Position numbers and translations under genes: made by a program. From an uncultured Acidimicrobiales bacterium (lineage in GTDB: Bacteria; Actinomycetota; Acidimicrobiia; Acidimicrobiales; CATQHL01): a stretch of DNA of 64,000 bases. The DNA lies in contig CATQHL010000001.1 in assembly GCA_958295925.1 (NCBI GenBank), forward strand, positions 2,280,780 to 2,344,779, read 5' to 3'. Below are positions 1 to 64,000 of the stretch, in pieces. The notes under the pieces are model-generated. The model worked only from the letters and a program-made list of their open reading frames with translations, made no database searches and was not told the DNA's origin. How positions within the stretch are numbered: position 1 is the first letter of the stretch; the number at the start of each line of letters is the position of its first letter.

Positions 1-1001
1 CCCATCACCTCCACCACCTCGTCGATGAGCGCCGGGGTGACGAGGTTCTCGCTTCCGAGGAGGTAGGCGTGCCGCACAGCCCGGCGGATGATGCGCCGCA
101 GCACGAAGCCCCGCTCGGTGTTCGACGGAAACACCCCGTCGCTTGTCAGGAAAGCCATCGCCCGGGCATGCTCGGCCAGGATGCGCAGGGACACGTCGCT
201 GCGCCGGGACGCCCCCACCGCCACCCCGGTCAGATCAGACGCCCGGCGGAGCAGATGCGCCATCTCGTCAATCTCGAAGACGGACTCCACGCCCTGCATC
301 AGGCACGAGACCCTCTCAAGCCCCGCTCCCGTGTCGATGCTCGGGCGCGGCAAAGCCACGAGCGAGCCGTCGGGCTGCTGCTCATACTGCATGAAGACCA
401 GGTTCCAGAACTCCACGTAGCGGTTCTCGTCGCCGTGGGCAGGCCCCCCAGGCGAGCCCCTTCCCTTGTCGTAGAAGATCTCCGAGCACGGCCCACAGGG
501 GCCGACGTCGCCCATCCGCCAGTAGTTGTCCTCGTCAAGGCGCTGGATGCGCCCCGCAGGGATGCCGACGCCCTCCTGCCAGATCTGCGCAGCCTCGTCG
601 TCGCTGAGGTGGACTGTTATCCAGAGCCGGTCAGGGTCGAAGCCCAGGTGCTCTGTCACGAACTCCCACGCCCAGGCGATCGCCTCGTCCTTGAAGTAGT
701 CGCCGAAGCTGAAGTTGCCGAGCATCTCGAAGAAGCTGAGGTGGCGGTCGGTGCGCCCCACTTCGTCGAGGTCGTTCTGCTTGCCGCCTGCCCGCACGCA
801 GCGCTGGACGGTGGTGGCGCGCTTGAACGGCGGGGTCTCCGCCCCGGTGAAATACGACTTGAACGGCACCATCCCGGCCACGGTGAAGAGCAGGGACGGG
901 TCGTGCGGGATGAGGCTGGCGGAGGGCACGACCTCGTGGCCCCGCTCCGCAAAGAAGCCCGTGAAGAGGCTGCGCACCGCCTTGGCGGTCATGCCGGTCA
1001 T
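1..1001 (-). CDS. alaS: Alanyl-tRNA synthetase, N-terminal part (3' end outside window)
   Basis: AlaRS charges tRNA-Ala in the cytoplasm. Reading the minus strand from an ATG at 1001 gives about 333 codons, open to the window edge. They match the class II AlaRS catalytic domain: an opening FTGFFAERGHEVVPSASLI-like stretch, then KRATTVQRCVRAGGKQNDL and FFEMLGNFSFGDYFK. The CGPCSEIFYD and NRYVEFWNLVFMQY segments are also present. A second in-frame ATG lies at 992 (MTAK...). The gene follows aspS with a gap of about 43 nt, so it may be the last member of the hisS–aspS–alaS run. The editing and C-Ala domains would lie beyond base 1. Confidence 0.93.
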   Translation of the reverse strand, partial: MTGMTAKAVRSLFTGFFAERGHEVVPSASLIPHDPSLLFTVAGMVPFKSYFTGAETPPFKRATTVQRCVRAGGKQNDLDEVGRTDRHLSFFEMLGNFSFGDYFKDEAIAWAWEFVTEHLGFDPDRLWITVHLSDDEAAQIWQEGVGIPAGRIQRLDEDNYWRMGDVGPCGPCSEIFYDKGRGSPGGPAHGDENRYVEFWNLVFMQYEQQPDGSLVALPRPSIDTGAGLERVSCLMQGVESVFEIDEMAHLLRRASDLTGVAVGASRRSDVSLRILAEHARAMAFLTSDGVFPSNTERGFVLRRIIRRAVRHAYLLGSENLVTPALIDEVVEVM

Positions 1002-1044
1002 GAGGCGCCGTCACCCAGGTGCGGCATCCCGGCAGCCAGACGCT

Positions 1045-2802
1045 TCAACGGTCGCCCGTCGCCGGAATCGCTGGCCGCAGCCCCAGCTCGGCGAGGTGGG
1101 CCGGGAGGATCGGGCCTGGGGCGCCGGTGAGCAGATCCGACCCCGACTGCGTCTTTGGGAATGCGATGACCTCCCTGATGTTCTCCTCCCCGGCAAGCAG
1201 GGCGGCCAGCCGGTCTATTCCGAAGGCGAACCCGGCGTGCGGGGGGGCGCCGTAGCGAAAGGCGTCAAGCAGGAACCCGAAGCGCCGCTCCGCCTGCTCC
1301 GGGGAGATGCCGAGGGCGGAGAACACCCTCTGCTGCATGTCGGCGTCGTGGATTCTCACGCTGCCCGATCCCAACTCCCAGCCGTTGACCACCAGGTCGT
1401 AGGCCATCGAGCGCACCTTCAGCAGCGACTCGCCCCCGCCGCGCACGAGGTAGTCCATGTCGTCGGGGTGCGGCATGGTGAACGGGTGGTGGGCGGGGAT
1501 GGGATTTCCGTCGGCGTCGAGGGCCTCAAACAGGGGGAAGTCGGTCACCCACACGGGCGAAAGGGCGCCTTCGTCAAGCGGGGGGCGGCCGAGCTCCAGA
1601 CGCAGGCTCCCAAGCACCCTGTTGACGATCCTCTCCGACGAGGCGATCAGCATGAGCAGGTCCCCCGAATCCGCCTCCAGCAGCTCGAGCAGGGTGGCCG
1701 ACTCGGCGGGGGAGAGGAATCTGCTCAACGCTCCGTCGAGGGCGCTGTCGCCGCCGCGCACCCGGAACCAGGCCAGCCCCCTTGCGCCCCACTTCTTGCA
1801 CATTGCGGTGAGTTCGTCGATGCGGTTGCGGCCGATTTCCGTGGCGCCTCCGGGCACGCAGAAGCCTTTCACGCATGCGGCCTGGAAGACACGCGCCTCA
1901 GTCTCGGCAAAGACGCCGGTGAGGTCCACGAGCTCCATCCCGAAGCGCACGTCCGGCTTGTCTGAGCCAAAACGATCCTGGGCCTCCTGCCAGGTCATCA
2001 CCTCGGGCTTGGGCATCTCCTCGCCGGTCGCAGACAGCACGGCGTGGCCTACTGCGGTTGTAATGAAGCCCATCACGTCCTCGGCGCCCACGAAACTGGC
2101 CTCGGCGTCGAGCTGCATGAACTCGAACTGCCTGTCCGCCCTTAGATCTTCGTCGCGCAGGCAGCGGGCGATCTGGTAGTAGCGGTCGAGCCCGCCGACC
2201 ATGCACAGCTGCTTGAACAGCTGCGGGCTCTGCGGTAGTGCGTAGAAACTGCCCGGCTGAAGACGGGACGGCACCACGAAGTCCCGGGCGCCCTCCGGGG
2301 TGGAGGCGATGAGCATTGGCGTCTCGATCTCCACGAACCCCTGTGCGTCCATCGACTCGCGGATGGCCGCATTCACCTTGGCCCGGATCCTGAGGTTTCC
2401 CTGCATGCGTGGGCGGCGCAGGTCGATGTAGCGGTGGCGCAGGCGCAGGCTCTCGTCCACGTCCTCGTGCGGTGAGAAGGGGAGGGGCTCGGCGCGGGAG
2501 AGGATTTCCACCGCGCAGTCGATGAGTTCCACCTCGCCCGTCGCCAGCGCAGGGTTGGCCGTGCCCTCAGGTCGCCCCTGAACCGTGCCCCTGATCTGAA
2601 GCACGAACTCGCCCTTCAGCGCCAGCCTGCGGTCGACCACGCACTGGAGCACGCCGGTGTGGTCGCGCAAGTCGAGGAACACAAGATGCTCCCCGTGCTC
2701 CCTCCGGCGGTCCAGCCAGCCGCAGACGCTCACCTGCCGGCCTTCGTCGGCGAGGCCGATCTCGCCGCAGTAGCGCGTCCTGAGTCCTTGGGCGCCGCTC
2801 AT
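1045..2802 (-). CDS. aspS: Aspartyl-tRNA synthetase (bacterial type)
   Basis: AspRS (585 aa) attaches Asp to tRNA-Asp. In order it shows an N-terminal OB anticodon-binding domain (residues about 15–105, VCGWLDRRREHGEHLVFLDL), then class II motif 2 (CLRDEDLRADRQFEF). The bacterial GAD insertion domain follows, and motif 3 (GFAFGIDRLAALLAGE) lies near residue 540. The length suits the bacterial family with the GAD insert. The start codon overlaps the hisS stop in an ATGA, implying translational coupling. Whether the enzyme is discriminating or also charges tRNA-Asn cannot be told; no gatCAB genes are in the window. Confidence 0.97.
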   Translation of the reverse strand: MSGAQGLRTRYCGEIGLADEGRQVSVCGWLDRRREHGEHLVFLDLRDHTGVLQCVVDRRLALKGEFVLQIRGTVQGRPEGTANPALATGEVELIDCAVEILSRAEPLPFSPHEDVDESLRLRHRYIDLRRPRMQGNLRIRAKVNAAIRESMDAQGFVEIETPMLIASTPEGARDFVVPSRLQPGSFYALPQSPQLFKQLCMVGGLDRYYQIARCLRDEDLRADRQFEFMQLDAEASFVGAEDVMGFITTAVGHAVLSATGEEMPKPEVMTWQEAQDRFGSDKPDVRFGMELVDLTGVFAETEARVFQAACVKGFCVPGGATEIGRNRIDELTAMCKKWGARGLAWFRVRGGDSALDGALSRFLSPAESATLLELLEADSGDLLMLIASSERIVNRVLGSLRLELGRPPLDEGALSPVWVTDFPLFEALDADGNPIPAHHPFTMPHPDDMDYLVRGGGESLLKVRSMAYDLVVNGWELGSGSVRIHDADMQQRVFSALGISPEQAERRFGFLLDAFRYGAPPHAGFAFGIDRLAALLAGEENIREVIAFPKTQSGSDLLTGAPGPILPAHLAELGLRPAIPATGDR

Positions 2803-4097
2803 GCGGGTGTCCGGGCCTCGACGGCGAGCCTTCGTAGGATCTCCTCGCAGACCGCCCCCCGTGGGATGCGGACCTGCGCCCCCCTGGGCGCCTCGCCGTC
2901 GTCCCGTCGCATATCCCTCAAGGTGACTGTCCCGCTTGCCAACTCCTCTGCGCCGATCAGCAGGGCAAACCGGGCGCCGGAGCGGTCGGCGGCCTTCATC
3001 TGCGCCTTCATGGAGCGCTTGTCGAAGGCGCGCTCGGCGCTGATCCCGGCCTGCCTGATCTCATCCGCTAGGAGAGTGGCCTCCACGCCGCCGATTACGT
3101 CCACCACGAAAATGTCCAGATCTTGTTCCTGAACGTCAAAGGCGTCCTCCGCGTCGCACGCCAGCAGCAGCCGATCCACCCCCATCGCAAATCCTACCCC
3201 AGGGGTGGGGGGGCCTCCCAGGTCGGCCACCAGGCCGTCGTAGCGGCCTCCTCCGCCCACGGCGTCCTGAGCCCCGTCCAGCGCCAAGGAGCGCAGCTCA
3301 AACGTGGTGTGCCGGTAATAGTCCAGGCCGCGCACGAGCCGCGGCTCGATCGCGAAGGGGATGCCCAGCCGCCCCAGGGCGTCGAGCACGGTCTGGAAAT
3401 GCCCGGCGGCCTCTTTGCTGAGGAACTCAGCAATGTCAGGCGCTGCAGCGGCAGCCAGCCTGTCCTCGGGGCGCTTGGAGTCGAGCAGGCGCAGGGGGTT
3501 CACGGCAAGCGTGGCCCGCCCCTGCTCAGAGAGATCCCCCAGCCTTCTTGCGAAATAGCTGCCCAGGGCTGACGAGAAGGCGGCGCGGTCGGCGGGGCTG
3601 CCGAGGGAGTTGATGAGAAGAATCACCTGCCTCAGGCCAAGGGCCTCGCAGAACCTCCAGGCCAATGCGAGCATCTCTGCGTCGGCCTGCGGGTCGTCGC
3701 TGCCGATGAGTTCCGCCCCCACCTGGTTGAACTGTCGATAGCGCCCCGCCTGGGGCTTCTCGTAGCGGAACTGCGGCCCTTCGTACCAGACCCTCCACGG
3801 CGTCCTCGGGCGGTGATTGGCGAAGGCGCGGGCCAGGGGGGCGGTGAGCTCGGGCCTCAGAGCCATCAGGCGCTGATCCTTGTCGCGGAACTCGTACATC
3901 TCCTTGCTTACGATGTCCGTCGACTCCCCGACACGCCGGAACACCTCCGCGTGCTCGAAGATCGGGGTGATGACCTGCCGGAATCCCGCCCGCTGCGCCG
4001 TCTCGGCGAACCTCCCCGTGAGGGATCGGATCCTCTCCGAGGCAGGGGGGAGGACGTCCCTGGTGCCCCTCGGCGTGGCGAGGCGGGCTGTCTGCAC
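2799..4097 (-). CDS. hisS: Histidyl-tRNA synthetase
   Basis: HisRS (432 aa), a class II synthetase that charges tRNA-His. Visible signatures are the N-terminal PRGTRDVLPP motif, motif 2 with EGPQFRYEKPQAGRYRQFNQ, the histidine-specific LVRGLDYYRHTTFEL segment, and an anticodon-binding domain from about residue 335. The length is normal. The gene lies 3 nt after ndk and overlaps aspS by 4 nt, so ndk–hisS–aspS–alaS is probably one transcript. Confidence 0.97.
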   Translation of the reverse strand: MQTARLATPRGTRDVLPPASERIRSLTGRFAETAQRAGFRQVITPIFEHAEVFRRVGESTDIVSKEMYEFRDKDQRLMALRPELTAPLARAFANHRPRTPWRVWYEGPQFRYEKPQAGRYRQFNQVGAELIGSDDPQADAEMLALAWRFCEALGLRQVILLINSLGSPADRAAFSSALGSYFARRLGDLSEQGRATLAVNPLRLLDSKRPEDRLAAAAAPDIAEFLSKEAAGHFQTVLDALGRLGIPFAIEPRLVRGLDYYRHTTFELRSLALDGAQDAVGGGGRYDGLVADLGGPPTPGVGFAMGVDRLLLACDAEDAFDVQEQDLDIFVVDVIGGVEATLLADEIRQAGISAERAFDKRSMKAQMKAADRSGARFALLIGAEELASGTVTLRDMRRDDGEAPRGAQVRIPRGAVCEEILRRLAVEARTPA

Positions 4098-4100
4098 GGT

Positions 4101-4514
4101 TCAGGCTCGGCGGGAGGGGAAGAAGATGGCTATCTCGCGCTCCGAAGAGGCGTCGGAGTCGCTCCCGTGCACGAGGTTCTCGGTGAGCCGGGTGCCGAGG
4201 TCTCCTCGGATGGTGCCAGGGGGGGCGAGGGCGGGGTCGGTCGGCCCCATGAGCCGCCGGACCATCCCCACAGTGTCAGCGGGGCCCTCAATCACCAGCG
4301 CAAGGGAGGGGGATCGGCCTATGAAGTCCCTCAGCTCGGGGTAGAAGGGTTTTTCCGTGTGCTCGGCGTAGTGGGCAGCGGCCATCTCTGCGTCGATCCT
4401 CAGCAACCGGGCTGCCGCTATGCGCAGCCCCTTTCGCTCAAGGCGTGAGACGATCTCGCCGACGAGTCCGCGCTCTACGGCGTCCGGCTTGCAAATCACG
4501 AGCGTTTTGCCCAT
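4101..4514 (-). CDS. ndk: Nucleoside diphosphate kinase
   Basis: NDK (137 aa) transfers the gamma-phosphate from ATP to NDPs through a phosphohistidine. The sequence starts MGKTLVICKPDAVERGLVGE, and the catalytic His is H116 in NLVHGSDS. I place the start at the ATG at 4514. The in-frame TTG at 4526 would add four residues, but its GGAG overlaps the Shine–Dalgarno of the ATG. First gene of the minus-strand run; divergently transcribed from prs. Confidence 0.96.
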   Translation of the reverse strand: MGKTLVICKPDAVERGLVGEIVSRLERKGLRIAAARLLRIDAEMAAAHYAEHTEKPFYPELRDFIGRSPSLALVIEGPADTVGMVRRLMGPTDPALAPPGTIRGDLGTRLTENLVHGSDSDASSEREIAIFFPSRRA

Positions 4515-4719
4515 TTTCAGCTCCAAGGGGGTCTTTTTCGGTGTCTCACTCTCAGGCTATTGTGACACTTTGACCGCCTGCGGAGCGGAATGTCGGGAGG
4601 CCCCCAGGCGAACACAGCAAGCTTGGGCAGGCTTGGGCGGGCTTGACTGTGTAAACTCTCGCCCGATTGCCCGTCCCCTCGGGGTCGGATTCCGGATCAG
4701 GCATCGGAGAAAGGGTAAA

Positions 4720-4726
4720 GGAAGGG
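4720..4726 (+). promoter_or_regulatory. Shine–Dalgarno deciding the prs start
   Basis: GGAAGGG lies 6 nt before the GTG at 4733. This favours that GTG over the longer in-frame reading from 4667, which adds 22 residues unlike the family. Confidence 0.6.
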
Positions 4727-4732
4727 TTACTG

Positions 4733-5713
4733 GTGGAGCTTGTCACGACCAAGCGGCTGTTGCTTTTCTCGGGCAGGCAGAACATGGCCCTGGCCTCCGA
4801 CATAGCCGCGCGGCTGGGCACGGAGCTCGGTGATGCTCAGGTTGCGGAGTTCGCCAATGGCGAGCTCTTCTGCCAGTTCGGGGAGTCCATACGCGGCGCC
4901 GACGTCTTCATCTTCCAGTCCCACGCCGCGGCAGGCGGCAGGTCGGTGAACGACGCCGTGGTGGAGCAGTTGGTGATGGTGGACGCCGCCCGCCGCGCCT
5001 CGGCCAAGCGGATCACCGCCGTCTGCCCCTTCTTTCCGTACGCCCGCCAAGACCGCAAGGCGGAGGGCCGGGAGCCCATTTCCGCCAAGCTGATGGCCAA
5101 CCTTTTTGCGGCGGCGGGCGCCAGCCGCCTGGTAAGCCTTGACCTGCATTCGGGTCAGATACAGGGCTTCTTCGACGGCCCCTGGGATCACCTCACGGCC
5201 ATGCCCGTGCTGTGCAGCTACATAGCCGGGCTGGGCGACGACCTGGTGATCGTCTCACCCGACGCTGGGCGGGTGAAAGTGGCGGAGCGATACTCGATGG
5301 CCCTTGGCGCCGACTTGGCCATCGTCCACAAGAGCCGTCTCATCGGCGAGGTGGGCGGCGTTCGGGCCCTCGTGGTGGTCGGGGAGGTGAGCGACCGCTG
5401 CTGCGTGATCGTCGACGACATGATCGACACCGGCGGCACGATCACCGCAGCGGCCGAGCAGCTCCTGAACAAGGGCGCAAGGAAGGTCTTTGCAGCGACA
5501 ACGCACGGCCTGTTCTCCGGCCCCGCGGTCGAGCGAATCAGCAGGTCGCGCATCGAAAAGGTGGTGGTCACCGACACGCTGCCGTGGGGGCCCGGAATGT
5601 CCCTGGAGAAGATTGAGGTCGTGTCGGTGGCGGGGATCATCGCCGAGTCCATCAGGGCCGTCTTCGAGGACACCTCCGTGAGCGAGATCATGGGGGGCAA
5701 CAACCAGGCCTGA
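4733..5713 (+). CDS. prs: Ribose-phosphate pyrophosphokinase (PRPP synthetase)
   Basis: This enzyme (326 aa) makes PRPP from ribose 5-phosphate and ATP for purine, pyrimidine, His, Trp and NAD synthesis. Near the N-terminus are LLLFSGRQNMALA and ANGELFCQF. The FPYARQDRKAEGREPI flexible region lies near residue 102, and the PRPP-binding loop VIVDDMIDTGGTIT near residue 227. The GTG start is chosen from its Shine–Dalgarno and from family length. The gene begins the conserved actinobacterial prs–rplY–pth–mfd order. The region 5714–5883 before rplY holds no gene. Confidence 0.95.
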   Translation: MELVTTKRLLLFSGRQNMALASDIAARLGTELGDAQVAEFANGELFCQFGESIRGADVFIFQSHAAAGGRSVNDAVVEQLVMVDAARRASAKRITAVCPFFPYARQDRKAEGREPISAKLMANLFAAAGASRLVSLDLHSGQIQGFFDGPWDHLTAMPVLCSYIAGLGDDLVIVSPDAGRVKVAERYSMALGADLAIVHKSRLIGEVGGVRALVVVGEVSDRCCVIVDDMIDTGGTITAAAEQLLNKGARKVFAATTHGLFSGPAVERISRSRIEKVVVTDTLPWGPGMSLEKIEVVSVAGIIAESIRAVFEDTSVSEIMGGNNQA

Positions 5714-5883
5714 GACACCTCGCGCGCCGGCCGTCCGCTCGAGGCCGCCGCCCCGGCGCATCGCCCCGGCTTGTCGTAATTCCTGAGGCGGTAGACTTCT
5801 GCGGCTGATTTCCCGTCGCTCATCCCGTAGCGACCCAAGCGAAATCATGCCCGTCAATTTTCGATAAAACCGCAGGTGAAGCA

Positions 5884-6531
5884 ATGCCAGAAAACGTCTT
5901 ACCGCTCGAAGTCGGGCGCAGGCTGGGGAGCGGCCCCTCCAGACGCCTGCGCAGGGAGGGGAAGGTGCCGGCCACCGTCTACGGCCTGGAGTCCGATCCG
6001 GTGAGCGTGGCCGTTGAATACGGCGCCCTGCGCGGCGCCCTTTCCACCGAGGCAGGCACCAACGCAGTCCTGCACCTGCAGATTCTCGGCGAGGATCACC
6101 TTGCGCTGGTCAAGGAGATGCAGCGCCACCCGCTTCGAAGGGACGTGATTCACGTGGACTTCCTGAAGGTCGACCCAAACGTGGAGGTGCACGTGAACGT
6201 GCCCATCCGCCTCGAGGGAAGGGCCGCCGCCGTCGAGGAGATGAACGGCATCGTCGATCAGGACGTCTTCGAGCTCGCCGTCTCTGCGATTCCCGGCTCC
6301 ATCCCCAACAATCTGACCGTGGACATCAGCAGCCTCACCGTCGGGTCTTCCATCACCGTCTCCGATCTGACCTTCCCCGAAGGCGTGGAATGCCTGGAGG
6401 AAGCTTCGACGACGGTCGTTTCGGGAATCATCACCCGCTCTGCCCTGATGGACGCCGAAGCGGCGCAGTCGGCGGATGGGGAAGCGCCGACGGGCGAAGA
6501 AGGGGATCAGGGCGCCACGCAGGCAGGCTGA
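5884..6531 (+). CDS. rplY: Ribosomal protein bL25, CTC form
   Basis: A 215-residue bL25 of the long CTC type: an N-terminal 5S rRNA-binding domain (residues about 8–95, with GPSRRLRREGKVPATVYG and KEMQRHPLRRDVIHVDF) plus the CTC beta-barrel domain to about 190. A short acidic, Ala/Gly-rich tail follows. It binds 5S rRNA in the large subunit; CTC forms are also linked to stress responses. An ATG start with a GGTGAAGCA leader is plausible. It sits between prs and pth, as in many actinobacteria. Confidence 0.95.
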   Translation: MPENVLPLEVGRRLGSGPSRRLRREGKVPATVYGLESDPVSVAVEYGALRGALSTEAGTNAVLHLQILGEDHLALVKEMQRHPLRRDVIHVDFLKVDPNVEVHVNVPIRLEGRAAAVEEMNGIVDQDVFELAVSAIPGSIPNNLTVDISSLTVGSSITVSDLTFPEGVECLEEASTTVVSGIITRSALMDAEAAQSADGEAPTGEEGDQGATQAG

Positions 6532-6567
6532 GACGGGCCCTCGGGCGAGGCCGCCGAGACCGCCAGC

Positions 6568-7176
6568 ATGCGCCGGCGAGGCGGGGGCGCCCCCACGCCC
6601 CCGACGCCCAGGGACTGGATAATCCTCGGTCTGGGCAACCCCGATGCCAAGTACGCAGCCACACGGCACAACGCCGGGGCTGCGGCGCTGTTTGTGATTG
6701 CCCAGCAGCACGGCGTGCGCCTGCGCAGGTCCCGCCCGCTCGCCGCCCTCGCCGCGGAAGTGCGCGCAGGGGGGCGGAAGATGGTGCTGGCCTTTCCGCA
6801 GACCTACATGAACCGCTCGGGGGAGAGCGCAGCGAGGCTCATGCGCCGCTACGAGATCGAGGGCCATGAGCGTCTGGTGGTGCTCCACGACGAGCTCGAC
6901 CTCCCGCCCGGCCGCGTCCAGGTGAAGGTGGGCGGAGGCCTCGCGGGCCATCACGGGCTGGCTTCCCTGCGCGACCACCTCGGCTACACCGGATTTGTCA
7001 GGGTCCGTATCGGCATCGGGCGCCCGCCCGGCGCCTCCGCAGGCGCTAAATACGTTCTGCGCAACGCCCCGCCCGAGGAGCAAAAGGCCCTGGCGGAGGC
7101 GATCTCGGTTGCTGCCGACGCAGTGGGCTGCATCGTCTGCGAAGGCGCCGAGGCGGCCATGAACCGCTTCAACTGA
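6568..7176 (+). CDS. pth: Peptidyl-tRNA hydrolase
   Basis: Pth (202 aa) releases peptides from prematurely dropped peptidyl-tRNAs. The family core begins at WIILGLGNPDAKYAATRHNAG, where the His of RHNAG is catalytic. FPQTYMNRSGE and LVVLHDELDLPPG follow, then GHHGLASLRDHLG. The first 15 residues (Arg/Gly/Pro-rich) precede the core and are unusual; a start closer to DWIILGLG cannot be excluded. It follows rplY by about 36 nt. The 148 nt before mfd carry no gene. Confidence 0.95.
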   Translation: MRRRGGGAPTPPTPRDWIILGLGNPDAKYAATRHNAGAAALFVIAQQHGVRLRRSRPLAALAAEVRAGGRKMVLAFPQTYMNRSGESAARLMRRYEIEGHERLVVLHDELDLPPGRVQVKVGGGLAGHHGLASLRDHLGYTGFVRVRIGIGRPPGASAGAKYVLRNAPPEEQKALAEAISVAADAVGCIVCEGAEAAMNRFN

Positions 7177-7324
7177 CGCTCCTGCCGCCCGGTCATGGCC
7201 AGTGCCCCGCCCGATGAGCGCGCCTCCACGCATCCCTGCCGCCCTGCGCCCCCCGCCAAGGCCGCATCCGCCCATCTGGGCCTATCCGAGCGTTCCAATG
7301 CGGCGGTGAACCCGCGGTGAACCT

Positions 7325-10300
7325 GTGGTGAACCCGCTCTCGCAGCTGCTGGGGCAGATTGCCGCCATCCCTGCCGTCCGCTCCTGCCTCGGCAGGCGCA
7401 GCGCAACCCTGGCGGTGGGCGAGCGGGCGCAGCCGCCTGTCATCTCAGCCGTGGCCGAGGCCTCCGGCCGCCGCCCCCTGGTGGTCTGCACCGTCACCGA
7501 GTCGGCAGCCGAGCACCTCGCAGCCGACCTTAAGTGCTGGCTGGGGCCAGGGAACGTGGAGCACCTGCCGGCCTGGGGGACGCTGCCGTTCGAGAGGATG
7601 AGCCCCACCGTCGCCTCGATGGGCGCCCGCCTGCGGCTGATCAGCAGGATGGCCGCGCAAGGCTCCGGGACGCCCGCCCCGCTGGTGATCGCCTGCTCCG
7701 TGCGCGCGCTCATGCAGCGGATCACGCCGGGCGCCACCGAGTCCCGGCCAATACGGGTGAGGCTCGGGCAGCGGCTCGATCGTGACGAACTGGTCGCAGC
7801 CCTGACAGGGGCGGGATACGAGAGGGGGGTGCAGGTGGAGCGGCGGGGCGAGTTGGCCGTGCGGGGTTCGATCGTGGACGTCTTCCCCTCCACGAGCCCC
7901 TCGCCCGTGAGGATTGACCTCTGGGGCGACGAGGTTGACAGGCTGTGCGGTTTCTCCGTAAGCGCGCAGCGCTCCGACGCCCCGCTGGACTCCGTGGAGA
8001 TCCACGGCTGCCGGGAGCTGACCCCCACCCCTGGTGTAAGGGAGCAGGCGGAGCGGCTCATCGCCAAGGCCCCCTGGGGAAGGGAGCACTGGGAGCGGTT
8101 CTCCCGCGGCGAGTTCTTCGAGGGGATGGAGTCCTGGCTGCCCTGGCTGAGCGCGCAGCGCCGATGCTTCGCCCACCTCATAGGCGCCGACGGCCTGGTG
8201 ATCGGCGTGGATGCCGCCGCACTCTGGGCCCGCGCCTCCGACCTCATCGAGGAGGAGGCGGAGCTGGCCGGGCACCTCGCAAAAAGCTGGGGGGTGAGCC
8301 CCGCCGAGCGGCTCCCCAGCTTTCACGTGCCGGCCGAGGACATGCTGAGCGGATGCGACGCCCCCTTCTGGGCAATGAACCCCAGCCCGCGCACCCCCGA
8401 CGAGCCACATGTGCACTCGCAGGCCTGGGAGCCGCCGGCCGCCGACGGCGGCCCGCTGCACCAGGTCGCCGACCTGCTGGCGGAGGGGTACCGGGTGGTG
8501 GTGGCGGCCGACGGGGCGGGTTCCGCCCGTCGCCTGCGCGAGCGGCTCGCGGAATTCGGCGTGGAGGCAGGCGAGGGTCTCAAGCCGGGGGGTGCCCCGG
8601 GCTGCTCTGTGACGGTGGCGGCGCTGCGACAGGGCTTCCTTCTGCCCGAGGCCAGGGCCGGGGTGCTCGCCGAGGGTGACCTGGTCGGACGCCGCACAGC
8701 GCACCGTCGCCGCCCGGCTGCCGCTGCCAGCCATTCCGTGGCCATCGCCGGCGAGAGCCTGCAACCCGGCGGCTACGTGGTGCATCGCAAGCACGGGGTC
8801 GCCCGCTACGCCGGAATGGTCACCCGGAGCATGGACGGGGTGGAGAGGGAATACCTGCTCCTCGAGTACCGCGACGATGGCCGGCTCTACGTGCCGGCAG
8901 AGCAGCTCGAGGCCGTGCGCCCCTACACCGGGGGCGACAGACCAAGGCTGAACCGCATGGGGGGCGCCGACTGGCAGCGGACACGCGAGCGAGCACGCTC
9001 CTCCGTCTCCGACGTGGTGCAGGAACTCGTCGATCTCTACCGAAAGCGCAAGACCGTGCCCGGCCACGCCTTCGCCCCGGACGGCCCCTGGCAGGCGGAA
9101 CTGGAGGAGTCCTTCGTCTACGAGGAGACCCCCGACCAACTCGTCGCCACCGCAGAGGTCAAGGACGACATGGAGCAGCCCTCCCCAATGGACAGGCTCA
9201 TCTGCGGCGACGTCGGGTTCGGGAAGACGGAGATAGCGGTTCGTGCGGCGTTCAAGGCCATAGCCGACGGGCGCCAGGTGGCCGTGCTCGTGCCCACCAC
9301 CCTCCTGGCCGCCCAGCACGGCCAGACCTTCTCCGAGCGCTTCTCCGCCCTGCCCCCGAGGGTGGAGGTGCTGAGCCGCTTTCTCTCACCCGCAGCGGCC
9401 CGTGAGGTGATAGCGGGCGTTCGCAGCGGCGACGTCGACCTGGTGGTTGGAACCCATCGTCTCCTCTCCGCCGACGTTCGCTTCGCCAACCTGGGCCTGT
9501 TGGTGATAGACGAGGAGCAGCGGTTCGGGGTCACCCACAAGGAGGCGATAAAGGCGATGAGGGCCGAGGTGGACGTCCTCACCCTCTCCGCAACACCCAT
9601 CCCCCGCACCTTGGAGATGAGCCTGACCGGTGTGCGCGACATGAGCGTGCTTCAGACCCCCCCGGCCGGCCGCCGCCCCATCCTCACCTATGTCGGCCCC
9701 TACGACGAACGGGCGGTGCTCGAGGCCATCCGCAGGGAACTCCTGCGGGACGGGCAGGTCTTCTTCGTCCACAACAGGGTGGAGGACATAGAGAACGTGG
9801 CCGAGGGGCTTCGCCGCCTTGCGCCCGATTGCCGTCTGGCGGTGGCGCACGGGCAGATGGACGAGACCTCGCTGGAGAGTGTGGTGATGGATTTCTGGGA
9901 GGGGCGCTACGACGTGCTGGTCTGCACATCCATCATCGAATCAGGGATAGACATGCCCACGGTCAACACCCTCATCGTGGATCGGGCCGACCGCCTGGGG
10001 CTGGCGCAGCTGCATCAGCTGCGGGGGCGGGTAGGGCGAGCGGACATGAGGGCGTACGCCTACTTCTTCACCCCGCCCGGGATGATGCTCACCGATGACG
10101 CCTATGAGCGGCTCAAGGTGGTGGCAGAGTCCACCGAGTTGGGTTCGGGCATCAAGATCGCAATGCGCGACCTCGAGATTCGCGGGGCGGGCAACCTGCT
10201 CGGAAAGGGCCAGACAGGGCACATAGCCGCGGTGGGGTACGACCTTTACTGTGAGATGGTCAGCGAGGCATTAGAGGAGATCTCCGGCGAGGGGCGCCCC

Positions 10301-10783
10301 CCACCGCCGCCGGAGGTGAGCATCGACCTGCCGGTCGACGTCCACCTTCCCGACGACTACATGCCCACCGAGGCCATCCGCTTCGCGGCCTACCGGCGGT
10401 TGGCCGAGGTTTCGAGCCTCCCCGACGTGGACGACATAGCAGCCGAGTGGCTTGATCGCTTCGGGCCGCTGCCGCCGACGGCTGAGTCACTGTTGGAGAT
10501 GGCGAGGCTTCGGGCACTCTGCCTGGCGGCGGGGGTGAGTACGGTCACTGCCCGCAGGCAGCCTGGCCGCTCGGCGTGGGAGGTTCGCATCGAGCCCGTG
10601 AGCCTCAGGGCCAGCAGGCTCGTCCGCCTCGAGCGCCTCTACCCCTCGGCGGAGTACAGGCAAAGCTCAGGGCAACTGCGCCTGCCCCTGAATTCGCTGC
10701 CCTTGGCGGTGGGGCTGGCCATCGAAGCTTTGACGCACCTCTGCGACGTGGATGCGGGCGCAGGCGCAGGGGCCGCGGCGTGA
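7325..10783 (+). CDS. mfd: Transcription-repair coupling factor
   Basis: Mfd (1152 aa) removes stalled RNA polymerase at lesions and recruits UvrA. A UvrB-homology module comes first. The RNAP-interacting domain follows (PGGYVVHRKHGVARYAGM, near residue 480). The translocase carries Walker A GDVGFGKTEIA (near 627), a DEEQ box in LVIDEEQRFGVTHKEA (near 728) and motif VI RGRVGRADMRAYAYF. The TRG region and a C-terminal domain complete it. The length is normal. It starts on tandem GTG codons, and its stop overlaps the mazG start in a GTGA. Confidence 0.96.
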   Translation: MVNPLSQLLGQIAAIPAVRSCLGRRSATLAVGERAQPPVISAVAEASGRRPLVVCTVTESAAEHLAADLKCWLGPGNVEHLPAWGTLPFERMSPTVASMGARLRLISRMAAQGSGTPAPLVIACSVRALMQRITPGATESRPIRVRLGQRLDRDELVAALTGAGYERGVQVERRGELAVRGSIVDVFPSTSPSPVRIDLWGDEVDRLCGFSVSAQRSDAPLDSVEIHGCRELTPTPGVREQAERLIAKAPWGREHWERFSRGEFFEGMESWLPWLSAQRRCFAHLIGADGLVIGVDAAALWARASDLIEEEAELAGHLAKSWGVSPAERLPSFHVPAEDMLSGCDAPFWAMNPSPRTPDEPHVHSQAWEPPAADGGPLHQVADLLAEGYRVVVAADGAGSARRLRERLAEFGVEAGEGLKPGGAPGCSVTVAALRQGFLLPEARAGVLAEGDLVGRRTAHRRRPAAAASHSVAIAGESLQPGGYVVHRKHGVARYAGMVTRSMDGVEREYLLLEYRDDGRLYVPAEQLEAVRPYTGGDRPRLNRMGGADWQRTRERARSSVSDVVQELVDLYRKRKTVPGHAFAPDGPWQAELEESFVYEETPDQLVATAEVKDDMEQPSPMDRLICGDVGFGKTEIAVRAAFKAIADGRQVAVLVPTTLLAAQHGQTFSERFSALPPRVEVLSRFLSPAAAREVIAGVRSGDVDLVVGTHRLLSADVRFANLGLLVIDEEQRFGVTHKEAIKAMRAEVDVLTLSATPIPRTLEMSLTGVRDMSVLQTPPAGRRPILTYVGPYDERAVLEAIRRELLRDGQVFFVHNRVEDIENVAEGLRRLAPDCRLAVAHGQMDETSLESVVMDFWEGRYDVLVCTSIIESGIDMPTVNTLIVDRADRLGLAQLHQLRGRVGRADMRAYAYFFTPPGMMLTDDAYERLKVVAESTELGSGIKIAMRDLEIRGAGNLLGKGQTGHIAAVGYDLYCEMVSEALEEISGEGRPPPPPEVSIDLPVDVHLPDDYMPTEAIRFAAYRRLAEVSSLPDVDDIAAEWLDRFGPLPPTAESLLEMARLRALCLAAGVSTVTARRQPGRSAWEVRIEPVSLRASRLVRLERLYPSAEYRQSSGQLRLPLNSLPLAVGLAIEALTHLCDVDAGAGAGAAA

Positions 10784-12228
10784 GCGGGCCGGCGCCCGTG
10801 GTAGAGGTGGTGGGGCTGGGGCCGGCCGGCCCGGAGCTCATCAGCGTCGATACGCAGAGGCTCATCGACTCCGTCCCTGAGCGGTTTGTACGCACCCGTC
10901 GACATCCTGCGGCAGCGGCAGTGCCCGGCGCCCGCAGTTGCGACGACATCTACGACTCGGCTGCGCTGATGGAAAGCGTGTACGTGGCAATCGTCGATCG
11001 ACTCGTGGCGGCCGCTCGGCGCCACGGAAGGGTCCTTTATGCCGTCCCGGGCTCCCCCAGCGTGGCGGAGCGCTCCGTGCGGCTGCTGGCGGGGGACGGG
11101 CGGGTGGAGGCGAGGCTGCATCCGGCGCTGTCGTTCGCTGACCTGGCCTGGGTTCGCCTCGCGATCGATCCGCTCACCGAGGGCGTGCGCCTCGTCGACG
11201 GGCAGAGGTTCGCGGCGCTCGCCGCGGGGCATTCCGGGCCGTTCCTGCTGGCGCAGTGCGACTCTGCGTTCTGGCTCGCCGAGATCGCCGAGGCACTTGC
11301 GCCGCCTTCCCCGGACGTGTGGGTGCTCCACCACCTGGGTCTGCCCGACGAGCGGGTGAGGCGTGTAAAGGCGAGGGATCTCGCAAGGTGGGAGGCCGAT
11401 CATCTCACCTCGGTGTTCGTCCCGCGCCTGGCCGAGCCCGTGGCGGCTGCCCTGGTGCGATTCGACGACCTCGTAACGACCCTGCGGGAGCGCTGCCCCT
11501 GGGATCGCGAGCAGACGCACCGGAGCCTGCGCCGCCACCTCATCGAGGAGACCTACGAGGTGCTCGAGGCAATAGACGGCCTTCCGCCCATGGCGGGCGG
11601 AAGGGGGGAGGTTCCGGGCTCCGGCCAGGGGGCGGGCGGCGCACCTACAGGCGTGCCGCTTGAACAGGCCCCGGGCGACTCCTACGAGGCGCTCGAGGAG
11701 GAGCTGGGCGATCTGCTCTTCCATGTCTTCTTCCACGCACGCATGGCAGCCGAGGCAGGCCAGTTCACGGTTGCCGACGTGGTTCGAACCGTCGACGCAA
11801 AGCTGCGTGCCCGCCACCCGCACGTCTTCGGCGACGTCGTTGCCAACAGCTCCGAGGATGTGCGCGCCAACTGGGAGCGCATAAAGAAGGAGGAGAAGGG
11901 CCGTGCCTCGGCCATGGACGGCATTCCCGAGGCCCTGCCAGCGCTGCTCTTGGCGCTAAAGGTGCAAAAACGGGCGGAGGCATTCAGCGAGGGCGACCCG
12001 GACGAGGGCGCCAATGCCGCCGAGCAGTCAGCCGCGCGTCTGCAGGCTGCCCTGGCGGATGCGCCTAGCCGCCGGGATGAGGATTGGCTGGGCGATCTGC
12101 TCTTCGAGACGGTCAACCTGGCACGGCTCTCCTCTCTCGATCCTGAGTCGGCGCTGAGGGGGGCGGCTAAGCGGGTGAAGGAGGACTTCGCGGCGGCCGA
12201 GCTCGAGCCCCGGACGCCTGCGGGGTAG
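10780..12228 (+). CDS. mazG: TP-methylase-like / MazG nucleotide pyrophosphohydrolase fusion
   Basis: A 482-residue protein starting at a GTG that overlaps the mfd stop. The N-terminal ~220 residues resemble a tetrapyrrole (YabN-type) methylase fold (EVVGLGPAGPELIS, VLYAVPGSPSVAERSV). The C-terminal part is MazG, which hydrolyses NTPs to NMPs; it has CPWDREQTHRSLRRHLIEET and EEELGDLLFHVFFHARMA. The two MazG halves are separated by a Gly/Pro/Ala-rich insert (about residues 269–299) that looks disordered. This fused architecture is known from Firmicutes YabN and some actinobacteria. Methylase activity is uncertain. Confidence 0.9.
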   Translation: MSGPAPVVEVVGLGPAGPELISVDTQRLIDSVPERFVRTRRHPAAAAVPGARSCDDIYDSAALMESVYVAIVDRLVAAARRHGRVLYAVPGSPSVAERSVRLLAGDGRVEARLHPALSFADLAWVRLAIDPLTEGVRLVDGQRFAALAAGHSGPFLLAQCDSAFWLAEIAEALAPPSPDVWVLHHLGLPDERVRRVKARDLARWEADHLTSVFVPRLAEPVAAALVRFDDLVTTLRERCPWDREQTHRSLRRHLIEETYEVLEAIDGLPPMAGGRGEVPGSGQGAGGAPTGVPLEQAPGDSYEALEEELGDLLFHVFFHARMAAEAGQFTVADVVRTVDAKLRARHPHVFGDVVANSSEDVRANWERIKKEEKGRASAMDGIPEALPALLLALKVQKRAEAFSEGDPDEGANAAEQSAARLQAALADAPSRRDEDWLGDLLFETVNLARLSSLDPESALRGAAKRVKEDFAAAELEPRTPAG

Positions 12229-12281
12229 AGCCGATTGCGGCCTTCCCCCGATCGGCGAAGCCGGATTGCCGATTCGCACTC

Positions 12282-12361
12282 GCATTGGCCGGCTCCGATG
12301 CGCGTCTGCCGACTTGGGTGTGCATTGGTCGGCTCGGACGCTCGTCTGCCGACTTGGGCGC
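12282..12361. repeat. Two tandem copies of a 40-bp repeat
   Basis: 12282–12321 and 12322–12361 share GCATTGG(C/T)CGGCTC, then CGTCTGCCGACTTGGG, with a few differences. They lie in the 282-nt gap between mazG and eno. No gene is seen in the gap; the repeats could be part of the eno leader. Confidence 0.75.
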
Positions 12362-12423
12362 GTGCGGAATCCAAATTCGGTCTTTTCAAGCCCCTTTATT
12401 TGATGTAAGTTCAGCCTTACTGA

Positions 12424-13820
<1,397 letters not shown>

Positions 13821-13821
<1 letters not shown>

Positions 13822-14138
13822 TGAGGCTGCACATCCCCCGGCTTGTGAAGATAGCGCTGGCTGTCGTCGTGTGCCTGACCGTCTGGGCCTGGGGAGTCCT
13901 GCCTTCACGGAATTACTTGGACCAGCGCAACGAGGTGGTCCGACTGCAGGACGAACTCGGCGAAGTCCGCACCGCCAACGACGCCCTCACCGCCGAGATA
14001 GCCCTCCTCCAGACCGACGAGGAGATCGAGCGCATCGCAAGACTGGACTTCGGGCTGGTCTACCCGGGCGAGGAGGCATACGCCATCCTTCCCTCAGAAG
14101 AGGGCGGCGACCAAGCAGGCGACCAAGCAGGCAGCTAA
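13821..14138 (+). CDS. FtsB/DivIC-family septum formation initiator
   Basis: A 105-residue bitopic protein with a short basic N-terminus, one membrane segment (about residues 8–27), a coiled coil (about 33–66) and the family's ERIARLDFGLVYPGEEAYAIL end. FtsB/DivIC proteins link FtsL and FtsQ in the divisome. The family and the position right after eno support the call; the tail has a small GDQA repeat. Confidence 0.88.
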
Positions 14139-14196
14139 GCATCTGTCGCCCGCTTGGGGCATAATTGCTCAAGACTTGCCGTTTGGGAAGTCCGTC

Positions 14197-14203
14197 AGGA
14201 GGT
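14197..14203 (+). promoter_or_regulatory. Strong Shine–Dalgarno before coxL
   Basis: AGGAGGT ends 2 nt before the ATG at 14206 but 8 nt before the in-frame GTG at 14212, so the GTG is the likelier start. Confidence 0.6.
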
Positions 14204-14211
14204 AGATGGTC

Positions 14212-16488
14212 GTGAGCATCATGGGCACGAGGGTGCTTCGCAAGGAAGACCCCAAATTACTCACAGTTGGTGGCACTTACACCGCCGACCTGCGCGACGC
14301 CCGCCTGGAGGGGGCTGCCCACGTGTGCTACGCCAGGGCTTCCGCACTGGGTGCTGTGAGCGGAGTGGATGTCTCCGGTGCGCTGGCAACCCCAGGGGTG
14401 CTGGGCGTGGTCACGAACTCCGATCTGGCCGACTTCCCCCTTCAGCCTCCCCAGATGGATCTGTTCCCCGAGGAGATGTTGAGGCGCTCCTGGCTGGTGG
14501 ACGACGCGGCCCTGTTCGTGGGTGAACCGGTCGCCGCGGTGGTGGCCGAGAGCGTCGTCGCAGCGGTCGACGGCGCCGAGGCCGTGGAGGTGATCTACGG
14601 CGGCGGCGAGCCTGCGACCGTGATTGACCTCGAGGACGCCGACGGGGACGCAGAGGTGATCTTCGGCGAGGTCGGCACCAACCTGGCCCTTAACCTGGAG
14701 ACCGTCGACATGTCCACCGGCTTCAGCGACGGCGACTTCTTCGAGGACTGCGAGGTGGTCATCCATCAGAGGGTGGAGAACCACAAGGTGGCCGCAGTGC
14801 CGCTGGAGGGGCGCTCTGTCGCCTGCTGCTGGGAGAACGGCAGCCTCACCGTCTGGATGAGCACCCAGGCCCCCCACCTCGTTCAAGGCGTCTTCAGGAA
14901 TGTCTACGACCTCTCCCGTAAGGACTGCCGCATCATCGCCCCAGACGTGGGCGGCGGCTTCGGCCAGAAGGTAAACCATTCGCAGGAGGAGATGCTCCTG
15001 CCGGAGCTCGCCCGCCGCTTCGGGCGCCCGATGCGCTGGACGGAGACACGCACCGAGAACCTCATCGGCTTCGGGCACGGGCGCGCGCAGGTTCAGCGCG
15101 TCACCCTGGGCGGCGACGCCGACGGCAAAGTCCGCCGCTACCGGCTCGAGGTGATCTGCGACTCGGGCGCCTACCCGGGCGTCGGCGCCTTCCTGCCCTA
15201 TTTCACGCACCTAATGGCTTCTGGCACCTACGACATCGCTGAAATCGAGACGCGCTGTCGCAGCGTGGTCACCTCAACCGCCCCAACCCAGGCCTACCGC
15301 GGCGCCGGGCGACCTGAGGCCACCGCAGCCATAGAGCGGGCAGTGGACATCTTCGCCGCCCGCTGCGGGCGCGACCCGGTGGAGGTGCGCGCCCAAAACC
15401 TGATTGCCCCGGAGAGATTCCCGGTTACCACGGCGGTTGGAACCGAGTACGACTCAGGGGAATACGCAAGAGCCCTGGAGAAGGCGCTGGAAGCCTCCGG
15501 GTACGAGGATCTCAGGAGGGAGCAGGCCCGCCGCCGGGCGGAGGGCGATCCCCGGCTGCTTGGCATAGGCGTGAGTTGCTACGTGGAGATAACGGCAGGC
15601 CCGGCGCCAGGGGGCAAGGAGTACGCCAAGGTCGAGATCACCCCCGAGGGCGGCGCCCGCGTCCTCTCAGGGGCGTTCAGCCACGGTCAGGGGCACCTCA
15701 CGACCTTTGCGATGCTGGCGTCCGACAGCCTCGGCATCCCGATCGAGCAGGTGGAGGTGATCCAGGGCGACACCGCCCAGATTGACAAGGGCGTGGGCAC
15801 GTTCGGGTCGCGCTCCCTCCAGCTCGGCGGCTCTGCCGTCTGCGACGCCTCAAACCAGGTCATTGATCTGGCCAGGGAAACCGCGGCAGACATCCTGGAG
15901 GCCGCCAGCGCCGACGTGGTGTTCGACGCTGAGAAGGGGTTCCACGTCTCCGGGGCGCCTGCGGTGGCGGTCTCCTGGGCAGACCTCGCCGAGCGCGCAG
16001 AGGCGCCGTTGAGCGCCGACTCCAACTTCTTCGCAGCGGCCAGCTACCCCTTCGGCGCACACGTGGCGGTCGTGGAGGTAGACCGCGAGACGGGCGAGGT
16101 GACCCTGGAGAGGATGATCACCTGCGACGACTCGGGCCCGCTGCTGAACCCGATGGTCGCAGAGGGACAGCGTCACGGGGGCATCGCCCAGGGCGCGGCG
16201 CAGGCACTGATCGAGGAGATGCGCTACGACCCATGGGGCAACCCCGTCACATCCACGTTTGCCGACTACGGAATCATCTCGGCCGCTGAGCTGCCCTCTT
16301 TCGAACTGGTTGTGATGGAGACCCCCAGCCCGCACAACCCGCTGGGTTTCAAGGGCATAGGGGAGTCGGGCACCATCGGCTCCACTCCTGCAGTGCAGAG
16401 CGCCGTGGTCGACGCCCTGGCGCACCTGGGGGTGACGCACGTCGACATTCCCTGCACCCCTGAGAGGGTCTGGAGAGCGCTGTCGTGA
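14212..16488 (+). CDS. coxL: Aerobic CO-dehydrogenase-like (form II) molybdenum hydroxylase, large subunit
   Basis: The molybdopterin-binding subunit (758 aa from the GTG; 760 from the ATG at 14206) of the xanthine oxidase family. The active-site loop near residue 362 reads AYRGAGR, the form II signature, not the AYxCSFR of proven form I CO dehydrogenases. The real substrate may therefore be something other than CO. Other family marks are [12 protein letters not shown] and the C-terminal [13 protein letters not shown]. It heads coxL-S-M-D-E followed by maturation genes. Form II cox operons usually run S-L-M, so large subunit first is a variation. Confidence 0.92.
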
Positions 16489-16664
16489 ACGAGGCTGGGC
16501 GGAATCGGCGTCCCGGACGCGGGCGATTTCCGCCCTGTGCTAGCCTCTCCGAATTCCCGTCGTGGCGTCGGCGGTGCTGTCGGCAATCTCGAAGCGGTGA
16601 TATCGGAAATCTCGAACACGAACAGAAGACACGAACAGAAGAAGCAATTCAAGAAAGATGCACT

Positions 16665-16669
16665 GGAGG
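16665..16669 (+). promoter_or_regulatory. Shine–Dalgarno deciding the coxS start
   Basis: GGAGG lies 9 nt before the GTG at 16679. The upstream in-frame ATGs at 16658 and 16670 are worse placed. Confidence 0.55.
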
Positions 16670-16678
16670 ATGAAGGCG

Positions 16679-17164
16679 GTGGAAAGAGTCTCAGTCACGA
16701 TCAACGGAGCTGAATACAGCCACGAAGTCGAGCCGCGAACCCTGCTCGTCAACTACATCAGGGAGCAGGCAGGGCTGACCGGTACGAACATCGGATGCGA
16801 CACCTCGTCGTGCGGGGCATGCACGGTGCACCTGAACGGCGAGTCGGTGAAGTCCTGCACGCTGCTAGCGGTGCAGGCCGACGGCGAGGACATCCTCACC
16901 ATCGAAGGACTCGCCGACGGCGAGCGCCTGCACCCCATGCAGGAGTCGTTCCGGGAGTGTCACGCCCTTCAGTGCGGCTACTGCACGCCAGGCATGGTGA
17001 TGGCGGCGGTGTCCCTGCTGAAGGAGAACCCGAGCCCATCCGAGCGTGAGGTGCGGCTGGGGCTCGAGGGCAACCTCTGCCGCTGCACCGGGTACCACAA
17101 CATCGTCAAGGCGGTGCTGCACTGCGCCGCAGGAGCCTCGGCCACGAACGGGGGTGCGCAATGA
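16679..17164 (+). CDS. coxS: CO-dehydrogenase-like small subunit (two [2Fe-2S])
   Basis: The iron–sulfur subunit (161 aa from the GTG) relays electrons from the Mo site to FAD. It has a plant-type [2Fe-2S] ligand set, [16 protein letters not shown] plus a later Cys. A second cluster is bound by CGYCTPGM and [10 protein letters not shown]. The GTG start gives [14 protein letters not shown], the usual family N-terminus. The stop overlaps coxM in an ATGA. The 190 nt before it (16489–16678) hold no gene. Confidence 0.95.
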
Positions 17165-17985
17165 TTCCCGCAGCTTTCGATTACATACGGGCGACAAGCG
17201 CTGATGAGGCCATTGCTGCCCTTGCGGAGCACGGCGACGACGCCAAGCTTCTCGCCGGTGGGCATTCCCTCCTGCCGCTCATGCGCTTCCGACTGGCGCG
17301 CCCGGCGGTGGTTGTGGACATCGGCCGCCTGAACGACCTGAAGTACATCCGCGACGAGGGCGACCACGTCGCAATCGGCGCCCTCACCCGCCACCGCGAC
17401 GTGGAGACCAGCGAGGTGGTGGCCGCGAAGGTCGGCCTGCTGGGAGAGGTCACCTCGCACGTCGGCGACCCGCAGGTGCGCCACAGGGGCACCATCGGCG
17501 GCGCGGTGGCGCACGGCGACCCGGCTTCCGACATCCCCTCGGCTCTCATCGCACTCGGGGCGGTGCTGGTGGCGGCCGGGCCGTCCGGCAGCCGGGAGAT
17601 CTCCGTGGACGACTTCTTCGCCGGCTTCCTCGAGACAGCGCTCTCGCCCGAGGAGGTCTTGACAGAGGTGCGCATCCCGGCCACAGACGGGGCCTGGGGT
17701 TTCGAGAAGTTCAACCGGAGGGCGCAGGACTGGGCGATCGTGGGCTGCTCGGCGGCGGTGCGCGCCGACGCCGGCGTCGGCGTCGCCCTCGTGAACATGC
17801 ACCCCACCCCGATCAGGGCGGGCGCCACCGAGGCCGCCCTTGCCGGGGGGGCGGGCGCCGCGCAGGCCGCCGAGGTTGCCGCTGAAGGCTGCGATCCCAC
17901 CGAAGACCTGAACGCCAGCGTGGAATACCGCCAGCACCTCGCCCGCGTCCTCACCCGCCGGGCGCTCGAAGCCGCCGGGCTGTAG
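17161..17985 (+). CDS. coxM: CO-dehydrogenase-like medium (FAD) subunit
   Basis: A 274-residue FAD-binding subunit, fold of the vanillyl-alcohol-oxidase/xanthine-dehydrogenase type. FAD motifs are [17 protein letters not shown] (about residues 31–47) and [18 protein letters not shown] (about 110–127). It takes electrons from coxS and passes them to quinones or another acceptor. Translation is probably coupled to coxS through the ATGA. Confidence 0.95.
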
Positions 17986-18024
17986 AGCCTTGAGCCCAGG
18001 CCCTGCCGCGCCTGAGCGACGGCA

Positions 18025-18936
18025 TTGAGCAAGGGCATGCCCGCCGGCGCGGATGAGGTCTTCGTCGGCCTTTCAGAGCAGAACTACCTGCCTTCCGAGG
18101 GCTTGGCCACGGCCATCTACCTCGCACTCAGCCTTCATCGCCCGCTGCTGCTGGAGGGGGAGGCAGGCGTAGGCAAGACGGAGGTCGCCAAGTCGCTCTC
18201 GGCCTGGCTGGGGCGGCGCCTCATTCGCCTGCAGTGCTACGAGGGCATAGACGTGACACAGGCCGTCTACGAGTGGGACTACTCACGCCAACTCATGCAC
18301 CTGCGCACCGCTGAGGCCGCGGGCACGGCAACCGCCTCGGGCGCCGACGTGCTCGAGGACTCCCTTTACTCCGAGCGTTTCCTGGTGAAGCGCCCCCTGC
18401 TCGAGGCCATCAGCGCCTCGAACGAGAGCCCGCCCGTGCTGCTCATCGACGAAGTCGACCGCGCCGACGACGAGTTCGAGGCGTTCCTTCTGGAAATCCT
18501 CTCCGACTGGTCGATCACTGTGCCGGAGTTGGGCAGCTTCACCGCCTCCGAGCCGCCGGTGGTGGTGATCACATCCAACCGCACCCGCGACGTCCACGAC
18601 GCCCTAAAGCGGCGCTGCCTCTACCACTGGGTGGAGCACCCCGACTTTGAGCGGGAGGTCTCGATCATCTCGCTGCGGGCCGAGGGCGTGGGCGCAAGGC
18701 TGGCCCGGCAGGTGGCCGCCGCGGTCGCCCGGTTCCGCGAGATCGGCCTCTACAAGCCCCCGGGCGTTGCCGAGAGCATTGACTGGTCGCTGGCGCTCGT
18801 GAGGGTAGGCGTGAGGGAGCTCGACGCCCACCCGGCCAGGCTCACCCTGGGGGCGGTGCTCAAGTACCGGGAGGATCAGGCTCGAGTGGTCGAGCACGGG
18901 CTGGAGAAGATCGTCGAAGAGGCCGTCAGCCGCTAG
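18025..18936 (+). CDS. coxD: MoxR-type AAA+ ATPase of the cox cluster
   Basis: A 303-residue AAA+ ATPase: Walker A LLLEGEAGVGKTEVAKSL (near residue 44) and Walker B VLLIDEVDRADDEFEAFLLE. CoxD-family proteins help build the sulfurated Mo(–Cu) active site in form I systems, working with the VWA protein CoxE. The start is either TTG 18025 or ATG 18037; neither has a strong Shine–Dalgarno. The next gene begins directly after its stop. Confidence 0.9.
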   Translation: MSKGMPAGADEVFVGLSEQNYLPSEGLATAIYLALSLHRPLLLEGEAGVGKTEVAKSLSAWLGRRLIRLQCYEGIDVTQAVYEWDYSRQLMHLRTAEAAGTATASGADVLEDSLYSERFLVKRPLLEAISASNESPPVLLIDEVDRADDEFEAFLLEILSDWSITVPELGSFTASEPPVVVITSNRTRDVHDALKRRCLYHWVEHPDFEREVSIISLRAEGVGARLARQVAAAVARFREIGLYKPPGVAESIDWSLALVRVGVRELDAHPARLTLGAVLKYREDQARVVEHGLEKIVEEAVSR

Positions 18937-20277
18937 GTGTCCGTGACGCAGCGAACCCCGGTTGGCGAATTGCTGGGATCAAACAGCTCAGCAGTCGGCT
19001 CAAACAACTCGTCGGCGCAGGCTGCAGGGGCAGTTTCCGCCGTCGGGCGGCGGGCAGGTCCGACGAAGGCAGGTCCGACATCGCCGCCCCCCGGTGAGCA
19101 GGTCGTTGCGACATCGCCGCCCCCCGGTGAGCAGGTCGGCGAGGGGCTGGCAGGCGCCGGCCGGCAGGGAGAGGGCCGGGAGGTCTTGAGGCTGGCTGCG
19201 TCCTTCGGGGATGCCCTGCGACGTGAAGGCGTCCCGGTGGCGACGGGCAGCGTCATCACGTTCGTCTCCGCCCTTGGCTGCCTGGGGCTGGGTGCCCGCA
19301 GCAAGGTCTACTGGGCGGGGCGAGCCACCCTCATCCGCCGCCCCGAGGACGCAGGTGTCTACGACGAGGTCTTCTCCCGCTTCTGGGAGGGTCGGGTGAG
19401 CCCCGCTTCCGCCCTCCCCGAGGAGCAGACCGTTTCCCTGGCCTTCGACGAGGGGGGCGAAGACGACCGCAGCGGCGACGACGAAGCCGAAGACGACGAG
19501 ATCATCGCCGTGCGCTACAGCGCCTATGAGATCCTCAGGGAGCGGGACTTCGCCACCGCCAGCCCCGAGGAACTCGCCGAGCTATACGCCCTGATGAGCA
19601 AGCTCCGGCTGCATCGCGCCTCGCGACGCTCACGCCGCCTGCGGCCGGTGCGCTACTGCCGGGGGCACCCCGACCTCCGCCGCACGGTGCGCCGTGCCCT
19701 GGCCGCTGGCGGGGAGCCCGTGCGCCGGGCGTACCGGCAGGCGGGCGAGCAGCCGCGCCGACTTGTGATGCTCCTCGACGTGAGCGGCTCGATGGAGTCT
19801 TACGCCAGGGCGCTGCTTCGCTTCACGCACGCCGCCGTGGTGGCCCGTCGACGGGTGGAGGCGTTCACGCTGGGCACCCGCCTGACGCGCCTCACCAGGG
19901 AACTCTCAACCCGTGACCCCGACGAGGCCTTCGACAGGGCGACCTCCGCGGTGGCCGACTGGTCGGGGGGCACCCGCCTGGGCGAGGCCCTGGGGGAGTT
20001 CTGCGAACAGTGGGGGGTGCGCGGCATGGCGCGGGGCGCCGTGGTGGTGATTCTCTCCGACGGCTGGGACAGGGGAGCGCCGGAGGTAATGGCCGAGAGC
20101 ATGTCCAGGCTCTCCAGGGTGGCCTACCGCATAATCTGGGTGAACCCCCTCAAGGCCACTCCCGGCTACGCTCCGCTGGCCCAGGGGATGGCGGCGGCGC
20201 TGCCGTTCGTGGACGACCTGGTGGAGGGCCACTCCCTGGCCTCCCTGGAGGACCTGGCGGAGAACATCGCGGCCTAG
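18937..20277 (+). CDS. coxE: VWA-domain protein CoxE
   Basis: A 446-residue CoxE-like protein. The conserved part starts near residue 80 (FGDALRREGVPVATGS). The C-terminal VWA domain has an intact MIDAS motif, LLDVSGSMESYARALLRF near residue 280. Residues about 1–75 are low-complexity, not family-like, and include an 11-residue repeat (TSPPPGEQV twice). Translation might begin further in. It pairs with coxD as a MoxR/VWA chaperone unit for metallocentre assembly. Confidence 0.88.
   Translation: MSVTQRTPVGELLGSNSSAVGSNNSSAQAAGAVSAVGRRAGPTKAGPTSPPPGEQVVATSPPPGEQVGEGLAGAGRQGEGREVLRLAASFGDALRREGVPVATGSVITFVSALGCLGLGARSKVYWAGRATLIRRPEDAGVYDEVFSRFWEGRVSPASALPEEQTVSLAFDEGGEDDRSGDDEAEDDEIIAVRYSAYEILRERDFATASPEELAELYALMSKLRLHRASRRSRRLRPVRYCRGHPDLRRTVRRALAAGGEPVRRAYRQAGEQPRRLVMLLDVSGSMESYARALLRFTHAAVVARRRVEAFTLGTRLTRLTRELSTRDPDEAFDRATSAVADWSGGTRLGEALGEFCEQWGVRGMARGAVVVILSDGWDRGAPEVMAESMSRLSRVAYRIIWVNPLKATPGYAPLAQGMAAALPFVDDLVEGHSLASLEDLAENIAA
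19077..19138. repeat. 33-bp-period direct repeat inside coxE
   Basis: Two identical 29-nt blocks at 19077–19105 and 19110–19138 encode TSPPPGEQV twice, in frame. They lie in the non-conserved N-terminal part of coxE, so copy-number changes would be tolerated. Confidence 0.8.
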
Positions 20278-20309
20278 CTTGTAGACGCACACGTGAGGAG
20301 GACGTTGCC

Positions 20310-20624
20310 ATGAAGGAACTGCTCGACGACATTGACCGCTGGCGAGCCGCCGGACAGCGGGTTGCCCTGGCGCGGGTGACCGACCTGGAGGGGTCCGGGC
20401 CACGTGACCCGGGCGCGGCGATGGCCGTCAACGAGGGCGGCGAGGTGTCGGGGTCGGTTTCGGGGGGATGCGTGGAGGGGGCCGTGGTGGCCGAGGCGAT
20501 GGAGATTCTTGAGACCGGCGAGCGCCGCACCGTGAGCTTCGGATACAGCGACGACGAGGCCTTTGCGGTGGGCCTCACGTGCGGTGGCACCATCCACCTC
20601 TTCATCGAGCCGCTGGACTGGTAG
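20310..20624 (+). CDS. XdhC/CoxI-family N-terminal-type protein (stand-alone)
   Basis: A 104-residue protein equal to the first domain of XdhC-family maturation factors: RVALARVTDLEGSGPRDPGA, then GEVSGSVSGGCVEGAVV. XdhC proteins bind Moco and promote its sulfuration and insertion into molybdenum hydroxylases. An ATG with GAGGAGG upstream is a good start. It has no Rossmann domain; that sits in the next gene, so the XdhC function looks split over two genes. Confidence 0.85.
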   Translation: MKELLDDIDRWRAAGQRVALARVTDLEGSGPRDPGAAMAVNEGGEVSGSVSGGCVEGAVVAEAMEILETGERRTVSFGYSDDEAFAVGLTCGGTIHLFIEPLDW

Positions 20625-20634
20625 GGCGAGGGCT

Positions 20635-21453
20635 ATGACATCAGGGATCACCACGGGGGCAGGTGGGCAGGTGACTGTCTACGAGGCCCTGGCCGACGCC
20701 CTGCGGGCCGATGAGCCGGTCGCCCTGGCGACGGTCATCGAAGGCCCCGGCCAGGGCGCCCGGATGCTGATGCGCCAGGGAATGGGCGCAATGGGCAGCC
20801 TGGGCAACGAGCATCTCGACGACGTGGTCTCGCGTGACGCTCTGGCCGAGCTGGCGCTGGGCCGCACATGCATTAGGCACTACGGGGTCTCCGGCGAGCA
20901 GCGGCGCGGCGAGGTGAGCGTCTTCGTGGAGTCATTCTCCCCCCAGCCGCGCATGATCATCTTCGGCGCGGTCGACTTCACCTCGGCGCTGGCCGACGTC
21001 GCCAAGGTGATGGGCTACAAGGTGATCGTCTGCGACGCCAGGAAGGTCTTCGCCACGACCAGGCGTTTTCCGATGGCGGACGAGGTGAGAGTTGAGTGGC
21101 CAGACGACACCTTCGACGAGTACGGCGAGCGGCTGCGCGCAACCGACGCCGTTTGCATCCTCACCCACGACACCAAGTTCGACGTGCCGGCTGTGCTGCG
21201 GGCGCTCAAGACGGAGGTGGGCTACATAGGCGTGATGGGCAGCCGACGCACCCATGCAAAGCGAGTGGAGCGCCTTGCCGAGTCCGGGGTCGGCCGGGAG
21301 GGCCTCGACCGGCTTATGGCGCCCATCGGCCTGGACATCGGCGGGCGCACACCAACCGAGACGGCGATTTCCATTGTCGCCGAGATCATCGCCGTGCGGG
21401 CCGGGCGCGCCGTGCCCTCCCTGCGGGACTCCGAGGGGCCGATCCATCGCTAG
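20635..21453 (+). CDS. XdhC-family maturation factor with Rossmann domain
   Basis: A 272-residue XdhC/CoxF-type protein. The N-terminal part resembles the preceding gene weakly, and the C-terminal Rossmann domain (about residues 100–260) has RMIIFGAVDFTSALADVA and YIGVMGSRRTHAKRVERL. The usual glycine-rich GAGHVA is changed to GAVDFT, so nucleotide binding may be altered. It starts 10 nt after the stand-alone N-domain gene and belongs to Mo-cofactor maturation of the cox enzyme. Confidence 0.87.
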   Translation: MTSGITTGAGGQVTVYEALADALRADEPVALATVIEGPGQGARMLMRQGMGAMGSLGNEHLDDVVSRDALAELALGRTCIRHYGVSGEQRRGEVSVFVESFSPQPRMIIFGAVDFTSALADVAKVMGYKVIVCDARKVFATTRRFPMADEVRVEWPDDTFDEYGERLRATDAVCILTHDTKFDVPAVLRALKTEVGYIGVMGSRRTHAKRVERLAESGVGREGLDRLMAPIGLDIGGRTPTETAISIVAEIIAVRAGRAVPSLRDSEGPIHR

Positions 21454-21493
21454 GCGCGCTTCGGGTGCAGCACCCGAAGACGTTTTTGAAGCT

Positions 21494-22120
21494 CTGAGCA
21501 GGCGCAGGAGGACCTCGGGGCACATCGACCCCAGCACTGCGGCTGTGCTGCTGGCCGCCGGCGGGGGCGAGCGCTACAAGTCGACGCACCACAAGCTGCG
21601 GGCGCTCTTCAGGGGCAGTCCCGTGTTCTCCTGGGCACTCGAGGCGGCCCTGGAAGCCAGGCTCGACGCCACCTACGTGGTGTTCGGCGCCGAAGACCTG
21701 AGCAATCTCCTGCCGCCCTCCGGCGTGACGGTCGTGCTGAACCCTGAGTGGAGGCGGGGCCAGTCCAGCTCCCTCCAGGCAGGGGTGCGGGCCGCCGAGC
21801 TTGACGGTCACACTGCGGTGGTGGTCGGCCTCGCGGATCAGCCTCTGGTCGGGGCCGGGGCCTGGCGCCTGGTGGCGCACGCCCCGGGCGCCGTTGTCTC
21901 CGCCAGCTTCAATGGGCGGCGCCGCCCCCCCGTGAAGCTGGAGTCGACGGTCTGGCCGCTGCTTCCCCTCGATGGCGACGAGGGCGCCCGCACCCTCATG
22001 CGCCGCCGGCCCGAACTCGTCCGCGAAGTGGCCTGCCTGGGCGACCCGATCGACCTTGACACCGTGGAGGACTTCTCCGCAGACGAAGAGTTGTCCGACC
22101 CGCCGGCGAGCGTAAAGTAA
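21494..22120 (+). CDS. MobA/MocA-like molybdopterin nucleotidyltransferase (start uncertain)
   Basis: An NTP-transferase with LLAAGGGERYKSTHHKLRAL near its N-terminus and GLADQPLVGAGAW, as in MocA enzymes. Those convert Moco to the MCD form that cox enzymes use. No ATG or good GTG lies between the previous stop and the family core; CTG 21494 and ATC 21524 are the in-frame candidates. The frame is open from 21254 inside the previous gene. GTG 21545 would cut into the first beta-strand. Confidence 0.8.
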   Translation: MSRRRRTSGHIDPSTAAVLLAAGGGERYKSTHHKLRALFRGSPVFSWALEAALEARLDATYVVFGAEDLSNLLPPSGVTVVLNPEWRRGQSSSLQAGVRAAELDGHTAVVVGLADQPLVGAGAWRLVAHAPGAVVSASFNGRRRPPVKLESTVWPLLPLDGDEGARTLMRRRPELVREVACLGDPIDLDTVEDFSADEELSDPPASVK

Positions 22121-22199
22121 CGGCAAATTCGCCCGGAAATCCCCCGCAGGGCCGATTTCGCTTTCGATTGGAAACCCGTAAACCCCATAGGAGGAAATC

Positions 22200-22949
22200 A
22201 TGCAGTTCGACAACGACTTTGAAGTGCCAGTAGGAGTGGATCGTGTCTGGTCTTTTCTGACCGACGTGGAAAAGGTGGCGCCGTGCCTGCCCGGTGCCCG
22301 GCTCATCGGCCCTGTGGAGGACTCCGAGGATGACCAGTACGAGGGAGTGGTGAAGGTAAAGGTAGGGCCGATCACCGCCGAGTACAAGGGCAGGGCGACC
22401 ATCAAGGAGATGAGTCGCGACGACCTGAAAGTGGTCATCCGGGCCGAGGGCAGGGACACCCGGGGGGCCGGAAACGCGGCCGCCGACGTCTCGGCGAGCC
22501 TCACCGCCATTTCCGATGACCGCACGAAGGTCTCGGTGAGCACCGACCTGCGAATCAGCGGCAAGGTGGCCCAGTTCGGGCGCGGCGTAATGGGCGACGT
22601 GAGCGCCAAGCTCATGGAGAAGTTCGCCCAGAACCTTGGCGGCGTGCTGATGGAGGAGGACGATTCCCCCGCCGAGGAGGCCGATTCGGCCGAGGGCGCG
22701 CCTGGCGCCGCCGATTCCGCCGAGGGCGCGCCTGATACCGACGCCGGCGCCTCCGACGCCCCCGCCTCTGACGCCGGCGCCGATGACGCCGCCCCCGCCG
22801 CCAAGCCCGCCCCCGTCGTCGAGGCCGAGGCCGTGGACATTCTCGAGGTCGTGAAGTCCACGAGGCTGAAGTGGCTTGCCCCGATCATTCGCATCATCGG
22901 GCCGATCGGTCTGGCCCTCCAAAAGCTGTTCAGGCGCCGCCGCTCCTAG
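22200..22949 (+). CDS. coxG: CoxG / SRPBCC-domain membrane-anchoring protein
   Basis: A 249-residue CoxG. The SRPBCC (START-like) domain covers about residues 1–150 (VPVGVDRVWSFLTDVEKVAPCLPG). A long Ala/Asp/Ser/Glu linker (about 155–205) follows, then a hydrophobic end (LKWLAPIIRIIGPIGLALQK) ending in RRRRS. In form I systems CoxG tethers CO dehydrogenase to the membrane and delivers quinone. AGGAGG lies 6 nt before the ATG. Last gene of the cox cluster. Confidence 0.92.
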   Translation: MQFDNDFEVPVGVDRVWSFLTDVEKVAPCLPGARLIGPVEDSEDDQYEGVVKVKVGPITAEYKGRATIKEMSRDDLKVVIRAEGRDTRGAGNAAADVSASLTAISDDRTKVSVSTDLRISGKVAQFGRGVMGDVSAKLMEKFAQNLGGVLMEEDDSPAEEADSAEGAPGAADSAEGAPDTDAGASDAPASDAGADDAAPAAKPAPVVEAEAVDILEVVKSTRLKWLAPIIRIIGPIGLALQKLFRRRRS

Positions 22950-22975
22950 TCGCCGCTCCCAGCCCCCTCCAGCGG

Positions 22976-23497
22976 ATGCCTGCTGAGGACGGTTCAAGGC
23001 GGATTTCGAAGCCGAGCGCCGTCACCCCGCGGCGCCCGACGGCCACCAACCCTGGCCTCGACGTGGCCTCGCTGGTGGCGGAGTCGCTCGGAAGGGAGCC
23101 TCAGGGGGACTTCGAGGTCGTGGTCTCCCATCCCGACGGGCGCCCACGAGTAATCCGCAACGCCCCCTTCCTTGCCGACGGCACGCCCATGCCCACCCTC
23201 TACTGGCTGGTATGCCCGGAGGATCGTCGGGCCGTCAGCCGCCTGGAGTCCTCGGGCGGTGTCAAGGCGGCGGAGGCGGCCGTCGATTCTGAGGCGCTCA
23301 CCCGCGCCCACGCCGCCTACTTCGCAGTGCGTGAGGGGCTCATCCCAGCCGATCACGCCGGCCCGCGGCCCTCAGGGGGGGTGGGCGGCACCCGCCGGGG
23401 CGTCAAGTGCCTGCACGCCCACTACGCCTGGCACCTGGCCGGCGGCAGCGACCCCGTAGGGGGGTGGGTGGCAGACCGCCTGTGCTCGGATCGTTGA
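22976..23497 (+). CDS. DUF501 family protein
   Basis: A 173-residue member of DUF501, a small actinobacterial family of unknown function normally sitting between divIC and ppx. Recognisable parts are PFLADGTPMPTLYWLVCPED and the C-terminal RRGVKCLHAHYAWHLAGGSDP with its conserved Cys/His. Here the cox cluster separates it from eno–ftsB, which suggests the cluster was inserted into the ancestral order. The stop overlaps the ppx TTG in a TTGA. Confidence 0.88.
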   Translation: MPAEDGSRRISKPSAVTPRRPTATNPGLDVASLVAESLGREPQGDFEVVVSHPDGRPRVIRNAPFLADGTPMPTLYWLVCPEDRRAVSRLESSGGVKAAEAAVDSEALTRAHAAYFAVREGLIPADHAGPRPSGGVGGTRRGVKCLHAHYAWHLAGGSDPVGGWVADRLCSDR

Positions 23498-24471
23498 CCT
23501 CCCCCCTGGCAGCCGTCGACTGCGGAAGCAACTCGGTGCGGCTGCTCGTTGCCGGCCCCGACGGGGCGGAGCTTGAGCGCCGCAGCGTCGTCACCGCCCT
23601 TGCGTCGGGGATGGGCGCAGCCCGCAGGCTCACGCCGGAGGCCATCGCCCGGACCGCCAAGGCCCTGAGGGGCTTCCGGTCGGCCGTTGAGTCCGCTGAG
23701 GTCAGGTTCGTGGCCACCGCAGCCGTGCGTGAAGCCGTCAATCCCGAGGATTTCCTTGTGGCCGCCGAGGACGCCCTGGGGCTGCGGCCGGAGGTGATCG
23801 GAGGGGAGAGGGAGGCGCGCCTCGGCTTCGACGGCGCCACTTCCGGTCTCGATCGGGAGCGCGGGCCTTTCCTGGTGCTTGACCTCGGCGGCGCCTCCAC
23901 TGAGTTCAGCTACGGCACTGAGCGCTGCGAGAGCGTCGTGTCCTGCCCTGTCGGCAGCGTCGGTCTCACCGACCGCTACGTCGATCACGACCCGCCCCTG
24001 CCGGAGGAGCTCTACGCCTGCCTGTCGGTGACCGAGGCCCACCTCGAGGACGTGGTGGCCGGCATCCCCGCGGCGGGTGACGCGGCCTGTCTCGTCGGGC
24101 TGGCAGGAACGGTCACCACCGCAGCCGCCGTTGAGATAGGCCTGGCCGAATACGACAGCCGGCGCATCCACCACTTCGAGCTCAGCCGCTCCGCCGTCGA
24201 GGACGTGTTCCGCACCCTGGCCACCGAGGACCGGGCCGCTCGCCTGGCCAACCCGGGCATGCATCCCGGCAGGGTGGACGTGATAGTGGCGGGCATGTGC
24301 GTGCTAGCGAAGATCATGCGCTTCTTCGAGTTCGACTCCTGCCTTGTCTCCGAAAGCGACCTCCTCCACGGCCTCATCGCGGAACTCCGGGCGGAGAGAG
24401 CCGGGCGGGCCGGTTACGGGGCGATGGGTGATCGACCTCCGGTCGGGTCTCACTCGAGCCTGCGCGGCTAG
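23494..24471 (+). CDS. ppx: Exopolyphosphatase, Ppx/GppA family
   Basis: A 325-residue Ppx/GppA phosphatase that degrades polyphosphate and/or pppGpp. The actin-like ATPase fold shows VDCGSNSVRLLV at the N-terminus, VLDLGGASTEFSYG near residue 128 and LVGLAGTVTTAAAVE near 203. It is the short form, without an HD domain. The TTG 23494 gives MTSPLAAVDCGSNS, the usual family start; GTG 23482 is an alternative. Confidence 0.92.
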   Translation: MTSPLAAVDCGSNSVRLLVAGPDGAELERRSVVTALASGMGAARRLTPEAIARTAKALRGFRSAVESAEVRFVATAAVREAVNPEDFLVAAEDALGLRPEVIGGEREARLGFDGATSGLDRERGPFLVLDLGGASTEFSYGTERCESVVSCPVGSVGLTDRYVDHDPPLPEELYACLSVTEAHLEDVVAGIPAAGDAACLVGLAGTVTTAAAVEIGLAEYDSRRIHHFELSRSAVEDVFRTLATEDRAARLANPGMHPGRVDVIVAGMCVLAKIMRFFEFDSCLVSESDLLHGLIAELRAERAGRAGYGAMGDRPPVGSHSSLRG

Positions 24472-24483
24472 GGTGGCGCTGGG

Positions 24484-25107
24484 ATGCTCAACGCCTTGGT
24501 GAATTCGGGCGCAGGCGCCTCTCCCGTGCTGAGAGGTCGCCGCATTACCCTCCGCCCGCTGGTTTACAGGGACTTCAAGGAGTGGCGGGAGGTTCGCGTC
24601 CGCAACAGGGGGTGGCTGAGCCGCTGGGAGCCAGTGAAGCTTCCCGACGTGTCCGACCCCGACGTGAACCGAGGAGCCTTCGCCGCCCGCTGCTCGGTAA
24701 GGGACCAGGAGCGGGCCGCCGGCATCGGTTGGGGGTTCGGCGTGTTCGTGGGTGGCGCCCTCGCCGGCGAGATGAACATAACCAGCGTGGTCCGCGGGCC
24801 TTTTCAGTCGTGCAACTTCGGCTACTGGATCGACCAGGAACTGGCCGGGAACTCCTACATCCCCGAGGCCGTCGTGATCGGGCTGCGCTTCGTCTTCGAG
24901 GAGCTGATGCTTCACCGGGTGGAGATCGCCATCGTGCCCCGCAATCAGCGCAGCCTGAGGGTGGTCGAGAAACTCGGCCTGCGTTGTGAGGGCATCTCAG
25001 AGGGTTTCCTGGAGATAAACGGGGTCTGGGAAGATCACGTCCGCTTCGCCATCACCTCAGAGGAGTGGGCGCATAGGAGCAAGGAACTCTCCGACGCCTG
25101 GCTCTGA
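24484..25107 (+). CDS. GNAT acetyltransferase, RimJ/RimL type
   Basis: A 207-residue GNAT enzyme that moves an acetyl group from acetyl-CoA to an amine, possibly a ribosomal-protein N-terminus. RRITLRPLVYRDFKEW is the first strand/helix. FGYWIDQELAGNSYIPEAV and HRVEIAIVPRNQRSLRVVEK are the typical RimJ/RimL core and CoA-binding parts. It is the last core-type gene before the poly-C tract at the left edge of the restriction island. Confidence 0.9.
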   Translation: MLNALVNSGAGASPVLRGRRITLRPLVYRDFKEWREVRVRNRGWLSRWEPVKLPDVSDPDVNRGAFAARCSVRDQERAAGIGWGFGVFVGGALAGEMNITSVVRGPFQSCNFGYWIDQELAGNSYIPEAVVIGLRFVFEELMLHRVEIAIVPRNQRSLRVVEKLGLRCEGISEGFLEINGVWEDHVRFAITSEEWAHRSKELSDAWL

Positions 25108-25158
25108 GGGCTTGGCAAAAGCGCCGGCGTCACAGCGTAGGCTTATCGTTTTGACTCT

Positions 25159-25176
25159 CCCCCCCCCCCCCCCCCC
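25159..25176. repeat. Poly-C tract, 18 C
   Basis: An uninterrupted run of 18 C lies 48 nt before the ATG of the split Type ISP tail gene. The corresponding place before the second unit (30963–30969) has only 7 C. A short leader ORF (ATG 25181 to the TGA ending at 25240) follows and overlaps the tail gene's start. The tract sits where promoter or leader elements would be. Confidence 0.9.
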
Positions 25177-25223
25177 AGCCATGACACGCCTTTCCCGCCT
25201 TTCCCTCTCACGCATTCTCCCAC

Positions 25224-25928
25224 ATGACCTTGTTTTCTGATTCTGCTGCTGCGGTCGCCGACGCAGGCGACGGAGGCGTCGACAACATCACCGACTGGTG
25301 CCTGGAGCAGTTCCAAGAGCGCTACGGCAGCTCGAACGTCACCAAGGACGACATCTGGGAATACCTCTACGGCGTGATGCACGCCCCAGACTGGCGGGAG
25401 AAGTACAAGCACGATCTGCAGCGCAGCCTGCCCCGCGTCCCGCTCGCAGACGATTTTGAGGCGTTCCGGCGGGCAGGCCGGGAACTGATGGACTTGCACG
25501 TCAACTTCGAGACCGTCCCCGAGCACTCCGACGTTGTGTGCCTGGTCGACGAGCAGCCCGACGAGGGCGACAGCGACGACGAGGCATACCGGATCAACGG
25601 GAAGATGCGCTGGGCCCGCAACGCCGACACGAAAAAGCGGGACGACCGCACCTGCCTGGAGGTGAACGACCGCTGCAAGCTGAGGTCCATCCCCCTTCAG
25701 GCGCACGACTACACGGTCTCGGGGCGCTCCCCCCTGGAGTGGGCGATCGACAGCCTGCGCCAAAAGGTGGACAAGCCATCCGGCATAGTGGACGACCCCA
25801 ACGGATGGCATCGCTGGGCGGATGACCCCTTTGAACTCATCCGGCATCTGCGAAGGCTGACCTACCTGGGTGCGGAAAGCGCCCGCATTATCAGCGAACT
25901 TCCTGTTTCGCTGACCCGGCAGTCTTAA
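25224..25928 (+). CDS. Split Type ISP C-terminal specificity-tail domain
   Basis: A 234-residue stand-alone protein that matches the extreme C-terminal part of Type ISP restriction-modification enzymes: DNITDWCLEQFQERYG, KDDIWEYLYGVMHAPDWREK, AFRRAGRELMDLHVNFETV, SGRSPLEWAIDSLRQK and KPSGIVDDPNGW. In normal enzymes this segment is fused behind the target-recognition region. Here it precedes the big gene in its own ORF, and neither big gene carries it. It could act in trans with the large protein, or it could be the relic of a third upstream copy. The frame is closed by TGA at 25182, so the ATG at 25224 is the start. Confidence 0.85.
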   Translation: MTLFSDSAAAVADAGDGGVDNITDWCLEQFQERYGSSNVTKDDIWEYLYGVMHAPDWREKYKHDLQRSLPRVPLADDFEAFRRAGRELMDLHVNFETVPEHSDVVCLVDEQPDEGDSDDEAYRINGKMRWARNADTKKRDDRTCLEVNDRCKLRSIPLQAHDYTVSGRSPLEWAIDSLRQKVDKPSGIVDDPNGWHRWADDPFELIRHLRRLTYLGAESARIISELPVSLTRQS

Positions 25929-25945
25929 CCCACTAAGAAGTCAAG

Positions 25946-25999
25946 ATGCTGCTTCGAATCTCGCGGGGGGGGGGGGTAGCCCGCTTTGTCGCATCTTGA
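25946..25999 (+). promoter_or_regulatory. Leader ORF crossing a 12-G tract ahead of ISP gene 1
   Basis: ATG 25946 opens a 17-codon frame that crosses the tract of 12 G (25965–25976). It ends at TGA 25997–25999, overlapping the TTG start of the ISP gene (25986). One G fewer, or two more, puts TAG directly after the tract. One G more opens a long out-of-frame reading to about 26199. The tract may also serve as the Shine–Dalgarno, 9 nt from the TTG. Control by tract length is inference. Confidence 0.5.
25965..25976. repeat. Poly-G tract, 12 G, before ISP gene 1
   Basis: Twelve G in the context GC-G(12)-TAGCC, 9 nt upstream of the TTG start. Confidence 0.9.
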
Positions 26000-28900
26000 C
26001 GCGACTCTCAAGGAGCTTGGTTTTGACGATCCTTCCACGGCCGTCGGGGGGCGACGGTTTGAGCATTTCGTCCAGCAGGTTTTTCGGAAGCATCCGGGCG
26101 AATTCGGCAGGGAGCGTTTCAGAGATGTCTGGCTGTGGGACGAGTGGCCCGATCGTGAAAGCTGCGGTTACAGCACCGATTGCGGGATCGACCTTGTAGC
26201 CCGGCAGACCTGGGCGTACGGGGGCGGTCTTTGCGCCATTCAGTGTAAGTACCGCAGCGCCGGCTCGGTCTCCAAGAGGGAGGTTGACTCGTTCCTCGCC
26301 GCAGTCGGGTCGCCGTTTAGTTCTTCGCTGATCGTCTCCACGTCTGACATCGCCAAGAATGGTGTGGAGAAGATTCAAAGGGCCTCCCCGCAGTGCCAGA
26401 TTCTTTATTCCGCTGAGATGGACGACTGGGTGGACGACTGGCGGCTTTATGTCGAGAGCCCGGAGTCTTTCGAGATTCCCCCGCCGAGGAAGTATGAGTT
26501 GTTTGATTTCCAGCGTGATGCCCTTGAAGCGGTTTCCGGCGGGCTTTCCAGAGGCGGCCGGGGGAAGTTGATTCTGCCTTGCGGTACGGGCAAGTCGTTC
26601 GTGGCGTTGCGGATCGCGGAGCGGCTGGCGGGGGAGGGGGGGCGTGTGCTTTATCTTGTGCCGTCCATCGCCCTGGTGGGGCAGACGATGCGGGAGTGGT
26701 CGGCGCAGCGCGCTTTGCGTCTGGAGTATCTGGGGGTGTGTTCCGACGCGACTGCGGGCAGGAAGTCGTCGAGGCGGGTGGACCTGGCCGGTAATCTCGC
26801 CGAGTTGGCGATCCCTGTCACGACCGATCCCGGGAAGATTCGTGAGCGGCTTGAGGCTCCTCTCTCGCCTGGGGTCATGCAGGTGGTGTTCAGCACGTAT
26901 AACTCCTCGCCGCGGGTTCAAGAAGCTGTCGAGGTCGGTGATGCGATATTTGACTTGATCATCTGTGATGAGGCGCACCGGACCACTGGCATCGAGTCGT
27001 CCGCGGGTGAGGCGTCCTATTACCGCATTGTTCATAGCGATGACTGCATACCTGCTTTCAGGCGGTTGTATATGACGGCTACTCCAAGGGTTTTCACTGA
27101 GGGTTTGAAGCGGAAGCTTGCCGTGAACGAAGACCCTGACTGCTACGACATGAACGACGAGAGCGTTTACGGCAATGAGCTTTATCGGATGTCTTTCGGC
27201 GAGGCGGTCAAGGCTGGCCACTTGTCGGAGTATGAGATTCTGGTGATAGCCGCCGGCGCCGACTCCTACTTGCAGTCGATTGGGAATTCCCATGACCTGA
27301 TTGTCGGGTCCGACAAGGCGGTCTCCCTCGACGACGCTGTGAAGTTGGCGGGGTGCTGGGACGCGCTGTCGTCCCCTGAGACCACCGAGGTGTCCCCTGG
27401 GAAGAGCCCTGGGCAGATAGCGCCCGACGGTGGAGCGCCTGCCCGCTCGGCTATCGCTTTCACCAACCGGGTGGACACCAGCAAGTGGGTGGCGGGGAAC
27501 TGGCGCAAGGTTGTCGACGCCATCTCCGCCGATAATCAGCAGTCGAACGGCAGGCAGCGGTCGGATTCGTTCCTGCGCCTGGATGTCGGCCACGTCGACG
27601 GCAGCACTCCCGCTTCAGAGCGTGTCAAGTATCTGCGAAAGCTGGAGCAGCGGGATTCGGCGCAGTCAAACGGTGATCAGGTGTGCCAAATCGTCAGCAA
27701 CGCGCGGGTGCTGTCTGAGGGTGTGAACGTTCCTTCCCTCGATGCTGTGCTGTTCCTCGATCCCCGCAGCAGCCCCATCGACATCACCCAGCAGGTGGGC
27801 AGGGTGATGCGAAGGGCGCCTGGGAAGGAGAAGGGCTACATAGTGATTCCCGTGGTGGTCCCTGAGTTGTCAGATCCCAAGGAAGTTCTAGAGGCCAGCA
27901 GTTGGGATGTGGTCTGGCGGGTGGTGAAGGCTCTCCGGTCTCACGATGAGCGGCTCAGCTACTACGTCAATAACGCGTCCGCCTGGGAGAAGAACGCTCC
28001 TATGCAGTTCAGGGTGTCCAGACTCGGGCAGACCGAGGACGACACAGGCGAATTCCACAGAGCTCAGATGATTCAGCTGGAACTCGCACTGAACAAACAG
28101 ATCGCCTCAATGGTCGTAGACATATGCGGCGATCGGAACGTTTATCCCACCTGGGGAAAACGGGCGGCCGACGTTTGCCAGCAAATACAGAAACGCATTG
28201 AATACCTGACTGGCCTTGGAGGCAAATGCGAGCCGGCATTTAAAGAATTCTTGGAGGGGCTAAAGGGTTCAGTGCGGAGAGATGTCACCGTCGGAGAAGC
28301 TCAACAGATGATAGCTCAGCACATTGTCACTATTCCTATTTTCGATGCAATGCTGGGCAAGAACGAGTTTTCGCAGCAAAACCCGGTTAGCAAAGATGTC
28401 GAACGGCTGCTGCGGTATTTCAATAGTCAGGGCGTCTATTTTGACGGTGACACTAGACATTTGACGCGCGCTTATGAAGGTATGCGCGAGGCATTCGAAG
28501 GGGCTGTTTCAAGCTCTGAAAGAATCGATATCCTCCGTCGGACTTATGAGGAGTTCTTCAAGCTGGCAATGAAAGATACCGTAAAGCGGATGGGGATTGT
28601 CTACACACCTGTTGAAATCGTGGACTTCATTATTCGTTCGGTGACAGCTATCTGCAAGCAGGAATTCAAGAAAAACATTAGCCAGGAAAATGTTAATGTA
28701 TTGGATGCATTTGCTGGAACTGGAACTTTCCTAGCAAGACTATTGGAAATGCGCGACGACGATGGCGAGTACATTATTCGAGATCAAGATCTGGATAGAA
28801 AGTATCAAGAGGAACTGCACGCCAATGAGACAGTTCTGCTGGCGTATTATATTGCTGCTTTGAGAATAGAAGAAGCAAAACATTCTCGCGATGAAGAGCG

Positions 28901-30557
28901 ATTCCAAGGCCTTGTGGAATACGTCCCTTTCGATAAGATATTGCTAACTGATACATTTCATGGTTTGCCGAGTGATATGCAATTACCTGGCTTCCTAGAT
29001 GACAATATTAAGAATCGGCTAGCACAAGATATGTCCTGGATAGAGATCATAATTGGAAACCCTCCCTGGTCGTCGGGCCAGAAGTCTGCAGGAGACGACA
29101 ATCCCAATATTGAGTACGATGAGATTAGCCAGAGAATCAAAGACACTTATGGGGTTAAGCACAAAGAAATTACGGGGAAAGCAGCTGGTGGCAACGCTTC
29201 AGGTAATTTGTATTTGAAAGCCCTGCGATGGGCAACTGATAGGATATTACCTTGTGAAGGGAGAGGTGACCATCCTGCAGTAATCAGTATTGTACATCCA
29301 AATTCCTTAACAGATGCTACTTCTCTAGCCGGTGTGCGAGCAACGTTGCGTGAAGAATTCAGCGACATCTATATTGTCAACCTGCGAGGAAATGCTTATA
29401 AGAGTGGTGAGGAGTTTAAGAAAGAAGGTGACAAGATTTTTGGGGGTGGTTCCCGCAACGGGGTGCAGATTACGTTTTTAGTACGTTATCCCGATGAGAA
29501 TCTTTCAAAGCCAGCAACACTGCATTATGTGCAGGTGCCTGACTATATGAACTTGAAGCAAAAATTCGAGTGGCTAAAGAAACTCGGTGATATCACAAGT
29601 CCAATATTTGATAAAGTACCTATAGCTAGTAAGCATGATTGGGTTAATCTAAGTGATGGCTCCTATAATAAATTGTTGACAGTTTGCGGTAATGCTAAGC
29701 TGAATGATAGCGTTGCGGTTAATCTTCATGCTTCAGGTGTGAAGACAAATTCTGATGTATATGTCTATTCATTTAGTCGTGTGGAACTCGAAAGGAAAAT
29801 GCGAGTACTCATAGATGCCTATAATGCGGCACTGTACGATATTGGAGACAGTCCTAGCTCTGCCGACTTCGAGGACGCTACCGAGAACGATCGTCTACAT
29901 GCCATAAAGTGGACAGGAACGCTTAAATCAAGCTTAAAGCAACAAAAGAAAATCGAGTTCGAGCCGTGGCGAATCCGAGAAGTGTTGTATCGCCCGTTTA
30001 CGAAGCTGTGGCTATACGAAGACGACCGGATTCTGTCGTCGGTAAAGACGGTCTCCAAGATGTTCCCGCGTGATGAATCGGCTGACGGATCTCGTGGTGA
30101 AAACAGGGTTTCTGCAGATGCTGGTGATCCCGAAAGCGAAATAAGCGGGGGGGGGGGGGCATTCTTGTCACAACGCCCTCGAACAAGGCCGTCTTCGGGG
30201 TTCTCGCCTCGCGATGCATCGGGGACCTTTGCGCGGTCGGAACGCAGCAGGCCAGTCGAGCGTTTACGAGACAGCGATCCTTCTGACGGGGCCGTCGAAC
30301 ATGGCGACATTTGGGGTGCTGTCGACCAGCCAAATTCCAGATCTGCATTCGATGGCGTCCGGTCAGCAGACGAGAGTGATCCCGAAGAAGAAATAACGCG
30401 GGGGGGGGGGGGCCTCCAAGCCACAATCCTCATTATGCGAGACACGCAGCTTCCGTTCGCGGCCTTTGCGACGAGATGCCTCCCAGATCTCCACGTCACG
30501 GGCCGACCGACTCGCAACCTCCCCAAGACTCTGCCCACCCGAACCCGGCGATCCTGA
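25986..30557 (+). CDS. Type ISP single-chain restriction-modification enzyme, copy 1
   Basis: A 1523-residue enzyme. An Mrr-like nuclease (D69 in CGIDLVA, Q86-x-K88 in AIQCKYR) is followed by a superfamily 2 translocase: Walker A PCGTGKS (198–204), DEAH in ICDEAHRTTG, MTATPR and QQVGRVMRR. An N6-adenine methylase comes next, with motif I LDAFAGTGTF near 907 and motif IV GNPPWSSGQ near 1025. The target-recognition part ends in TVSKMFPR. Family enzymes modify one strand and cut when convergent translocating molecules collide. Motif I reads DAF where copy 2 has DPF. Beyond about 1360 the protein runs out of homology through a G tract, crosses two cassettes in the wrong frame, crosses a second tract and ends in cassette C3. 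The TTG start is forced by TAG at 25977. The second half is more AT-rich than the first. Confidence 0.9.
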   Translation: MSHLDATLKELGFDDPSTAVGGRRFEHFVQQVFRKHPGEFGRERFRDVWLWDEWPDRESCGYSTDCGIDLVARQTWAYGGGLCAIQCKYRSAGSVSKREVDSFLAAVGSPFSSSLIVSTSDIAKNGVEKIQRASPQCQILYSAEMDDWVDDWRLYVESPESFEIPPPRKYELFDFQRDALEAVSGGLSRGGRGKLILPCGTGKSFVALRIAERLAGEGGRVLYLVPSIALVGQTMREWSAQRALRLEYLGVCSDATAGRKSSRRVDLAGNLAELAIPVTTDPGKIRERLEAPLSPGVMQVVFSTYNSSPRVQEAVEVGDAIFDLIICDEAHRTTGIESSAGEASYYRIVHSDDCIPAFRRLYMTATPRVFTEGLKRKLAVNEDPDCYDMNDESVYGNELYRMSFGEAVKAGHLSEYEILVIAAGADSYLQSIGNSHDLIVGSDKAVSLDDAVKLAGCWDALSSPETTEVSPGKSPGQIAPDGGAPARSAIAFTNRVDTSKWVAGNWRKVVDAISADNQQSNGRQRSDSFLRLDVGHVDGSTPASERVKYLRKLEQRDSAQSNGDQVCQIVSNARVLSEGVNVPSLDAVLFLDPRSSPIDITQQVGRVMRRAPGKEKGYIVIPVVVPELSDPKEVLEASSWDVVWRVVKALRSHDERLSYYVNNASAWEKNAPMQFRVSRLGQTEDDTGEFHRAQMIQLELALNKQIASMVVDICGDRNVYPTWGKRAADVCQQIQKRIEYLTGLGGKCEPAFKEFLEGLKGSVRRDVTVGEAQQMIAQHIVTIPIFDAMLGKNEFSQQNPVSKDVERLLRYFNSQGVYFDGDTRHLTRAYEGMREAFEGAVSSSERIDILRRTYEEFFKLAMKDTVKRMGIVYTPVEIVDFIIRSVTAICKQEFKKNISQENVNVLDAFAGTGTFLARLLEMRDDDGEYIIRDQDLDRKYQEELHANETVLLAYYIAALRIEEAKHSRDEERFQGLVEYVPFDKILLTDTFHGLPSDMQLPGFLDDNIKNRLAQDMSWIEIIIGNPPWSSGQKSAGDDNPNIEYDEISQRIKDTYGVKHKEITGKAAGGNASGNLYLKALRWATDRILPCEGRGDHPAVISIVHPNSLTDATSLAGVRATLREEFSDIYIVNLRGNAYKSGEEFKKEGDKIFGGGSRNGVQITFLVRYPDENLSKPATLHYVQVPDYMNLKQKFEWLKKLGDITSPIFDKVPIASKHDWVNLSDGSYNKLLTVCGNAKLNDSVAVNLHASGVKTNSDVYVYSFSRVELERKMRVLIDAYNAALYDIGDSPSSADFEDATENDRLHAIKWTGTLKSSLKQQKKIEFEPWRIREVLYRPFTKLWLYEDDRILSSVKTVSKMFPRDESADGSRGENRVSADAGDPESEISGGGGAFLSQRPRTRPSSGFSPRDASGTFARSERSRPVERLRDSDPSDGAVEHGDIWGAVDQPNSRSAFDGVRSADESDPEEEITRGGGGLQATILIMRDTQLPFAAFATRCLPDLHVTGRPTRNLPKTLPTRTRRS
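30064..30144 (+). pseudogene. Remnant cassette C0 before the first 3' G tract
   Basis: In the +1 frame relative to the gene, this reads NRLTDLVVKTGFLQMLVIPK then AK and TAA. That matches the end of cassette C2 (IPDLH...TRVIPKKK, TAA). It looks like a degenerate earlier cassette now read in the wrong frame as DESADGSRGENR. Confidence 0.55.
30147..30159. repeat. Poly-G tract, 13 G: first 3' switch of ISP copy 1
   Basis: Thirteen G. Downstream all three frames stay open into a cassette or the next tract. The frame as assembled passes on to the second tract, another gives cassette C1 (stop 30286), and the third gives cassette C2 (stop 30396). Confidence 0.9.
30160..30286 (+). other. C-terminal cassette C1 (copy 1)
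   Basis: In its own frame it encodes ILVTTPSNKAVFGVLASRCI, GDLCAVGTQQASRAF and a short end. This has the strand and IPDLH-like core of Type ISP C-terminal regions. It is out of frame with the gene as assembled. A partner lies at 35580–35703 in copy 2. Confidence 0.75.
30274..30396 (+). other. C-terminal cassette C2 (copy 1)
   Basis: Encodes AILLTGPSNMATFGVLSTSQ, IPDLHSMASGQQTRVIPKKK and TAA. The C1 stop lies inside its first codons. The matching cassette of copy 2 (35437–35562) is the one in frame there. Differences between the two are mostly synonymous (hand count 6 synonymous, 3 non-synonymous codons). Confidence 0.8.
30400..30412. repeat. Poly-G tract, 13 G: second 3' switch of ISP copy 1
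   Basis: Thirteen G directly after the C2 stop. The three frames beyond it lead to cassettes C3 (30557), C4 (30679) and C5 (30792); none is closed earlier. Confidence 0.9.
30413..30557 (+). other. C-terminal cassette C3 (copy 1, in frame as assembled)
   Basis: Encodes TILIMRDTQLPFAAFATRCL, PDLHVTGRPTRNLPK and a short Arg-rich end. It is unique to copy 1; copy 2 has no counterpart. Confidence 0.75.
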
Positions 30558-30679
30558 TCAACCAGACGCAGCAGTTGCCGTTCGCGACCCTGGCGGCGAA
30601 TCTGCTGTTCGACCTGTGCGCCACAGGTCGCCAGACCCGAGCCCTGCCCAAGTCGCCGCCCGAGCGGCAATCGTCGTAA
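30548..30679 (+). other. C-terminal cassette C4 (copy 1)
   Basis: Encodes AILINQTQQLPFATLAANLL, FDLCATGRQTRALPK and a short end. Its first codons contain the C3 stop (CGATCCTGA read in another frame). Counterpart at 35692–35825. Confidence 0.75.
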
Positions 30680-30792
30680 CCACCCCATCCAACAGGGTGC
30701 GCCCGGCCGTCCTGGCCACCGACGCACTGCCTGACCTGCACGTAATAGACCCGGCCGGAAGGGCGATCCCCCGCACCCAACTTTCCGCATAG
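30667..30792 (+). other. C-terminal cassette C5 (copy 1)
   Basis: Encodes AIVVTTPSNRVRPAVLATDA, LPDLHVIDPAGRAIPRTQ and a stop. The C4 stop (TCGTCGTAA) lies inside its first codons. Against copy 2 I count 6 synonymous and 1 non-synonymous codon differences, a strong sign that this frame is translated. Confidence 0.8.
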
Positions 30793-30934
30793 GTGAATCC
30801 CGTAGAGGGATTTCACGAAACACAAAGAACTTTGTCACACCCGGGTGCAAGAATTGCATTGGAGTGCTTCGGAAACCACGATGCCTTGATTACCGACAGC
30901 AATAATCCCTGTATACGTCGTCCGCTTATTGCCG

Positions 30935-30980
30935 GTGTCATAGCGTAGGCTTATCGTTTGGTCCCCCCCAGCTATGACAC
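30935..30980. repeat. 10-bp inverted repeat flanking the C7 tract
   Basis: GTGTCATAGC (30935–30944) and GCTATGACAC (30971–30980) are perfect inverted copies around a 26-nt loop with the C run. A direct copy of the right arm lies at 30999–31008. The equivalent arms near 25130 and 25180 are degenerate. Possible hairpin or protein-binding site. Confidence 0.6.
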
Positions 30981-31020
30981 GCCTTTCCAGCCTTCCCCGC
31001 TATGACACGCCTTCCCCCAC

Positions 31021-31186
31021 CCGCTCGCAGACGATTTTGAGGCGTTCCGGCGGGCGGGCCGGGAGCTGATGGACTTGCACGTCAACTTCGAGACCGTCCC
31101 CGAGCAACCCGAAGTTGTTTGCCTGGGTGCCGAAAGCGCCCGCATCGTCAGCGAACTTCCTGTTTCGCTGACACGGCAGTCTTAAC
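31021..31186 (+). pseudogene. Internally deleted copy of the split Type ISP tail gene
   Basis: Reads LADDFEAFRRAGRELMDLHV, NFETVPEQPEVVCL, then jumps to GAESARIVSELPVSLTRQS and TAA. Compared with 25224–25928 it lacks the N-terminal ~70 residues and an internal stretch of about 110 residues. The internal deletion joins in frame at a shared CCTGG. No usable start is seen. Decayed copy 2 equivalent. Confidence 0.8.
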
Positions 31187-31202
31187 CCACTTAAAGGTCA
31201 GG

Positions 31203-31256
31203 ATGCTGCTCGCGAATCTCGCGGGGGGGGGGGTAGCCCGCTTTGTCGCATCTTGA
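31203..31256 (+). promoter_or_regulatory. Leader ORF crossing an 11-G tract ahead of ISP gene 2
   Basis: ATG 31203 (AAAGGTCAGG just upstream) opens a 17-codon frame that crosses 11 G and ends at the TGA at 31254–31256, overlapping the TTG start at 31243. An extra base before the tract compensates for one G fewer than in copy 1, so the leader has the same frame and the same VARFVAS end in both units. Confidence 0.5.
31223..31233. repeat. Poly-G tract, 11 G, before ISP gene 2
   Basis: Eleven G in the context GC-G(11)-TAGCC, 9 nt upstream of the TTG start. Confidence 0.9.
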
Positions 31257-34200
31257 CGCGACTCTCAAGGAGCTTGGTTTTGATGACCCTTCCACGGCCG
31301 TCGGGGGGCGCCGGTTTGAGCATTTCGTCCAGCAGGTTTTTCGGAAGCATCCGGGCGAATTCGGCAAGGAGCGTTTCAAAGATGTCTGGCTGTGGGATGA
31401 GTGGCCCGATCGTGAAAGCTGCGGCTACAGCACCGACTGCGGAATCGATCTTGTAGCCCAGCAAACCTGGGCGTACGGGGGCGGTCTCTGCGCCATTCAA
31501 TGTAAGTACCGCAGCGCCGGCTCGGTCTCCAAGAGGGAGGTTGACTCGTTCCTCGCCGCGGTCGGGTCGCCTTTTGGTTCTTCGTTGATTGTCTCCACGT
31601 CTGACATCGCCAAGAATGGTGTTGAGAAGATTCAAAGGGCTTCCCCGCAGTGCCAGATTCTCTATTCCGCCGAGATGGACGACTGGGTGGACGACTGGCG
31701 GCTCTATGTCGAGAGCCCGGAGTCTTTCGAGATTCCCCCGCCGAGGAAGTATGAGTTGTTTGACTTCCAGCGTGATGCCCTTGAAGCGGTTTCCGGCGGG
31801 CTTTCCGAGGGCGGCCGGGGGAAGTTGATTCTGCCTTGCGGTACGGGCAAGTCGTTCGTGGCGTTGCGGATAGCGGAGCGGCTGGCGGGTGAGGGGGGGC
31901 GTGTGCTGTATCTTGTGCCGTCCATCGCCCTGGTGGGGCAGACGATGCGGGAGTGGTCGGCGCAGCGTACTTTGCCTCTGGAGTATCTGGGGGTGTGTTC
32001 CGACGCGACTGCGGGCAGGAAGTCGTCGAGGCGGGTGGATTTGGCGGGCAATCTCGCCGAGTTGGCGATCCCTGTCACGACCGATCCCGTGAAGATTCGT
32101 GAGCGGCTTGAGGCTCCTCTCTCGCCTGGGGTCATGCAGGTGGTGTTCAGCACGTATAACTCATCGCCGCGGGTTCAGGAAGCTGTCGAGGTCGGTGATG
32201 CGATATTTGACTTGATCATCTGTGATGAGGCGCACCGGACAACTGGCATCGAGTCGTCCGCGGGTGAGGCGTCCTATTACCGCATTGTTCATAGCGACGA
32301 CCATATACCTGCTTTCAGGCGGTTGTATATGACGGCTACTCCAAGGGTTTTCACCGAGGGTTTGAAGCGGAAGCTTGCCGATAACGAAGACCCTGACTGC
32401 TACGACATGAACGACGAGAGCGTCTACGGCAAGGAGCTTTACCGGATGTCTTTCGGCGAGGCGGTCAAGGCTGGCCACTTGTCGGAGTATGAGATTCTGG
32501 TGATAGCCGCGGGCGCCGACGCCTACTTGCAGTCGATGGGGAACTCCCATGACCTGATTGTCGGGTCCGACGAGGCGGTCTCCCTCGACGACGCCGTGAA
32601 GTTGGCGGGGTGCTGGGACGCCCTGTCGTCCCCTGAGACCACCGAGGTGTCCCCTGGGAAGCGCCCTGGGCAGATAGCGCCCGACGGCGGCGCGCCTGCC
32701 CGCTCGGCTATCGCTTTCACCAACCGTGTGGACACCAGCAAGTGGGTGGCGGGGAACTGGCGCAAGGTTGTCGAAGCAATCTCCGCCGGCAATCAGCAGT
32801 CCGGTTCGTTCCTGCGCCTGGATGTCGGCCACGTCGACGGCGGCACTCCCGCTTCGGAGCGTGTCAAGTGTCTGCGAAAGCTGGAGCAGCGGGATTCGGC
32901 GCAGTCAAACGGTGATCAGGTGTGCCAAATCGTCAGCAACGCTCGGGTGCTGTCTGAGGGCGTGAACGTCCCTTCCCTCGATGCTGTGCTGTTCCTCGAT
33001 CCCCGCAGCAGCCCCATCGACATCACCCAGCAGGTGGGCAGGGTTATGCGAAGGGCGCCTGGGAAGGAGAAGGGCTACATAGTGATTCCCGTGGTGGTCC
33101 CTGAGTTGTCGGACCCCAAGAAAGTCCTCGAGGCCAGCAGTTGGGATGTGGTCTGGCGGGTGGTGAAGGCTCTCCGATCTCACGATGAGCGGCTCAGCTA
33201 CTACGTCAATAACACGTCCGCCTGGGAGAAGAACGCTCCTATGCAGTTCAGGGTGTCCAGACTCGGGCAGACCGAGGACGACACAGGGGAATTCCACAAA
33301 GCTCAAATGATTCAGCTGGAACTCGCACTGAACAAAGAGATCGCCTCAATGGTCGTAGACATATGCGGCGATCGCAACCTATACCCCACCTGGGGAAAAC
33401 GAGCAGCCGACGTTTACCGAAACTTGCAGGCTCGCATAGATAACGTGACTGGCCCAGGTGGTAAGTGCAAGCCAGCTTTTGAAGAGTTTTTGAAGGGAAT
33501 AAAGGGTTCTGTCCGGCGAGAGGTAACTGTTGAGGAGGCTCAACAGATGATAGCTCAGCACATTGTTACTATTCCTATTTTCGATGCAATGCTGGGCAAG
33601 AACGAGTTTTCGCAGCAAAACTCTGTAAGCAAAGACGTCGAGCGACTATTAAGGCATTTTAATAGTCAGGGCGTCTATTTTGATGGTGATACTAGATATT
33701 TGACGCGCGCCTATGAAGGTATGCGCGAAGCATTCGAAGGGGCGGTTTCAAGCTCTGAAAGAGTCGACATCCTCCGCCGGATCTACGAGGAGTTCTTCAA
33801 ATTGGCGATGAAAGATACCGTAAAGCGGTTGGGAATTGCCTACACACCTGTTGAAATCGTGGACTTTATTATTCGTTCGGTGACAGCTATCTGCAAGCAG
33901 GAATTCAAGAAAAACATTAGCCAGGAAAATGTTAATGTATTGGATCCATTTGCTGGAACTGGAACTTTCCTAGCAAGACTATTGGAAATGCGCGACGACG
34001 ATGGCGAGTACATTATTCGAGATCAAGATCTGAATCGAAAGTATCAAGAGGAACTGCACGCCAATGAGACATTTCTGCTAGCGTATTATATTGCTGCTTT
34101 GAAAATAGAAGAAGCAAAACATTCTCGCGATGAAGAGCGATTCCAAGGCCTTGTGGAATACGTCCCTTTCGATAAGATATTGCTAACTGATACATTTCAT

Positions 34201-35562
34201 GGTTTGCCGAGTGATATGCAATTACCTGGCTTCCTAGATGACAATATTAAGAATCGGCTAGCACAAGATATGTCCTGGATAGAGATCATAATTGGAAACC
34301 CTCCCTGGTCTGCTGGTATGAAGGTAGCTGGTGACGACACTCGAAGTATCGAATATCCAAACATCTCCAAGAGGATAAAAGCCACTTACGGAAAGAGGCA
34401 TCACGAAGTAACAGGAAAGGCTGGAGGAAAGGCATTCGGCAACCTTTACGTTAAGGCTATCCGCTGGTCAACAGACCGGATATTGACCAAAAGGGAGGGA
34501 ACGGAACATCCAGCAGTTATCGGTTTTGTTCATCCAAATTCCCTTGTGGATGGCCCCTCTCTTGCCGGTGTGCGAGCAGCGTTGCGTGAAGAATTCAGCG
34601 ACATCTATATTGTCAACCTGCGTGGAAATGCTTATAAGAGTGGCGAGGAGCGTCAACAAGAAGGCGACCCAGTATTTCAGCAAAGTACAAGAAATGGGGT
34701 TCAAATTACTTTCTTGGTTCGTAAGCTAAAAAAGAATCTTTCAGAGCCAGCAACACTGCATTATGCACAGGTGCCGGACTATATGGATTTGAAGCAAAAG
34801 TTCGAGTGGCTTAAGAATCTTGGCGATATTACAAGCTCAATACTGGAGGAAGTACCCATCACTAGTGAGCATGATTGGGTTAATCTTAGTGATGGCTCCT
34901 ACAAAGAATTATTGAAAGTATGTGATACTTCAAAGAAAAATGAGAAAGTTGCATTTGGTAATCATGCCCTTGGTTTGACTACAAATTGTGATACTCATGT
35001 ATATTCCTTTAGTCGAGAAGTACTTGAGAAAAAAGTACGTGAACTCATTGAAGCGTATAACGAAGCTCTTTACGATCTTGGCGATAATTCCAGCGCTATT
35101 GGCGTAGAAAGAGCTATCCAACAAAGTCGCCTACATGCTATTAAGTGGACAGGCAAGCTTAAATCAAGCCTAAGGCAGAAAAAGCAGATCGAGTTCGAAC
35201 CGTGGCGCATTCGTGAGGTGTTGTATCGCCCATTTACAAAGTTATGGCTATACGAGGACGACAGAATCTTGTCGTCAGTAAAGACGGTCTCAAAGATGTT
35301 CCCGCGTGGTGATGAAGTTGAATCTATCGGTTTCTCAAACGCCTCGAGCAGAGGAATGGCGGATTCTTTGTTGGCTTCTAGCACGGTGGCGGATTTGAAT
35401 AATTTGCGGGGGGGGGGGGGGGCGTCTCAGTGTCAGGAGGCGATCCTTCTGACGGGGCCGTCGAACATGGCGATGTTCGGGGTGCTGTCGACCAGCCAAA
35501 TTCCAGATCTGCACTCGATGGCGTCCGGGCAGCAAACGCGAGCGATCCTGAAAAAGAAATAA
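31243..35562 (+). CDS. Type ISP single-chain restriction-modification enzyme, copy 2
   Basis: A 1439-residue paralogue of copy 1. The nuclease and helicase parts (to about residue 690) are almost identical to copy 1. A short divergent block (VYRNLQARIDNVTGPGG) follows, then a nearly identical methylase core with motif I LDPFAGTGTF near 900. From GNPPWSAGM onward the target-recognition region is clearly diverged, so the two proteins probably recognise different sites. The reading frame passes SKMFPRGDEVESIGFSNASS, a VADLNNLR segment and a 15-G tract, and ends in cassette C2' (ILKKK). The normal tail domain is absent. DNA turns AT-rich within the gene, as in copy 1. Confidence 0.9.
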   Translation: MSHLDATLKELGFDDPSTAVGGRRFEHFVQQVFRKHPGEFGKERFKDVWLWDEWPDRESCGYSTDCGIDLVAQQTWAYGGGLCAIQCKYRSAGSVSKREVDSFLAAVGSPFGSSLIVSTSDIAKNGVEKIQRASPQCQILYSAEMDDWVDDWRLYVESPESFEIPPPRKYELFDFQRDALEAVSGGLSEGGRGKLILPCGTGKSFVALRIAERLAGEGGRVLYLVPSIALVGQTMREWSAQRTLPLEYLGVCSDATAGRKSSRRVDLAGNLAELAIPVTTDPVKIRERLEAPLSPGVMQVVFSTYNSSPRVQEAVEVGDAIFDLIICDEAHRTTGIESSAGEASYYRIVHSDDHIPAFRRLYMTATPRVFTEGLKRKLADNEDPDCYDMNDESVYGKELYRMSFGEAVKAGHLSEYEILVIAAGADAYLQSMGNSHDLIVGSDEAVSLDDAVKLAGCWDALSSPETTEVSPGKRPGQIAPDGGAPARSAIAFTNRVDTSKWVAGNWRKVVEAISAGNQQSGSFLRLDVGHVDGGTPASERVKCLRKLEQRDSAQSNGDQVCQIVSNARVLSEGVNVPSLDAVLFLDPRSSPIDITQQVGRVMRRAPGKEKGYIVIPVVVPELSDPKKVLEASSWDVVWRVVKALRSHDERLSYYVNNTSAWEKNAPMQFRVSRLGQTEDDTGEFHKAQMIQLELALNKEIASMVVDICGDRNLYPTWGKRAADVYRNLQARIDNVTGPGGKCKPAFEEFLKGIKGSVRREVTVEEAQQMIAQHIVTIPIFDAMLGKNEFSQQNSVSKDVERLLRHFNSQGVYFDGDTRYLTRAYEGMREAFEGAVSSSERVDILRRIYEEFFKLAMKDTVKRLGIAYTPVEIVDFIIRSVTAICKQEFKKNISQENVNVLDPFAGTGTFLARLLEMRDDDGEYIIRDQDLNRKYQEELHANETFLLAYYIAALKIEEAKHSRDEERFQGLVEYVPFDKILLTDTFHGLPSDMQLPGFLDDNIKNRLAQDMSWIEIIIGNPPWSAGMKVAGDDTRSIEYPNISKRIKATYGKRHHEVTGKAGGKAFGNLYVKAIRWSTDRILTKREGTEHPAVIGFVHPNSLVDGPSLAGVRAALREEFSDIYIVNLRGNAYKSGEERQQEGDPVFQQSTRNGVQITFLVRKLKKNLSEPATLHYAQVPDYMDLKQKFEWLKNLGDITSSILEEVPITSEHDWVNLSDGSYKELLKVCDTSKKNEKVAFGNHALGLTTNCDTHVYSFSREVLEKKVRELIEAYNEALYDLGDNSSAIGVERAIQQSRLHAIKWTGKLKSSLRQKKQIEFEPWRIREVLYRPFTKLWLYEDDRILSSVKTVSKMFPRGDEVESIGFSNASSRGMADSLLASSTVADLNNLRGGGGASQCQEAILLTGPSNMAMFGVLSTSQIPDLHSMASGQQTRAILKKK
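35320..35407 (+). other. Cassette-like segment Cx before the G tract (copy 2)
   Basis: In frame: IGFSNASSRGMADSLLASST, VADLNNLR, then the G tract as Gly4. It aligns with the cassettes (SSTVADLN against STSQIPDLH) and looks like the original C-terminal segment. The G tract encodes the glycines where family proteins often have a Gly-rich turn. Confidence 0.55.
35408..35422. repeat. Poly-G tract, 15 G: first 3' switch of ISP copy 2
   Basis: Fifteen G. As assembled the gene enters cassette C2' (stop 35562). A second frame runs open to the next tract; the third stops after about ten codons (TGA 35450–35452). Confidence 0.9.
35437..35562 (+). other. C-terminal cassette C2' (copy 2, in frame as assembled)
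   Basis: Encodes AILLTGPSNMAMFGVLSTSQ, IPDLHSMASGQQTRAILKKK and TAA. Counterpart of 30274–30396. Confidence 0.8.
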
Positions 35563-35565
35563 CGC

Positions 35566-35579
35566 GGGGGGGGGGGGGG
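35566..35579. repeat. Poly-G tract, 14 G: second 3' switch of ISP copy 2
   Basis: Fourteen G directly after the C2' stop. The three frames lead to C1' (35703), C4' (35825) and C5' (35935). Confidence 0.9.
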
Positions 35580-35703
35580 CATCCTTGTCACAGCACCCTC
35601 GAACAAGGCGGTCTTCGGGGTTCTCGCCTCGCGATGCATCGGAGACCTTTGCGCGGTCGGAACGCAGCAGGCCAGTCGAGCGTTTCCGAGATGGCGATCC
35701 TGA
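35580..35703 (+). other. C-terminal cassette C1' (copy 2)
   Basis: Encodes ILVTAPSNKAVFGVLASRCI, GDLCAVGTQQASRAFPRWRS and TGA. Compared with C1 it keeps FPRW, closest to the typical family end. It lies after C2' here but before C2 in copy 1: the order is shuffled. Confidence 0.75.
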
Positions 35704-35825
35704 TCAACCAGACGCAGCAGTTGCCGTTCGCGACTTTGGCGACGAATCTGCTGTTCGACCTGTGCGTCACAGGGCGTCAGACCCGAGCCCTGCCCAAGTC
35801 GCCGCCCGAGTGGCAATCGTCGTAA
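35692..35825 (+). other. C-terminal cassette C4' (copy 2)
   Basis: Encodes AILINQTQQLPFATLATNLL, FDLCVTGRQTRALPK and a stop. Its first codons overlap the C1' stop. Confidence 0.75.
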
Positions 35826-35935
35826 CCACCCCGTCCAACCGAGTCCGCCCGGCCGTCCTGGCCACTGTCGCACTGCCTGACCTGCACGTAATAGATCCGG
35901 CCGGAAGGGCGATCCCCCGTACCCAACCTCTTTGA
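35815..35935 (+). other. C-terminal cassette C5' (copy 2)
   Basis: Encodes IVVTTPSNRVRPAVLATVAL, PDLHVIDPAGRAIPRTQPL and TGA. Last cassette of the island. Confidence 0.75.
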
Positions 35936-36338
35936 GGCTTATCCGGTCAAATTAGTAAGGACTTGAGCCTTCATTTCTCGGCTAGCTGCTAGTCGATCGC
36001 AACGGTGCCGCGACATGGTGCAGGCTCCGTTGCGCGGAGCGAAACAGCAATCTTCAGCAGTGTCACCCAGTCAGGCAATCAAGCAATTCTCCATAGCCGA
36101 CGATCTCTAAGCAGTCGCCGAGCTTCAGTGGGATGCACGTAGGGAGCGGTGTCATAGGGGTTTGGTATGTTGAGTATCAAAGGAAAGCGTGTCGTGACTA
36201 CTTTTGGCCACAAGGCCAACTCAAGAATTACTTAGTTGGCCTCAGCAGGAAACCTAAGACACTCAGGAAAAGAAACAAGCATCTTTAACAATATCATACT
36301 TTACATCAGAAATATGAGAACAATAGCGGGAGAAGGCT
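35936..36338. other. Non-coding, AT-richer stretch after the ISP island
   Basis: No gene recognised. A palindrome TTGGCC-ACAA-GGCCAA lies near 36206–36222, with TTGGCC repeated soon after. GTGTCATAG near 36140 recalls the inverted-repeat arm at 30935. No tRNA or attachment site could be identified. Confidence 0.5.
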
Positions 36339-36860
36339 ATGAAGAATCCTAGATTAATAGAACTAAACAGTAAGCAGACAAAGGAAACAGCTAAACTTGG
36401 CATATTAGGATTCGCAGTATTTGCATGTGGATTGTGGTTCTGGATATGCCTTATCGGAACACCATCTAGTGAATTTACTACGAAGTCATTAGCAGGAGTT
36501 ATCGTTTCTATGGTACTTGGTGGTTTCGCAATCAGGGGAATGATTAAAGCCATTCCCGGATATTCTGATGCTCAGTATGAGTATTTGAAGCTGAAACGTG
36601 AACTAAAAGGTAAAGCAGTGCCAAAACAAGTGAGCAAAAATAGTTATACTGCTTCTTCGATAACTTGTATTCTTGCAATTCTCGTGTTTGTTCACATTGT
36701 TGGATGTTCAATTGCTCGTCATACTCATGAGTCAGTGTATTATAGTGATTGCTCGTTTACTCATTTGCATGTACGTCTAGATAGTCATATTCATCCACTT
36801 GACTATGAATTGCCGCAAGAATATACTAATTGTATAAATAGGGAACGTAATAGTTACTAG
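36339..36860 (+). CDS. AT-rich three-membrane-segment protein of unknown function
   Basis: A 173-residue protein I cannot assign. GGGAGAAGGCT before the ATG is a good Shine–Dalgarno. Hydrophobic segments at about residues 20–40 (LGILGFAVFACGLWFWICLI), 49–68 and 106–124 (SSITCILAILVFVHIVGC) suggest a membrane protein. A His-rich soluble end (HLHVRLDSHIH) follows. Base composition and AT-ending codons differ sharply from the chromosome, pointing to recent transfer. It lies between the ISP island and a broken sodC, so it may be an accessory or effector gene of the island; nothing in the sequence proves that. Confidence 0.7.
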   Translation: MKNPRLIELNSKQTKETAKLGILGFAVFACGLWFWICLIGTPSSEFTTKSLAGVIVSMVLGGFAIRGMIKAIPGYSDAQYEYLKLKRELKGKAVPKQVSKNSYTASSITCILAILVFVHIVGCSIARHTHESVYYSDCSFTHLHVRLDSHIHPLDYELPQEYTNCINRERNSY

Positions 36861-36972
36861 AAATATGGTGATGCGATAGTTGCAGCGCTTCTCAAGAGCT
36901 GTTTGGGTGGATTGCAACCCGAAGAGAGGGAGAGTGGAGGTCTGACTTTGGGTTGAGGGTCGAGTTAACGCT

Positions 36973-37185
36973 CTACGACACCGCAGGAGACGCGGCCACC
37001 GGCACCGGCGCCTTGCCGTAGGTGTCGGGCTTCTCGTGGATGATGACGGACGATCCGTCCGCGTCGAAGAGCGGATGGACGGGACCTGACGCCAGGGTCA
37101 CCGCGTCTGTGAAGTAGTTGGCTCTCGCTGAGCTGTCCACTGCTACGTGGATGTTGGGCAGGTGGCCTGCTGCAAGGCTGTCACA
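36973..37185 (-). pseudogene. Truncated Cu/Zn superoxide dismutase (C-terminal remnant)
   Basis: The minus strand reads AAGHLPNIHV, FTDAVTLASGPVHPLFDADG and SSVIIHEKPDTYG, then a stop at 36973. This is the end of a SodC-type protein with its His and electrostatic-loop region. The N-terminal two thirds are missing; upstream (plus side) the sbcD-like gene begins. An open frame continues through that gene but has no SodC similarity. It probably marks a rearrangement breakpoint at the island edge. Confidence 0.75.
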
Positions 37186-37209
37186 GGGGCTAAGTAGGTT
37201 GAGTCTTCT

Positions 37210-38514
37210 ATGAGCGACTGCTTTGTGCACGCCTCTGACCTGCATCTCGACGCCCCCTTGGGCAACCTGGGGCTTCTGGGGAGGGATAGGCGTCTGGATC
37301 TGGCTCGCAGGGCCGAGGCGGCCTGGGACAACCTCGTGGGGCTGTGCCTGGAGCGGGGGGCGTCCTTCCTGGTCTTGGCCGGGGACGTGTTCGACGATGC
37401 GGCGGCGGGACTGGCGGCGCAGAGGCGGCTGAGCGACGGGTTGGAGCAGTTGTGCGAAGAAGGCGTGAAGGTCTTCATCTGCCACGGCAACCACGACCCG
37501 CTCAGCGCGGACTTCCGTTCGGCCTTCAATCCCCCCGAGGGGGTGGTGCGATTCTCGTCCGGCGCTGTGGAGACCCACGAGGTGGCACTGCGCAGTTCGG
37601 GGGGCGTGGTTGCCGTGAGCGGCATCAGCTTCGCCAGCCGCTCCGAGCAGCGCAACCTGGCGCATCTCTTCGGCGACGTCGCGCCCGGGCGTGGGCGCCC
37701 GCGGGTGGCGGTGATGCACGCCAACCTCGGCGGCGACCCGAACCACGACGACTACGCCCCGTGCTCGCTAGCCGACCTCGGGGTGGCGGCGGTGGACTAC
37801 TGGGCGCTTGGCCACATTCACAGACGCAGCGTGATCGAGTTGGGGGCGGGACGGCGGGCCGCATATTGCGGCAACCTCCAGGGGCGCAGCTTCAAGCCGT
37901 CGGAGTGCGAGCCCAAGGGCGCCCTGGTGGTTCCCGTTGAGGGGGGCGGTCTGGGCGAGCCGGAGTTCGTTGCCTGCGACGCTTTGAGGTTCGTGCGAAG
38001 CACGGTGGAGGTGAGCCCCGACGAAAGCCTGGGGGAGGTGATCGAGGGCGTTGCACGGCTGGCGGGGAGGCTGGGCGCAGAGCATGACAGGCGACCTGTC
38101 CTCTGGAGGGCGCGCATCGCCGGTCGAAGCGGCTCTGGCGCTGGAGGCGATCTGCGGAATTATTTCGCCGAGGACGCTGCTTGGCGGGAGGACTCTGCGT
38201 GGCTGGGGCAGTTGGCGGAAAGCCTCAACGGTGGCGGCTTGTGCGGGGTGGAGGTGGCAGTGGGGATCCTGGCGGATCGTGAAAAGCTCAAGGAGGGCGG
38301 CGATTTGCGCTCCGCCGTGCTGGAGGCGCTCGACGATTTGCGGGCGGACGGCGGCGGCGACGATCGGCTGGCGGGCGTATTGCTTGAAATGCTTCCTGCC
38401 GCCTCCGGCTTGCGGGATGTCTGGACGCGGAACTGCTCCGACAGGGCAGATGACGCCGCCGACCTGGCGGAGGAGTTGCTGCTGGAGGTCTTCGCCGAGG
38501 GCATGCACCGATGA
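37210..38514 (+). CDS. Mre11/SbcD-like metallophosphoesterase (YhaO type)
   Basis: A 434-residue calcineurin-like phosphoesterase with metal-binding motifs CFVHASDLHLDAPLG (D, H), LVLAGDVFDD, CHGNHDP, VMHANLG and YWALGHIHRR. This family contains DNA exonucleases acting with SMC-like ATPases. The order and the partner (next gene) match YhaO–YhaN of Firmicutes rather than SbcD–SbcC. The stop overlaps the partner's start in an ATGA. Confidence 0.9.
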   Translation: MSDCFVHASDLHLDAPLGNLGLLGRDRRLDLARRAEAAWDNLVGLCLERGASFLVLAGDVFDDAAAGLAAQRRLSDGLEQLCEEGVKVFICHGNHDPLSADFRSAFNPPEGVVRFSSGAVETHEVALRSSGGVVAVSGISFASRSEQRNLAHLFGDVAPGRGRPRVAVMHANLGGDPNHDDYAPCSLADLGVAAVDYWALGHIHRRSVIELGAGRRAAYCGNLQGRSFKPSECEPKGALVVPVEGGGLGEPEFVACDALRFVRSTVEVSPDESLGEVIEGVARLAGRLGAEHDRRPVLWRARIAGRSGSGAGGDLRNYFAEDAAWREDSAWLGQLAESLNGGGLCGVEVAVGILADREKLKEGGDLRSAVLEALDDLRADGGGDDRLAGVLLEMLPAASGLRDVWTRNCSDRADDAADLAEELLLEVFAEGMHR

Positions 38515-41264
38515 GCGAGGAACTCTGGGTGGAACGCGTCTCCGTCGAGCGCTGGGGGAGGGCTACGGGCATGGACGTGATGCTGGGCACCCGCGGCGGG
38601 GATGACGATGGCAGGGGCAATGGCGGCGCCGGCGGAACAGGCGCCGGCGGAGACGACAGGCTCGCCAGCGAGGGTGATGGCAGGGGCAATGGCGGCATCG
38701 AGGGCGCCGGCAGGGGCGCCGGCGGCGGGCTCTTCGTGGTTTACGGGCCGAACGAGTCGGGAAAGACCAGTTTCGCGGCTGCTCTCGCCTGGCTCATCGC
38801 AGGGGCGGGCAGTCAGGGAGTGCTGCGCCGCTTCGGCGGCCCAGAAGAGAAGCTGAAGGCCGCCTTCCAAGGGAGAATCGGAAACGAGGCGCTGCGGGCG
38901 GACGTTCAGGTCACGGTCACCAACCAGGCGGAGAAATTCTCTGCCGCCAGGCGGGAGACTTTCCAGGCCAATCTGTCAGGCGAAAGTATCGGCAGAGCGG
39001 AGTTCAAGGAGCGGCTGGGCGGCGTGGACTTCCACGGATACCGAAGCTTCTACTGGCTGGAGGCACTGGAGGTGGCCGAGGGCGAGGGATTAAAGGAGAC
39101 GCTCTCCCTCAAGGCGATGTTCGGCGGGATCAATCCCGACGAGCAGGCTGCGAAGCTCGAGAAGGAGGCCGGAGACCTCATAGGGAGACGCAGCAACACC
39201 CCTGACAGCGCCTGGAGCCTGATGAAGGAAGACAAGGTGCTGCAAGCCCGGATATCCGAGCTGAAAGACAAGTGGCAGCACCTCGCCAAGCTTGAGGAAA
39301 GGCAAAAAGAGTTCGTCGCCGAGCGTTACGAAGCAAAGGTGCGCCGCAAGGAGGTCTCAGAACGGGCGAAATCGGTGTCGATCGCAATCGAAGCCTTGAA
39401 GGAGGGGCTGCTGGAGAGGCGTAACGAGGCCAGGGAGTCGCTGAAGGGAGCGGAGGAGCCGACCTTTGAAGAGCGGAAACTCTTCGAGGACGAGCCTCGT
39501 CTGTTGGGGGCCGTGGCCGAACTGAAGGTGGCCGACGGCGAATTGCGCCGACACGGGGGCGAGCACCAAGCGGCCGCAGCCAGGGTGCACCCTGACTGGC
39601 GAAGGCTGGTTGGCGCTGACCCCATCGGCATGCCCGAACTCGACAAGGCGCGCAGGGCCGCAGCCGTCGTGGCGGCGCGCAGCGAGGACGCAACAGAGGC
39701 CTCCAAGTCGCTGGCGGTAGCCAGGGACGAACTCCTGGACTGTGTAAAGCGGCTTCAGACTGAGGAGGACCGCTGGCACGAGCGCGCCCCCGCCGGGCTC
39801 AGTCCTGTCGAGTTCGAGCTGCAGGAGGGCGAAACCCTAGACAGGCAGTCGCAGCGTTATCGGATGCGCCTGATGGCCTCCGGGGCGCTCGGGCTGGCCG
39901 GCTGCGGCGTGGCGGCGGCGCTGGGCGCGAGCGGCCAGATGTGGGGCGTTGCGCTGGGGGTCGTCGTAGCAGTGATCTCCCTGGCGTCTGCGACCTGGTG
40001 GTACACGCGCCTGCGGGAGGTGCGGGCGCTTATCGACCTGGCCGACTGGGATACGACGACCTCGGTTCTGAACTTGCGGCGGAAACTGGCGGACGCCGAA
40101 TCAGCGGAGGAGCAGGCGCGCAAGGGCGAGGCTCGCTCCAGAGAGCGTCTTGGTCAGGCCCAGGGCGATTTCGAGGTGCTGATGCTCCGGCTAGGTGTGA
40201 GCGCCGAAATGATCGGCAAGCACGCCCCCGACGCCGTGGCCAGGCTTGAGTCGGTTGTGGCGGCTCAGCAGGCGTCTGCGAATCTGAATAGGGCGTCTTC
40301 AAGGGTCGAGGAGGTGCGCGCCCGCCTGCAGGACCTGCTCGGCGCCGCCGCCGTGATTGAAGGGGCGTCGCCGGCTTCCGCAGCCTCCGGGAGTTCCGCC
40401 GATGGCGAATCCCCGGTTTCCGTGCTTGCCGATGTCGACGAGATCACGCGGTTTATCGAGGGAGTTCTCGCCCGTGTGAGGGAATACGAAAAGCTGGCGG
40501 CGGCGGCGAAGCAGGCGAACGACAATCTGCTGGTGGCCCTGAGAGGGGACAAGGCCGCCCGGAGGTTGCTTGGGCGGCACTCACTCGATGAACTCCAGGC
40601 AGAACAGAATTCTCTGAGCGCCTCCATCGGCGAGCTTGATGAGCGGCTCACCGACCTTGGCAGGCAGATAATCGAGCAGAGCGCCGAGCGCAGGTCGTTG
40701 GAACGCGGCGGCGGCGAGCCTCTGAGCAGCCGGGAAAATCTGGAGCTTGCCCGCGGAGAGATATCCACGCGCATCGAAGGGAGGCTCGTGAGCGGCCTCG
40801 CCCACCGCCTGGCGACGAGGCTTCTGACGCAGGCCGTTAAGACGCATCGGAAGACTCGTCGCCCGGCCTTGCTGTCTCGCGCGGAGGAGATGGCGAAGGA
40901 GGCGGCCGCCGACTGGACGAGCATCACGGGAAACCCCCATTCGCCGGAGAAGGACGGCGACCTGCTGGTCGAAAGCGCAAGGGGCGAGCATCCCTCGAAG
41001 CGGTTGTCGCTCGGTGCGCAGAGCCTGCTTTTCCTGAAGCTGCGGCTGGCGACCATCGAGGAACAGTCGGAGTCGCGTGGCGTGCGTCTGCCGCTGATAC
41101 TCGACGACGTGCTGGTGGGCATAGACGACGAGCGGCTCGATGGCTGCCTGGGCGTGCTGTCGAGGTTCTCAAGCAGGCACCAGGTGATTCTTCTTACCTG
41201 CCACGAACGGGTTGTGCGGCGGGCACGCTCAGCCGGAGCGGTGCCCGTGGACTGGCGAGGGTGA
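38511..41264 (+). CDS. SMC/YhaN-like AAA ATPase
   Basis: A 917-residue ATPase: Walker A VYGPNESGKTSFAAALAW (near residue 80), coiled coils (about 240–340 and 510–750), a central hydrophobic pair (about 447–495) typical of YhaN, the ABC signature SLGAQSLLFLKLRLA and Walker B LPLILDDVLVGIDDERL. With the upstream nuclease it should form a membrane-near DNA-end processing complex. Odd feature: a Gly/Asp-rich insert of about 45 residues between the first strand and the P-loop, with a repeated DGRGNGG. Confidence 0.88.
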   Translation: MSEELWVERVSVERWGRATGMDVMLGTRGGDDDGRGNGGAGGTGAGGDDRLASEGDGRGNGGIEGAGRGAGGGLFVVYGPNESGKTSFAAALAWLIAGAGSQGVLRRFGGPEEKLKAAFQGRIGNEALRADVQVTVTNQAEKFSAARRETFQANLSGESIGRAEFKERLGGVDFHGYRSFYWLEALEVAEGEGLKETLSLKAMFGGINPDEQAAKLEKEAGDLIGRRSNTPDSAWSLMKEDKVLQARISELKDKWQHLAKLEERQKEFVAERYEAKVRRKEVSERAKSVSIAIEALKEGLLERRNEARESLKGAEEPTFEERKLFEDEPRLLGAVAELKVADGELRRHGGEHQAAAARVHPDWRRLVGADPIGMPELDKARRAAAVVAARSEDATEASKSLAVARDELLDCVKRLQTEEDRWHERAPAGLSPVEFELQEGETLDRQSQRYRMRLMASGALGLAGCGVAAALGASGQMWGVALGVVVAVISLASATWWYTRLREVRALIDLADWDTTTSVLNLRRKLADAESAEEQARKGEARSRERLGQAQGDFEVLMLRLGVSAEMIGKHAPDAVARLESVVAAQQASANLNRASSRVEEVRARLQDLLGAAAVIEGASPASAASGSSADGESPVSVLADVDEITRFIEGVLARVREYEKLAAAAKQANDNLLVALRGDKAARRLLGRHSLDELQAEQNSLSASIGELDERLTDLGRQIIEQSAERRSLERGGGEPLSSRENLELARGEISTRIEGRLVSGLAHRLATRLLTQAVKTHRKTRRPALLSRAEEMAKEAAADWTSITGNPHSPEKDGDLLVESARGEHPSKRLSLGAQSLLFLKLRLATIEEQSESRGVRLPLILDDVLVGIDDERLDGCLGVLSRFSSRHQVILLTCHERVVRRARSAGAVPVDWRG

Positions 41265-41450
41265 TCGCCGAGGTGGGGCGATCGAGGGTGTTTGGCGAGG
41301 GTGGGGCGATTGGCGCTGCGTCTGCCGAGGGCGGGCGCGCCGAGGGTGATCGCCGAGGTGGGCTGGCGTGGGTGATCGCCGGGGAGGTGGCGCGCCGAGG
41401 GTATTGCCGTGGGAGGGGCGGCGGCGAGAGCGGCTCGCGCCCCGGGAGGG
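41259..41450. repeat. GC-rich imperfect repeats between convergent genes
   Basis: GGGTGATCGCCGAGGTGGG occurs at 41259–41277 and again at about 41344–41362, with several partial copies. No gene here; the neighbouring genes converge. Confidence 0.65.
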
Positions 41451-43064
41451 CTAGAGGGCGACGACCGCTGCGGTCGCCACCCTGGGGTCGCTGGCGCCAA
41501 CAAGCGTGCTATCGGGCGTGACCGAGAGCATGTGGGCGTGTCCGGCGAGCGGCGGCTCCTCCAGCGGTCGCACTTCGTGCCCCCGGCGCCGCAGCCCGTC
41601 GCTCCAGGCCACCGGGGCGTGGGCTTCGAGGGCCACGTCGGGTCGGCGGTCTGAGGCCCAAGTGGAAAACGCCGTCTCGCCCAGCAGAATCCAGCGCCCC
41701 GCCGTGACCGCAGCGTCCGGGGACTGCCCACCGAGCAGGTGGCGGGCCAGCAGCTGCAGGACGACCTGAGGCTGGGCGTCGCCCCCCATGGTTCCGACCG
41801 CGCCCCGCCGTCCTCCCCCCGGATCGCTGAAGATCACCGGCGAGAGGGTGTGCGGCGGGCGTCGGCGGGGCCGCAGGCAGGCGTCGTGGGAGGAGTCGAG
41901 GTTGAACCCCAGCCCTCGGTTGTGAAGGAAGATGCCGGTGCTGCCCGACACCAGCAGCGAGCCGAAGCCCTGGGCGTTGGACTGAATGAGCGAGACCGTG
42001 TACCGCCCGTCGGCGGCGCAGAGGTAGGTGGTGTCGCCTGGCGCAGTGCGATGAGAGGCGGCGGGCAGGCCGCTGCGGACGCCCCGGGTGAGCGCCTCCA
42101 GGCGTGCCGGCTCCAGCAGCACGGCCGGGTCCGCCCTGTCGGAGAGTTCGGCAGGCCGTGACGCCCCCACCGCGCAGGCGGCCTCTATCAGCCAGTGCGC
42201 CCAGTCGGGGTGCTCCGGATCGTCGGGCATCTCCAGCCCTTGCGCCACGGCCGCGGCGGCCAAAATGAGGTAGCCCTGGGAGTTGGGCGGCACTGTCCAT
42301 ATGCGATGCCCCCAGGCTTCCGTCGAAACGGGCTTCACCCATTCCGACTGGGGTGACTTCAGGTCATCGGCGTGGAACCACCCCCCCTCCAGCGCCAGCA
42401 GCCCTTCCCCGAACTCCCCCTCGTAGAAGCCTTCCCTGGCACCCTCCGCCACCGCTGCGAGGGCGCGCGCCGAGCCTGGGCGGCGCACCTGCTGGCCAGG
42501 CTCAAGGCCCGGTGGGATGTCGGTGTTCCCCTCCACGCCCGCCACGTCAGCGGACGCGGCGGCCAGCGCCTCGCCCGCTGGGAAGCCGTCGGTCGCCAAC
42601 TCGAGCGCCGGGGCGAGGATGTCGCTCAGCGGCGCGCAGCCGTGGCGCCTGTGAAGGGCCAGCCAGCCGTCTACGCAGCCTGGGATCGTCACCGCGGCCG
42701 GATGGATGTGGCGGGGCACAGCCGAGTGACCCTCTTCCAGCAGGCGCTGCGCCGACGCCCCCGACGGTGCGCGCCCCGAGGCGTTGAGACAGTCGGGCGC
42801 CTCACCGTCCGCCTGCACGAGGGCGAAGAGGTCGCCCCCCATACCGCAGGCGTACGGCGCCACCACGGCGAGCACTGCGTTGGCCGCTATTGCGGCGTCC
42901 ACTGCGTTGCCGCCGGCCCGCATCATTCCCGCCCCCGCCTCAGAGGCGAGCCCGTTTATGGAGCAGACCAGGCCAGCCCCGCCCGACGCAGAGGGTGATG
43001 GCCCGGGTACGTGATTAGCGGTCATTGTTAGGTGGATGATTGGTGGGGAGTTCGTGCGGGCCAT
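41451..43064 (-). CDS. ggt: Gamma-glutamyltransferase family protein
   Basis: A 537-residue GGT, an N-terminal-nucleophile hydrolase that cleaves and transfers gamma-glutamyl groups (glutathione and analogues). AGMMRAGGNAVDAAIAANAV and YACGMGGDLFALV are family motifs. The autocleavage Thr is in APGDTTYLCAADG, followed by SGSTGIFLHNRGLGF. No signal peptide is seen, so it is probably cytoplasmic. The start is ATG 43064 or the ATG at 43025 (MTANHVPG). Confidence 0.88.
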   Translation of the reverse strand: MARTNSPPIIHLTMTANHVPGPSPSASGGAGLVCSINGLASEAGAGMMRAGGNAVDAAIAANAVLAVVAPYACGMGGDLFALVQADGEAPDCLNASGRAPSGASAQRLLEEGHSAVPRHIHPAAVTIPGCVDGWLALHRRHGCAPLSDILAPALELATDGFPAGEALAAASADVAGVEGNTDIPPGLEPGQQVRRPGSARALAAVAEGAREGFYEGEFGEGLLALEGGWFHADDLKSPQSEWVKPVSTEAWGHRIWTVPPNSQGYLILAAAAVAQGLEMPDDPEHPDWAHWLIEAACAVGASRPAELSDRADPAVLLEPARLEALTRGVRSGLPAASHRTAPGDTTYLCAADGRYTVSLIQSNAQGFGSLLVSGSTGIFLHNRGLGFNLDSSHDACLRPRRRPPHTLSPVIFSDPGGGRRGAVGTMGGDAQPQVVLQLLARHLLGGQSPDAAVTAGRWILLGETAFSTWASDRRPDVALEAHAPVAWSDGLRRRGHEVRPLEEPPLAGHAHMLSVTPDSTLVGASDPRVATAAVVAL

Positions 43065-43182
43065 GAGGTGGTGGCTCGGGTCCGTGATTAGCCGTCATCG
43101 CTAGAGGTTGCCTTGAGACGCCTGGCTGCAGTTAAGACGCCCGGCTGCCGCTCAGCCCCACCGAGCCGCCCGCTCCAAGGCT

Positions 43183-43752
43183 TCAATCTGGGCTTGAGGC
43201 TTGCCCGGCGGCCCCCGGGCCGAGATCGACGATGCTGTCGCCAACCCGGATGGCGCCCCCGGCGAGGATGCGCGCCCGCAGGCCGCCCAGCCCGCCAAGG
43301 GCGCGCAGCACGCCCGGGCGGGTGAGGCTCTGAAGGTAGGAGCACGGGGTGCAGTCTTCCACGCCCTCGCAGACCGCCTCGCCCACCGAGAAGCGCCGCC
43401 CGATCAGTCCAAGCAGCTCGATTCCCCCGGTCAGGATGTTCCGTCGCGACTCCGCGGGTGAAAGCTCAACCCCCTTCGAGGCCATCTCGTCCAGGCTTTC
43501 CTGGGCGATGAAGGTGAGTTGGCGCTTCGGCGGGACGGGGCCCCCGGTGCCCGTCGCTCCGACGGATCTGCCGGAGGGCTGACGCTCCTTCGAGTAGCGA
43601 CCAGTGCCCAGGTAGTAGCGGTCTCCCTCCAGCCCCCTGTCGGCCACTGCGAACACCTCCCGCAGCGGTGTGGCGACAGCCCCGGTCTCGGCAACTATGT
43701 GGACCCCGAGCACCGTTCCTGCGAGCAGGGGGCTTTCCTTGATGTCCGTCAT
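43183..43752 (-). CDS. MOSC-domain protein
   Basis: A 189-residue MOSC protein (molybdenum cofactor sulfurase C-terminal domain): RGLEGDRYYLGTG, a LSPAESRRNILTGG core and a conserved Cys in DCTPCSYLQSL. MOSC proteins carry sulfur or reduce N-hydroxylated compounds with Moco. It follows the P-type ATPase by 12 nt. A link to the Mo enzyme of the cox cluster is possible but distant. Confidence 0.87.
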   Translation of the reverse strand: MTDIKESPLLAGTVLGVHIVAETGAVATPLREVFAVADRGLEGDRYYLGTGRYSKERQPSGRSVGATGTGGPVPPKRQLTFIAQESLDEMASKGVELSPAESRRNILTGGIELLGLIGRRFSVGEAVCEGVEDCTPCSYLQSLTRPGVLRALGGLGGLRARILAGGAIRVGDSIVDLGPGAAGQASSPD

Positions 43753-43764
43753 TTCTGTCCTTCC

Positions 43765-46362
43765 TCAGTCCTTCTGTCTGCCGGGGGCGTTCTGCCTGCC
43801 GGGAGCGGCAGCGTCTCCGACGCAGAGCGCCGCCATTGCCCTTCCCTTCTTCTCCGCCGCCTGCATGAGGGCTTCCAGCCGGTTCTCCAGACGCGGGATG
43901 AGCGCCACGGCTACAGACCCAATCGCAAAGCCCGCCATTATCACGCCCCACACCCAGCCCGGCGGCGGAACGAGCTGAAAGTAGCTGCGACCGAAGCCGA
44001 GACCCATGACCAGCGCGTAGAGCAGGGCCATCAGCACCGCCAAACCGATCTTCCAGGGGCGAAGCGGCCTGCTGATTACCACCAGGATGGCCAGTCCCAC
44101 CCCGAGCAGTGTCAGCACGGCTGCGGTGCGTGCCTGCTCAAGCGAGATTCCCTGGGCGCGCCTTGCGATCTCGTAGACGCCGATCGTGCAGCCCGCGCCC
44201 ACCAGTCCCGCCGGGATGGAGAAGCGCAGCACCCTCCGCAGGAAATTGGGCTTCACGAGTTCGGTGCTGGGCGCAAGGGCAAGCACCAGGCCGGGCAGGC
44301 CGATGCTGAACGTCCCTATCAGGCTGAGGTGCCTCGGCAGGAACGGGAAAGGCGCCCCCATAATGGCGATCACCAGCGTTATCAGCAGTGCGTAGGCGGC
44401 CTTGGCGATGAAGAGGTTGGCCACCCGCTCCACGTTGTTGATGACCTTGCGGCCCTCCTCGAGGACTCTCGGGAGTGTCGAGAAGGAGTTGTCGAGCAGC
44501 ACAAGGTCGGCGACGGACTTGCTGGCGGTGCTGCCCGAACCCATCGCCACGCCCATGTCGGCGTCTTTCAGGGCGAGCACGTCGTTCACGCCGTCGCCGG
44601 TCATTGCCACCGTGTGGCCGTTGGCCTGGAGGGCCTTGAGCATCGCACGCTTCTGGTGCGGGGTCACCCGCCCGAACACGGTGGCCCGCCCCATCACTTC
44701 CCGGAGGGCCTCGTCGGCCTCTTCGGAATCCTCCCCCGACAGCTCCCGAGCGTCCATGTAGCTCTCGGCGTTCTCAACGCCCACCCTCGCTGCCACGGCG
44801 GAGACGGTGGCGGGGTTGTCGCCAGAGATCACCTTGAGTTCCACGTTTTGGCTCTTGAAGTAGTCGAGCGTGTCGGGGGCGTCGTCGCGGATGGTGTCGC
44901 CGAGGACGATCACCGCCACAGCCCTTCGCCGCTCCGCGAGGCGCGCCTCGCCTGGGCCCTCGGCCAGGGATCCCTCGGCTGCGCTGAGGAGCAGCACCCG
45001 CCAGCCTTCGGCGGAGAGCGCCTCCACCCGCCTTCGGGCGCCGGCGTCGGGGTGGTCTGCCGGGCTGTGGCGGGTCTGGTCGCTTGAGTCGCCCGCAAGG
45101 TCGTGGCGTCCACCGTCGTCGTGGCGTCCACCGTCGCTGAGAAGGATGTCTGGGGCGCCCAGGTAGTAGAGGCCGCCACGCAGGCCGTCGCCTGCCAACT
45201 CCGCTGCCGACCACTTCCTGGCCGACGAGAAGGGCTCGATCGCCACCGCCTTCCAGCCCTCCGGGGGCTCGCAGGCCTCGCCGATGCTGGCCAGCGTGGG
45301 GTTGGGCGCCGGATCGGCGGCCACCATCGCCCCCAGCACCGAGCGGACGTCGTCCTCGCTCATGTCACCCGTCGGCTCCAGCCACTCGAAGGAGATCTCG
45401 CCGGTGGTGATTGTGCCCGTCTTGTCGAGGCACAGCACGTCCACCCTCGCCAGCAGCTCCACGGTCGCGAGCTCCTTGGCGAGCGCCTTGCGCCTGGCCA
45501 GGGCTATCACCCCCGCAAGGAAAGTCAGGGAGGTGAGCAGCACCAGCCCGTCGGGAACCATCGCCACGGCGGCGGCCACCATGCCGGAGATGGCGTCGCG
45601 CCAGTCGTCGGACAGGCCCAGCAGCCGCCAAAGCAGCACCCCCGCAGCTATGGGAATGAGCCACATGAGCGCGCGGATCACCAAGTCGACGCCCCTGCGC
45701 AGATTGCTCTGAACCAGCCTGAAGCGGCGGGCCTCCTCGCTGAGGGTGGCTGCGTATCCTTCGGAGCCGATTTTCCGTGCGGCGTATCGCCCGCCGCCGG
45801 CGGTGACGAAACTGCCCGAGAGCACCTCGTCGCCCGGGGCTTTGTAGAGGGGGTCGGACTCGCCGGTGAGCAGGGACTCGTCCACCTCAAGGCCGCTGCT
45901 GGAGAGCACCTCCCCGTCCACCACCACCTGTGCGCCTGGCGTCAGGTGGAGTACCTCGTCGGCCACCACCTCGTCCACCTTCAGATCGACCTGCTCGCCG
46001 TCTCGAACAGCGGTCGCCATCGGCGTGGTGAGCACGGCCAGTTTCCTGAGTTCCCGTCGGGCCTTGAGTTCCTGGGCGGTGCCGATGACGATGTTTGAGA
46101 GGATCACGCCCACGAACAGGGCGTCGCCGGGCCGCCGGGCCGCCAGGATCAGAATCAGCAGTGTGAAGAGGACTGCGTTCACGGGCGTGAGCAGGTTGGC
46201 TCGGAAGATCTGGCCGATGGTGCGGTCGGGGTCTGCGGGCTGCAGGTTTACCCTGCCCTCGGCGATGCGCTGTGAGACCTCCTCGGCGTTCAGGCCGACG
46301 GCGGCTCTTCGTTCCCTCTCCTCATTTTCGGGGCTGCTCACGACTTTTTCGGGGCTGCTCAC
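43765..46362 (-). CDS. P-type cation-transporting ATPase
   Basis: An 865-residue HAD-IC ATPase. The actuator loop has LLTGESDP, the phosphorylated Asp is about D313 in CLDKTGTITTGEI, and the hinge is TGDGVNDVLALKDADMGVAM. Four membrane segments precede the actuator/P-domain pair and about six follow. Similar to actinobacterial CtpE-type pumps (calcium is a candidate substrate). The N-domain contains small repeats (GGRHDDGGRHD). Its start overlaps the Nudix gene's end. Confidence 0.9.
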   Translation of the reverse strand: MSSPEKVVSSPENEERERRAAVGLNAEEVSQRIAEGRVNLQPADPDRTIGQIFRANLLTPVNAVLFTLLILILAARRPGDALFVGVILSNIVIGTAQELKARRELRKLAVLTTPMATAVRDGEQVDLKVDEVVADEVLHLTPGAQVVVDGEVLSSSGLEVDESLLTGESDPLYKAPGDEVLSGSFVTAGGGRYAARKIGSEGYAATLSEEARRFRLVQSNLRRGVDLVIRALMWLIPIAAGVLLWRLLGLSDDWRDAISGMVAAAVAMVPDGLVLLTSLTFLAGVIALARRKALAKELATVELLARVDVLCLDKTGTITTGEISFEWLEPTGDMSEDDVRSVLGAMVAADPAPNPTLASIGEACEPPEGWKAVAIEPFSSARKWSAAELAGDGLRGGLYYLGAPDILLSDGGRHDDGGRHDLAGDSSDQTRHSPADHPDAGARRRVEALSAEGWRVLLLSAAEGSLAEGPGEARLAERRRAVAVIVLGDTIRDDAPDTLDYFKSQNVELKVISGDNPATVSAVAARVGVENAESYMDARELSGEDSEEADEALREVMGRATVFGRVTPHQKRAMLKALQANGHTVAMTGDGVNDVLALKDADMGVAMGSGSTASKSVADLVLLDNSFSTLPRVLEEGRKVINNVERVANLFIAKAAYALLITLVIAIMGAPFPFLPRHLSLIGTFSIGLPGLVLALAPSTELVKPNFLRRVLRFSIPAGLVGAGCTIGVYEIARRAQGISLEQARTAAVLTLLGVGLAILVVISRPLRPWKIGLAVLMALLYALVMGLGFGRSYFQLVPPPGWVWGVIMAGFAIGSVAVALIPRLENRLEALMQAAEKKGRAMAALCVGDAAAPGRQNAPGRQKD

Positions 46363-47219
46363 GACTTCAAGATGCTAGTAGGGGCGGCAGGTGGCGTAGC
46401 GGAGGCTCGCTCGAAGCGCCAGGGGCCTTCGGCGGGCATCCAGAGGCGGTGGCGGGCGCCCGGGGCGGCCAGGGCTTCGGCCACATCCGCTTTCCTGGTC
46501 GGCTGTTCCGGCGCAGCGGCTGCGTTGGCCTTTCTTGCCTGCAGCTTCACGGCCTTGTCGTAGGCGGCGTCGCCTTCCCAGACGGCGACATCGCCGCCGC
46601 CGGGCATGGGCAGCATCGCCGTCTCGTGGAAGGGGGGCCGACGGGAGCGGGAGTGCCTCATCGCCTCGTCGGCCGATTCAAAGCGCGTCAGCTCCAGCAG
46701 CGTGACGTAGGTGGGCGGCACCAGGGCGAGCGCGCCCTTGGCGTGCCTCTCCAACGCCGCGGCGGGGGAGAGCCAGGTCGCCTCCTCTGCCTCACGGCGG
46801 TCGATGCGGACTCGGCCACCTGGCGCCTTCGCCAGGAAGAACCAGGTCGCGAACTGCTGCGGGACGTATGTCGGCGGCAGCCAGTGCGAGTGGGGGATCA
46901 GGCCGGAGCGCCCTATCCGCAGGCCGGTCTCCTCGTGAGTCTCCCTTGCCGCTGCCGACATGGCTGCGGAGTAGGCGTTCCTGCTCCAGGATGACGCCGA
47001 GGGGTAGTCGGCCGGGTCGGTTCGCCCCCCAGGGAACACCCACATCCCGGCCACGAAACTCAGTTCTGCGCTGCGTCGCAGCAGCAGGGTCTCCAAACCC
47101 CTCTCGCCGTCCCGAAGGAGGATCGCCGTAGCGGCCGGGATGAGCGGATAAGGCGACACTCCCGCCCGCCTGTTCAGCCACCCTTCGTAATGATCATTGA
47201 ACTCGTCGAGGGTGTTCAT
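46359..47219 (-). CDS. Nudix hydrolase, NUDT19-like
   Basis: A 286-residue Nudix enzyme. The Nudix box starts at FPGGRTDPADYP and, after an insertion, ends in ARETHEETGLRIG, as in the NUDT19/CoA-diphosphatase-like group. The C-terminal ~130 residues (VPPTYVTLLELTRF) are also family-typical. The substrate is unproven. First gene of the Nudix–ATPase–MOSC run. Confidence 0.88.
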   Translation of the reverse strand: MNTLDEFNDHYEGWLNRRAGVSPYPLIPAATAILLRDGERGLETLLLRRSAELSFVAGMWVFPGGRTDPADYPSASSWSRNAYSAAMSAAARETHEETGLRIGRSGLIPHSHWLPPTYVPQQFATWFFLAKAPGGRVRIDRREAEEATWLSPAAALERHAKGALALVPPTYVTLLELTRFESADEAMRHSRSRRPPFHETAMLPMPGGGDVAVWEGDAAYDKAVKLQARKANAAAAPEQPTRKADVAEALAAPGARHRLWMPAEGPWRFERASATPPAAPTSILKS

Positions 47220-47340
47220 CGCTGTGCTTGCGTGGGCAGGGTCATGGCCGGTGCGTGGGCCTGGTCAAGGCCGAGGTAGTGAAGGAGCGCAGAATCTAAT
47301 GTTGTCCGCTCATCTACGATGGAGGCGGCAGGTCGCGGCG

Positions 47341-47403
47341 GAGGGCGGTTATCGGCGGGAGAGAAGCGGATATCGCACCGGAGGACGGTTATCGACGGGG
47401 GAG
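47341..47403. repeat. Direct repeat, 40-bp period, upstream of the DUF3467 gene
   Basis: GAGG(G/A)CGGTTATCG(G/A)CGGG occurs at 47341 and 47381, within the 240-nt divergent spacer 47220–47459. Possible operator sites for one of the flanking genes. Confidence 0.55.
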
Positions 47404-47459
47404 GAGACGACTCTCCAGAGGCGGAAACGGCGGAACGGTAGTTCAGAACAGGAGGAAAG

Positions 47460-47759
47460 ATGGAAAACGGAGGATCACACACAGAGGGGCAGTCTCGCCG
47501 TGAGGTTCAGATACGCATGCCCCCCGATCTCGAGGCAGGGTGCTGGGCGAACTTCGCGGCGATAACGCACAGCCCGTACGAGTTCACGCTGGACTTCGTG
47601 CGGATGACCTTCGAAGGCGCAGAGCCTCGCAACGGGGTCATCGTGCAGCGCATCAACATGCCGCCGCTGTTCGTCCAGCAGCTCATTGACGCACTTCAGG
47701 ACAACTGGCGGAAATACGCCGACAAGGCGATGCCGCGCGAGATTCGGGATCAGCCGTAG
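47460..47759 (+). CDS. DUF3467 protein
   Basis: A 99-residue member of DUF3467 (function unknown, widespread in bacteria and archaea). ANFAAITHSPYEFTLDFVRM and QRINMPPLFVQQLIDALQDN are the family core. AGGAGGAAAG precedes the ATG. Single-gene unit, divergent from the Nudix gene and convergent with dtd. Confidence 0.88.
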   Translation: MENGGSHTEGQSRREVQIRMPPDLEAGCWANFAAITHSPYEFTLDFVRMTFEGAEPRNGVIVQRINMPPLFVQQLIDALQDNWRKYADKAMPREIRDQP

Positions 47760-47805
47760 GAATGGGGCTTCGCCCGTGCCCGGTTCTGGGCGTGGAGGCA
47801 TTCCG

Positions 47806-48261
47806 CTAGAGCACCTTGCCGTCGCGGGTCTCCACCATCAGCGTGAACGGCCCGTCGTTCAGCAGCTCCACCTTCATCATCGCCCTGAAGCGTCCCCTGG
47901 CCACCGGGACGCCGCCTGCTTCCACGTGGGCAGCAAATGACTCCACCAACTCGGCGGCCCGATCGGGCGGGGCGGCGTTCGTGAAGCCCGGCCGACGCCC
48001 CTTTCGCACGTCGGCCATCAGGGTGAACTGGCTCACCACCAGCACCTCGCCTGACACCTCGGTGACGCTCAGGTTCGTCTTCCCTGCGACGTCGGCGAAG
48101 ATTCGCAGGCCCGAGATCTTCCCGGCCGCTGCCGCGGCGTCGGCTTCGGTGTCATGCGACGCAACCCCGACAAGGGCAAGCAGGCCTGCGCCGATCTCCC
48201 CAACCACCTCCTCGCCCACGCTCACCCTGGCTTGCGTGACGCGCTGGATGAGCACGCGCAT
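47806..48261 (-). CDS. dtd: D-aminoacyl-tRNA deacylase
   Basis: DTD (151 aa) removes D-amino acids (and Gly) from tRNA. The signature VSQFTLMADVRKGRRPGF is present. The second Gly-cisPro-type motif reads NDGPFTLMVE, where Phe replaces the usual Val. Normal length. 8 nt after the fused ETF gene. Confidence 0.94.
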   Translation of the reverse strand: MRVLIQRVTQARVSVGEEVVGEIGAGLLALVGVASHDTEADAAAAAGKISGLRIFADVAGKTNLSVTEVSGEVLVVSQFTLMADVRKGRRPGFTNAAPPDRAAELVESFAAHVEAGGVPVARGRFRAMMKVELLNDGPFTLMVETRDGKVL

Positions 48262-48268
48262 CGCCCGC

Positions 48269-50335
48269 TCAGCCTCTCAATGCAGCTTCAAGGCGGGGGA
48301 CAAGGGCATCGAACACCTCACGCCAGTCGCCCACGAACCCCACGTCGCACCAGTCGAAAATCTGTGCCGCCGGGTCGGTGTTGACGGCGACGATGCTGCC
48401 GGAGGAGCGCACGCCCACCGTGTGGTTGAACCTGCCCGAGATGCCTGCAGCTATGTAGAGGCGGGGTGCGATGGTGTGGCCGGTGATGCCGACCTGGCGA
48501 GCCCTTGGCATGGAGGCGACGTCGGTGACCTTGCGGGTGGCGCACAGTTCGGCCCCGATGCGCCTGGCCGCTGCGTTGAGAAACTCGTAGTCGGCGACGT
48601 CCACGCCCTTGCCCACGCCGATGACCACCTCGGCGTTTGCGAGGGAGCTGCTGTCGTCGTCACGGCTGCGGGAGGTGACGCGCAAGCGCCCGCTTGGGCT
48701 CACCCGCAACTCGGCGACGTGGGGCTCGCCAGCCACGCGGGGCTCGGGCAACGGGAAGACGCCCTCCCGCACGGTTGCCATCTGAACGGGGGAGGTGCAG
48801 CCGATGGCGGCGATGAGGTGACCGCCGAAGGCCGGCTTGTCGGCGATGAGGCGCCCGTCGACGCACTGAAGCCCCACGGCGTCGCCGGTGAGACCGGCTC
48901 CCAACTCGGCGGCCAGACGTGAAGCCACCTCCCTGCCCCAGGCCGTGCCAAGCGTGAGGATCGCCCAGGGCTTGCTGGCTCGTGCCCAGCGCAGGGCGGC
49001 GCGGGCTATGTCCGCCTCGGCCAGTCGTGGGTCGGGCTCTAGATGCTGCCCGGCTGCGGGCCGTGCGTCGGGCCCCGGAGGCTGCCCGGCTGCGGGCCGT
49101 GCGTCGCTCGAACTTGCGGGGGGTTCAGGGACGGTTTGAGTCTGGGGGGCGCCCTCGCGTGCAGTCGTTGACGCAATGAACAGGAGGTGGTCTGCGCCCC
49201 AGCGCCCCAGGTCGCCACCCTCCAGGGCAGACGTCTCGCCAAGGGCGGTCACGCTGCCTTTGATCTCTGCGGCCAGGCTCGCGGCAGCGCCCAGCAGTTG
49301 GCGCGTCCCCCGCTGACGACGAGGCTCGACGATGACAGCCACTGTCGGGGAACTGCCGCCCTCCCCCTTCGGCGCCGCTGAGCCGCCTGCCGGGGGCGCC
49401 GCTGCTTCACCACGGCTCCCGCTCGTGTGACGCGTCGGCACTGCGTTGGCCCCTGCCGCCGCTGCGTCCGACCGTGAGCCCCTCGCAGCGCCCAGGGGTC
49501 TTGGCGCGTCGCAGTCACCGCCTGCCAGCGCCCCACGCTCCGAGAGCACCTCCAGGGCGCGCTCGACCTGCTCGGCAAGGCTTCCGGTCAGCATCTCCCT
49601 TCGACGCTCGACGTCAACGCTGCGTATCTTTCCCACCCAGGTGGGGCTGGCAGCCGCACCCCAGGGGCCGTCCCCCAACTCGCTGGCGCCGATGCGGCGG
49701 ATGAGCGAGCCGTCCACCGTCGCCCAGATGTCCGGGCTCTTGATCTTGCAGGGGTCGCAGAGCCGCTCGGCGCAGGACAGCAGGGCGGGAAGATGCGTTT
49801 CGGCGTCGACCCACTCGTCGTCGTGCTCGAGCCGCATTCTCAGCCGTTCGCCCTCCAGTGAGAGTTCACGCACCCCGCAGGCGAACGGCAAATCAAGCAG
49901 CTGAGCCAGCTGCGGCGGCACCTGGCCGGTGTCGGCGTCCACCGAGTTGCGCCCGCAGAGGATCAGGTCGAACGGGCCGAGCAGCCTCACTGCGGCTGCC
50001 AGGGCCTTTGCCGTGGCGAGCGTGTCCGAGCCAGCGAACGCCGGGTCAGACACGTGGTAGCCGACGTCGGCGCCGAAGGCGATGGCCTCCCGGCAGACCG
50101 TGTCGGCCGAGGGCGGCCCAAGGGTGAGCACGCCCAGGCTGCCGCCGCTCGAGCGAGCGATTTCCAGCCCCTTAGACACCGCCCTGCGGCAGTAGTCGTT
50201 CATATGCAGATCCAGCCCGTCGCGCACAAGCCGGCCGTCGGCGCCGAGCTGCATGTCCTCGAAGACCGGTATCTGCTTGGCGAGCGCCAGCACGCGCAGC
50301 GGGCGGGCAGGGGCGATAGCGGCGACAGGGCTCAC
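48269..50335 (-). CDS. Electron transfer flavoprotein, beta and alpha subunits fused
   Basis: A 688-residue fusion. Residues about 12–265 are ETF-beta (VLALAKQIPVF, CGRNSVDADTGQVPPQLAQL, CKIKSPDI). A low-complexity Ala/Gly/Arg linker follows (about 270–330), then ETF-alpha. The alpha part ends with the FAD-binding region (ARQVGITGHTIAPRLYIAAG, SGSIVAVNTDPAAQIF, CDVGFVGDW). ETFs pass electrons from dehydrogenases to ETF:quinone oxidoreductase. The two subunits are normally separate genes. The alpha N-domain also contains a duplicated DARPAAGQ-like linker. Confidence 0.9.
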   Translation of the reverse strand: MSPVAAIAPARPLRVLALAKQIPVFEDMQLGADGRLVRDGLDLHMNDYCRRAVSKGLEIARSSGGSLGVLTLGPPSADTVCREAIAFGADVGYHVSDPAFAGSDTLATAKALAAAVRLLGPFDLILCGRNSVDADTGQVPPQLAQLLDLPFACGVRELSLEGERLRMRLEHDDEWVDAETHLPALLSCAERLCDPCKIKSPDIWATVDGSLIRRIGASELGDGPWGAAASPTWVGKIRSVDVERRREMLTGSLAEQVERALEVLSERGALAGGDCDAPRPLGAARGSRSDAAAAGANAVPTRHTSGSRGEAAAPPAGGSAAPKGEGGSSPTVAVIVEPRRQRGTRQLLGAAASLAAEIKGSVTALGETSALEGGDLGRWGADHLLFIASTTAREGAPQTQTVPEPPASSSDARPAAGQPPGPDARPAAGQHLEPDPRLAEADIARAALRWARASKPWAILTLGTAWGREVASRLAAELGAGLTGDAVGLQCVDGRLIADKPAFGGHLIAAIGCTSPVQMATVREGVFPLPEPRVAGEPHVAELRVSPSGRLRVTSRSRDDDSSSLANAEVVIGVGKGVDVADYEFLNAAARRIGAELCATRKVTDVASMPRARQVGITGHTIAPRLYIAAGISGRFNHTVGVRSSGSIVAVNTDPAAQIFDWCDVGFVGDWREVFDALVPRLEAALRG

Positions 50336-50362
50336 GCGCCCAAAGGGTAGTGGGCAGCCCGC

Positions 50363-51481
50363 CTACAGAACCCGGATGCTCCAGTCGTTGAGGATGAGCT
50401 CCCCGGTATTCGGGTCGTTGTCCGCCACAGCGATCTCCAGAAACGCCGTCCAAGCAGGGACCAGCACCGTTTCCTTGAAGTTTGAGCCGCCGCTCGGGGG
50501 GTAGATGAGGAATTCCACCCCAGTCCTTTCGAAGCTCTGGTAGTAATGCCCTATGGAGTACAGGCCAATGGAACTCGTGCAGCTTTCGCATGCGAATTCA
50601 ATTGCTCTGGCATCTCCGCCGGTATTGAAACGGTAGACGTCGTTTCCGCTGCCTTCGAAGTAGGTGCCGGAAGCGGTACTTATTTCGACGGTCGAATCGG
50701 GGTTTAAAGGATCGAACAGCCGCAGCGTCCAGTTGCCGTCAGCGGTGATCGAAAGTATCCCGGTCGGTCCGTAGATATCGAAGCCAAACGTATGGCGACC
50801 TCTGTACTTGCCCAGAGCGGTGACGGGCCAGACGTAGGGATTTCCTGCGTTGTCCATCACGGTGACGGAGAAGTCCGTGCTGCCGTGGTGAACGGCTTCG
50901 AATATCCAGGGTTGATCAATGTTCACCCCCTCGGAGTCGAGGTACAGGATTGTCCCTTCTTCGCCGGAGAAGGAAATGACCTGTCCCGGTGAAAAAATTT
51001 CGGATTGCCCGAATTGATTGACCCCGTTTTGATAATCGGGTATCAGGCGCTCAACGAGAGATGACATGCGTCTGTCATTCGATGAATCCGATAGCGACTC
51101 TTCGTCAGTGGTGGTCGGAGCATCGTCTGCAGAGGGGAGAGGTTCATTAACGAATTCTGCAAAAGCCGCTTCTTCGGCGAAGTCTGCAACAGCCGCCTCT
51201 GTTTCCCTGGAAGCCGTGGTTTCCGGTTGTTCTGAAGTGGTGGGCGCAGGCGGTGCGGGATCAGCGGTTTCAGGCTGGCCATCGCTGGAATCGTTGGTCA
51301 AGAACAGCGAGCACCCGACAGACAGCAGAGCAACCGCCATGATGCCGGCGATATTGCCGACAGGCGCAAGAGCCGCGCACACGCAGCGTCCAGCTGCCGT
51401 CGGCTGTGATCGAAAGTTTCCCGAACGGTCCGCCGAGCGCGTTACCTCCACGACTTTTCTGCGACTCTCCCTTCTGATCAT
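50363..51481 (-). CDS. Putative secreted lipoprotein
   Basis: A 372-residue protein with a hydrophobic stretch ending in a lipobox-like LLSVGC (Cys about 57), then a Thr/Ser/Glu/Pro-rich spacer. A beta-rich C-terminal domain contains LSITADGNWTLRLFDP and a CESC pair. Function unknown. Its ATG overlaps the stop of the preceding gene (ATGA), which supports this start although the pre-lipobox region is long. Within that N-terminal region about 50 nt repeat, in another frame, the DNA that encodes the LSITADGNWTLR segment. Confidence 0.65.
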   Translation of the reverse strand: MIRRESRRKVVEVTRSADRSGNFRSQPTAAGRCVCAALAPVGNIAGIMAVALLSVGCSLFLTNDSSDGQPETADPAPPAPTTSEQPETTASRETEAAVADFAEEAAFAEFVNEPLPSADDAPTTTDEESLSDSSNDRRMSSLVERLIPDYQNGVNQFGQSEIFSPGQVISFSGEEGTILYLDSEGVNIDQPWIFEAVHHGSTDFSVTVMDNAGNPYVWPVTALGKYRGRHTFGFDIYGPTGILSITADGNWTLRLFDPLNPDSTVEISTASGTYFEGSGNDVYRFNTGGDARAIEFACESCTSSIGLYSIGHYYQSFERTGVEFLIYPPSGGSNFKETVLVPAWTAFLEIAVADNDPNTGELILNDWSIRVL

Positions 51482-52077
51482 CTTCCCGTTTTTTTCACCG
51501 GACTGGTGAATTCCGTTGAAAGGGCAACACGGGTGCCTATGGAATTGACCTGGCTGACAAGTTTGTCAAGCTCGGCACGGAGTTTCCGCTCCCTGCCTGC
51601 AGCGGCCAAGTTAAGCGCAAGAAGGAGCACGACCAGTAAACCAGTTACCAGCAATATCGTGGCGACAATAGGATTGCGCATCATTAATTGATGCTGATTG
51701 CCTGCCATGGTGCTGATGAGGGTGTTCTTTATGCAGGGAAAATCCAACAAGGCGCTGAACTTGTAGCTTTCCGGAAGAAAATCCAAGAGTTCCTCGTCGG
51801 ATTCACGAGTGCTATCGCGTAAATTGTTCAAGAAATCCTTATATGTAGCATCAAAGTCGTGCCTGTTCATTACGTGAGCGGCGTACCAGCCCGCCGCAGT
51901 AAAGCAGGCCTCATCGGTAGAAGGCTCCTCTTCTTCTTCTTCTTCCTCCTCCTCGTCGTCGTCCGCTTCTTCCTCTGAGTTGTCCTGAGATTCGTCGTCG
52001 TCCTGCCCATGAGCCGGGCTTGCGATTGCCAACACAGAGATCAGGGCGACTACCAGGATCATTGCTACCTTTGCCAT
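51478..52077 (-). CDS. Secreted/membrane protein with acidic run
   Basis: A 199-residue protein of unknown function. A signal peptide (residues 1–24, ending PAHG) is followed by an Asp/Glu-rich run (about 25–51). A soluble domain with two Cys and a membrane segment (about 138–160, NPIVATILLVTGLLVVLLLA) come next, then a basic coiled tail. The predicted topology is an extracytoplasmic acidic domain on a C-terminal anchor. It forms an operon with the lipoprotein gene. Confidence 0.65.
   Translation of the reverse strand: MAKVAMILVVALISVLAIASPAHGQDDDESQDNSEEEADDDEEEEEEEEEEPSTDEACFTAAGWYAAHVMNRHDFDATYKDFLNNLRDSTRESDEELLDFLPESYKFSALLDFPCIKNTLISTMAGNQHQLMMRNPIVATILLVTGLLVVLLLALNLAAAGRERKLRAELDKLVSQVNSIGTRVALSTEFTSPVKKTGR
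51924..51965. repeat. Trinucleotide repeat coding for poly-Glu/Asp
   Basis: A run of TTC/CTC/GTC trinucleotides (plus strand) encodes the Glu10 and Asp residues. Slippage would change the number of acidic residues in frame. Confidence 0.7.
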
Positions 52078-52093
52078 TGTGTCTCCTTAAGTC

Positions 52094-52654
52094 ATGTCTG
52101 CGAACCAACTTAATGGCATGGGTATGACAGGCACGGGATGGACAGTGGCGAGTTTGTGGCAAACTCTCCCGATGGCCATCGACAACACCCAGGTGCTCTT
52201 CACGCCGGACGACCTTCACGAGGTGCTTGATCGCATGGCGGCGCTGGCGGATCGGGGCGACGGCAAGGGCTGGATGAACCTGCAGCCCTGGGTTGAGGAC
52301 GCCGACGCCCCCGACAACTCGCCGCTGGGTCGGATGTTCTCGGCGCGCGGCCCGGCCATCCCGATGTCAACCTGGGTGCCCGCCCACCGGCGCGGACGCC
52401 GGAGCGTGCAAGCCACGCTGGGGCTTAGCCACGTAACAGGGCGGTTCGCCGTAGGGCGCCTGGCCGACAAGGGGGTGGAAGTGCCACCCGGATGGACGCT
52501 CAAGCAAGATCACAACCGCCGCGGCCTGGTGTTCGAGATAGCCGCTGGGACGTCGGTGGAGGAGACCCTGGAATTCATGCTGGCGTCGTCCACCGTTCTC
52601 AGCGGCGTGCCGATCACCGGACGCTGGGTAGCCGACGTCGCCATTCAGCGCTAG
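52094..52654 (+). CDS. Hypothetical protein
   Basis: A 186-residue protein I do not recognise. From ATG 52172 (MAIDNTQVLFTPDDLHEVLD) the composition looks more protein-like than in the first 26 residues, so the real start may be there. No signal peptide or membrane segment. It contains NLQPWVEDADAPDNSPLGRM and a beta-rich middle. Divergent from the acidic protein gene; ogt follows. Confidence 0.55.
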   Translation: MSANQLNGMGMTGTGWTVASLWQTLPMAIDNTQVLFTPDDLHEVLDRMAALADRGDGKGWMNLQPWVEDADAPDNSPLGRMFSARGPAIPMSTWVPAHRRGRRSVQATLGLSHVTGRFAVGRLADKGVEVPPGWTLKQDHNRRGLVFEIAAGTSVEETLEFMLASSTVLSGVPITGRWVADVAIQR

Positions 52655-52705
52655 CGCCAGCCGGCGCCGGTGACCGCCGACGAGTGCCGGGCATAAACTG
52701 GCCAA

Positions 52706-53296
52706 GTGAACCAATCGCCCACGCAGCCGAGCACCGGAGTGGAGGTGTCCATCTGGGAGGTGGACAGCCCGGTGGGCCGTCTTGGGCTGGCGGGCACCGG
52801 CGAGGGGTTGCTGAGGCTCAGCTACCTGCGGGCAGGCGATGAGGAGGCCGCAGGTCTGGAAGCCTTTGTGACAGATCTGATGGCCGACTCAGCCAGCTTG
52901 AAAGTCGAGCGCCTGACAGTCGAACCGGAGCCGTTCGTGGAGATTCGCCGCCAGCTCAGCGACTACTTCCACGGGCGGCTGAGGCGGTTCACGACGCCAA
53001 TCGACTGGAGGGGGAGCAGGGGATTCCACCTCGAGGTTCGCAAGGCCGTCTTCAACATTCCCTACGGGCAGGTCCGCAGCTACAAGGAGGTGGCCGTCTC
53101 CGTCGGCAGCGAGGACGCCGCCCGCGCCGTGGGGCAGGCGATGGCCAAGAACCCCCTGGCGCTGGTAGTGCCTTGTCATCGCGTCGTCAACAGCGACGGG
53201 TCGAGGGGCGGCTACGGGGGAGGAACGCAGGCGAAGGACTTTCTCCTAGACCTGGAAAGCGGCGCCCTTAACCTGGAAAACGACGCAGACAAGTAG
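52706..53296 (+). CDS. ogt: Methylated-DNA–protein-cysteine methyltransferase
   Basis: A 196-residue suicide DNA-repair protein that takes O6-alkyl groups from guanine. The active-site ALVVPCHRVVNSDGSRGGYG is intact (Cys acceptor), preceded by FNIPYGQVRSYKEVA with the helix–turn–helix. GTG start. About 75 nt separate it from the convergent defence operon. Confidence 0.94.
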   Translation: MNQSPTQPSTGVEVSIWEVDSPVGRLGLAGTGEGLLRLSYLRAGDEEAAGLEAFVTDLMADSASLKVERLTVEPEPFVEIRRQLSDYFHGRLRRFTTPIDWRGSRGFHLEVRKAVFNIPYGQVRSYKEVAVSVGSEDAARAVGQAMAKNPLALVVPCHRVVNSDGSRGGYGGGTQAKDFLLDLESGALNLENDADK

Positions 53297-53370
53297 CCGT
53301 CGGGCACCTGTTTCCCGACAGGCGCCCAAGTCCGCCAAGCAGTGCGCCTTAGGCCGCCTTTCCCGTGCGC

Positions 53371-56300
53371 CTAAGGCCGCCAGCCCAGGCGCTTACACTC
53401 AGTTCCCCTCCCGTCGGCCAGCAGTTCCTCGATCAGGCGCCCCAGGAGGGCGTTTCCCCAGCTGAGCAGGCTCAGCCCTGGCTTGTCCTGACAGGTCGAC
53501 TGGTCGAAGGTCACCCCGTAACAGCCGTTTCCCAGCTTCAGCAGCCAGGCGCCCTCGTGTTCCGGATGCTCCGTGAACCGCTCCCTGGCCGCCCCGATCT
53601 TGAAGAGGGCCGTCCGTAGGCCGTTCAAGTCCATTTCGGGGGAGAGATCCCCCTTCGGCCTGGGAACCGAGTCCAGGTTCTCCATCCGCAGCGGCGCCTC
53701 CTCGAGGCGTTCAATCATCCCTGCCAACGCATCGGCCGTCTCCGCGGACGTCCTTTGCCTCATTGCGGCCTGCTCAAACAAAGACTCGGTTGAGGCGAGC
53801 ACTGGCTGGGCGTTGCCGACGACGTGCGTGAACCAGTCGTGGCGCTCCGCTATGCGCGTGTAGATGTCCTCCTCCACGGTTCCCTTGTAGAAAAAGTTGG
53901 TGACCTGCACTTTCGGGCGCCCGCCGATGCGGTCGACTCGCCCGATGCGCTGCTCCACCCGCATGAAGTTCCACGGAAGGTCGAAGTTGAAGAGGCGGGC
54001 GCAGGTCTGCAGGTTCAGGCCCTCCGACATGGAGTCTGTCCCGATCAGGATTCGCCCCTCGCCCCACCGGAAGAGTTCCTTTACCTTCTCCTTGGGCAGC
54101 GGCCGCCAGCACCCGCCGCTGGCGCTCCAGCGTTCGCCCCCCCGGCCTGAGTAGCAGAGCACGGCCTCGCCGTAGGCGGGGCGGAGCTGGTCGCGGATGT
54201 AGTCGAGGGTGTCGGTGTATTGCGTAAACACCACTGCCGTGCGGTGCCCCTCGTCGAAGCCCTCCCGCAGCAGCCGATGCAGCAGCTCCATCTTGGGCTC
54301 GTCGGGCGGCCTCGCCGAGAGGTCGCCTACGAAGCCCTCCAGCTCGGCGATCTCCTCCTGCAGGTCGCCTCCGGCAGCCCCGAGGTCTGCTTCCTCGAAG
54401 CTCGTCGAGGCTTCGAGGGCGTACACGTCGTCTTCCTCCAGCAGGTCGGCGAGGTCGCCGCGGCGGTTGCGGAGCAATTCCAGGCGGCGCTCAAGAGATC
54501 GCCTAACGGCGTGGAAACTCGACGTCAGACGACGGCGGTAGACGGTCATGACGAAGCCCAGCGGCGCGTTCCGCATTTCGCTCTGCAGGTAGGCGTTGTA
54601 GTAGCGGAGGATGTAGTCCTCGATGCGGTCGTAGAGCGCCTGCGCGTCGCCGAGGTCGCAGAACCGGTCGTCCACCTTCCTAGTGGGGATGGCGTCGTCG
54701 TCGGCCAGCAGGCCATCGTCGGCGTATTTGCGCAGGGTCGTGCGGGTCGTGCGGAAGACGCGGTCGCGCACCGGCGTGTTGGCCCGCAGCCACTCGTCCC
54801 AGCACCTGCGGCGGGTGTGCGGTATCTCCTCGATGCCGTAGCTGTCGAGCCCGGTGGCGTGAACGTCAAAAAGCCGATTGGCGCCCACCCATCCCAGTTC
54901 TTCCTTGATTGACTCCTTCACGGCCTCGTCGGGCTCTGCGAAGCCGATCTGGGCCGCCAGCATCTCCAGCAGAAAGCCCCACCGTCTTACCTGAAAAGGC
55001 TCCTGGAGTTCCTTGAAGTAGCCCTCCATCCTCTCCGCCCCGTCGCCCCAACGCTCGGGCAGACCCATTAGGGCGAGGACGTCCCAGAGGTCGTGGGTGT
55101 GCAGCTGCATCGGGGTGGCGGAGGCGGCCAGCAGCACCTGCCACATGCCGTTTCGCTCAAGCCCGATGAGGGTGGACAGGAGTTGGTTGGGGCTGTCGGA
55201 GGGCCTCGTGCCGCGCCTGCGGGCGTGGTGCACCTCGTCCACGAACACCAGGTCCCAGGCTTCGCCGTTCAGGAGTTCCTCGCGGTGCCGGCGCCTGCGG
55301 GCGAGATGCGACGATGCCAGCAGCACCGGGGCGGCGCGCCAGGGGTTGCGCCCGGGCAGGATGGCTTCGCTGCGCCCGCTTCCCCAGCAGAGCCGCCGGG
55401 CGCCGAGGTCGAGGCTTGGAACCTCAAGCAGCAGTTTCTCGCTGAGCTCCTCCTGCCACTGCTTGAGAACCGAGGCCGGCACAAGCAGCAGGGCGGTGGA
55501 TACAACGCCGGAGAGCAGCAACTCCCGCAGGGCGAGGCCTATCTCGATGGTCTTGCCCAGCCCCACCTCGTCGGCCAGCAGGTAGGAGCGAGGCCAGGTC
55601 TCTACGATGCGCCGGGCTATCGCCACCTGATGCGGCCAGGGGTGGACGCCGGCGGAGACCAGGCCGACGCCGCTGCGGCTGAGCGGGGCGTCGCGGACGG
55701 CCAGCAGAAGGCTGCGCTCCTCGTCTGTGAGGGGCGTGGGCGCCGGCTCGGGCTCAAGCGGGTCGCGGCCCTCCGGCACCCAGTCGGGCTCGGGCCTGGC
55801 GAGTTTCACGAGGCTGCGCTCAACGGCCTCGGGCAGCGGCACGGTCTTCCAGCCGCCCACGTTGCGTCCCTGCCAGAGCCGCTCGAACTCTGCTACTCGA
55901 TGCTGGCCGTGGCTTTCCCAGGACGCCCGCCAGGAGGCGTGAACGTCGAAGGTCTCGAAGTTCCCCGCCCAGCCCCGCGCCGACTCGTTGATGCTGCCGT
56001 GGAAGACGATGCGCTTCCCTGCAGCGTCCCCGAGGATGCCCCACTTGGAGTGGAAGTAGCCGACGTTGTCGTCGTGATCGCCGACTAGCGGCACTCCGTC
56101 TGCGTCGCACGGCAGGCCGATGCGTATCTGCAGCCTCCCCTCTCGCACGAGCCAGGCGATGACCTCGAAGCGTCTGCGCCGCAGTTCGTCCTCGAGCGGC
56201 TTTGTGTCGTCGGGGAGGTCGGCATCGTGCAGCAGGCGGCGGGCAAGAACATCGTCGAGCGGCGCCCGCCCCAGCAGGGCGTCGCGGTCGGCCTCGGTGA

Positions 56301-56589
56301 GCTCCGCCCCTGCCAGCAGTCGCATCACGCCGCCACCTGCGACGAAGCGGGCGACGCCCGCCGCTGCGCTCAGGAAGGCGGAGGAGGCGAAGTAGCCCGC
56401 AACCCGGTCGTATCGCACCGCCCGCTGCAGCACCGGGACGTAGAAGGCCGTCAGCAGATTCTGCGAGCCGCCGTAGTGGGGGAGAAGGTCGAGGTCGGCG
56501 AAGCCGCTGGCGCCCGTTCCGGTTGCGGCGCCGTCGCCGACAGCGCCCGAGCCGCGCTCGAGCGGCTTGACAGCGGCAGGGTCAGTCAT
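53371..56589 (-). CDS. PLD-nuclease / SNF2-type helicase of anti-phage operon
   Basis: A 1072-residue protein. The N-terminal phospholipase-D-like nuclease domain has a HxK motif in YFHSKWGILGD and GSINESARGW (about residues 175–205). An SF2/SNF2 helicase follows: Walker A LLADEVGLGKTIEIGLAL, box II VFVDEVHHARRRG, SATPMQLH, and motifs V–VI TDSMSEGLNLQTCARLF and EQRIGRVDRIGG. Such helicases accompany DUF499/DUF1156 methylase modules in phage-resistance clusters. Last gene of the minus-strand operon; its start lies in a duplicated initiation region. Confidence 0.88.
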   Translation of the reverse strand: MTDPAAVKPLERGSGAVGDGAATGTGASGFADLDLLPHYGGSQNLLTAFYVPVLQRAVRYDRVAGYFASSAFLSAAAGVARFVAGGGVMRLLAGAELTEADRDALLGRAPLDDVLARRLLHDADLPDDTKPLEDELRRRRFEVIAWLVREGRLQIRIGLPCDADGVPLVGDHDDNVGYFHSKWGILGDAAGKRIVFHGSINESARGWAGNFETFDVHASWRASWESHGQHRVAEFERLWQGRNVGGWKTVPLPEAVERSLVKLARPEPDWVPEGRDPLEPEPAPTPLTDEERSLLLAVRDAPLSRSGVGLVSAGVHPWPHQVAIARRIVETWPRSYLLADEVGLGKTIEIGLALRELLLSGVVSTALLLVPASVLKQWQEELSEKLLLEVPSLDLGARRLCWGSGRSEAILPGRNPWRAAPVLLASSHLARRRRHREELLNGEAWDLVFVDEVHHARRRGTRPSDSPNQLLSTLIGLERNGMWQVLLAASATPMQLHTHDLWDVLALMGLPERWGDGAERMEGYFKELQEPFQVRRWGFLLEMLAAQIGFAEPDEAVKESIKEELGWVGANRLFDVHATGLDSYGIEEIPHTRRRCWDEWLRANTPVRDRVFRTTRTTLRKYADDGLLADDDAIPTRKVDDRFCDLGDAQALYDRIEDYILRYYNAYLQSEMRNAPLGFVMTVYRRRLTSSFHAVRRSLERRLELLRNRRGDLADLLEEDDVYALEASTSFEEADLGAAGGDLQEEIAELEGFVGDLSARPPDEPKMELLHRLLREGFDEGHRTAVVFTQYTDTLDYIRDQLRPAYGEAVLCYSGRGGERWSASGGCWRPLPKEKVKELFRWGEGRILIGTDSMSEGLNLQTCARLFNFDLPWNFMRVEQRIGRVDRIGGRPKVQVTNFFYKGTVEEDIYTRIAERHDWFTHVVGNAQPVLASTESLFEQAAMRQRTSAETADALAGMIERLEEAPLRMENLDSVPRPKGDLSPEMDLNGLRTALFKIGAARERFTEHPEHEGAWLLKLGNGCYGVTFDQSTCQDKPGLSLLSWGNALLGRLIEELLADGRGTECKRLGWRP

Positions 56590-56682
56590 TCAGGGGTAAG
56601 TCGTTGGCGGAGTCGGTCGCCCGCGCAATATCTTCCCCGCCTGTCCTGAGATGCTGGTCATTCAGAGGTGAGTCGTTGGCGG
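56585..56682. repeat. Duplicated start region and 23-codon leader ahead of the helicase gene
   Basis: A 26-bp block at 56585–56610 (including the helicase ATG) is repeated at 56657–56682 with two mismatches. On the minus strand the upstream ATG (56661) opens a 23-codon ORF ending in TGA (56592–56590) that abuts the helicase ATG. A translational-coupling leader is possible. Confidence 0.6.
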
Positions 56683-56696
56683 GGAATCTCCCCGGA

Positions 56697-59660
56697 TCAG
56701 ATTCTGCTAGGCGCTTCATTCTCGGGATGGTTCGTAGTTGGTCGGCCCATCCCAGGGAGGGTCTGCTCGTGAACAGTTTCCTCGTATGGGCGCTCTAGGT
56801 CTGTGAAGTACGACGACGTGAGCCGATCGAGGTGGCCTGCCTCTGCGATGTTCCAGTCGCCGTCGATGGTCTTCGAGCGTGGGATCGCCCGTAACAGCGC
56901 CTGAAGGCAGGCCCGGAAGCGATTGTCAGCAGCCAGCCCTCGTTCGTCCAGCCAGCGCTTGGCTGCCTCGGGCCCGTCTTCGGAGACGATGTAAAGAGCG
57001 GTGTGAACTGCGTCGATGAGGGCTTCAAATTTCTCCTGCCTCGGGCTCACTCCGTGACGCTGCTTCTCGCCGCTGCACAGACGCTCGCTGGGCTCGAGTA
57101 GCTCGACCACGCCTTTTTTGGCGATGACTATCTTGGCTTTCTTCAGGTCGTTGGCATCCAGACCTCCCGTCGCCAGCGCCAACAGGCGGGCATCGTCGTA
57201 CGGGAACTTGCGCGCCTTGAAGAGTTCCCAGGCGGCAACGGTGAAGTCGGTTAGACGGTCGAAGTCGATTTCGCGCCCGACAAGCCCAGCTTTGAGGAGT
57301 CGAAGCACCTCGGTGCGAGCCATGTCCAGCGCCTCTTCCGCTCGAAGCAGCCGGGCGGCGCCTTCCTCGTCGGCTTCGACGGAGTACACCGGCCAGTGCT
57401 CTGAGAGCTTCGCCAGGGTGGGGCCGTAGGTGGAAATCATGAGGTCCACGCCTCTTAGCCCATGATTCTCGAAGCGTCTATAGGCATCCGCGGCGGCGGC
57501 GCGAATGTCGGCCGCAATGTCGTCAAGGTATGTGCGCTCTCCTTCCGCCAGGCGCGTCCTGCGTTTTCGGCAGACCAGGAGGATGGTGGATTTCGCGGCG
57601 TTTTGTTTGGCCTGATGCAAAGATTGTTCGGACTCGGTGTGAATCGGCCAGGACGTTCGGACGCTGAAGCCTGCCTGCAGCAGGGAGATGCCGAGGGAGT
57701 CCCAGGCTTCGGCGCTCTTGTGATTGAACATCACCGTCATCACTCCGTCGTCGCACAGCACGCGGCGACACTCGGCGAATATTGCCTCCATCTTGGCGGT
57801 GTAGTCGTGTTCGGCGAGTTTCTTGGCTCGCCTGCCTGCGGAGGCGAAGCGGGCGCGATTGGTGACGGCCTCCTCCTTCTTGTTTGTCATATCCTTGTCG
57901 TAGAGATCCGGCCAGATGCTGCCCAGCGTGCGCTTTTGCCAGACGTAGAAGTAGTCGGAAAGTTCGGCGTACATGACGTTGTCGTAGTAGGGCGGGTCGA
58001 TGCACACCAGCGTCTGCGAACGGTCGGGGAGTGATGCGAGATTGCCGGCGTTCCCTGCTGTGACGGTCGCTTTCGGTCGCCCAGCGGGGGTCTGTGCAAG
58101 TGTGGGTGATCTTTCGTCGTCAGCGACGGCTAAGAGTTCAGCGATTTTTCCGTAGGCGTCGAGGAGTTGTTTGAGCGTCCAGGCGAAGAGCTCAGTTCCA
58201 GCTTCAAACTCGGCGAATGTCCAGCGAATGGGGAAGGCGTGCATGCTGAAAGAGTTGCGAATCTTTGGCCTAGTCGCTTGCCAAGAAGACTGCAGGGAGT
58301 TCCAATCGAGGGCTTTGTCTCCCATGAACGAGAGGAGGGCTGCTACGGCCTCCGCCCGATCAGGGTCTGAGGTTATTGCCTGTATCTCGGCTGCTACCTT
58401 GCGCCATTCTTCAACGAAGCAGCCATGTGCCAGGAGTTGCCTCGGGGTGAACATGTCGCGCCAGCGGTACATGCCGTAGTTGTGCGGTTCTTTTGTCTTG
58501 TTTCCTTCGGGAATACGTTCAATAGGCAGGATGTCCTGGCGTTCCCAATCGGGCAGCAGAAGCTCCAGTTCGCTCTCGGCAGCCTCCAAGGCGGCGATGT
58601 CTATCTCGGTATGTAAGCGAAAGCAGCGGCCTTTCTGAGTGCGGATCGCCGCGGCGTAGAGCAGGTCACCCATGCGCCCGGCTTTCGCCTCAGCTTTGAT
58701 GTAGTCGCCATCGATAATCAAGCCGTCCCAGGGCGATACGCCTTTTCCGCGACTGACAGTGCCGCGATCCGGATCGAAGTCGACCAGCTTTCCCTCTACC
58801 AACTCGAAGGAAGGCTCGTCAAGTTCTTCATTGTTGCGGTGAGTAAGCAGGCGTACTGACACAGGCTTGTCACCTCGTCGAAGCCAACGGTTGGGAAGCA
58901 GCGGGACAGTCTTTCCGGTACGCGGGCAAGCCACCGTGCGGGCGTAGATGTAAGCCACAACTCTTTCTTTGGGGTCTTCTTTCAGAAAGAATGGTTTGAG
59001 GCGGGTTTCAAGGCGAGTTACCAGTTCTTTCCCCCAGCGCTTCAAGTCGTCCTCGATCTCCGAGCCGAAGTGTGCGGGGATTTCCACGCCCGCCTTCAGC
59101 ACGGAAACCGCCACCGGGTTCAGGTCGTTGGCATGGCTCTCTAGTAGGTATCGCAAGGCTTCATAAGGGATGGAGCCACCTCCTGCAGTGGGATCTAGCA
59201 CCTCGGGAATCCGCCCCCAGGCAAATTCGAGCACTTCGTGCAGCAGCAGCAATTGCTCGCTTGCAGGGCAGTTCTTGTAGGCCTGCTTGTATCCATAGCC
59301 GTTCCCTGGCAATTTCTCGCCGGTAACTTTGGCAGCTGTAATGGCTTTCTTGGCCGCTACCGGATCTCCCCAGACACCGCAGAGCCTCAAGAACCACTCT
59401 TTGTAAGCCTTCTCGCTTTCAAATTCCGGCGATCCAGTGAACCTCTCAGCCAACTCGGGCGTCCAAACTGGAAGCAGGCTGCCCAGGATGGCGGCGGCGC
59501 TGGCAACAAGCGGCCTTCGCGCCCACCAGACATGCAAGAAATAGAGCGGCGGCAGAGCGCTCGCCGCCGCACGTTCACGCACCGACTCAATTCCGATCTC
59601 CTTGACCGGAAAGTAGTCCTCAATGAATACCCGAGGGGGCTCCCGCCCTGAGTCGCCCAC
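56697..59660 (-). CDS. DUF1156 adenine-specific DNA methylase
   Basis: A 987-residue DNA methylase of the DUF1156 class. The N-terminal segment (PRVFIEDYFPVKEIGIESVR) is the DUF1156 hallmark. The SAM-binding motif reads VLDPTAGGGSIPYEALRYLL (near residue 160) and the catalytic motif CIDPPYYDNVMYAELSDYF (near 545). A zinc-ribbon-like region lies between them (ARTVACPRTGKTVPLLPNRW). It probably marks host DNA for the system. 6 nt after the DUF3780 gene. Confidence 0.9.
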   Translation of the reverse strand: MGDSGREPPRVFIEDYFPVKEIGIESVRERAAASALPPLYFLHVWWARRPLVASAAAILGSLLPVWTPELAERFTGSPEFESEKAYKEWFLRLCGVWGDPVAAKKAITAAKVTGEKLPGNGYGYKQAYKNCPASEQLLLLHEVLEFAWGRIPEVLDPTAGGGSIPYEALRYLLESHANDLNPVAVSVLKAGVEIPAHFGSEIEDDLKRWGKELVTRLETRLKPFFLKEDPKERVVAYIYARTVACPRTGKTVPLLPNRWLRRGDKPVSVRLLTHRNNEELDEPSFELVEGKLVDFDPDRGTVSRGKGVSPWDGLIIDGDYIKAEAKAGRMGDLLYAAAIRTQKGRCFRLHTEIDIAALEAAESELELLLPDWERQDILPIERIPEGNKTKEPHNYGMYRWRDMFTPRQLLAHGCFVEEWRKVAAEIQAITSDPDRAEAVAALLSFMGDKALDWNSLQSSWQATRPKIRNSFSMHAFPIRWTFAEFEAGTELFAWTLKQLLDAYGKIAELLAVADDERSPTLAQTPAGRPKATVTAGNAGNLASLPDRSQTLVCIDPPYYDNVMYAELSDYFYVWQKRTLGSIWPDLYDKDMTNKKEEAVTNRARFASAGRRAKKLAEHDYTAKMEAIFAECRRVLCDDGVMTVMFNHKSAEAWDSLGISLLQAGFSVRTSWPIHTESEQSLHQAKQNAAKSTILLVCRKRRTRLAEGERTYLDDIAADIRAAAADAYRRFENHGLRGVDLMISTYGPTLAKLSEHWPVYSVEADEEGAARLLRAEEALDMARTEVLRLLKAGLVGREIDFDRLTDFTVAAWELFKARKFPYDDARLLALATGGLDANDLKKAKIVIAKKGVVELLEPSERLCSGEKQRHGVSPRQEKFEALIDAVHTALYIVSEDGPEAAKRWLDERGLAADNRFRACLQALLRAIPRSKTIDGDWNIAEAGHLDRLTSSYFTDLERPYEETVHEQTLPGMGRPTTNHPENEAPSRI

Positions 59661-59666
59661 CCCCGC

Positions 59667-60101
59667 TCAGTCCTCGGCAGCGAGCAGCCGCAGCGCCCTC
59701 AGCGCCCGTCCCTCCGACGCCCCGTCGGTCTGCGCATACCAATAAAGGGCTTCCTCGCTGCTGAAGGCGCAAATCCAGCGCTCAACGGCGAATCTGCGCT
59801 CGGGCTTGCGGATGGGGAGTGCGGCGCCCACGGTCAGCGCTAGCAGCACGCCAGGGCCTTGGGAGAGGTTGAAAGGCTGCTTGCGCCTCGGGTTCACCGT
59901 TATGCGCTGGTAACCGGAGGCGGTCACGGCGTCGGTCACGCAGTGCCGGAAACGCGCCGCCCTCGCCGCAGGCACGCTCAGCACCAGGCGGGACTGCTGA
60001 GCGCCGTTGGTCTCGTAGAGCGTGAACCCCCAGCCGTCCCTCGTCGGGGTCGGCTGCAGCCGCAGCTCGAAGCGGCGCTCGCTGCTCCCGGTTACGGCCA
60101 T
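59667..60101 (-). CDS. DUF3780 anti-phage-associated protein
   Basis: A 144-residue DUF3780-like protein (RFELRLQPTPTRDGWGFTLY; VERWICAFSSEEALYWYAQT). Role unknown; these small proteins sit between DUF499 and DUF1156 genes in anti-phage clusters. The ATG at 60101 overlaps the DUF499 stop (TGATG); a longer in-frame reading to 60182 is unlikely. Confidence 0.85.
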   Translation of the reverse strand: MAVTGSSERRFELRLQPTPTRDGWGFTLYETNGAQQSRLVLSVPAARAARFRHCVTDAVTASGYQRITVNPRRKQPFNLSQGPGVLLALTVGAALPIRKPERRFAVERWICAFSSEEALYWYAQTDGASEGRALRALRLLAAED

Positions 60102-63100
60102 CAGCCGCTTTCGGCCAGGTCGGCTTCGACGCTCAGGCGACCAGGGTCGTTGGCCGCCAGCACGTCGCGCATCTGCCGCCACTCCGCGCTTGAAATCGTG
60201 ACAGGGCGCGCCGGGGTCAGGAGAAGCCGCATCCGTCCCGAGACGTCCTTGCCGACGTCCGCCAGCTTCAACAGGAGGTCTTCGAGCCGCTGATAGCTAT
60301 CGGAGTCCCCGGCGAGTTCAGCCTGCAAGCCGCCCGACATCCCCTCGAACTCGACGGTCACCTTCACGTCCACCCGGCATCCCCAGCGGGGCAGTTGCGA
60401 GATTGCGTAGCCCAGCCGCCGCAGGTCGGACGCCCCTTCGCCCGGGTCGACCGAGGCGGTGACCCCAACAGCGGTCACCGCAGGCGACTCCAGGTCGGCT
60501 ATCCGGTCTTCGACATGCTGGAAAGAGACGCCGACGCTGCCCGTCCCCTTGACCTTCCGGTCTTTCTTGCCCTCCGCCTTTATGTCGAGTTCGGCTGCCC
60601 GCACAGCGGTGAGCACCGTCAGGTCGTCCAGCCTGGCGCGCTCGATGCCCGCCACAGTCAGCGGAGTCGCACCCGCCTTGGCGGGTGACAGCACGACGAT
60701 CGGCGCATCGGCCATCAGCGCCTGGGTCGCCAGCGCCCTGAGGACTTCCTTCTTGGTGGGCTCGCCGCCCAGGAGTTCCTCCAGGCGCGCCCGCAGGGCG
60801 GCCCCGCCTATCTCGCCGTCGCTCCCGTGGCTGGCCAGCGCTGAGACGATGCTCGCGGAGGTGACGGGCTTGCGCAGCAGCCCCAGTTCCCGTGCGCGCC
60901 CAGGCGAATACAGCCACGCGTCGGAGGCGATCCTCACTGTGATCGGCCTGCCCCCAGCGCCCCAGGCCCGTTCGCTCCCTGCGTCGTAGTACACCCAGAT
61001 GCCGTTCTTGACGCCGGACTCGATGGCCGTCCGCACGAGCGTTGCGTCGAGCAGCATCTGCTGGCCGTGATCCCGCCAGGGCACCTCGCCCAACTCGCTG
61101 GTGGTCAACTCCTCGCTGCGCCTGAAACCCGTCGCCCTCACCAGACGGTCGGTGGGAGGGGCCTTGTCGGCGATCTTGCCGTACTCCCGCAGCGTGGACA
61201 GGATCGTCTTGGTCTGGGACTTCTTGGCCTGCCCCTGGTCTACGGGCGGGAGCTCAAAGTGCCGGAGGTCGTCGTTGCCTGGAGCCCTCTCCGGCCAGTA
61301 GAGGTGCCGGTAAGCCCGGCAAACCGCTATGGAAGTTTTGAGATTTGCGCCGTCAGCTAGCTTCTTTAGGAGCTTGCGAACTCCCGACGTGAAGTCCGAT
61401 GTGCGCTGCGGATCGTCGGCAAGCCGCCTTGCGGCCAGCTCGAATTGGATTCTCTGCCGTATCGTTTCCAGCTCGGCTTCGTCGGAGACGAGCGCCACCA
61501 CCCCGTTGCGGTAGGTGCGGTTGCTCTCCGCTGCGCCAGAGAAGTGTAAGATATCGAGGATGATTGAAGATGGCTGAAATGCGGGGGGGGGGGCGTTTGC
61601 GTTAGAGCCCTTGGATGCGCTCACTTGCACGTCTGCGTAGCTGAAGACGGCGAGATGCAGACGCGGCTCGTCCGGCACGTGGGCGGGCGCACTGGGCCAG
61701 TGGACGGCCTTGACCTCCCCCTCTGAGGGGAACAGCCTCACAATGCGACGGTTCAGCTCCTCCGTCACCTCCGACTTGGAGACGTTTTCCATCTCAGAGG
61801 CGATGATGCGGTTGGCGTTGGGCTCAGTCGTGAACCGCCAGCGCCCCTCGTCTGTAATCAGGTGCCAGGCTTCCGCAAGGGCCGCCCCCAGCGCTTCTAC
61901 CGCCAGGGAGGGATCCTCGCCAGGCCGCAAGGTGCCCAGGTAGACGTCGTAGATGGAGGCGCCTGGGGAGGGTTCGCCCGCCACGCTGTGGGTAAACACC
62001 GCTCGGCAAGCCCTGGTGGTTATTCGCTGCGGCCATCTGCGCCGCTCGTCTATGCGCGCGGCGTGGGTGTCAGCGCCTGCAAAATCCGCTGTGGCAGGGG
62101 CGTTGAGCTCCTCCTTGCCGATTGAGGTGGTGAGCGAGGCGCGCACCTGCCCGTCCTCAAGCGGCAGGTCGCCCAGGTTGATGATCGGCATGTCGGCGGC
62201 GTCCGCCCATATCCGCCGCACCCCCTCTGCCAGCATCTTGAGGGCGCCTCTTGCCCGCTGGAAGCCCGGCAAGGGGCCAATCCGCTTGTCGAGGCAGTCG
62301 ATGAGGGCGGGGTGGAAGGGATACGAGAGCCGCAGGCGCTCGCAGTAGCCCGACGGGTCTGACGTGGCCCCCTTCGCCTGCACATTCTTGCGCTCCAGGT
62401 CTGCGTAGAAGCCGCGATATGCCTCGGCTGTGGTGGCTGCTGCGGCCTCGTCCACGTGCTCGAAGAGGCGCCGGCGCAGGATGAACCCGATCTCCTCGTC
62501 CTCTGCCGGCTTCCCTATGGCCCCCTTGGGGCGCTCCATAACCTCTGCGGCTTCCCGCAGCAGCCTCTCTGATGCCACGCTCGAGAGCATTTCTGTGACC
62601 TCGTCTGTCTTCTTGCCGAAGGCGGCGGTGCCGGTGGCAAGCGTCACGATGATGCGCACGGCAGGGGCCGCCGTGGCGGCTTCGAAGAGAATCTTCAGGT
62701 TGTCGACGGTGGCGTCGGCCAGCTTTTGGACCTCGGCGTCACCGGAGGCGGCCAGCCGATGCAGGTACTGGGCGAGTTCGTCGATGACGATCACGGTTGG
62801 GGCTTCGCTCAGCATGTCCATCCAGACCTGCTTGCCGCAGCCGGTGCGGGCCGCGTCGCTGCGCGCCATCGCCTCTGCCGCCTGCCCGCCGAGTTGGCGG
62901 CCTATCTCGCCCCATAGCGTGAACGTGGTCTCTTCTTCAACTGTCAGACCGTTGAGGGGGTCGAGGCTGTCGCCCACGACCGCCGCTATGCGGCACTGTG
63001 CTGGGAGCAGGCCAGGGTCGACGAACTCCTCGAGGTTGGACGGACGGGCGCCCGAGGCGATGTGCCAGAGGGCGATGAGGCCGTGCGTCTTGCCGCCTCC

Positions 63101-63376
63101 GAAACTGGTCTCGTAGCGGTAGACGGCGTGCTCGGCGCTGGGGGTTTGGGCTGCCTGGCCGGAGAGTCGGGCGAACGTGCCCCTCAGAAGCTCCTTCAGC
63201 CCCTGCGTGGGGAATGTGAGGGCGAAGAACGAGTCCGCGTCGGCGTAGGTCTCATACCCTTCGGCGTCTCGGACAACCTGGTCGAGCTGGGCTGCGAAGT
63301 GCTTGTCGACCAGTCCGCCTGCGAGCACGTCGGGCCGAGGGCGGCAGGTCTCCCGGATGCTCGCCGGCTGCGTCAT
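60101..63376 (-). CDS. DUF499 ATPase of anti-phage operon
   Basis: A 1091-residue DUF499 protein and first gene of the operon. P-loop SFGGGKTHGLIALWHIASG (near residue 90) and Walker B TVIVIDELAQYLHRL (near 197) mark an AAA-type ATPase. Near residue 595 (SNANAPPPAFQPS) the codons are a run of 11 C, a slippery tract in the coding sequence. As assembled the frame is intact; a one-base change would truncate the last ~45%. With DUF3780, DUF1156 and the PLD-helicase it forms a helicase–methylase–ATPase defence module. Confidence 0.9.
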   Translation of the reverse strand: MTQPASIRETCRPRPDVLAGGLVDKHFAAQLDQVVRDAEGYETYADADSFFALTFPTQGLKELLRGTFARLSGQAAQTPSAEHAVYRYETSFGGGKTHGLIALWHIASGARPSNLEEFVDPGLLPAQCRIAAVVGDSLDPLNGLTVEEETTFTLWGEIGRQLGGQAAEAMARSDAARTGCGKQVWMDMLSEAPTVIVIDELAQYLHRLAASGDAEVQKLADATVDNLKILFEAATAAPAVRIIVTLATGTAAFGKKTDEVTEMLSSVASERLLREAAEVMERPKGAIGKPAEDEEIGFILRRRLFEHVDEAAAATTAEAYRGFYADLERKNVQAKGATSDPSGYCERLRLSYPFHPALIDCLDKRIGPLPGFQRARGALKMLAEGVRRIWADAADMPIINLGDLPLEDGQVRASLTTSIGKEELNAPATADFAGADTHAARIDERRRWPQRITTRACRAVFTHSVAGEPSPGASIYDVYLGTLRPGEDPSLAVEALGAALAEAWHLITDEGRWRFTTEPNANRIIASEMENVSKSEVTEELNRRIVRLFPSEGEVKAVHWPSAPAHVPDEPRLHLAVFSYADVQVSASKGSNANAPPPAFQPSSIILDILHFSGAAESNRTYRNGVVALVSDEAELETIRQRIQFELAARRLADDPQRTSDFTSGVRKLLKKLADGANLKTSIAVCRAYRHLYWPERAPGNDDLRHFELPPVDQGQAKKSQTKTILSTLREYGKIADKAPPTDRLVRATGFRRSEELTTSELGEVPWRDHGQQMLLDATLVRTAIESGVKNGIWVYYDAGSERAWGAGGRPITVRIASDAWLYSPGRARELGLLRKPVTSASIVSALASHGSDGEIGGAALRARLEELLGGEPTKKEVLRALATQALMADAPIVVLSPAKAGATPLTVAGIERARLDDLTVLTAVRAAELDIKAEGKKDRKVKGTGSVGVSFQHVEDRIADLESPAVTAVGVTASVDPGEGASDLRRLGYAISQLPRWGCRVDVKVTVEFEGMSGGLQAELAGDSDSYQRLEDLLLKLADVGKDVSGRMRLLLTPARPVTISSAEWRQMRDVLAANDPGRLSVEADLAESG
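61583..61593. repeat. 11-bp G/C homopolymer inside the DUF499 gene
   Basis: Eleven G on the plus strand, context TGC-G(11), i.e. C11 in the coding strand of the minus-strand gene, encoding Pro-Pro-Pro. It is in frame as assembled. Confidence 0.9.
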
Positions 63377-63489
63377 GCGGCTTTGCGACGCCCGATGCGG
63401 CAGGGGCCAGATGCGCCCACGTCAAATGCGTGGGGTGGGGGAGTGGCGGTGGAGGTTGGAAGTCTCAGCGAGCCTCATCAGAAATATGC

Positions 63490-63501
63490 GGGGGGGGGGG
63501 G
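63490..63501. repeat. Poly-G tract, 12 G
   Basis: Twelve G in the context TATGC-G(12)-AAGTGG, upstream of the anti-phage operon. Confidence 0.9.
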
Positions 63502-63537
63502 AAGTGGAGTGGATGTCTGTGGGGTTTATATGAATGC

Positions 63538-63554
63538 GGGGGGGGGGGGGGGGG
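63538..63554. repeat. Poly-G tract, 17 G
   Basis: Seventeen G in the context AATGC-G(17)-AGCGGG, the second-longest run of the window (after 18 C at 25159). Confidence 0.9.
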
Positions 63555-63841
63555 AGCGGGGGCGGGTACAAGTCTTTACGAGACTTATCGAAATTGGGGT
63601 GGGCGGACGGCTAAGCGCAGATACTAGCAAACTGGCAGCGAAACTCCCTTAGGCGGCAGGAGCTTCTTCATGACGGCGTACGCCCCGTCGGGGGGTTCGT
63701 AGGGCTGCCAGCCTGAATCTCCTTCGGGTTTGCTCCACGAGTCGGGGAAGTAGCTTGGCTGTCCCGTTAATTCCACTGCCGTGGAGCGGCGTTGGGGCCT
63801 GGCTGGCCGGTGGGCTGGCTGTGGTCGGCGTGTTCGGCGGT

Positions 63842-64000
63842 TCAGTAGCCAAAGCATTTACCGTAAGCGTTTGGCCCTTTTATGGCGCAGGCGTTGGTGT
63901 GGTAACTGGTGCTGATGCTGGTGTATTTGAAGGCGTCCCGCCATGTGTGGCTTCTTTTTCTGTCCGCGTTCCAGCATTCCACGCTGCCGTCGGGGTGGAG
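63842..64000 (-). CDS. RCC1-repeat-like protein, C-terminal end (start outside window)
   Basis: The last 52 codons of a minus-strand gene open to the window edge, ending at TGA 63844–63842. LHPDGSVECWN and FKYTSISTSYHTNACAIKG resemble the blades of RCC1/BLIP-II-type propellers (DG-x-V-x-CWG; SIS-x-x-x-x-x-CA). Such proteins in actinobacteria are usually extracellular. Too little is seen to say more. Confidence 0.5.
   Translation of the reverse strand, partial: LHPDGSVECWNADRKRSHTWRDAFKYTSISTSYHTNACAIKGPNAYGKCFGY

What the first reader, a model, noticed from the sequence alone, without database searches (positions are those of the whole stretch)
30147..30792. Frame-selected chain of five alternative C-termini behind two poly-G tracts (ISP copy 1)
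After the 13-G tract at 30147–30159 all three frames are open and each has a distinct destination: cassette C1 (stop 30286), cassette C2 (stop 30396), or on to a second 13-G tract (30400–30412). After that tract the frames again lead to three cassettes, C3 (30557), C4 (30679) and C5 (30792). All five cassettes have the same protein pattern (ILVT-PSN or related, LxTxxLPDLH-like core, R-x-I/F-P). Slippage by one base would thus swap the C-terminus instead of switching the gene off. I know phase-variable R-M genes and shuffled specificity domains, but not a C-terminal cassette chain in alternating frames.
Basis: partly seen in the sequence, partly recalled or inferred. Interest (0 to 1): 0.95.

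Follow-up and report, generated by a model that had tools for sequence, protein, structure and literature searches.

The report
Frame-selected target-reading tails of restriction enzyme
Two neighbouring restriction-enzyme genes of one bacterium each end in a row of related, interchangeable tail pieces laid in different reading frames behind runs of G, so that a gained or lost base would swap the piece predicted to read part of the enzyme's DNA target instead of merely switching the enzyme off.

Summary
Both ISP copies end in ~40-residue cassettes in different frames behind poly-G tracts (copy 1: two tracts, five cassettes; copy 2: two tracts, four). The design recurs in 20 distinct loci of the same order (89 cassettes), where the repeat is G, C, GA, AC or a 4- or 5-base unit. 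Behind 37 repeat blocks, 101 of 111 frames lead to a cassette or the next block. Cassettes out of frame in their own assembly are still under purifying selection in their own frame. The cassette matches the piece of the Type ISP recognition domain holding Loop VI, which reads base pair +3 in LlaGI and LlaBIII; the base-reading positions are among those that best separate the cassette classes. The domain's remainder (guide) is a separate gene, 25224-25928. Likely mechanism: replication slippage selects one of up to 2k+1 recognition segments behind k tracts. Two-state precedents exist (H. pylori Type IIG, NgoAV, 'C-terminal phase variation'); eight literature searches showed no multi-state chain of homologous cassettes. 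Slippage in cells and specificity change are untested.

The parts
25224..25928 (+). Split-off guide part of the Type ISP target-recognition domain (234 aa), presumed partner subunit of both copies
   Evidence: Pfam Type_ISP_C positions 166-339 of 342, E 5e-48; matches LlaBIII 1401-1572 and the LlaGI C-terminus
25965..25976 (+). 12-G tract just before the TTG start of ISP copy 1; possible expression switch
   Evidence: function inferred only
25986..30146 (+). ISP copy 1, constant part: Mrr nuclease, helicase, coupler, N6-MTase, first part of the recognition domain
   Evidence: Pfam; relation to LlaBIII/LlaGI tested on copy 2, 88% identical to copy 1 over the match
30147..30159 (+). G13 tract 1 of copy 1
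30160..30286 (+). Cassette C1 (profile match 30161-30271, stop 30286); Cys at the Loop VI reader position
30274..30396 (+).
30400..30412 (+). G13 tract 2 of copy 1
30423..30557 (+).
30548..30679 (+).
30667..30792 (+).
31020..31190 (+). Deleted remnant of a second copy of the guide gene
   Evidence: profile pieces 31021-31125 (E 2.3e-14) and 31117-31179 (E 0.11); repeats D7, D8
31223..31233 (+). 11-G tract just before the TTG start of ISP copy 2
31243..35407 (+). ISP copy 2, constant part
35408..35422 (+). G15 tract 1 of copy 2 (one frame is a dead end at 35452)
35440..35562 (+). Cassette C2' of copy 2, in frame in this assembly
35566..35579 (+). G14 tract 2 of copy 2
35581..35703 (+). Cassette C1' of copy 2
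35694..35825 (+). Cassette C4' of copy 2
35813..35935 (+). Cassette C5' of copy 2

Best explanation
This is the 3' end of a split Type ISP restriction-modification gene in which slippage at repeat tracts likely selects, by reading frame, one of several homologous ~40-residue segments that are predicted to complete the target-recognition domain and so change the DNA sequence the enzyme reads. Shown here: repeat tracts with non-triplet units lie between the constant part and the cassettes; typically two frames behind a tract end in two different cassettes and the third runs on to the next tract; the last tract serves up to three, so k tracts can hold up to 2k+1 cassettes; the cassette aligns with the segment of ordinary Type ISP domains that holds Loop VI; the guide part that follows it in ordinary Type ISP enzymes is encoded as a separate gene; cassettes not in frame are still selected as protein. 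Inferred: tract length changes by replication slippage (the genome has NucS and no detectable MutS, and NucS does not correct indels); the guide protein binds the constant part plus cassette in trans; the cassette sets the reading of base pair +3 and perhaps neighbours; because nuclease and methylase share the one recognition domain, restriction and protective methylation would switch together, which would diversify phage defence and the methylome within a clone.
For: Anatomy exact. 20 distinct loci, 89 cassettes, 84 of 89 reachable by an open frame from a repeat tract; 19 of 20 assembled reading frames end at a cassette stop, the other runs off its contig (L082 dropped as a second copy of L037). 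111 frames behind 37 repeat blocks: 83 end at a cassette, 18 reach the next block, 8 dead, 2 run off the contig. Repeats in these regions by unit length: 1 base 34, 2 bases 8, 3 bases 1 (inside a cassette), 4 bases 6, 5 bases 1. Selection: 47 overlapping pairs of homologous cassettes, substitutions by codon position 295/139/692, syn/nonsyn 677/449 in the cassette frame against 233/847 and 107/977; 13 non-overlapping pairs with neither member in frame: 130/98, synonymous fraction 0.57 against 0.28 (maximum 0.36 of 500) for random placement. Non-redundancy: 4 within-locus class duplicates against 15.4 expected, 0 of 5000 shuffles as low. Location: Type_ISP_C is matched at 3-144 by the ISP ORF of copy 2 and at 166-339 by the guide ORF; cassette profile against seven contiguous ISPs, hhalign probability 94.6, E 6.7e-8, 37 aligned columns spanning the whole cassette; the modelled constant part superposes on LlaGI 829-1337, ending before Loop VI at 1365-1374. 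Reader positions: among the 38 columns listed, those equivalent to LlaGI G1372, H1368 and Q1373 rank 1st, 2nd and 7th in information about the class (2.03, 1.92 and 1.71 bits, with 0.18, 0.28 and 0.14 bits left within classes), over 70 cassettes of the six classes with five or more members; these residues read +3 in LlaGI, as N1360 does in LlaBIII. Guide gene found beside 18 of 20 loci. Natural states: public proteins P0137 and P0145 are 99.8% identical over 833 aa but read the DNA behind tract 1 in two different frames; P0128 and P0132 (97.5% over 1467 aa) show the cassette frame and the read-through frame. MutS_V 0 matches, NucS_C 1 match; NucS cannot correct indels (PMC8228993, passages).
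Against: No reads were available, so tract-length change within a population is not shown; differences between public contigs may include homopolymer sequencing errors. 5 of 89 cassettes are unreachable by frame alone (L058 two, L066 two, L067 one) and 8 of 111 frames are dead. Pairs that include an unreachable cassette still look selected (64/54 against 26/87 and 14/102, 4 pairs), so expression by frame is not the only way a cassette can be used. Of the 120 closest database proteins 20 have no cassette hit, and in 4 of the 100 with one no repeat-type peptide was recognised before it. Reaching a far cassette adds a long read-through linker (about 90 residues before C3 in copy 1; more in P0141), whose harmlessness is unproven. 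The cassette is modelled poorly (blocks of pLDDT about 44-60) without the guide partner, so its structural place rests on sequence profiles. No assay shows a specificity change or guide binding. The class-information ranking is partly circular, because the classes were made from whole-cassette identity. Three open frames alone are not improbable. The chains of P0137 and P0144 differ in cassette order as well as frame, so recombination also changes the terminus. The genome is 93.9% complete, so the absence of MutS is not proof.
Confidence: 0.78

Rival explanations
1. The out-of-frame cassettes are mainly a silent store for recombination, as in silent hsdS or pilin copies; the tracts only switch the gene on and off or serve as crossover points.
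For: Cassette modules have changed order between copies 1 and 2 with breaks at the G tracts (repeats D5, D6); near-identical cores carry different chains (P0137, P0144); 5 of 89 cassettes are unreachable by frame yet look selected.
Against: 84 of 89 cassettes are reachable by an open frame and 101 of 111 frames are productive; a silent store does not need every frame kept open or repeat units that avoid three. No long inverted repeats flank the cassettes.
Confidence: 0.1
2. Transcriptional or ribosomal slippage on the tracts makes several C-termini at once in one cell, instead of a heritable switch.
For: Runs of 9-15 G are also plausible slippage sites for polymerase or ribosome (recalled general knowledge, not tested).
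Against: The same place carries GA, AC, 4-base and 5-base repeats in relatives, which should not favour one-base slippage on RNA; near-identical public genes are predicted in different frames from their DNA.
Confidence: 0.08
3. The cassette exchange alters something other than target specificity, such as guide docking, activity level or escape from a phage inhibitor.
For: The cassette lies between core and guide of the recognition domain; specificity was not measured.
Against: The most class-specific positions include the base readers of Loop VI, and a small exchanged recognition piece does change specificity in H. pylori Type IIG enzymes.
Confidence: 0.1
4. The pattern is an accident: stop-poor GC-rich DNA, decayed C-termini and homopolymer sequencing errors.
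For: Three open frames alone arise in 2129 of 20000 Markov sequences; the source is an assembled genome without reads.
Against: Homologous cassettes under frame-specific purifying selection, 20 loci with different repeat types, 0 hits on the opposite strand.
Confidence: 0.02

Closest known systems
Helicobacter pylori Type IIG enzymes JHP1272 / HP1353-HP1354 (PMC3936762)
   Same: A second homopolymer tract decides whether a small TRD-like piece is added at the C-terminus; the change of specificity (GGWTAA to GGWCNA; CRTTRA to CRTCNA) was shown by SMRT sequencing; the first tract is on/off (passages and section 25 read).
   Different: Two specificities only, addition of one domain instead of exchange among homologous cassettes, other enzyme class, no chain of cassettes over several tracts, no split guide gene.
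NgoAV Type I system, poly-G in hsdS1 (PMC9577141)
   Same: Poly-G slippage changes the target specificity of an R-M system (passages read).
   Different: Truncated versus fused HsdS, two specificities; no cassettes in alternative frames.
C-terminal phase variation (PMC2823697; PMC5320596)
   Same: A 3' repeat tract switches the C-terminus among three frames; in NGK_1211 the third frame reads on into the next gene (passages read).
   Different: In the passages read the alternative tails are not described as related to one another, and in most H. canadensis cases the length changes by only a few residues; here they are homologous, conserved domain segments, repeated over several tracts.
Type ISP enzymes LlaGI and LlaBIII (PDB 5ffj, 4xqk; PMC4872093)
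   Same: Same domain order and homologous recognition domain (outline and sections 15, 16, 18 read).
   Different: Single polypeptide with one fixed recognition domain; here split, with an exchangeable Loop VI segment.

Membership tests
Type ISP restriction-modification enzyme | Mrr nuclease, SF2 helicase, ISP coupler, N6-adenine MTase and Type_ISP_C in this order | tested here: met
   Pfam hits above cut-off in both copies
Type ISP restriction-modification enzyme | All activities including the whole recognition domain in one polypeptide | tested here: not met
   Type_ISP_C split 3-144 / 166-339 between two ORFs. So: derived from and working like Type ISP, but a two-protein form
Type ISP restriction-modification enzyme | Sequence-specific methylation and translocation-dependent cleavage | not testable with these tools
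   needs protein and SMRT or nanopore methylomes
C-terminal phase variation | Repeat tract near the 3' end whose three frames give different C-termini without loss of the protein body | tested here: met
C-terminal phase variation | Tract length varies within a population | tested here: inconclusive
   near-identical public proteins sit in different frames, but no reads
Repeat-driven specificity switching (NgoAV, Hpy Type IIG) | The switched segment belongs to the target-recognition domain | tested here: met
Repeat-driven specificity switching (NgoAV, Hpy Type IIG) | Switching changes the methylated motif | not testable with these tools
   no methylome available
Recombination-driven TRD shuffling (hsdS invertons) | Inverted repeats with a recombinase invert specificity segments | tested here: inconclusive
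   Inverted repeats of 16 nt or more in 25000-37000 are the C/G runs and two pairs inside coding sequence (I3 at 30021-30040 / 35257-35276 and I6), none flanking the cassettes of one copy; no recombinase among the ORFs scanned, which are only part of the window

The most novel reading that the evidence does not exclude
A frame-addressed specificity library: one restriction gene stores up to 2k+1 homologous target-reading segments behind k repeat tracts, and the set of tract lengths acts as an address that picks one. The recognition domain was cut in two, with its far half in a separate gene, so that a mid-domain segment could become an exchangeable C-terminus. Lineages have swapped the repeat type (G, C, GA, AC, 4-base, 5-base) while keeping the logic.
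Probability: 0.62. Interest if true: 0.96.

Novelty: new variant of a known kind. Interest (0 to 1): 0.93.

Why it matters
The repeat-driven switches that I found in print choose between on and off or between two specificities. Here the repeat would choose among up to seven (in the loci seen) recognition segments, so a clone could spread over many defence specificities and methylomes by small length changes. It gives a natural set of interchangeable Loop VI modules for a recognition code that PMC4872093 calls partial, and a natural split point of Type ISP enzymes. The prediction (the cassette decides base +3) is directly testable by methylome sequencing.

Tried and rejected
Openness of three frames as proof: rejected as weak. 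Phage or plasmid origin: no relative in viral contigs; 2 phage records and 152 plasmid records with matches, all below 60% identity, not examined for cassettes. Spread outside the order: of 396 genomes of the phylum 4 had a match at E 1e-150 or better, two of them outside the order, both contiguous enzymes without runs of 8 or more G or C in the fetched stretch. The second subfamily L081 (32% identity; AC24 and G12 tracts with other tails) looks like an independent case, but its tails were not shown to be homologous to each other, and at the strict cut-off of 1e-200 only its own genome matched (1 of 397). A search for guide genes over the class did not complete.
Full report
WHAT IS THERE. The window is G000:C2:2280780-2344779 of a 3.2-Mb genome; the one named relative found by a scan with this gene is a MAG of an uncultured Acidimicrobiales bacterium. 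Two tandem genes, 25986-30557 and 31243-35562, have the Type ISP domain order and are 88% identical in protein over the matched stretch. Copy 1 ends with tract G13 (30147-30159), C1, C2, tract G13 (30400-30412), C3, C4, C5; copy 2 with tract G15, C2', tract G14, C1', C4', C5'. All coordinates and stops of the finding are exact. As assembled, copy 1 reads C3 after a linker of about 90 residues and copy 2 reads C2'.

SAME DESIGN ELSEWHERE. A search of 397 genomes of the order gave 27 genomes with a match at E 1e-150 or better. By my tally, 17 of these 27 carry a cassette chain, 6 an ISP without a chain (L073, L075, L076, L077, L078, L079; L075 is interrupted by a stop), 1 a distant ISP with AC24 and G12 tracts (L081), and in 3 the 3' end was not seen. 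A cassette profile, built from 13 seeds and iterated twice, found 100 hits over 36 stretches, all on the gene strand, none on the other. After dropping L082 (same locus as L037), 20 distinct loci with 89 cassettes remain; 84 are reachable by an open frame from a repeat. Neighbouring cassettes behind one repeat step by -1 frame, with one exception (L058, cassettes 2 to 3, where a tract may have been lost). The first repeat is G in 6 loci, C in 2, a mixed G/C stretch with unread bases in 1, GA in 6, AC or CA in 2, a 4-base unit in 2 and a 5-base unit in 1. Counts of all repeats by unit length are 34, 8, 1, 6 and 1 for 1 to 5 bases; the single triplet lies inside a cassette.

ADDRESSING RULE. Typically two frames behind a repeat end in two cassettes and the third runs to the next repeat; the last repeat serves up to three. 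Of 111 frames behind 37 repeat blocks, 83 end at a cassette, 18 reach the next block, 8 are dead ends and 2 run off the contig. Counting merged runs as one block, the maximum 2k+1 is reached with k = 1 (L063, L064, L070), k = 2 (L052, L056, L060, L072, L083, copy 1) and k = 3 (L071); four chains keep one OFF frame at the first tract (copy 2, L037, L059, L065), and four more dead frames lie in L037 (tract 4), L062, L067 and L074. Loci rarely hold two cassettes of one class: 4 duplicates against a mean of 15.4, none of 5000 shuffles as low.

SELECTION. Between homologous cassettes of different loci (47 overlapping pairs of equal length, 72-98.5% identical) substitutions fall 295/139/692 on the three codon positions of the cassette frame; syn/nonsyn is 677/449 there against 233/847 and 107/977 in the other frames. 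In 13 non-overlapping pairs where neither cassette is in frame in its assembly, the synonymous fraction is 0.57; random placement gives 0.28, at most 0.36 in 500 trials. Cassettes that are silent in the assembly are therefore translated often enough to be selected: the strongest indirect evidence that the terminus does switch. Against frame as the only route: 4 pairs with an unreachable cassette show much the same (64/54 against 26/87 and 14/102).

THE SPLIT. The guide gene stands beside 18 of 20 chain loci (the two window copies share one), upstream or downstream; for L061 and L072 the contig ends. In L065 it is itself in two pieces around a G tract. In five ISPs without a chain the guide is inside the ISP ORF (L073, L076, L077, L078, L079). 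The third ISP of this genome (L003) has a C16 run at the core-guide junction with the guide in another frame, an ordinary on/off arrangement that may resemble the ancestral step. A protein search with the guide gene gave 469 relatives of 769 candidates; the search admits only 0.55 to 1.75 times the query length, and the 120 listed are 220-334 aa.

NATURAL STATES. 7786 of 7997 scored candidates are relatives of the MTase-to-cassette part. Of the best 120, which include the two window copies, 100 end in a cassette within 30 residues of the C-terminus, 20 have no cassette hit and none has a fused guide. P0137 and P0145 (99.8% over 833 aa) read the DNA behind the first tract in the read-through and the OFF frame; P0128 and P0132 (97.5% over 1467 aa) show the cassette and the read-through frame; the three frames behind L037 tract 1 give the homologous three peptides. 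Sequencing error in homopolymers cannot be excluded, and clustering of the database at 90% biases which pairs are seen.

MECHANISM. Replication slippage fits best: the unit lengths at the switch points shift the frame, and MutS_V has no match in the genome (93.9% complete) while NucS_C has one; the review PMC8228993 (passages) states that NucS cannot correct indels. Recombination adds rearrangement: modules 30147-30281 and 30274-30412 recur in other order at 35567-35701 and 35440-35578.

WHAT IS KNOWN. Eight literature searches aimed at this question (open-access library only, capped listings read) showed no paper on a chain of homologous cassettes; two others served the LlaGI/LlaBIII and NucS papers. 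Closest: H. pylori Type IIG specificity switching by a second homopolymer tract (PMC3936762, passages and section 25), NgoAV (PMC9577141, passages), C-terminal phase variation (PMC2823697 and PMC5320596, passages). A 2025 review of phase variation (PMC11868660) holds none of the terms C-terminal, reading frame or Type ISP in its main text. I therefore file it as a new variant of repeat-driven specificity switching, at the far end of that kind.

Noticed in passing
25965-25976 and 31223-31233: G12 and G11 tracts directly before the TTG starts of both ISP copies; an upstream ATG mini-ORF runs through the tract and ends just inside the gene in both copies, so tract length may tune translation.
   Followed up: partly
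25159-25176: C18 run upstream of the guide gene, possibly an expression switch of the partner.
   Followed up: no
G000:C2:2351821-2355840 (L003, L038): Third Type ISP gene of the genome, with C16 at the core-guide junction and the guide in another frame: on/off type.
   Followed up: partly
53371-63376, minus strand: Defence-like module: PLD/SNF2 helicase-type ORF, DUF1156 methylase, DUF499 ORF with a G11 run inside (61583-61593) and G12 and G17 runs upstream (63490-63501, 63538-63554).
   Followed up: no
G000:C2 about 250-290 kb (L039, L040) and elsewhere: Genome-wide there are 67 + 38 overlapping windows of 12 G, several inside open frames that recur between loci: a large set of possibly phase-variable genes.
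   Followed up: partly
L081 / L095 (G132:C110): Distant Type ISP (32% identity) with AC24 then G12 and four different tails in alternative frames; possibly an independent origin of the same design.
   Followed up: partly
L092 (G100:C20:48500-58000): Further chain with two G10 tracts, four clear and one weak cassette, and a guide gene; found late and not counted.
   Followed up: partly
P0141: Predicted protein that reads through four glycine-run (G-tract) segments before its terminal cassette, suggesting chains of four tracts.
   Followed up: no
31020-31190: Remnant of a second guide gene, deleted in the middle, between the two ISP copies.
   Followed up: yes
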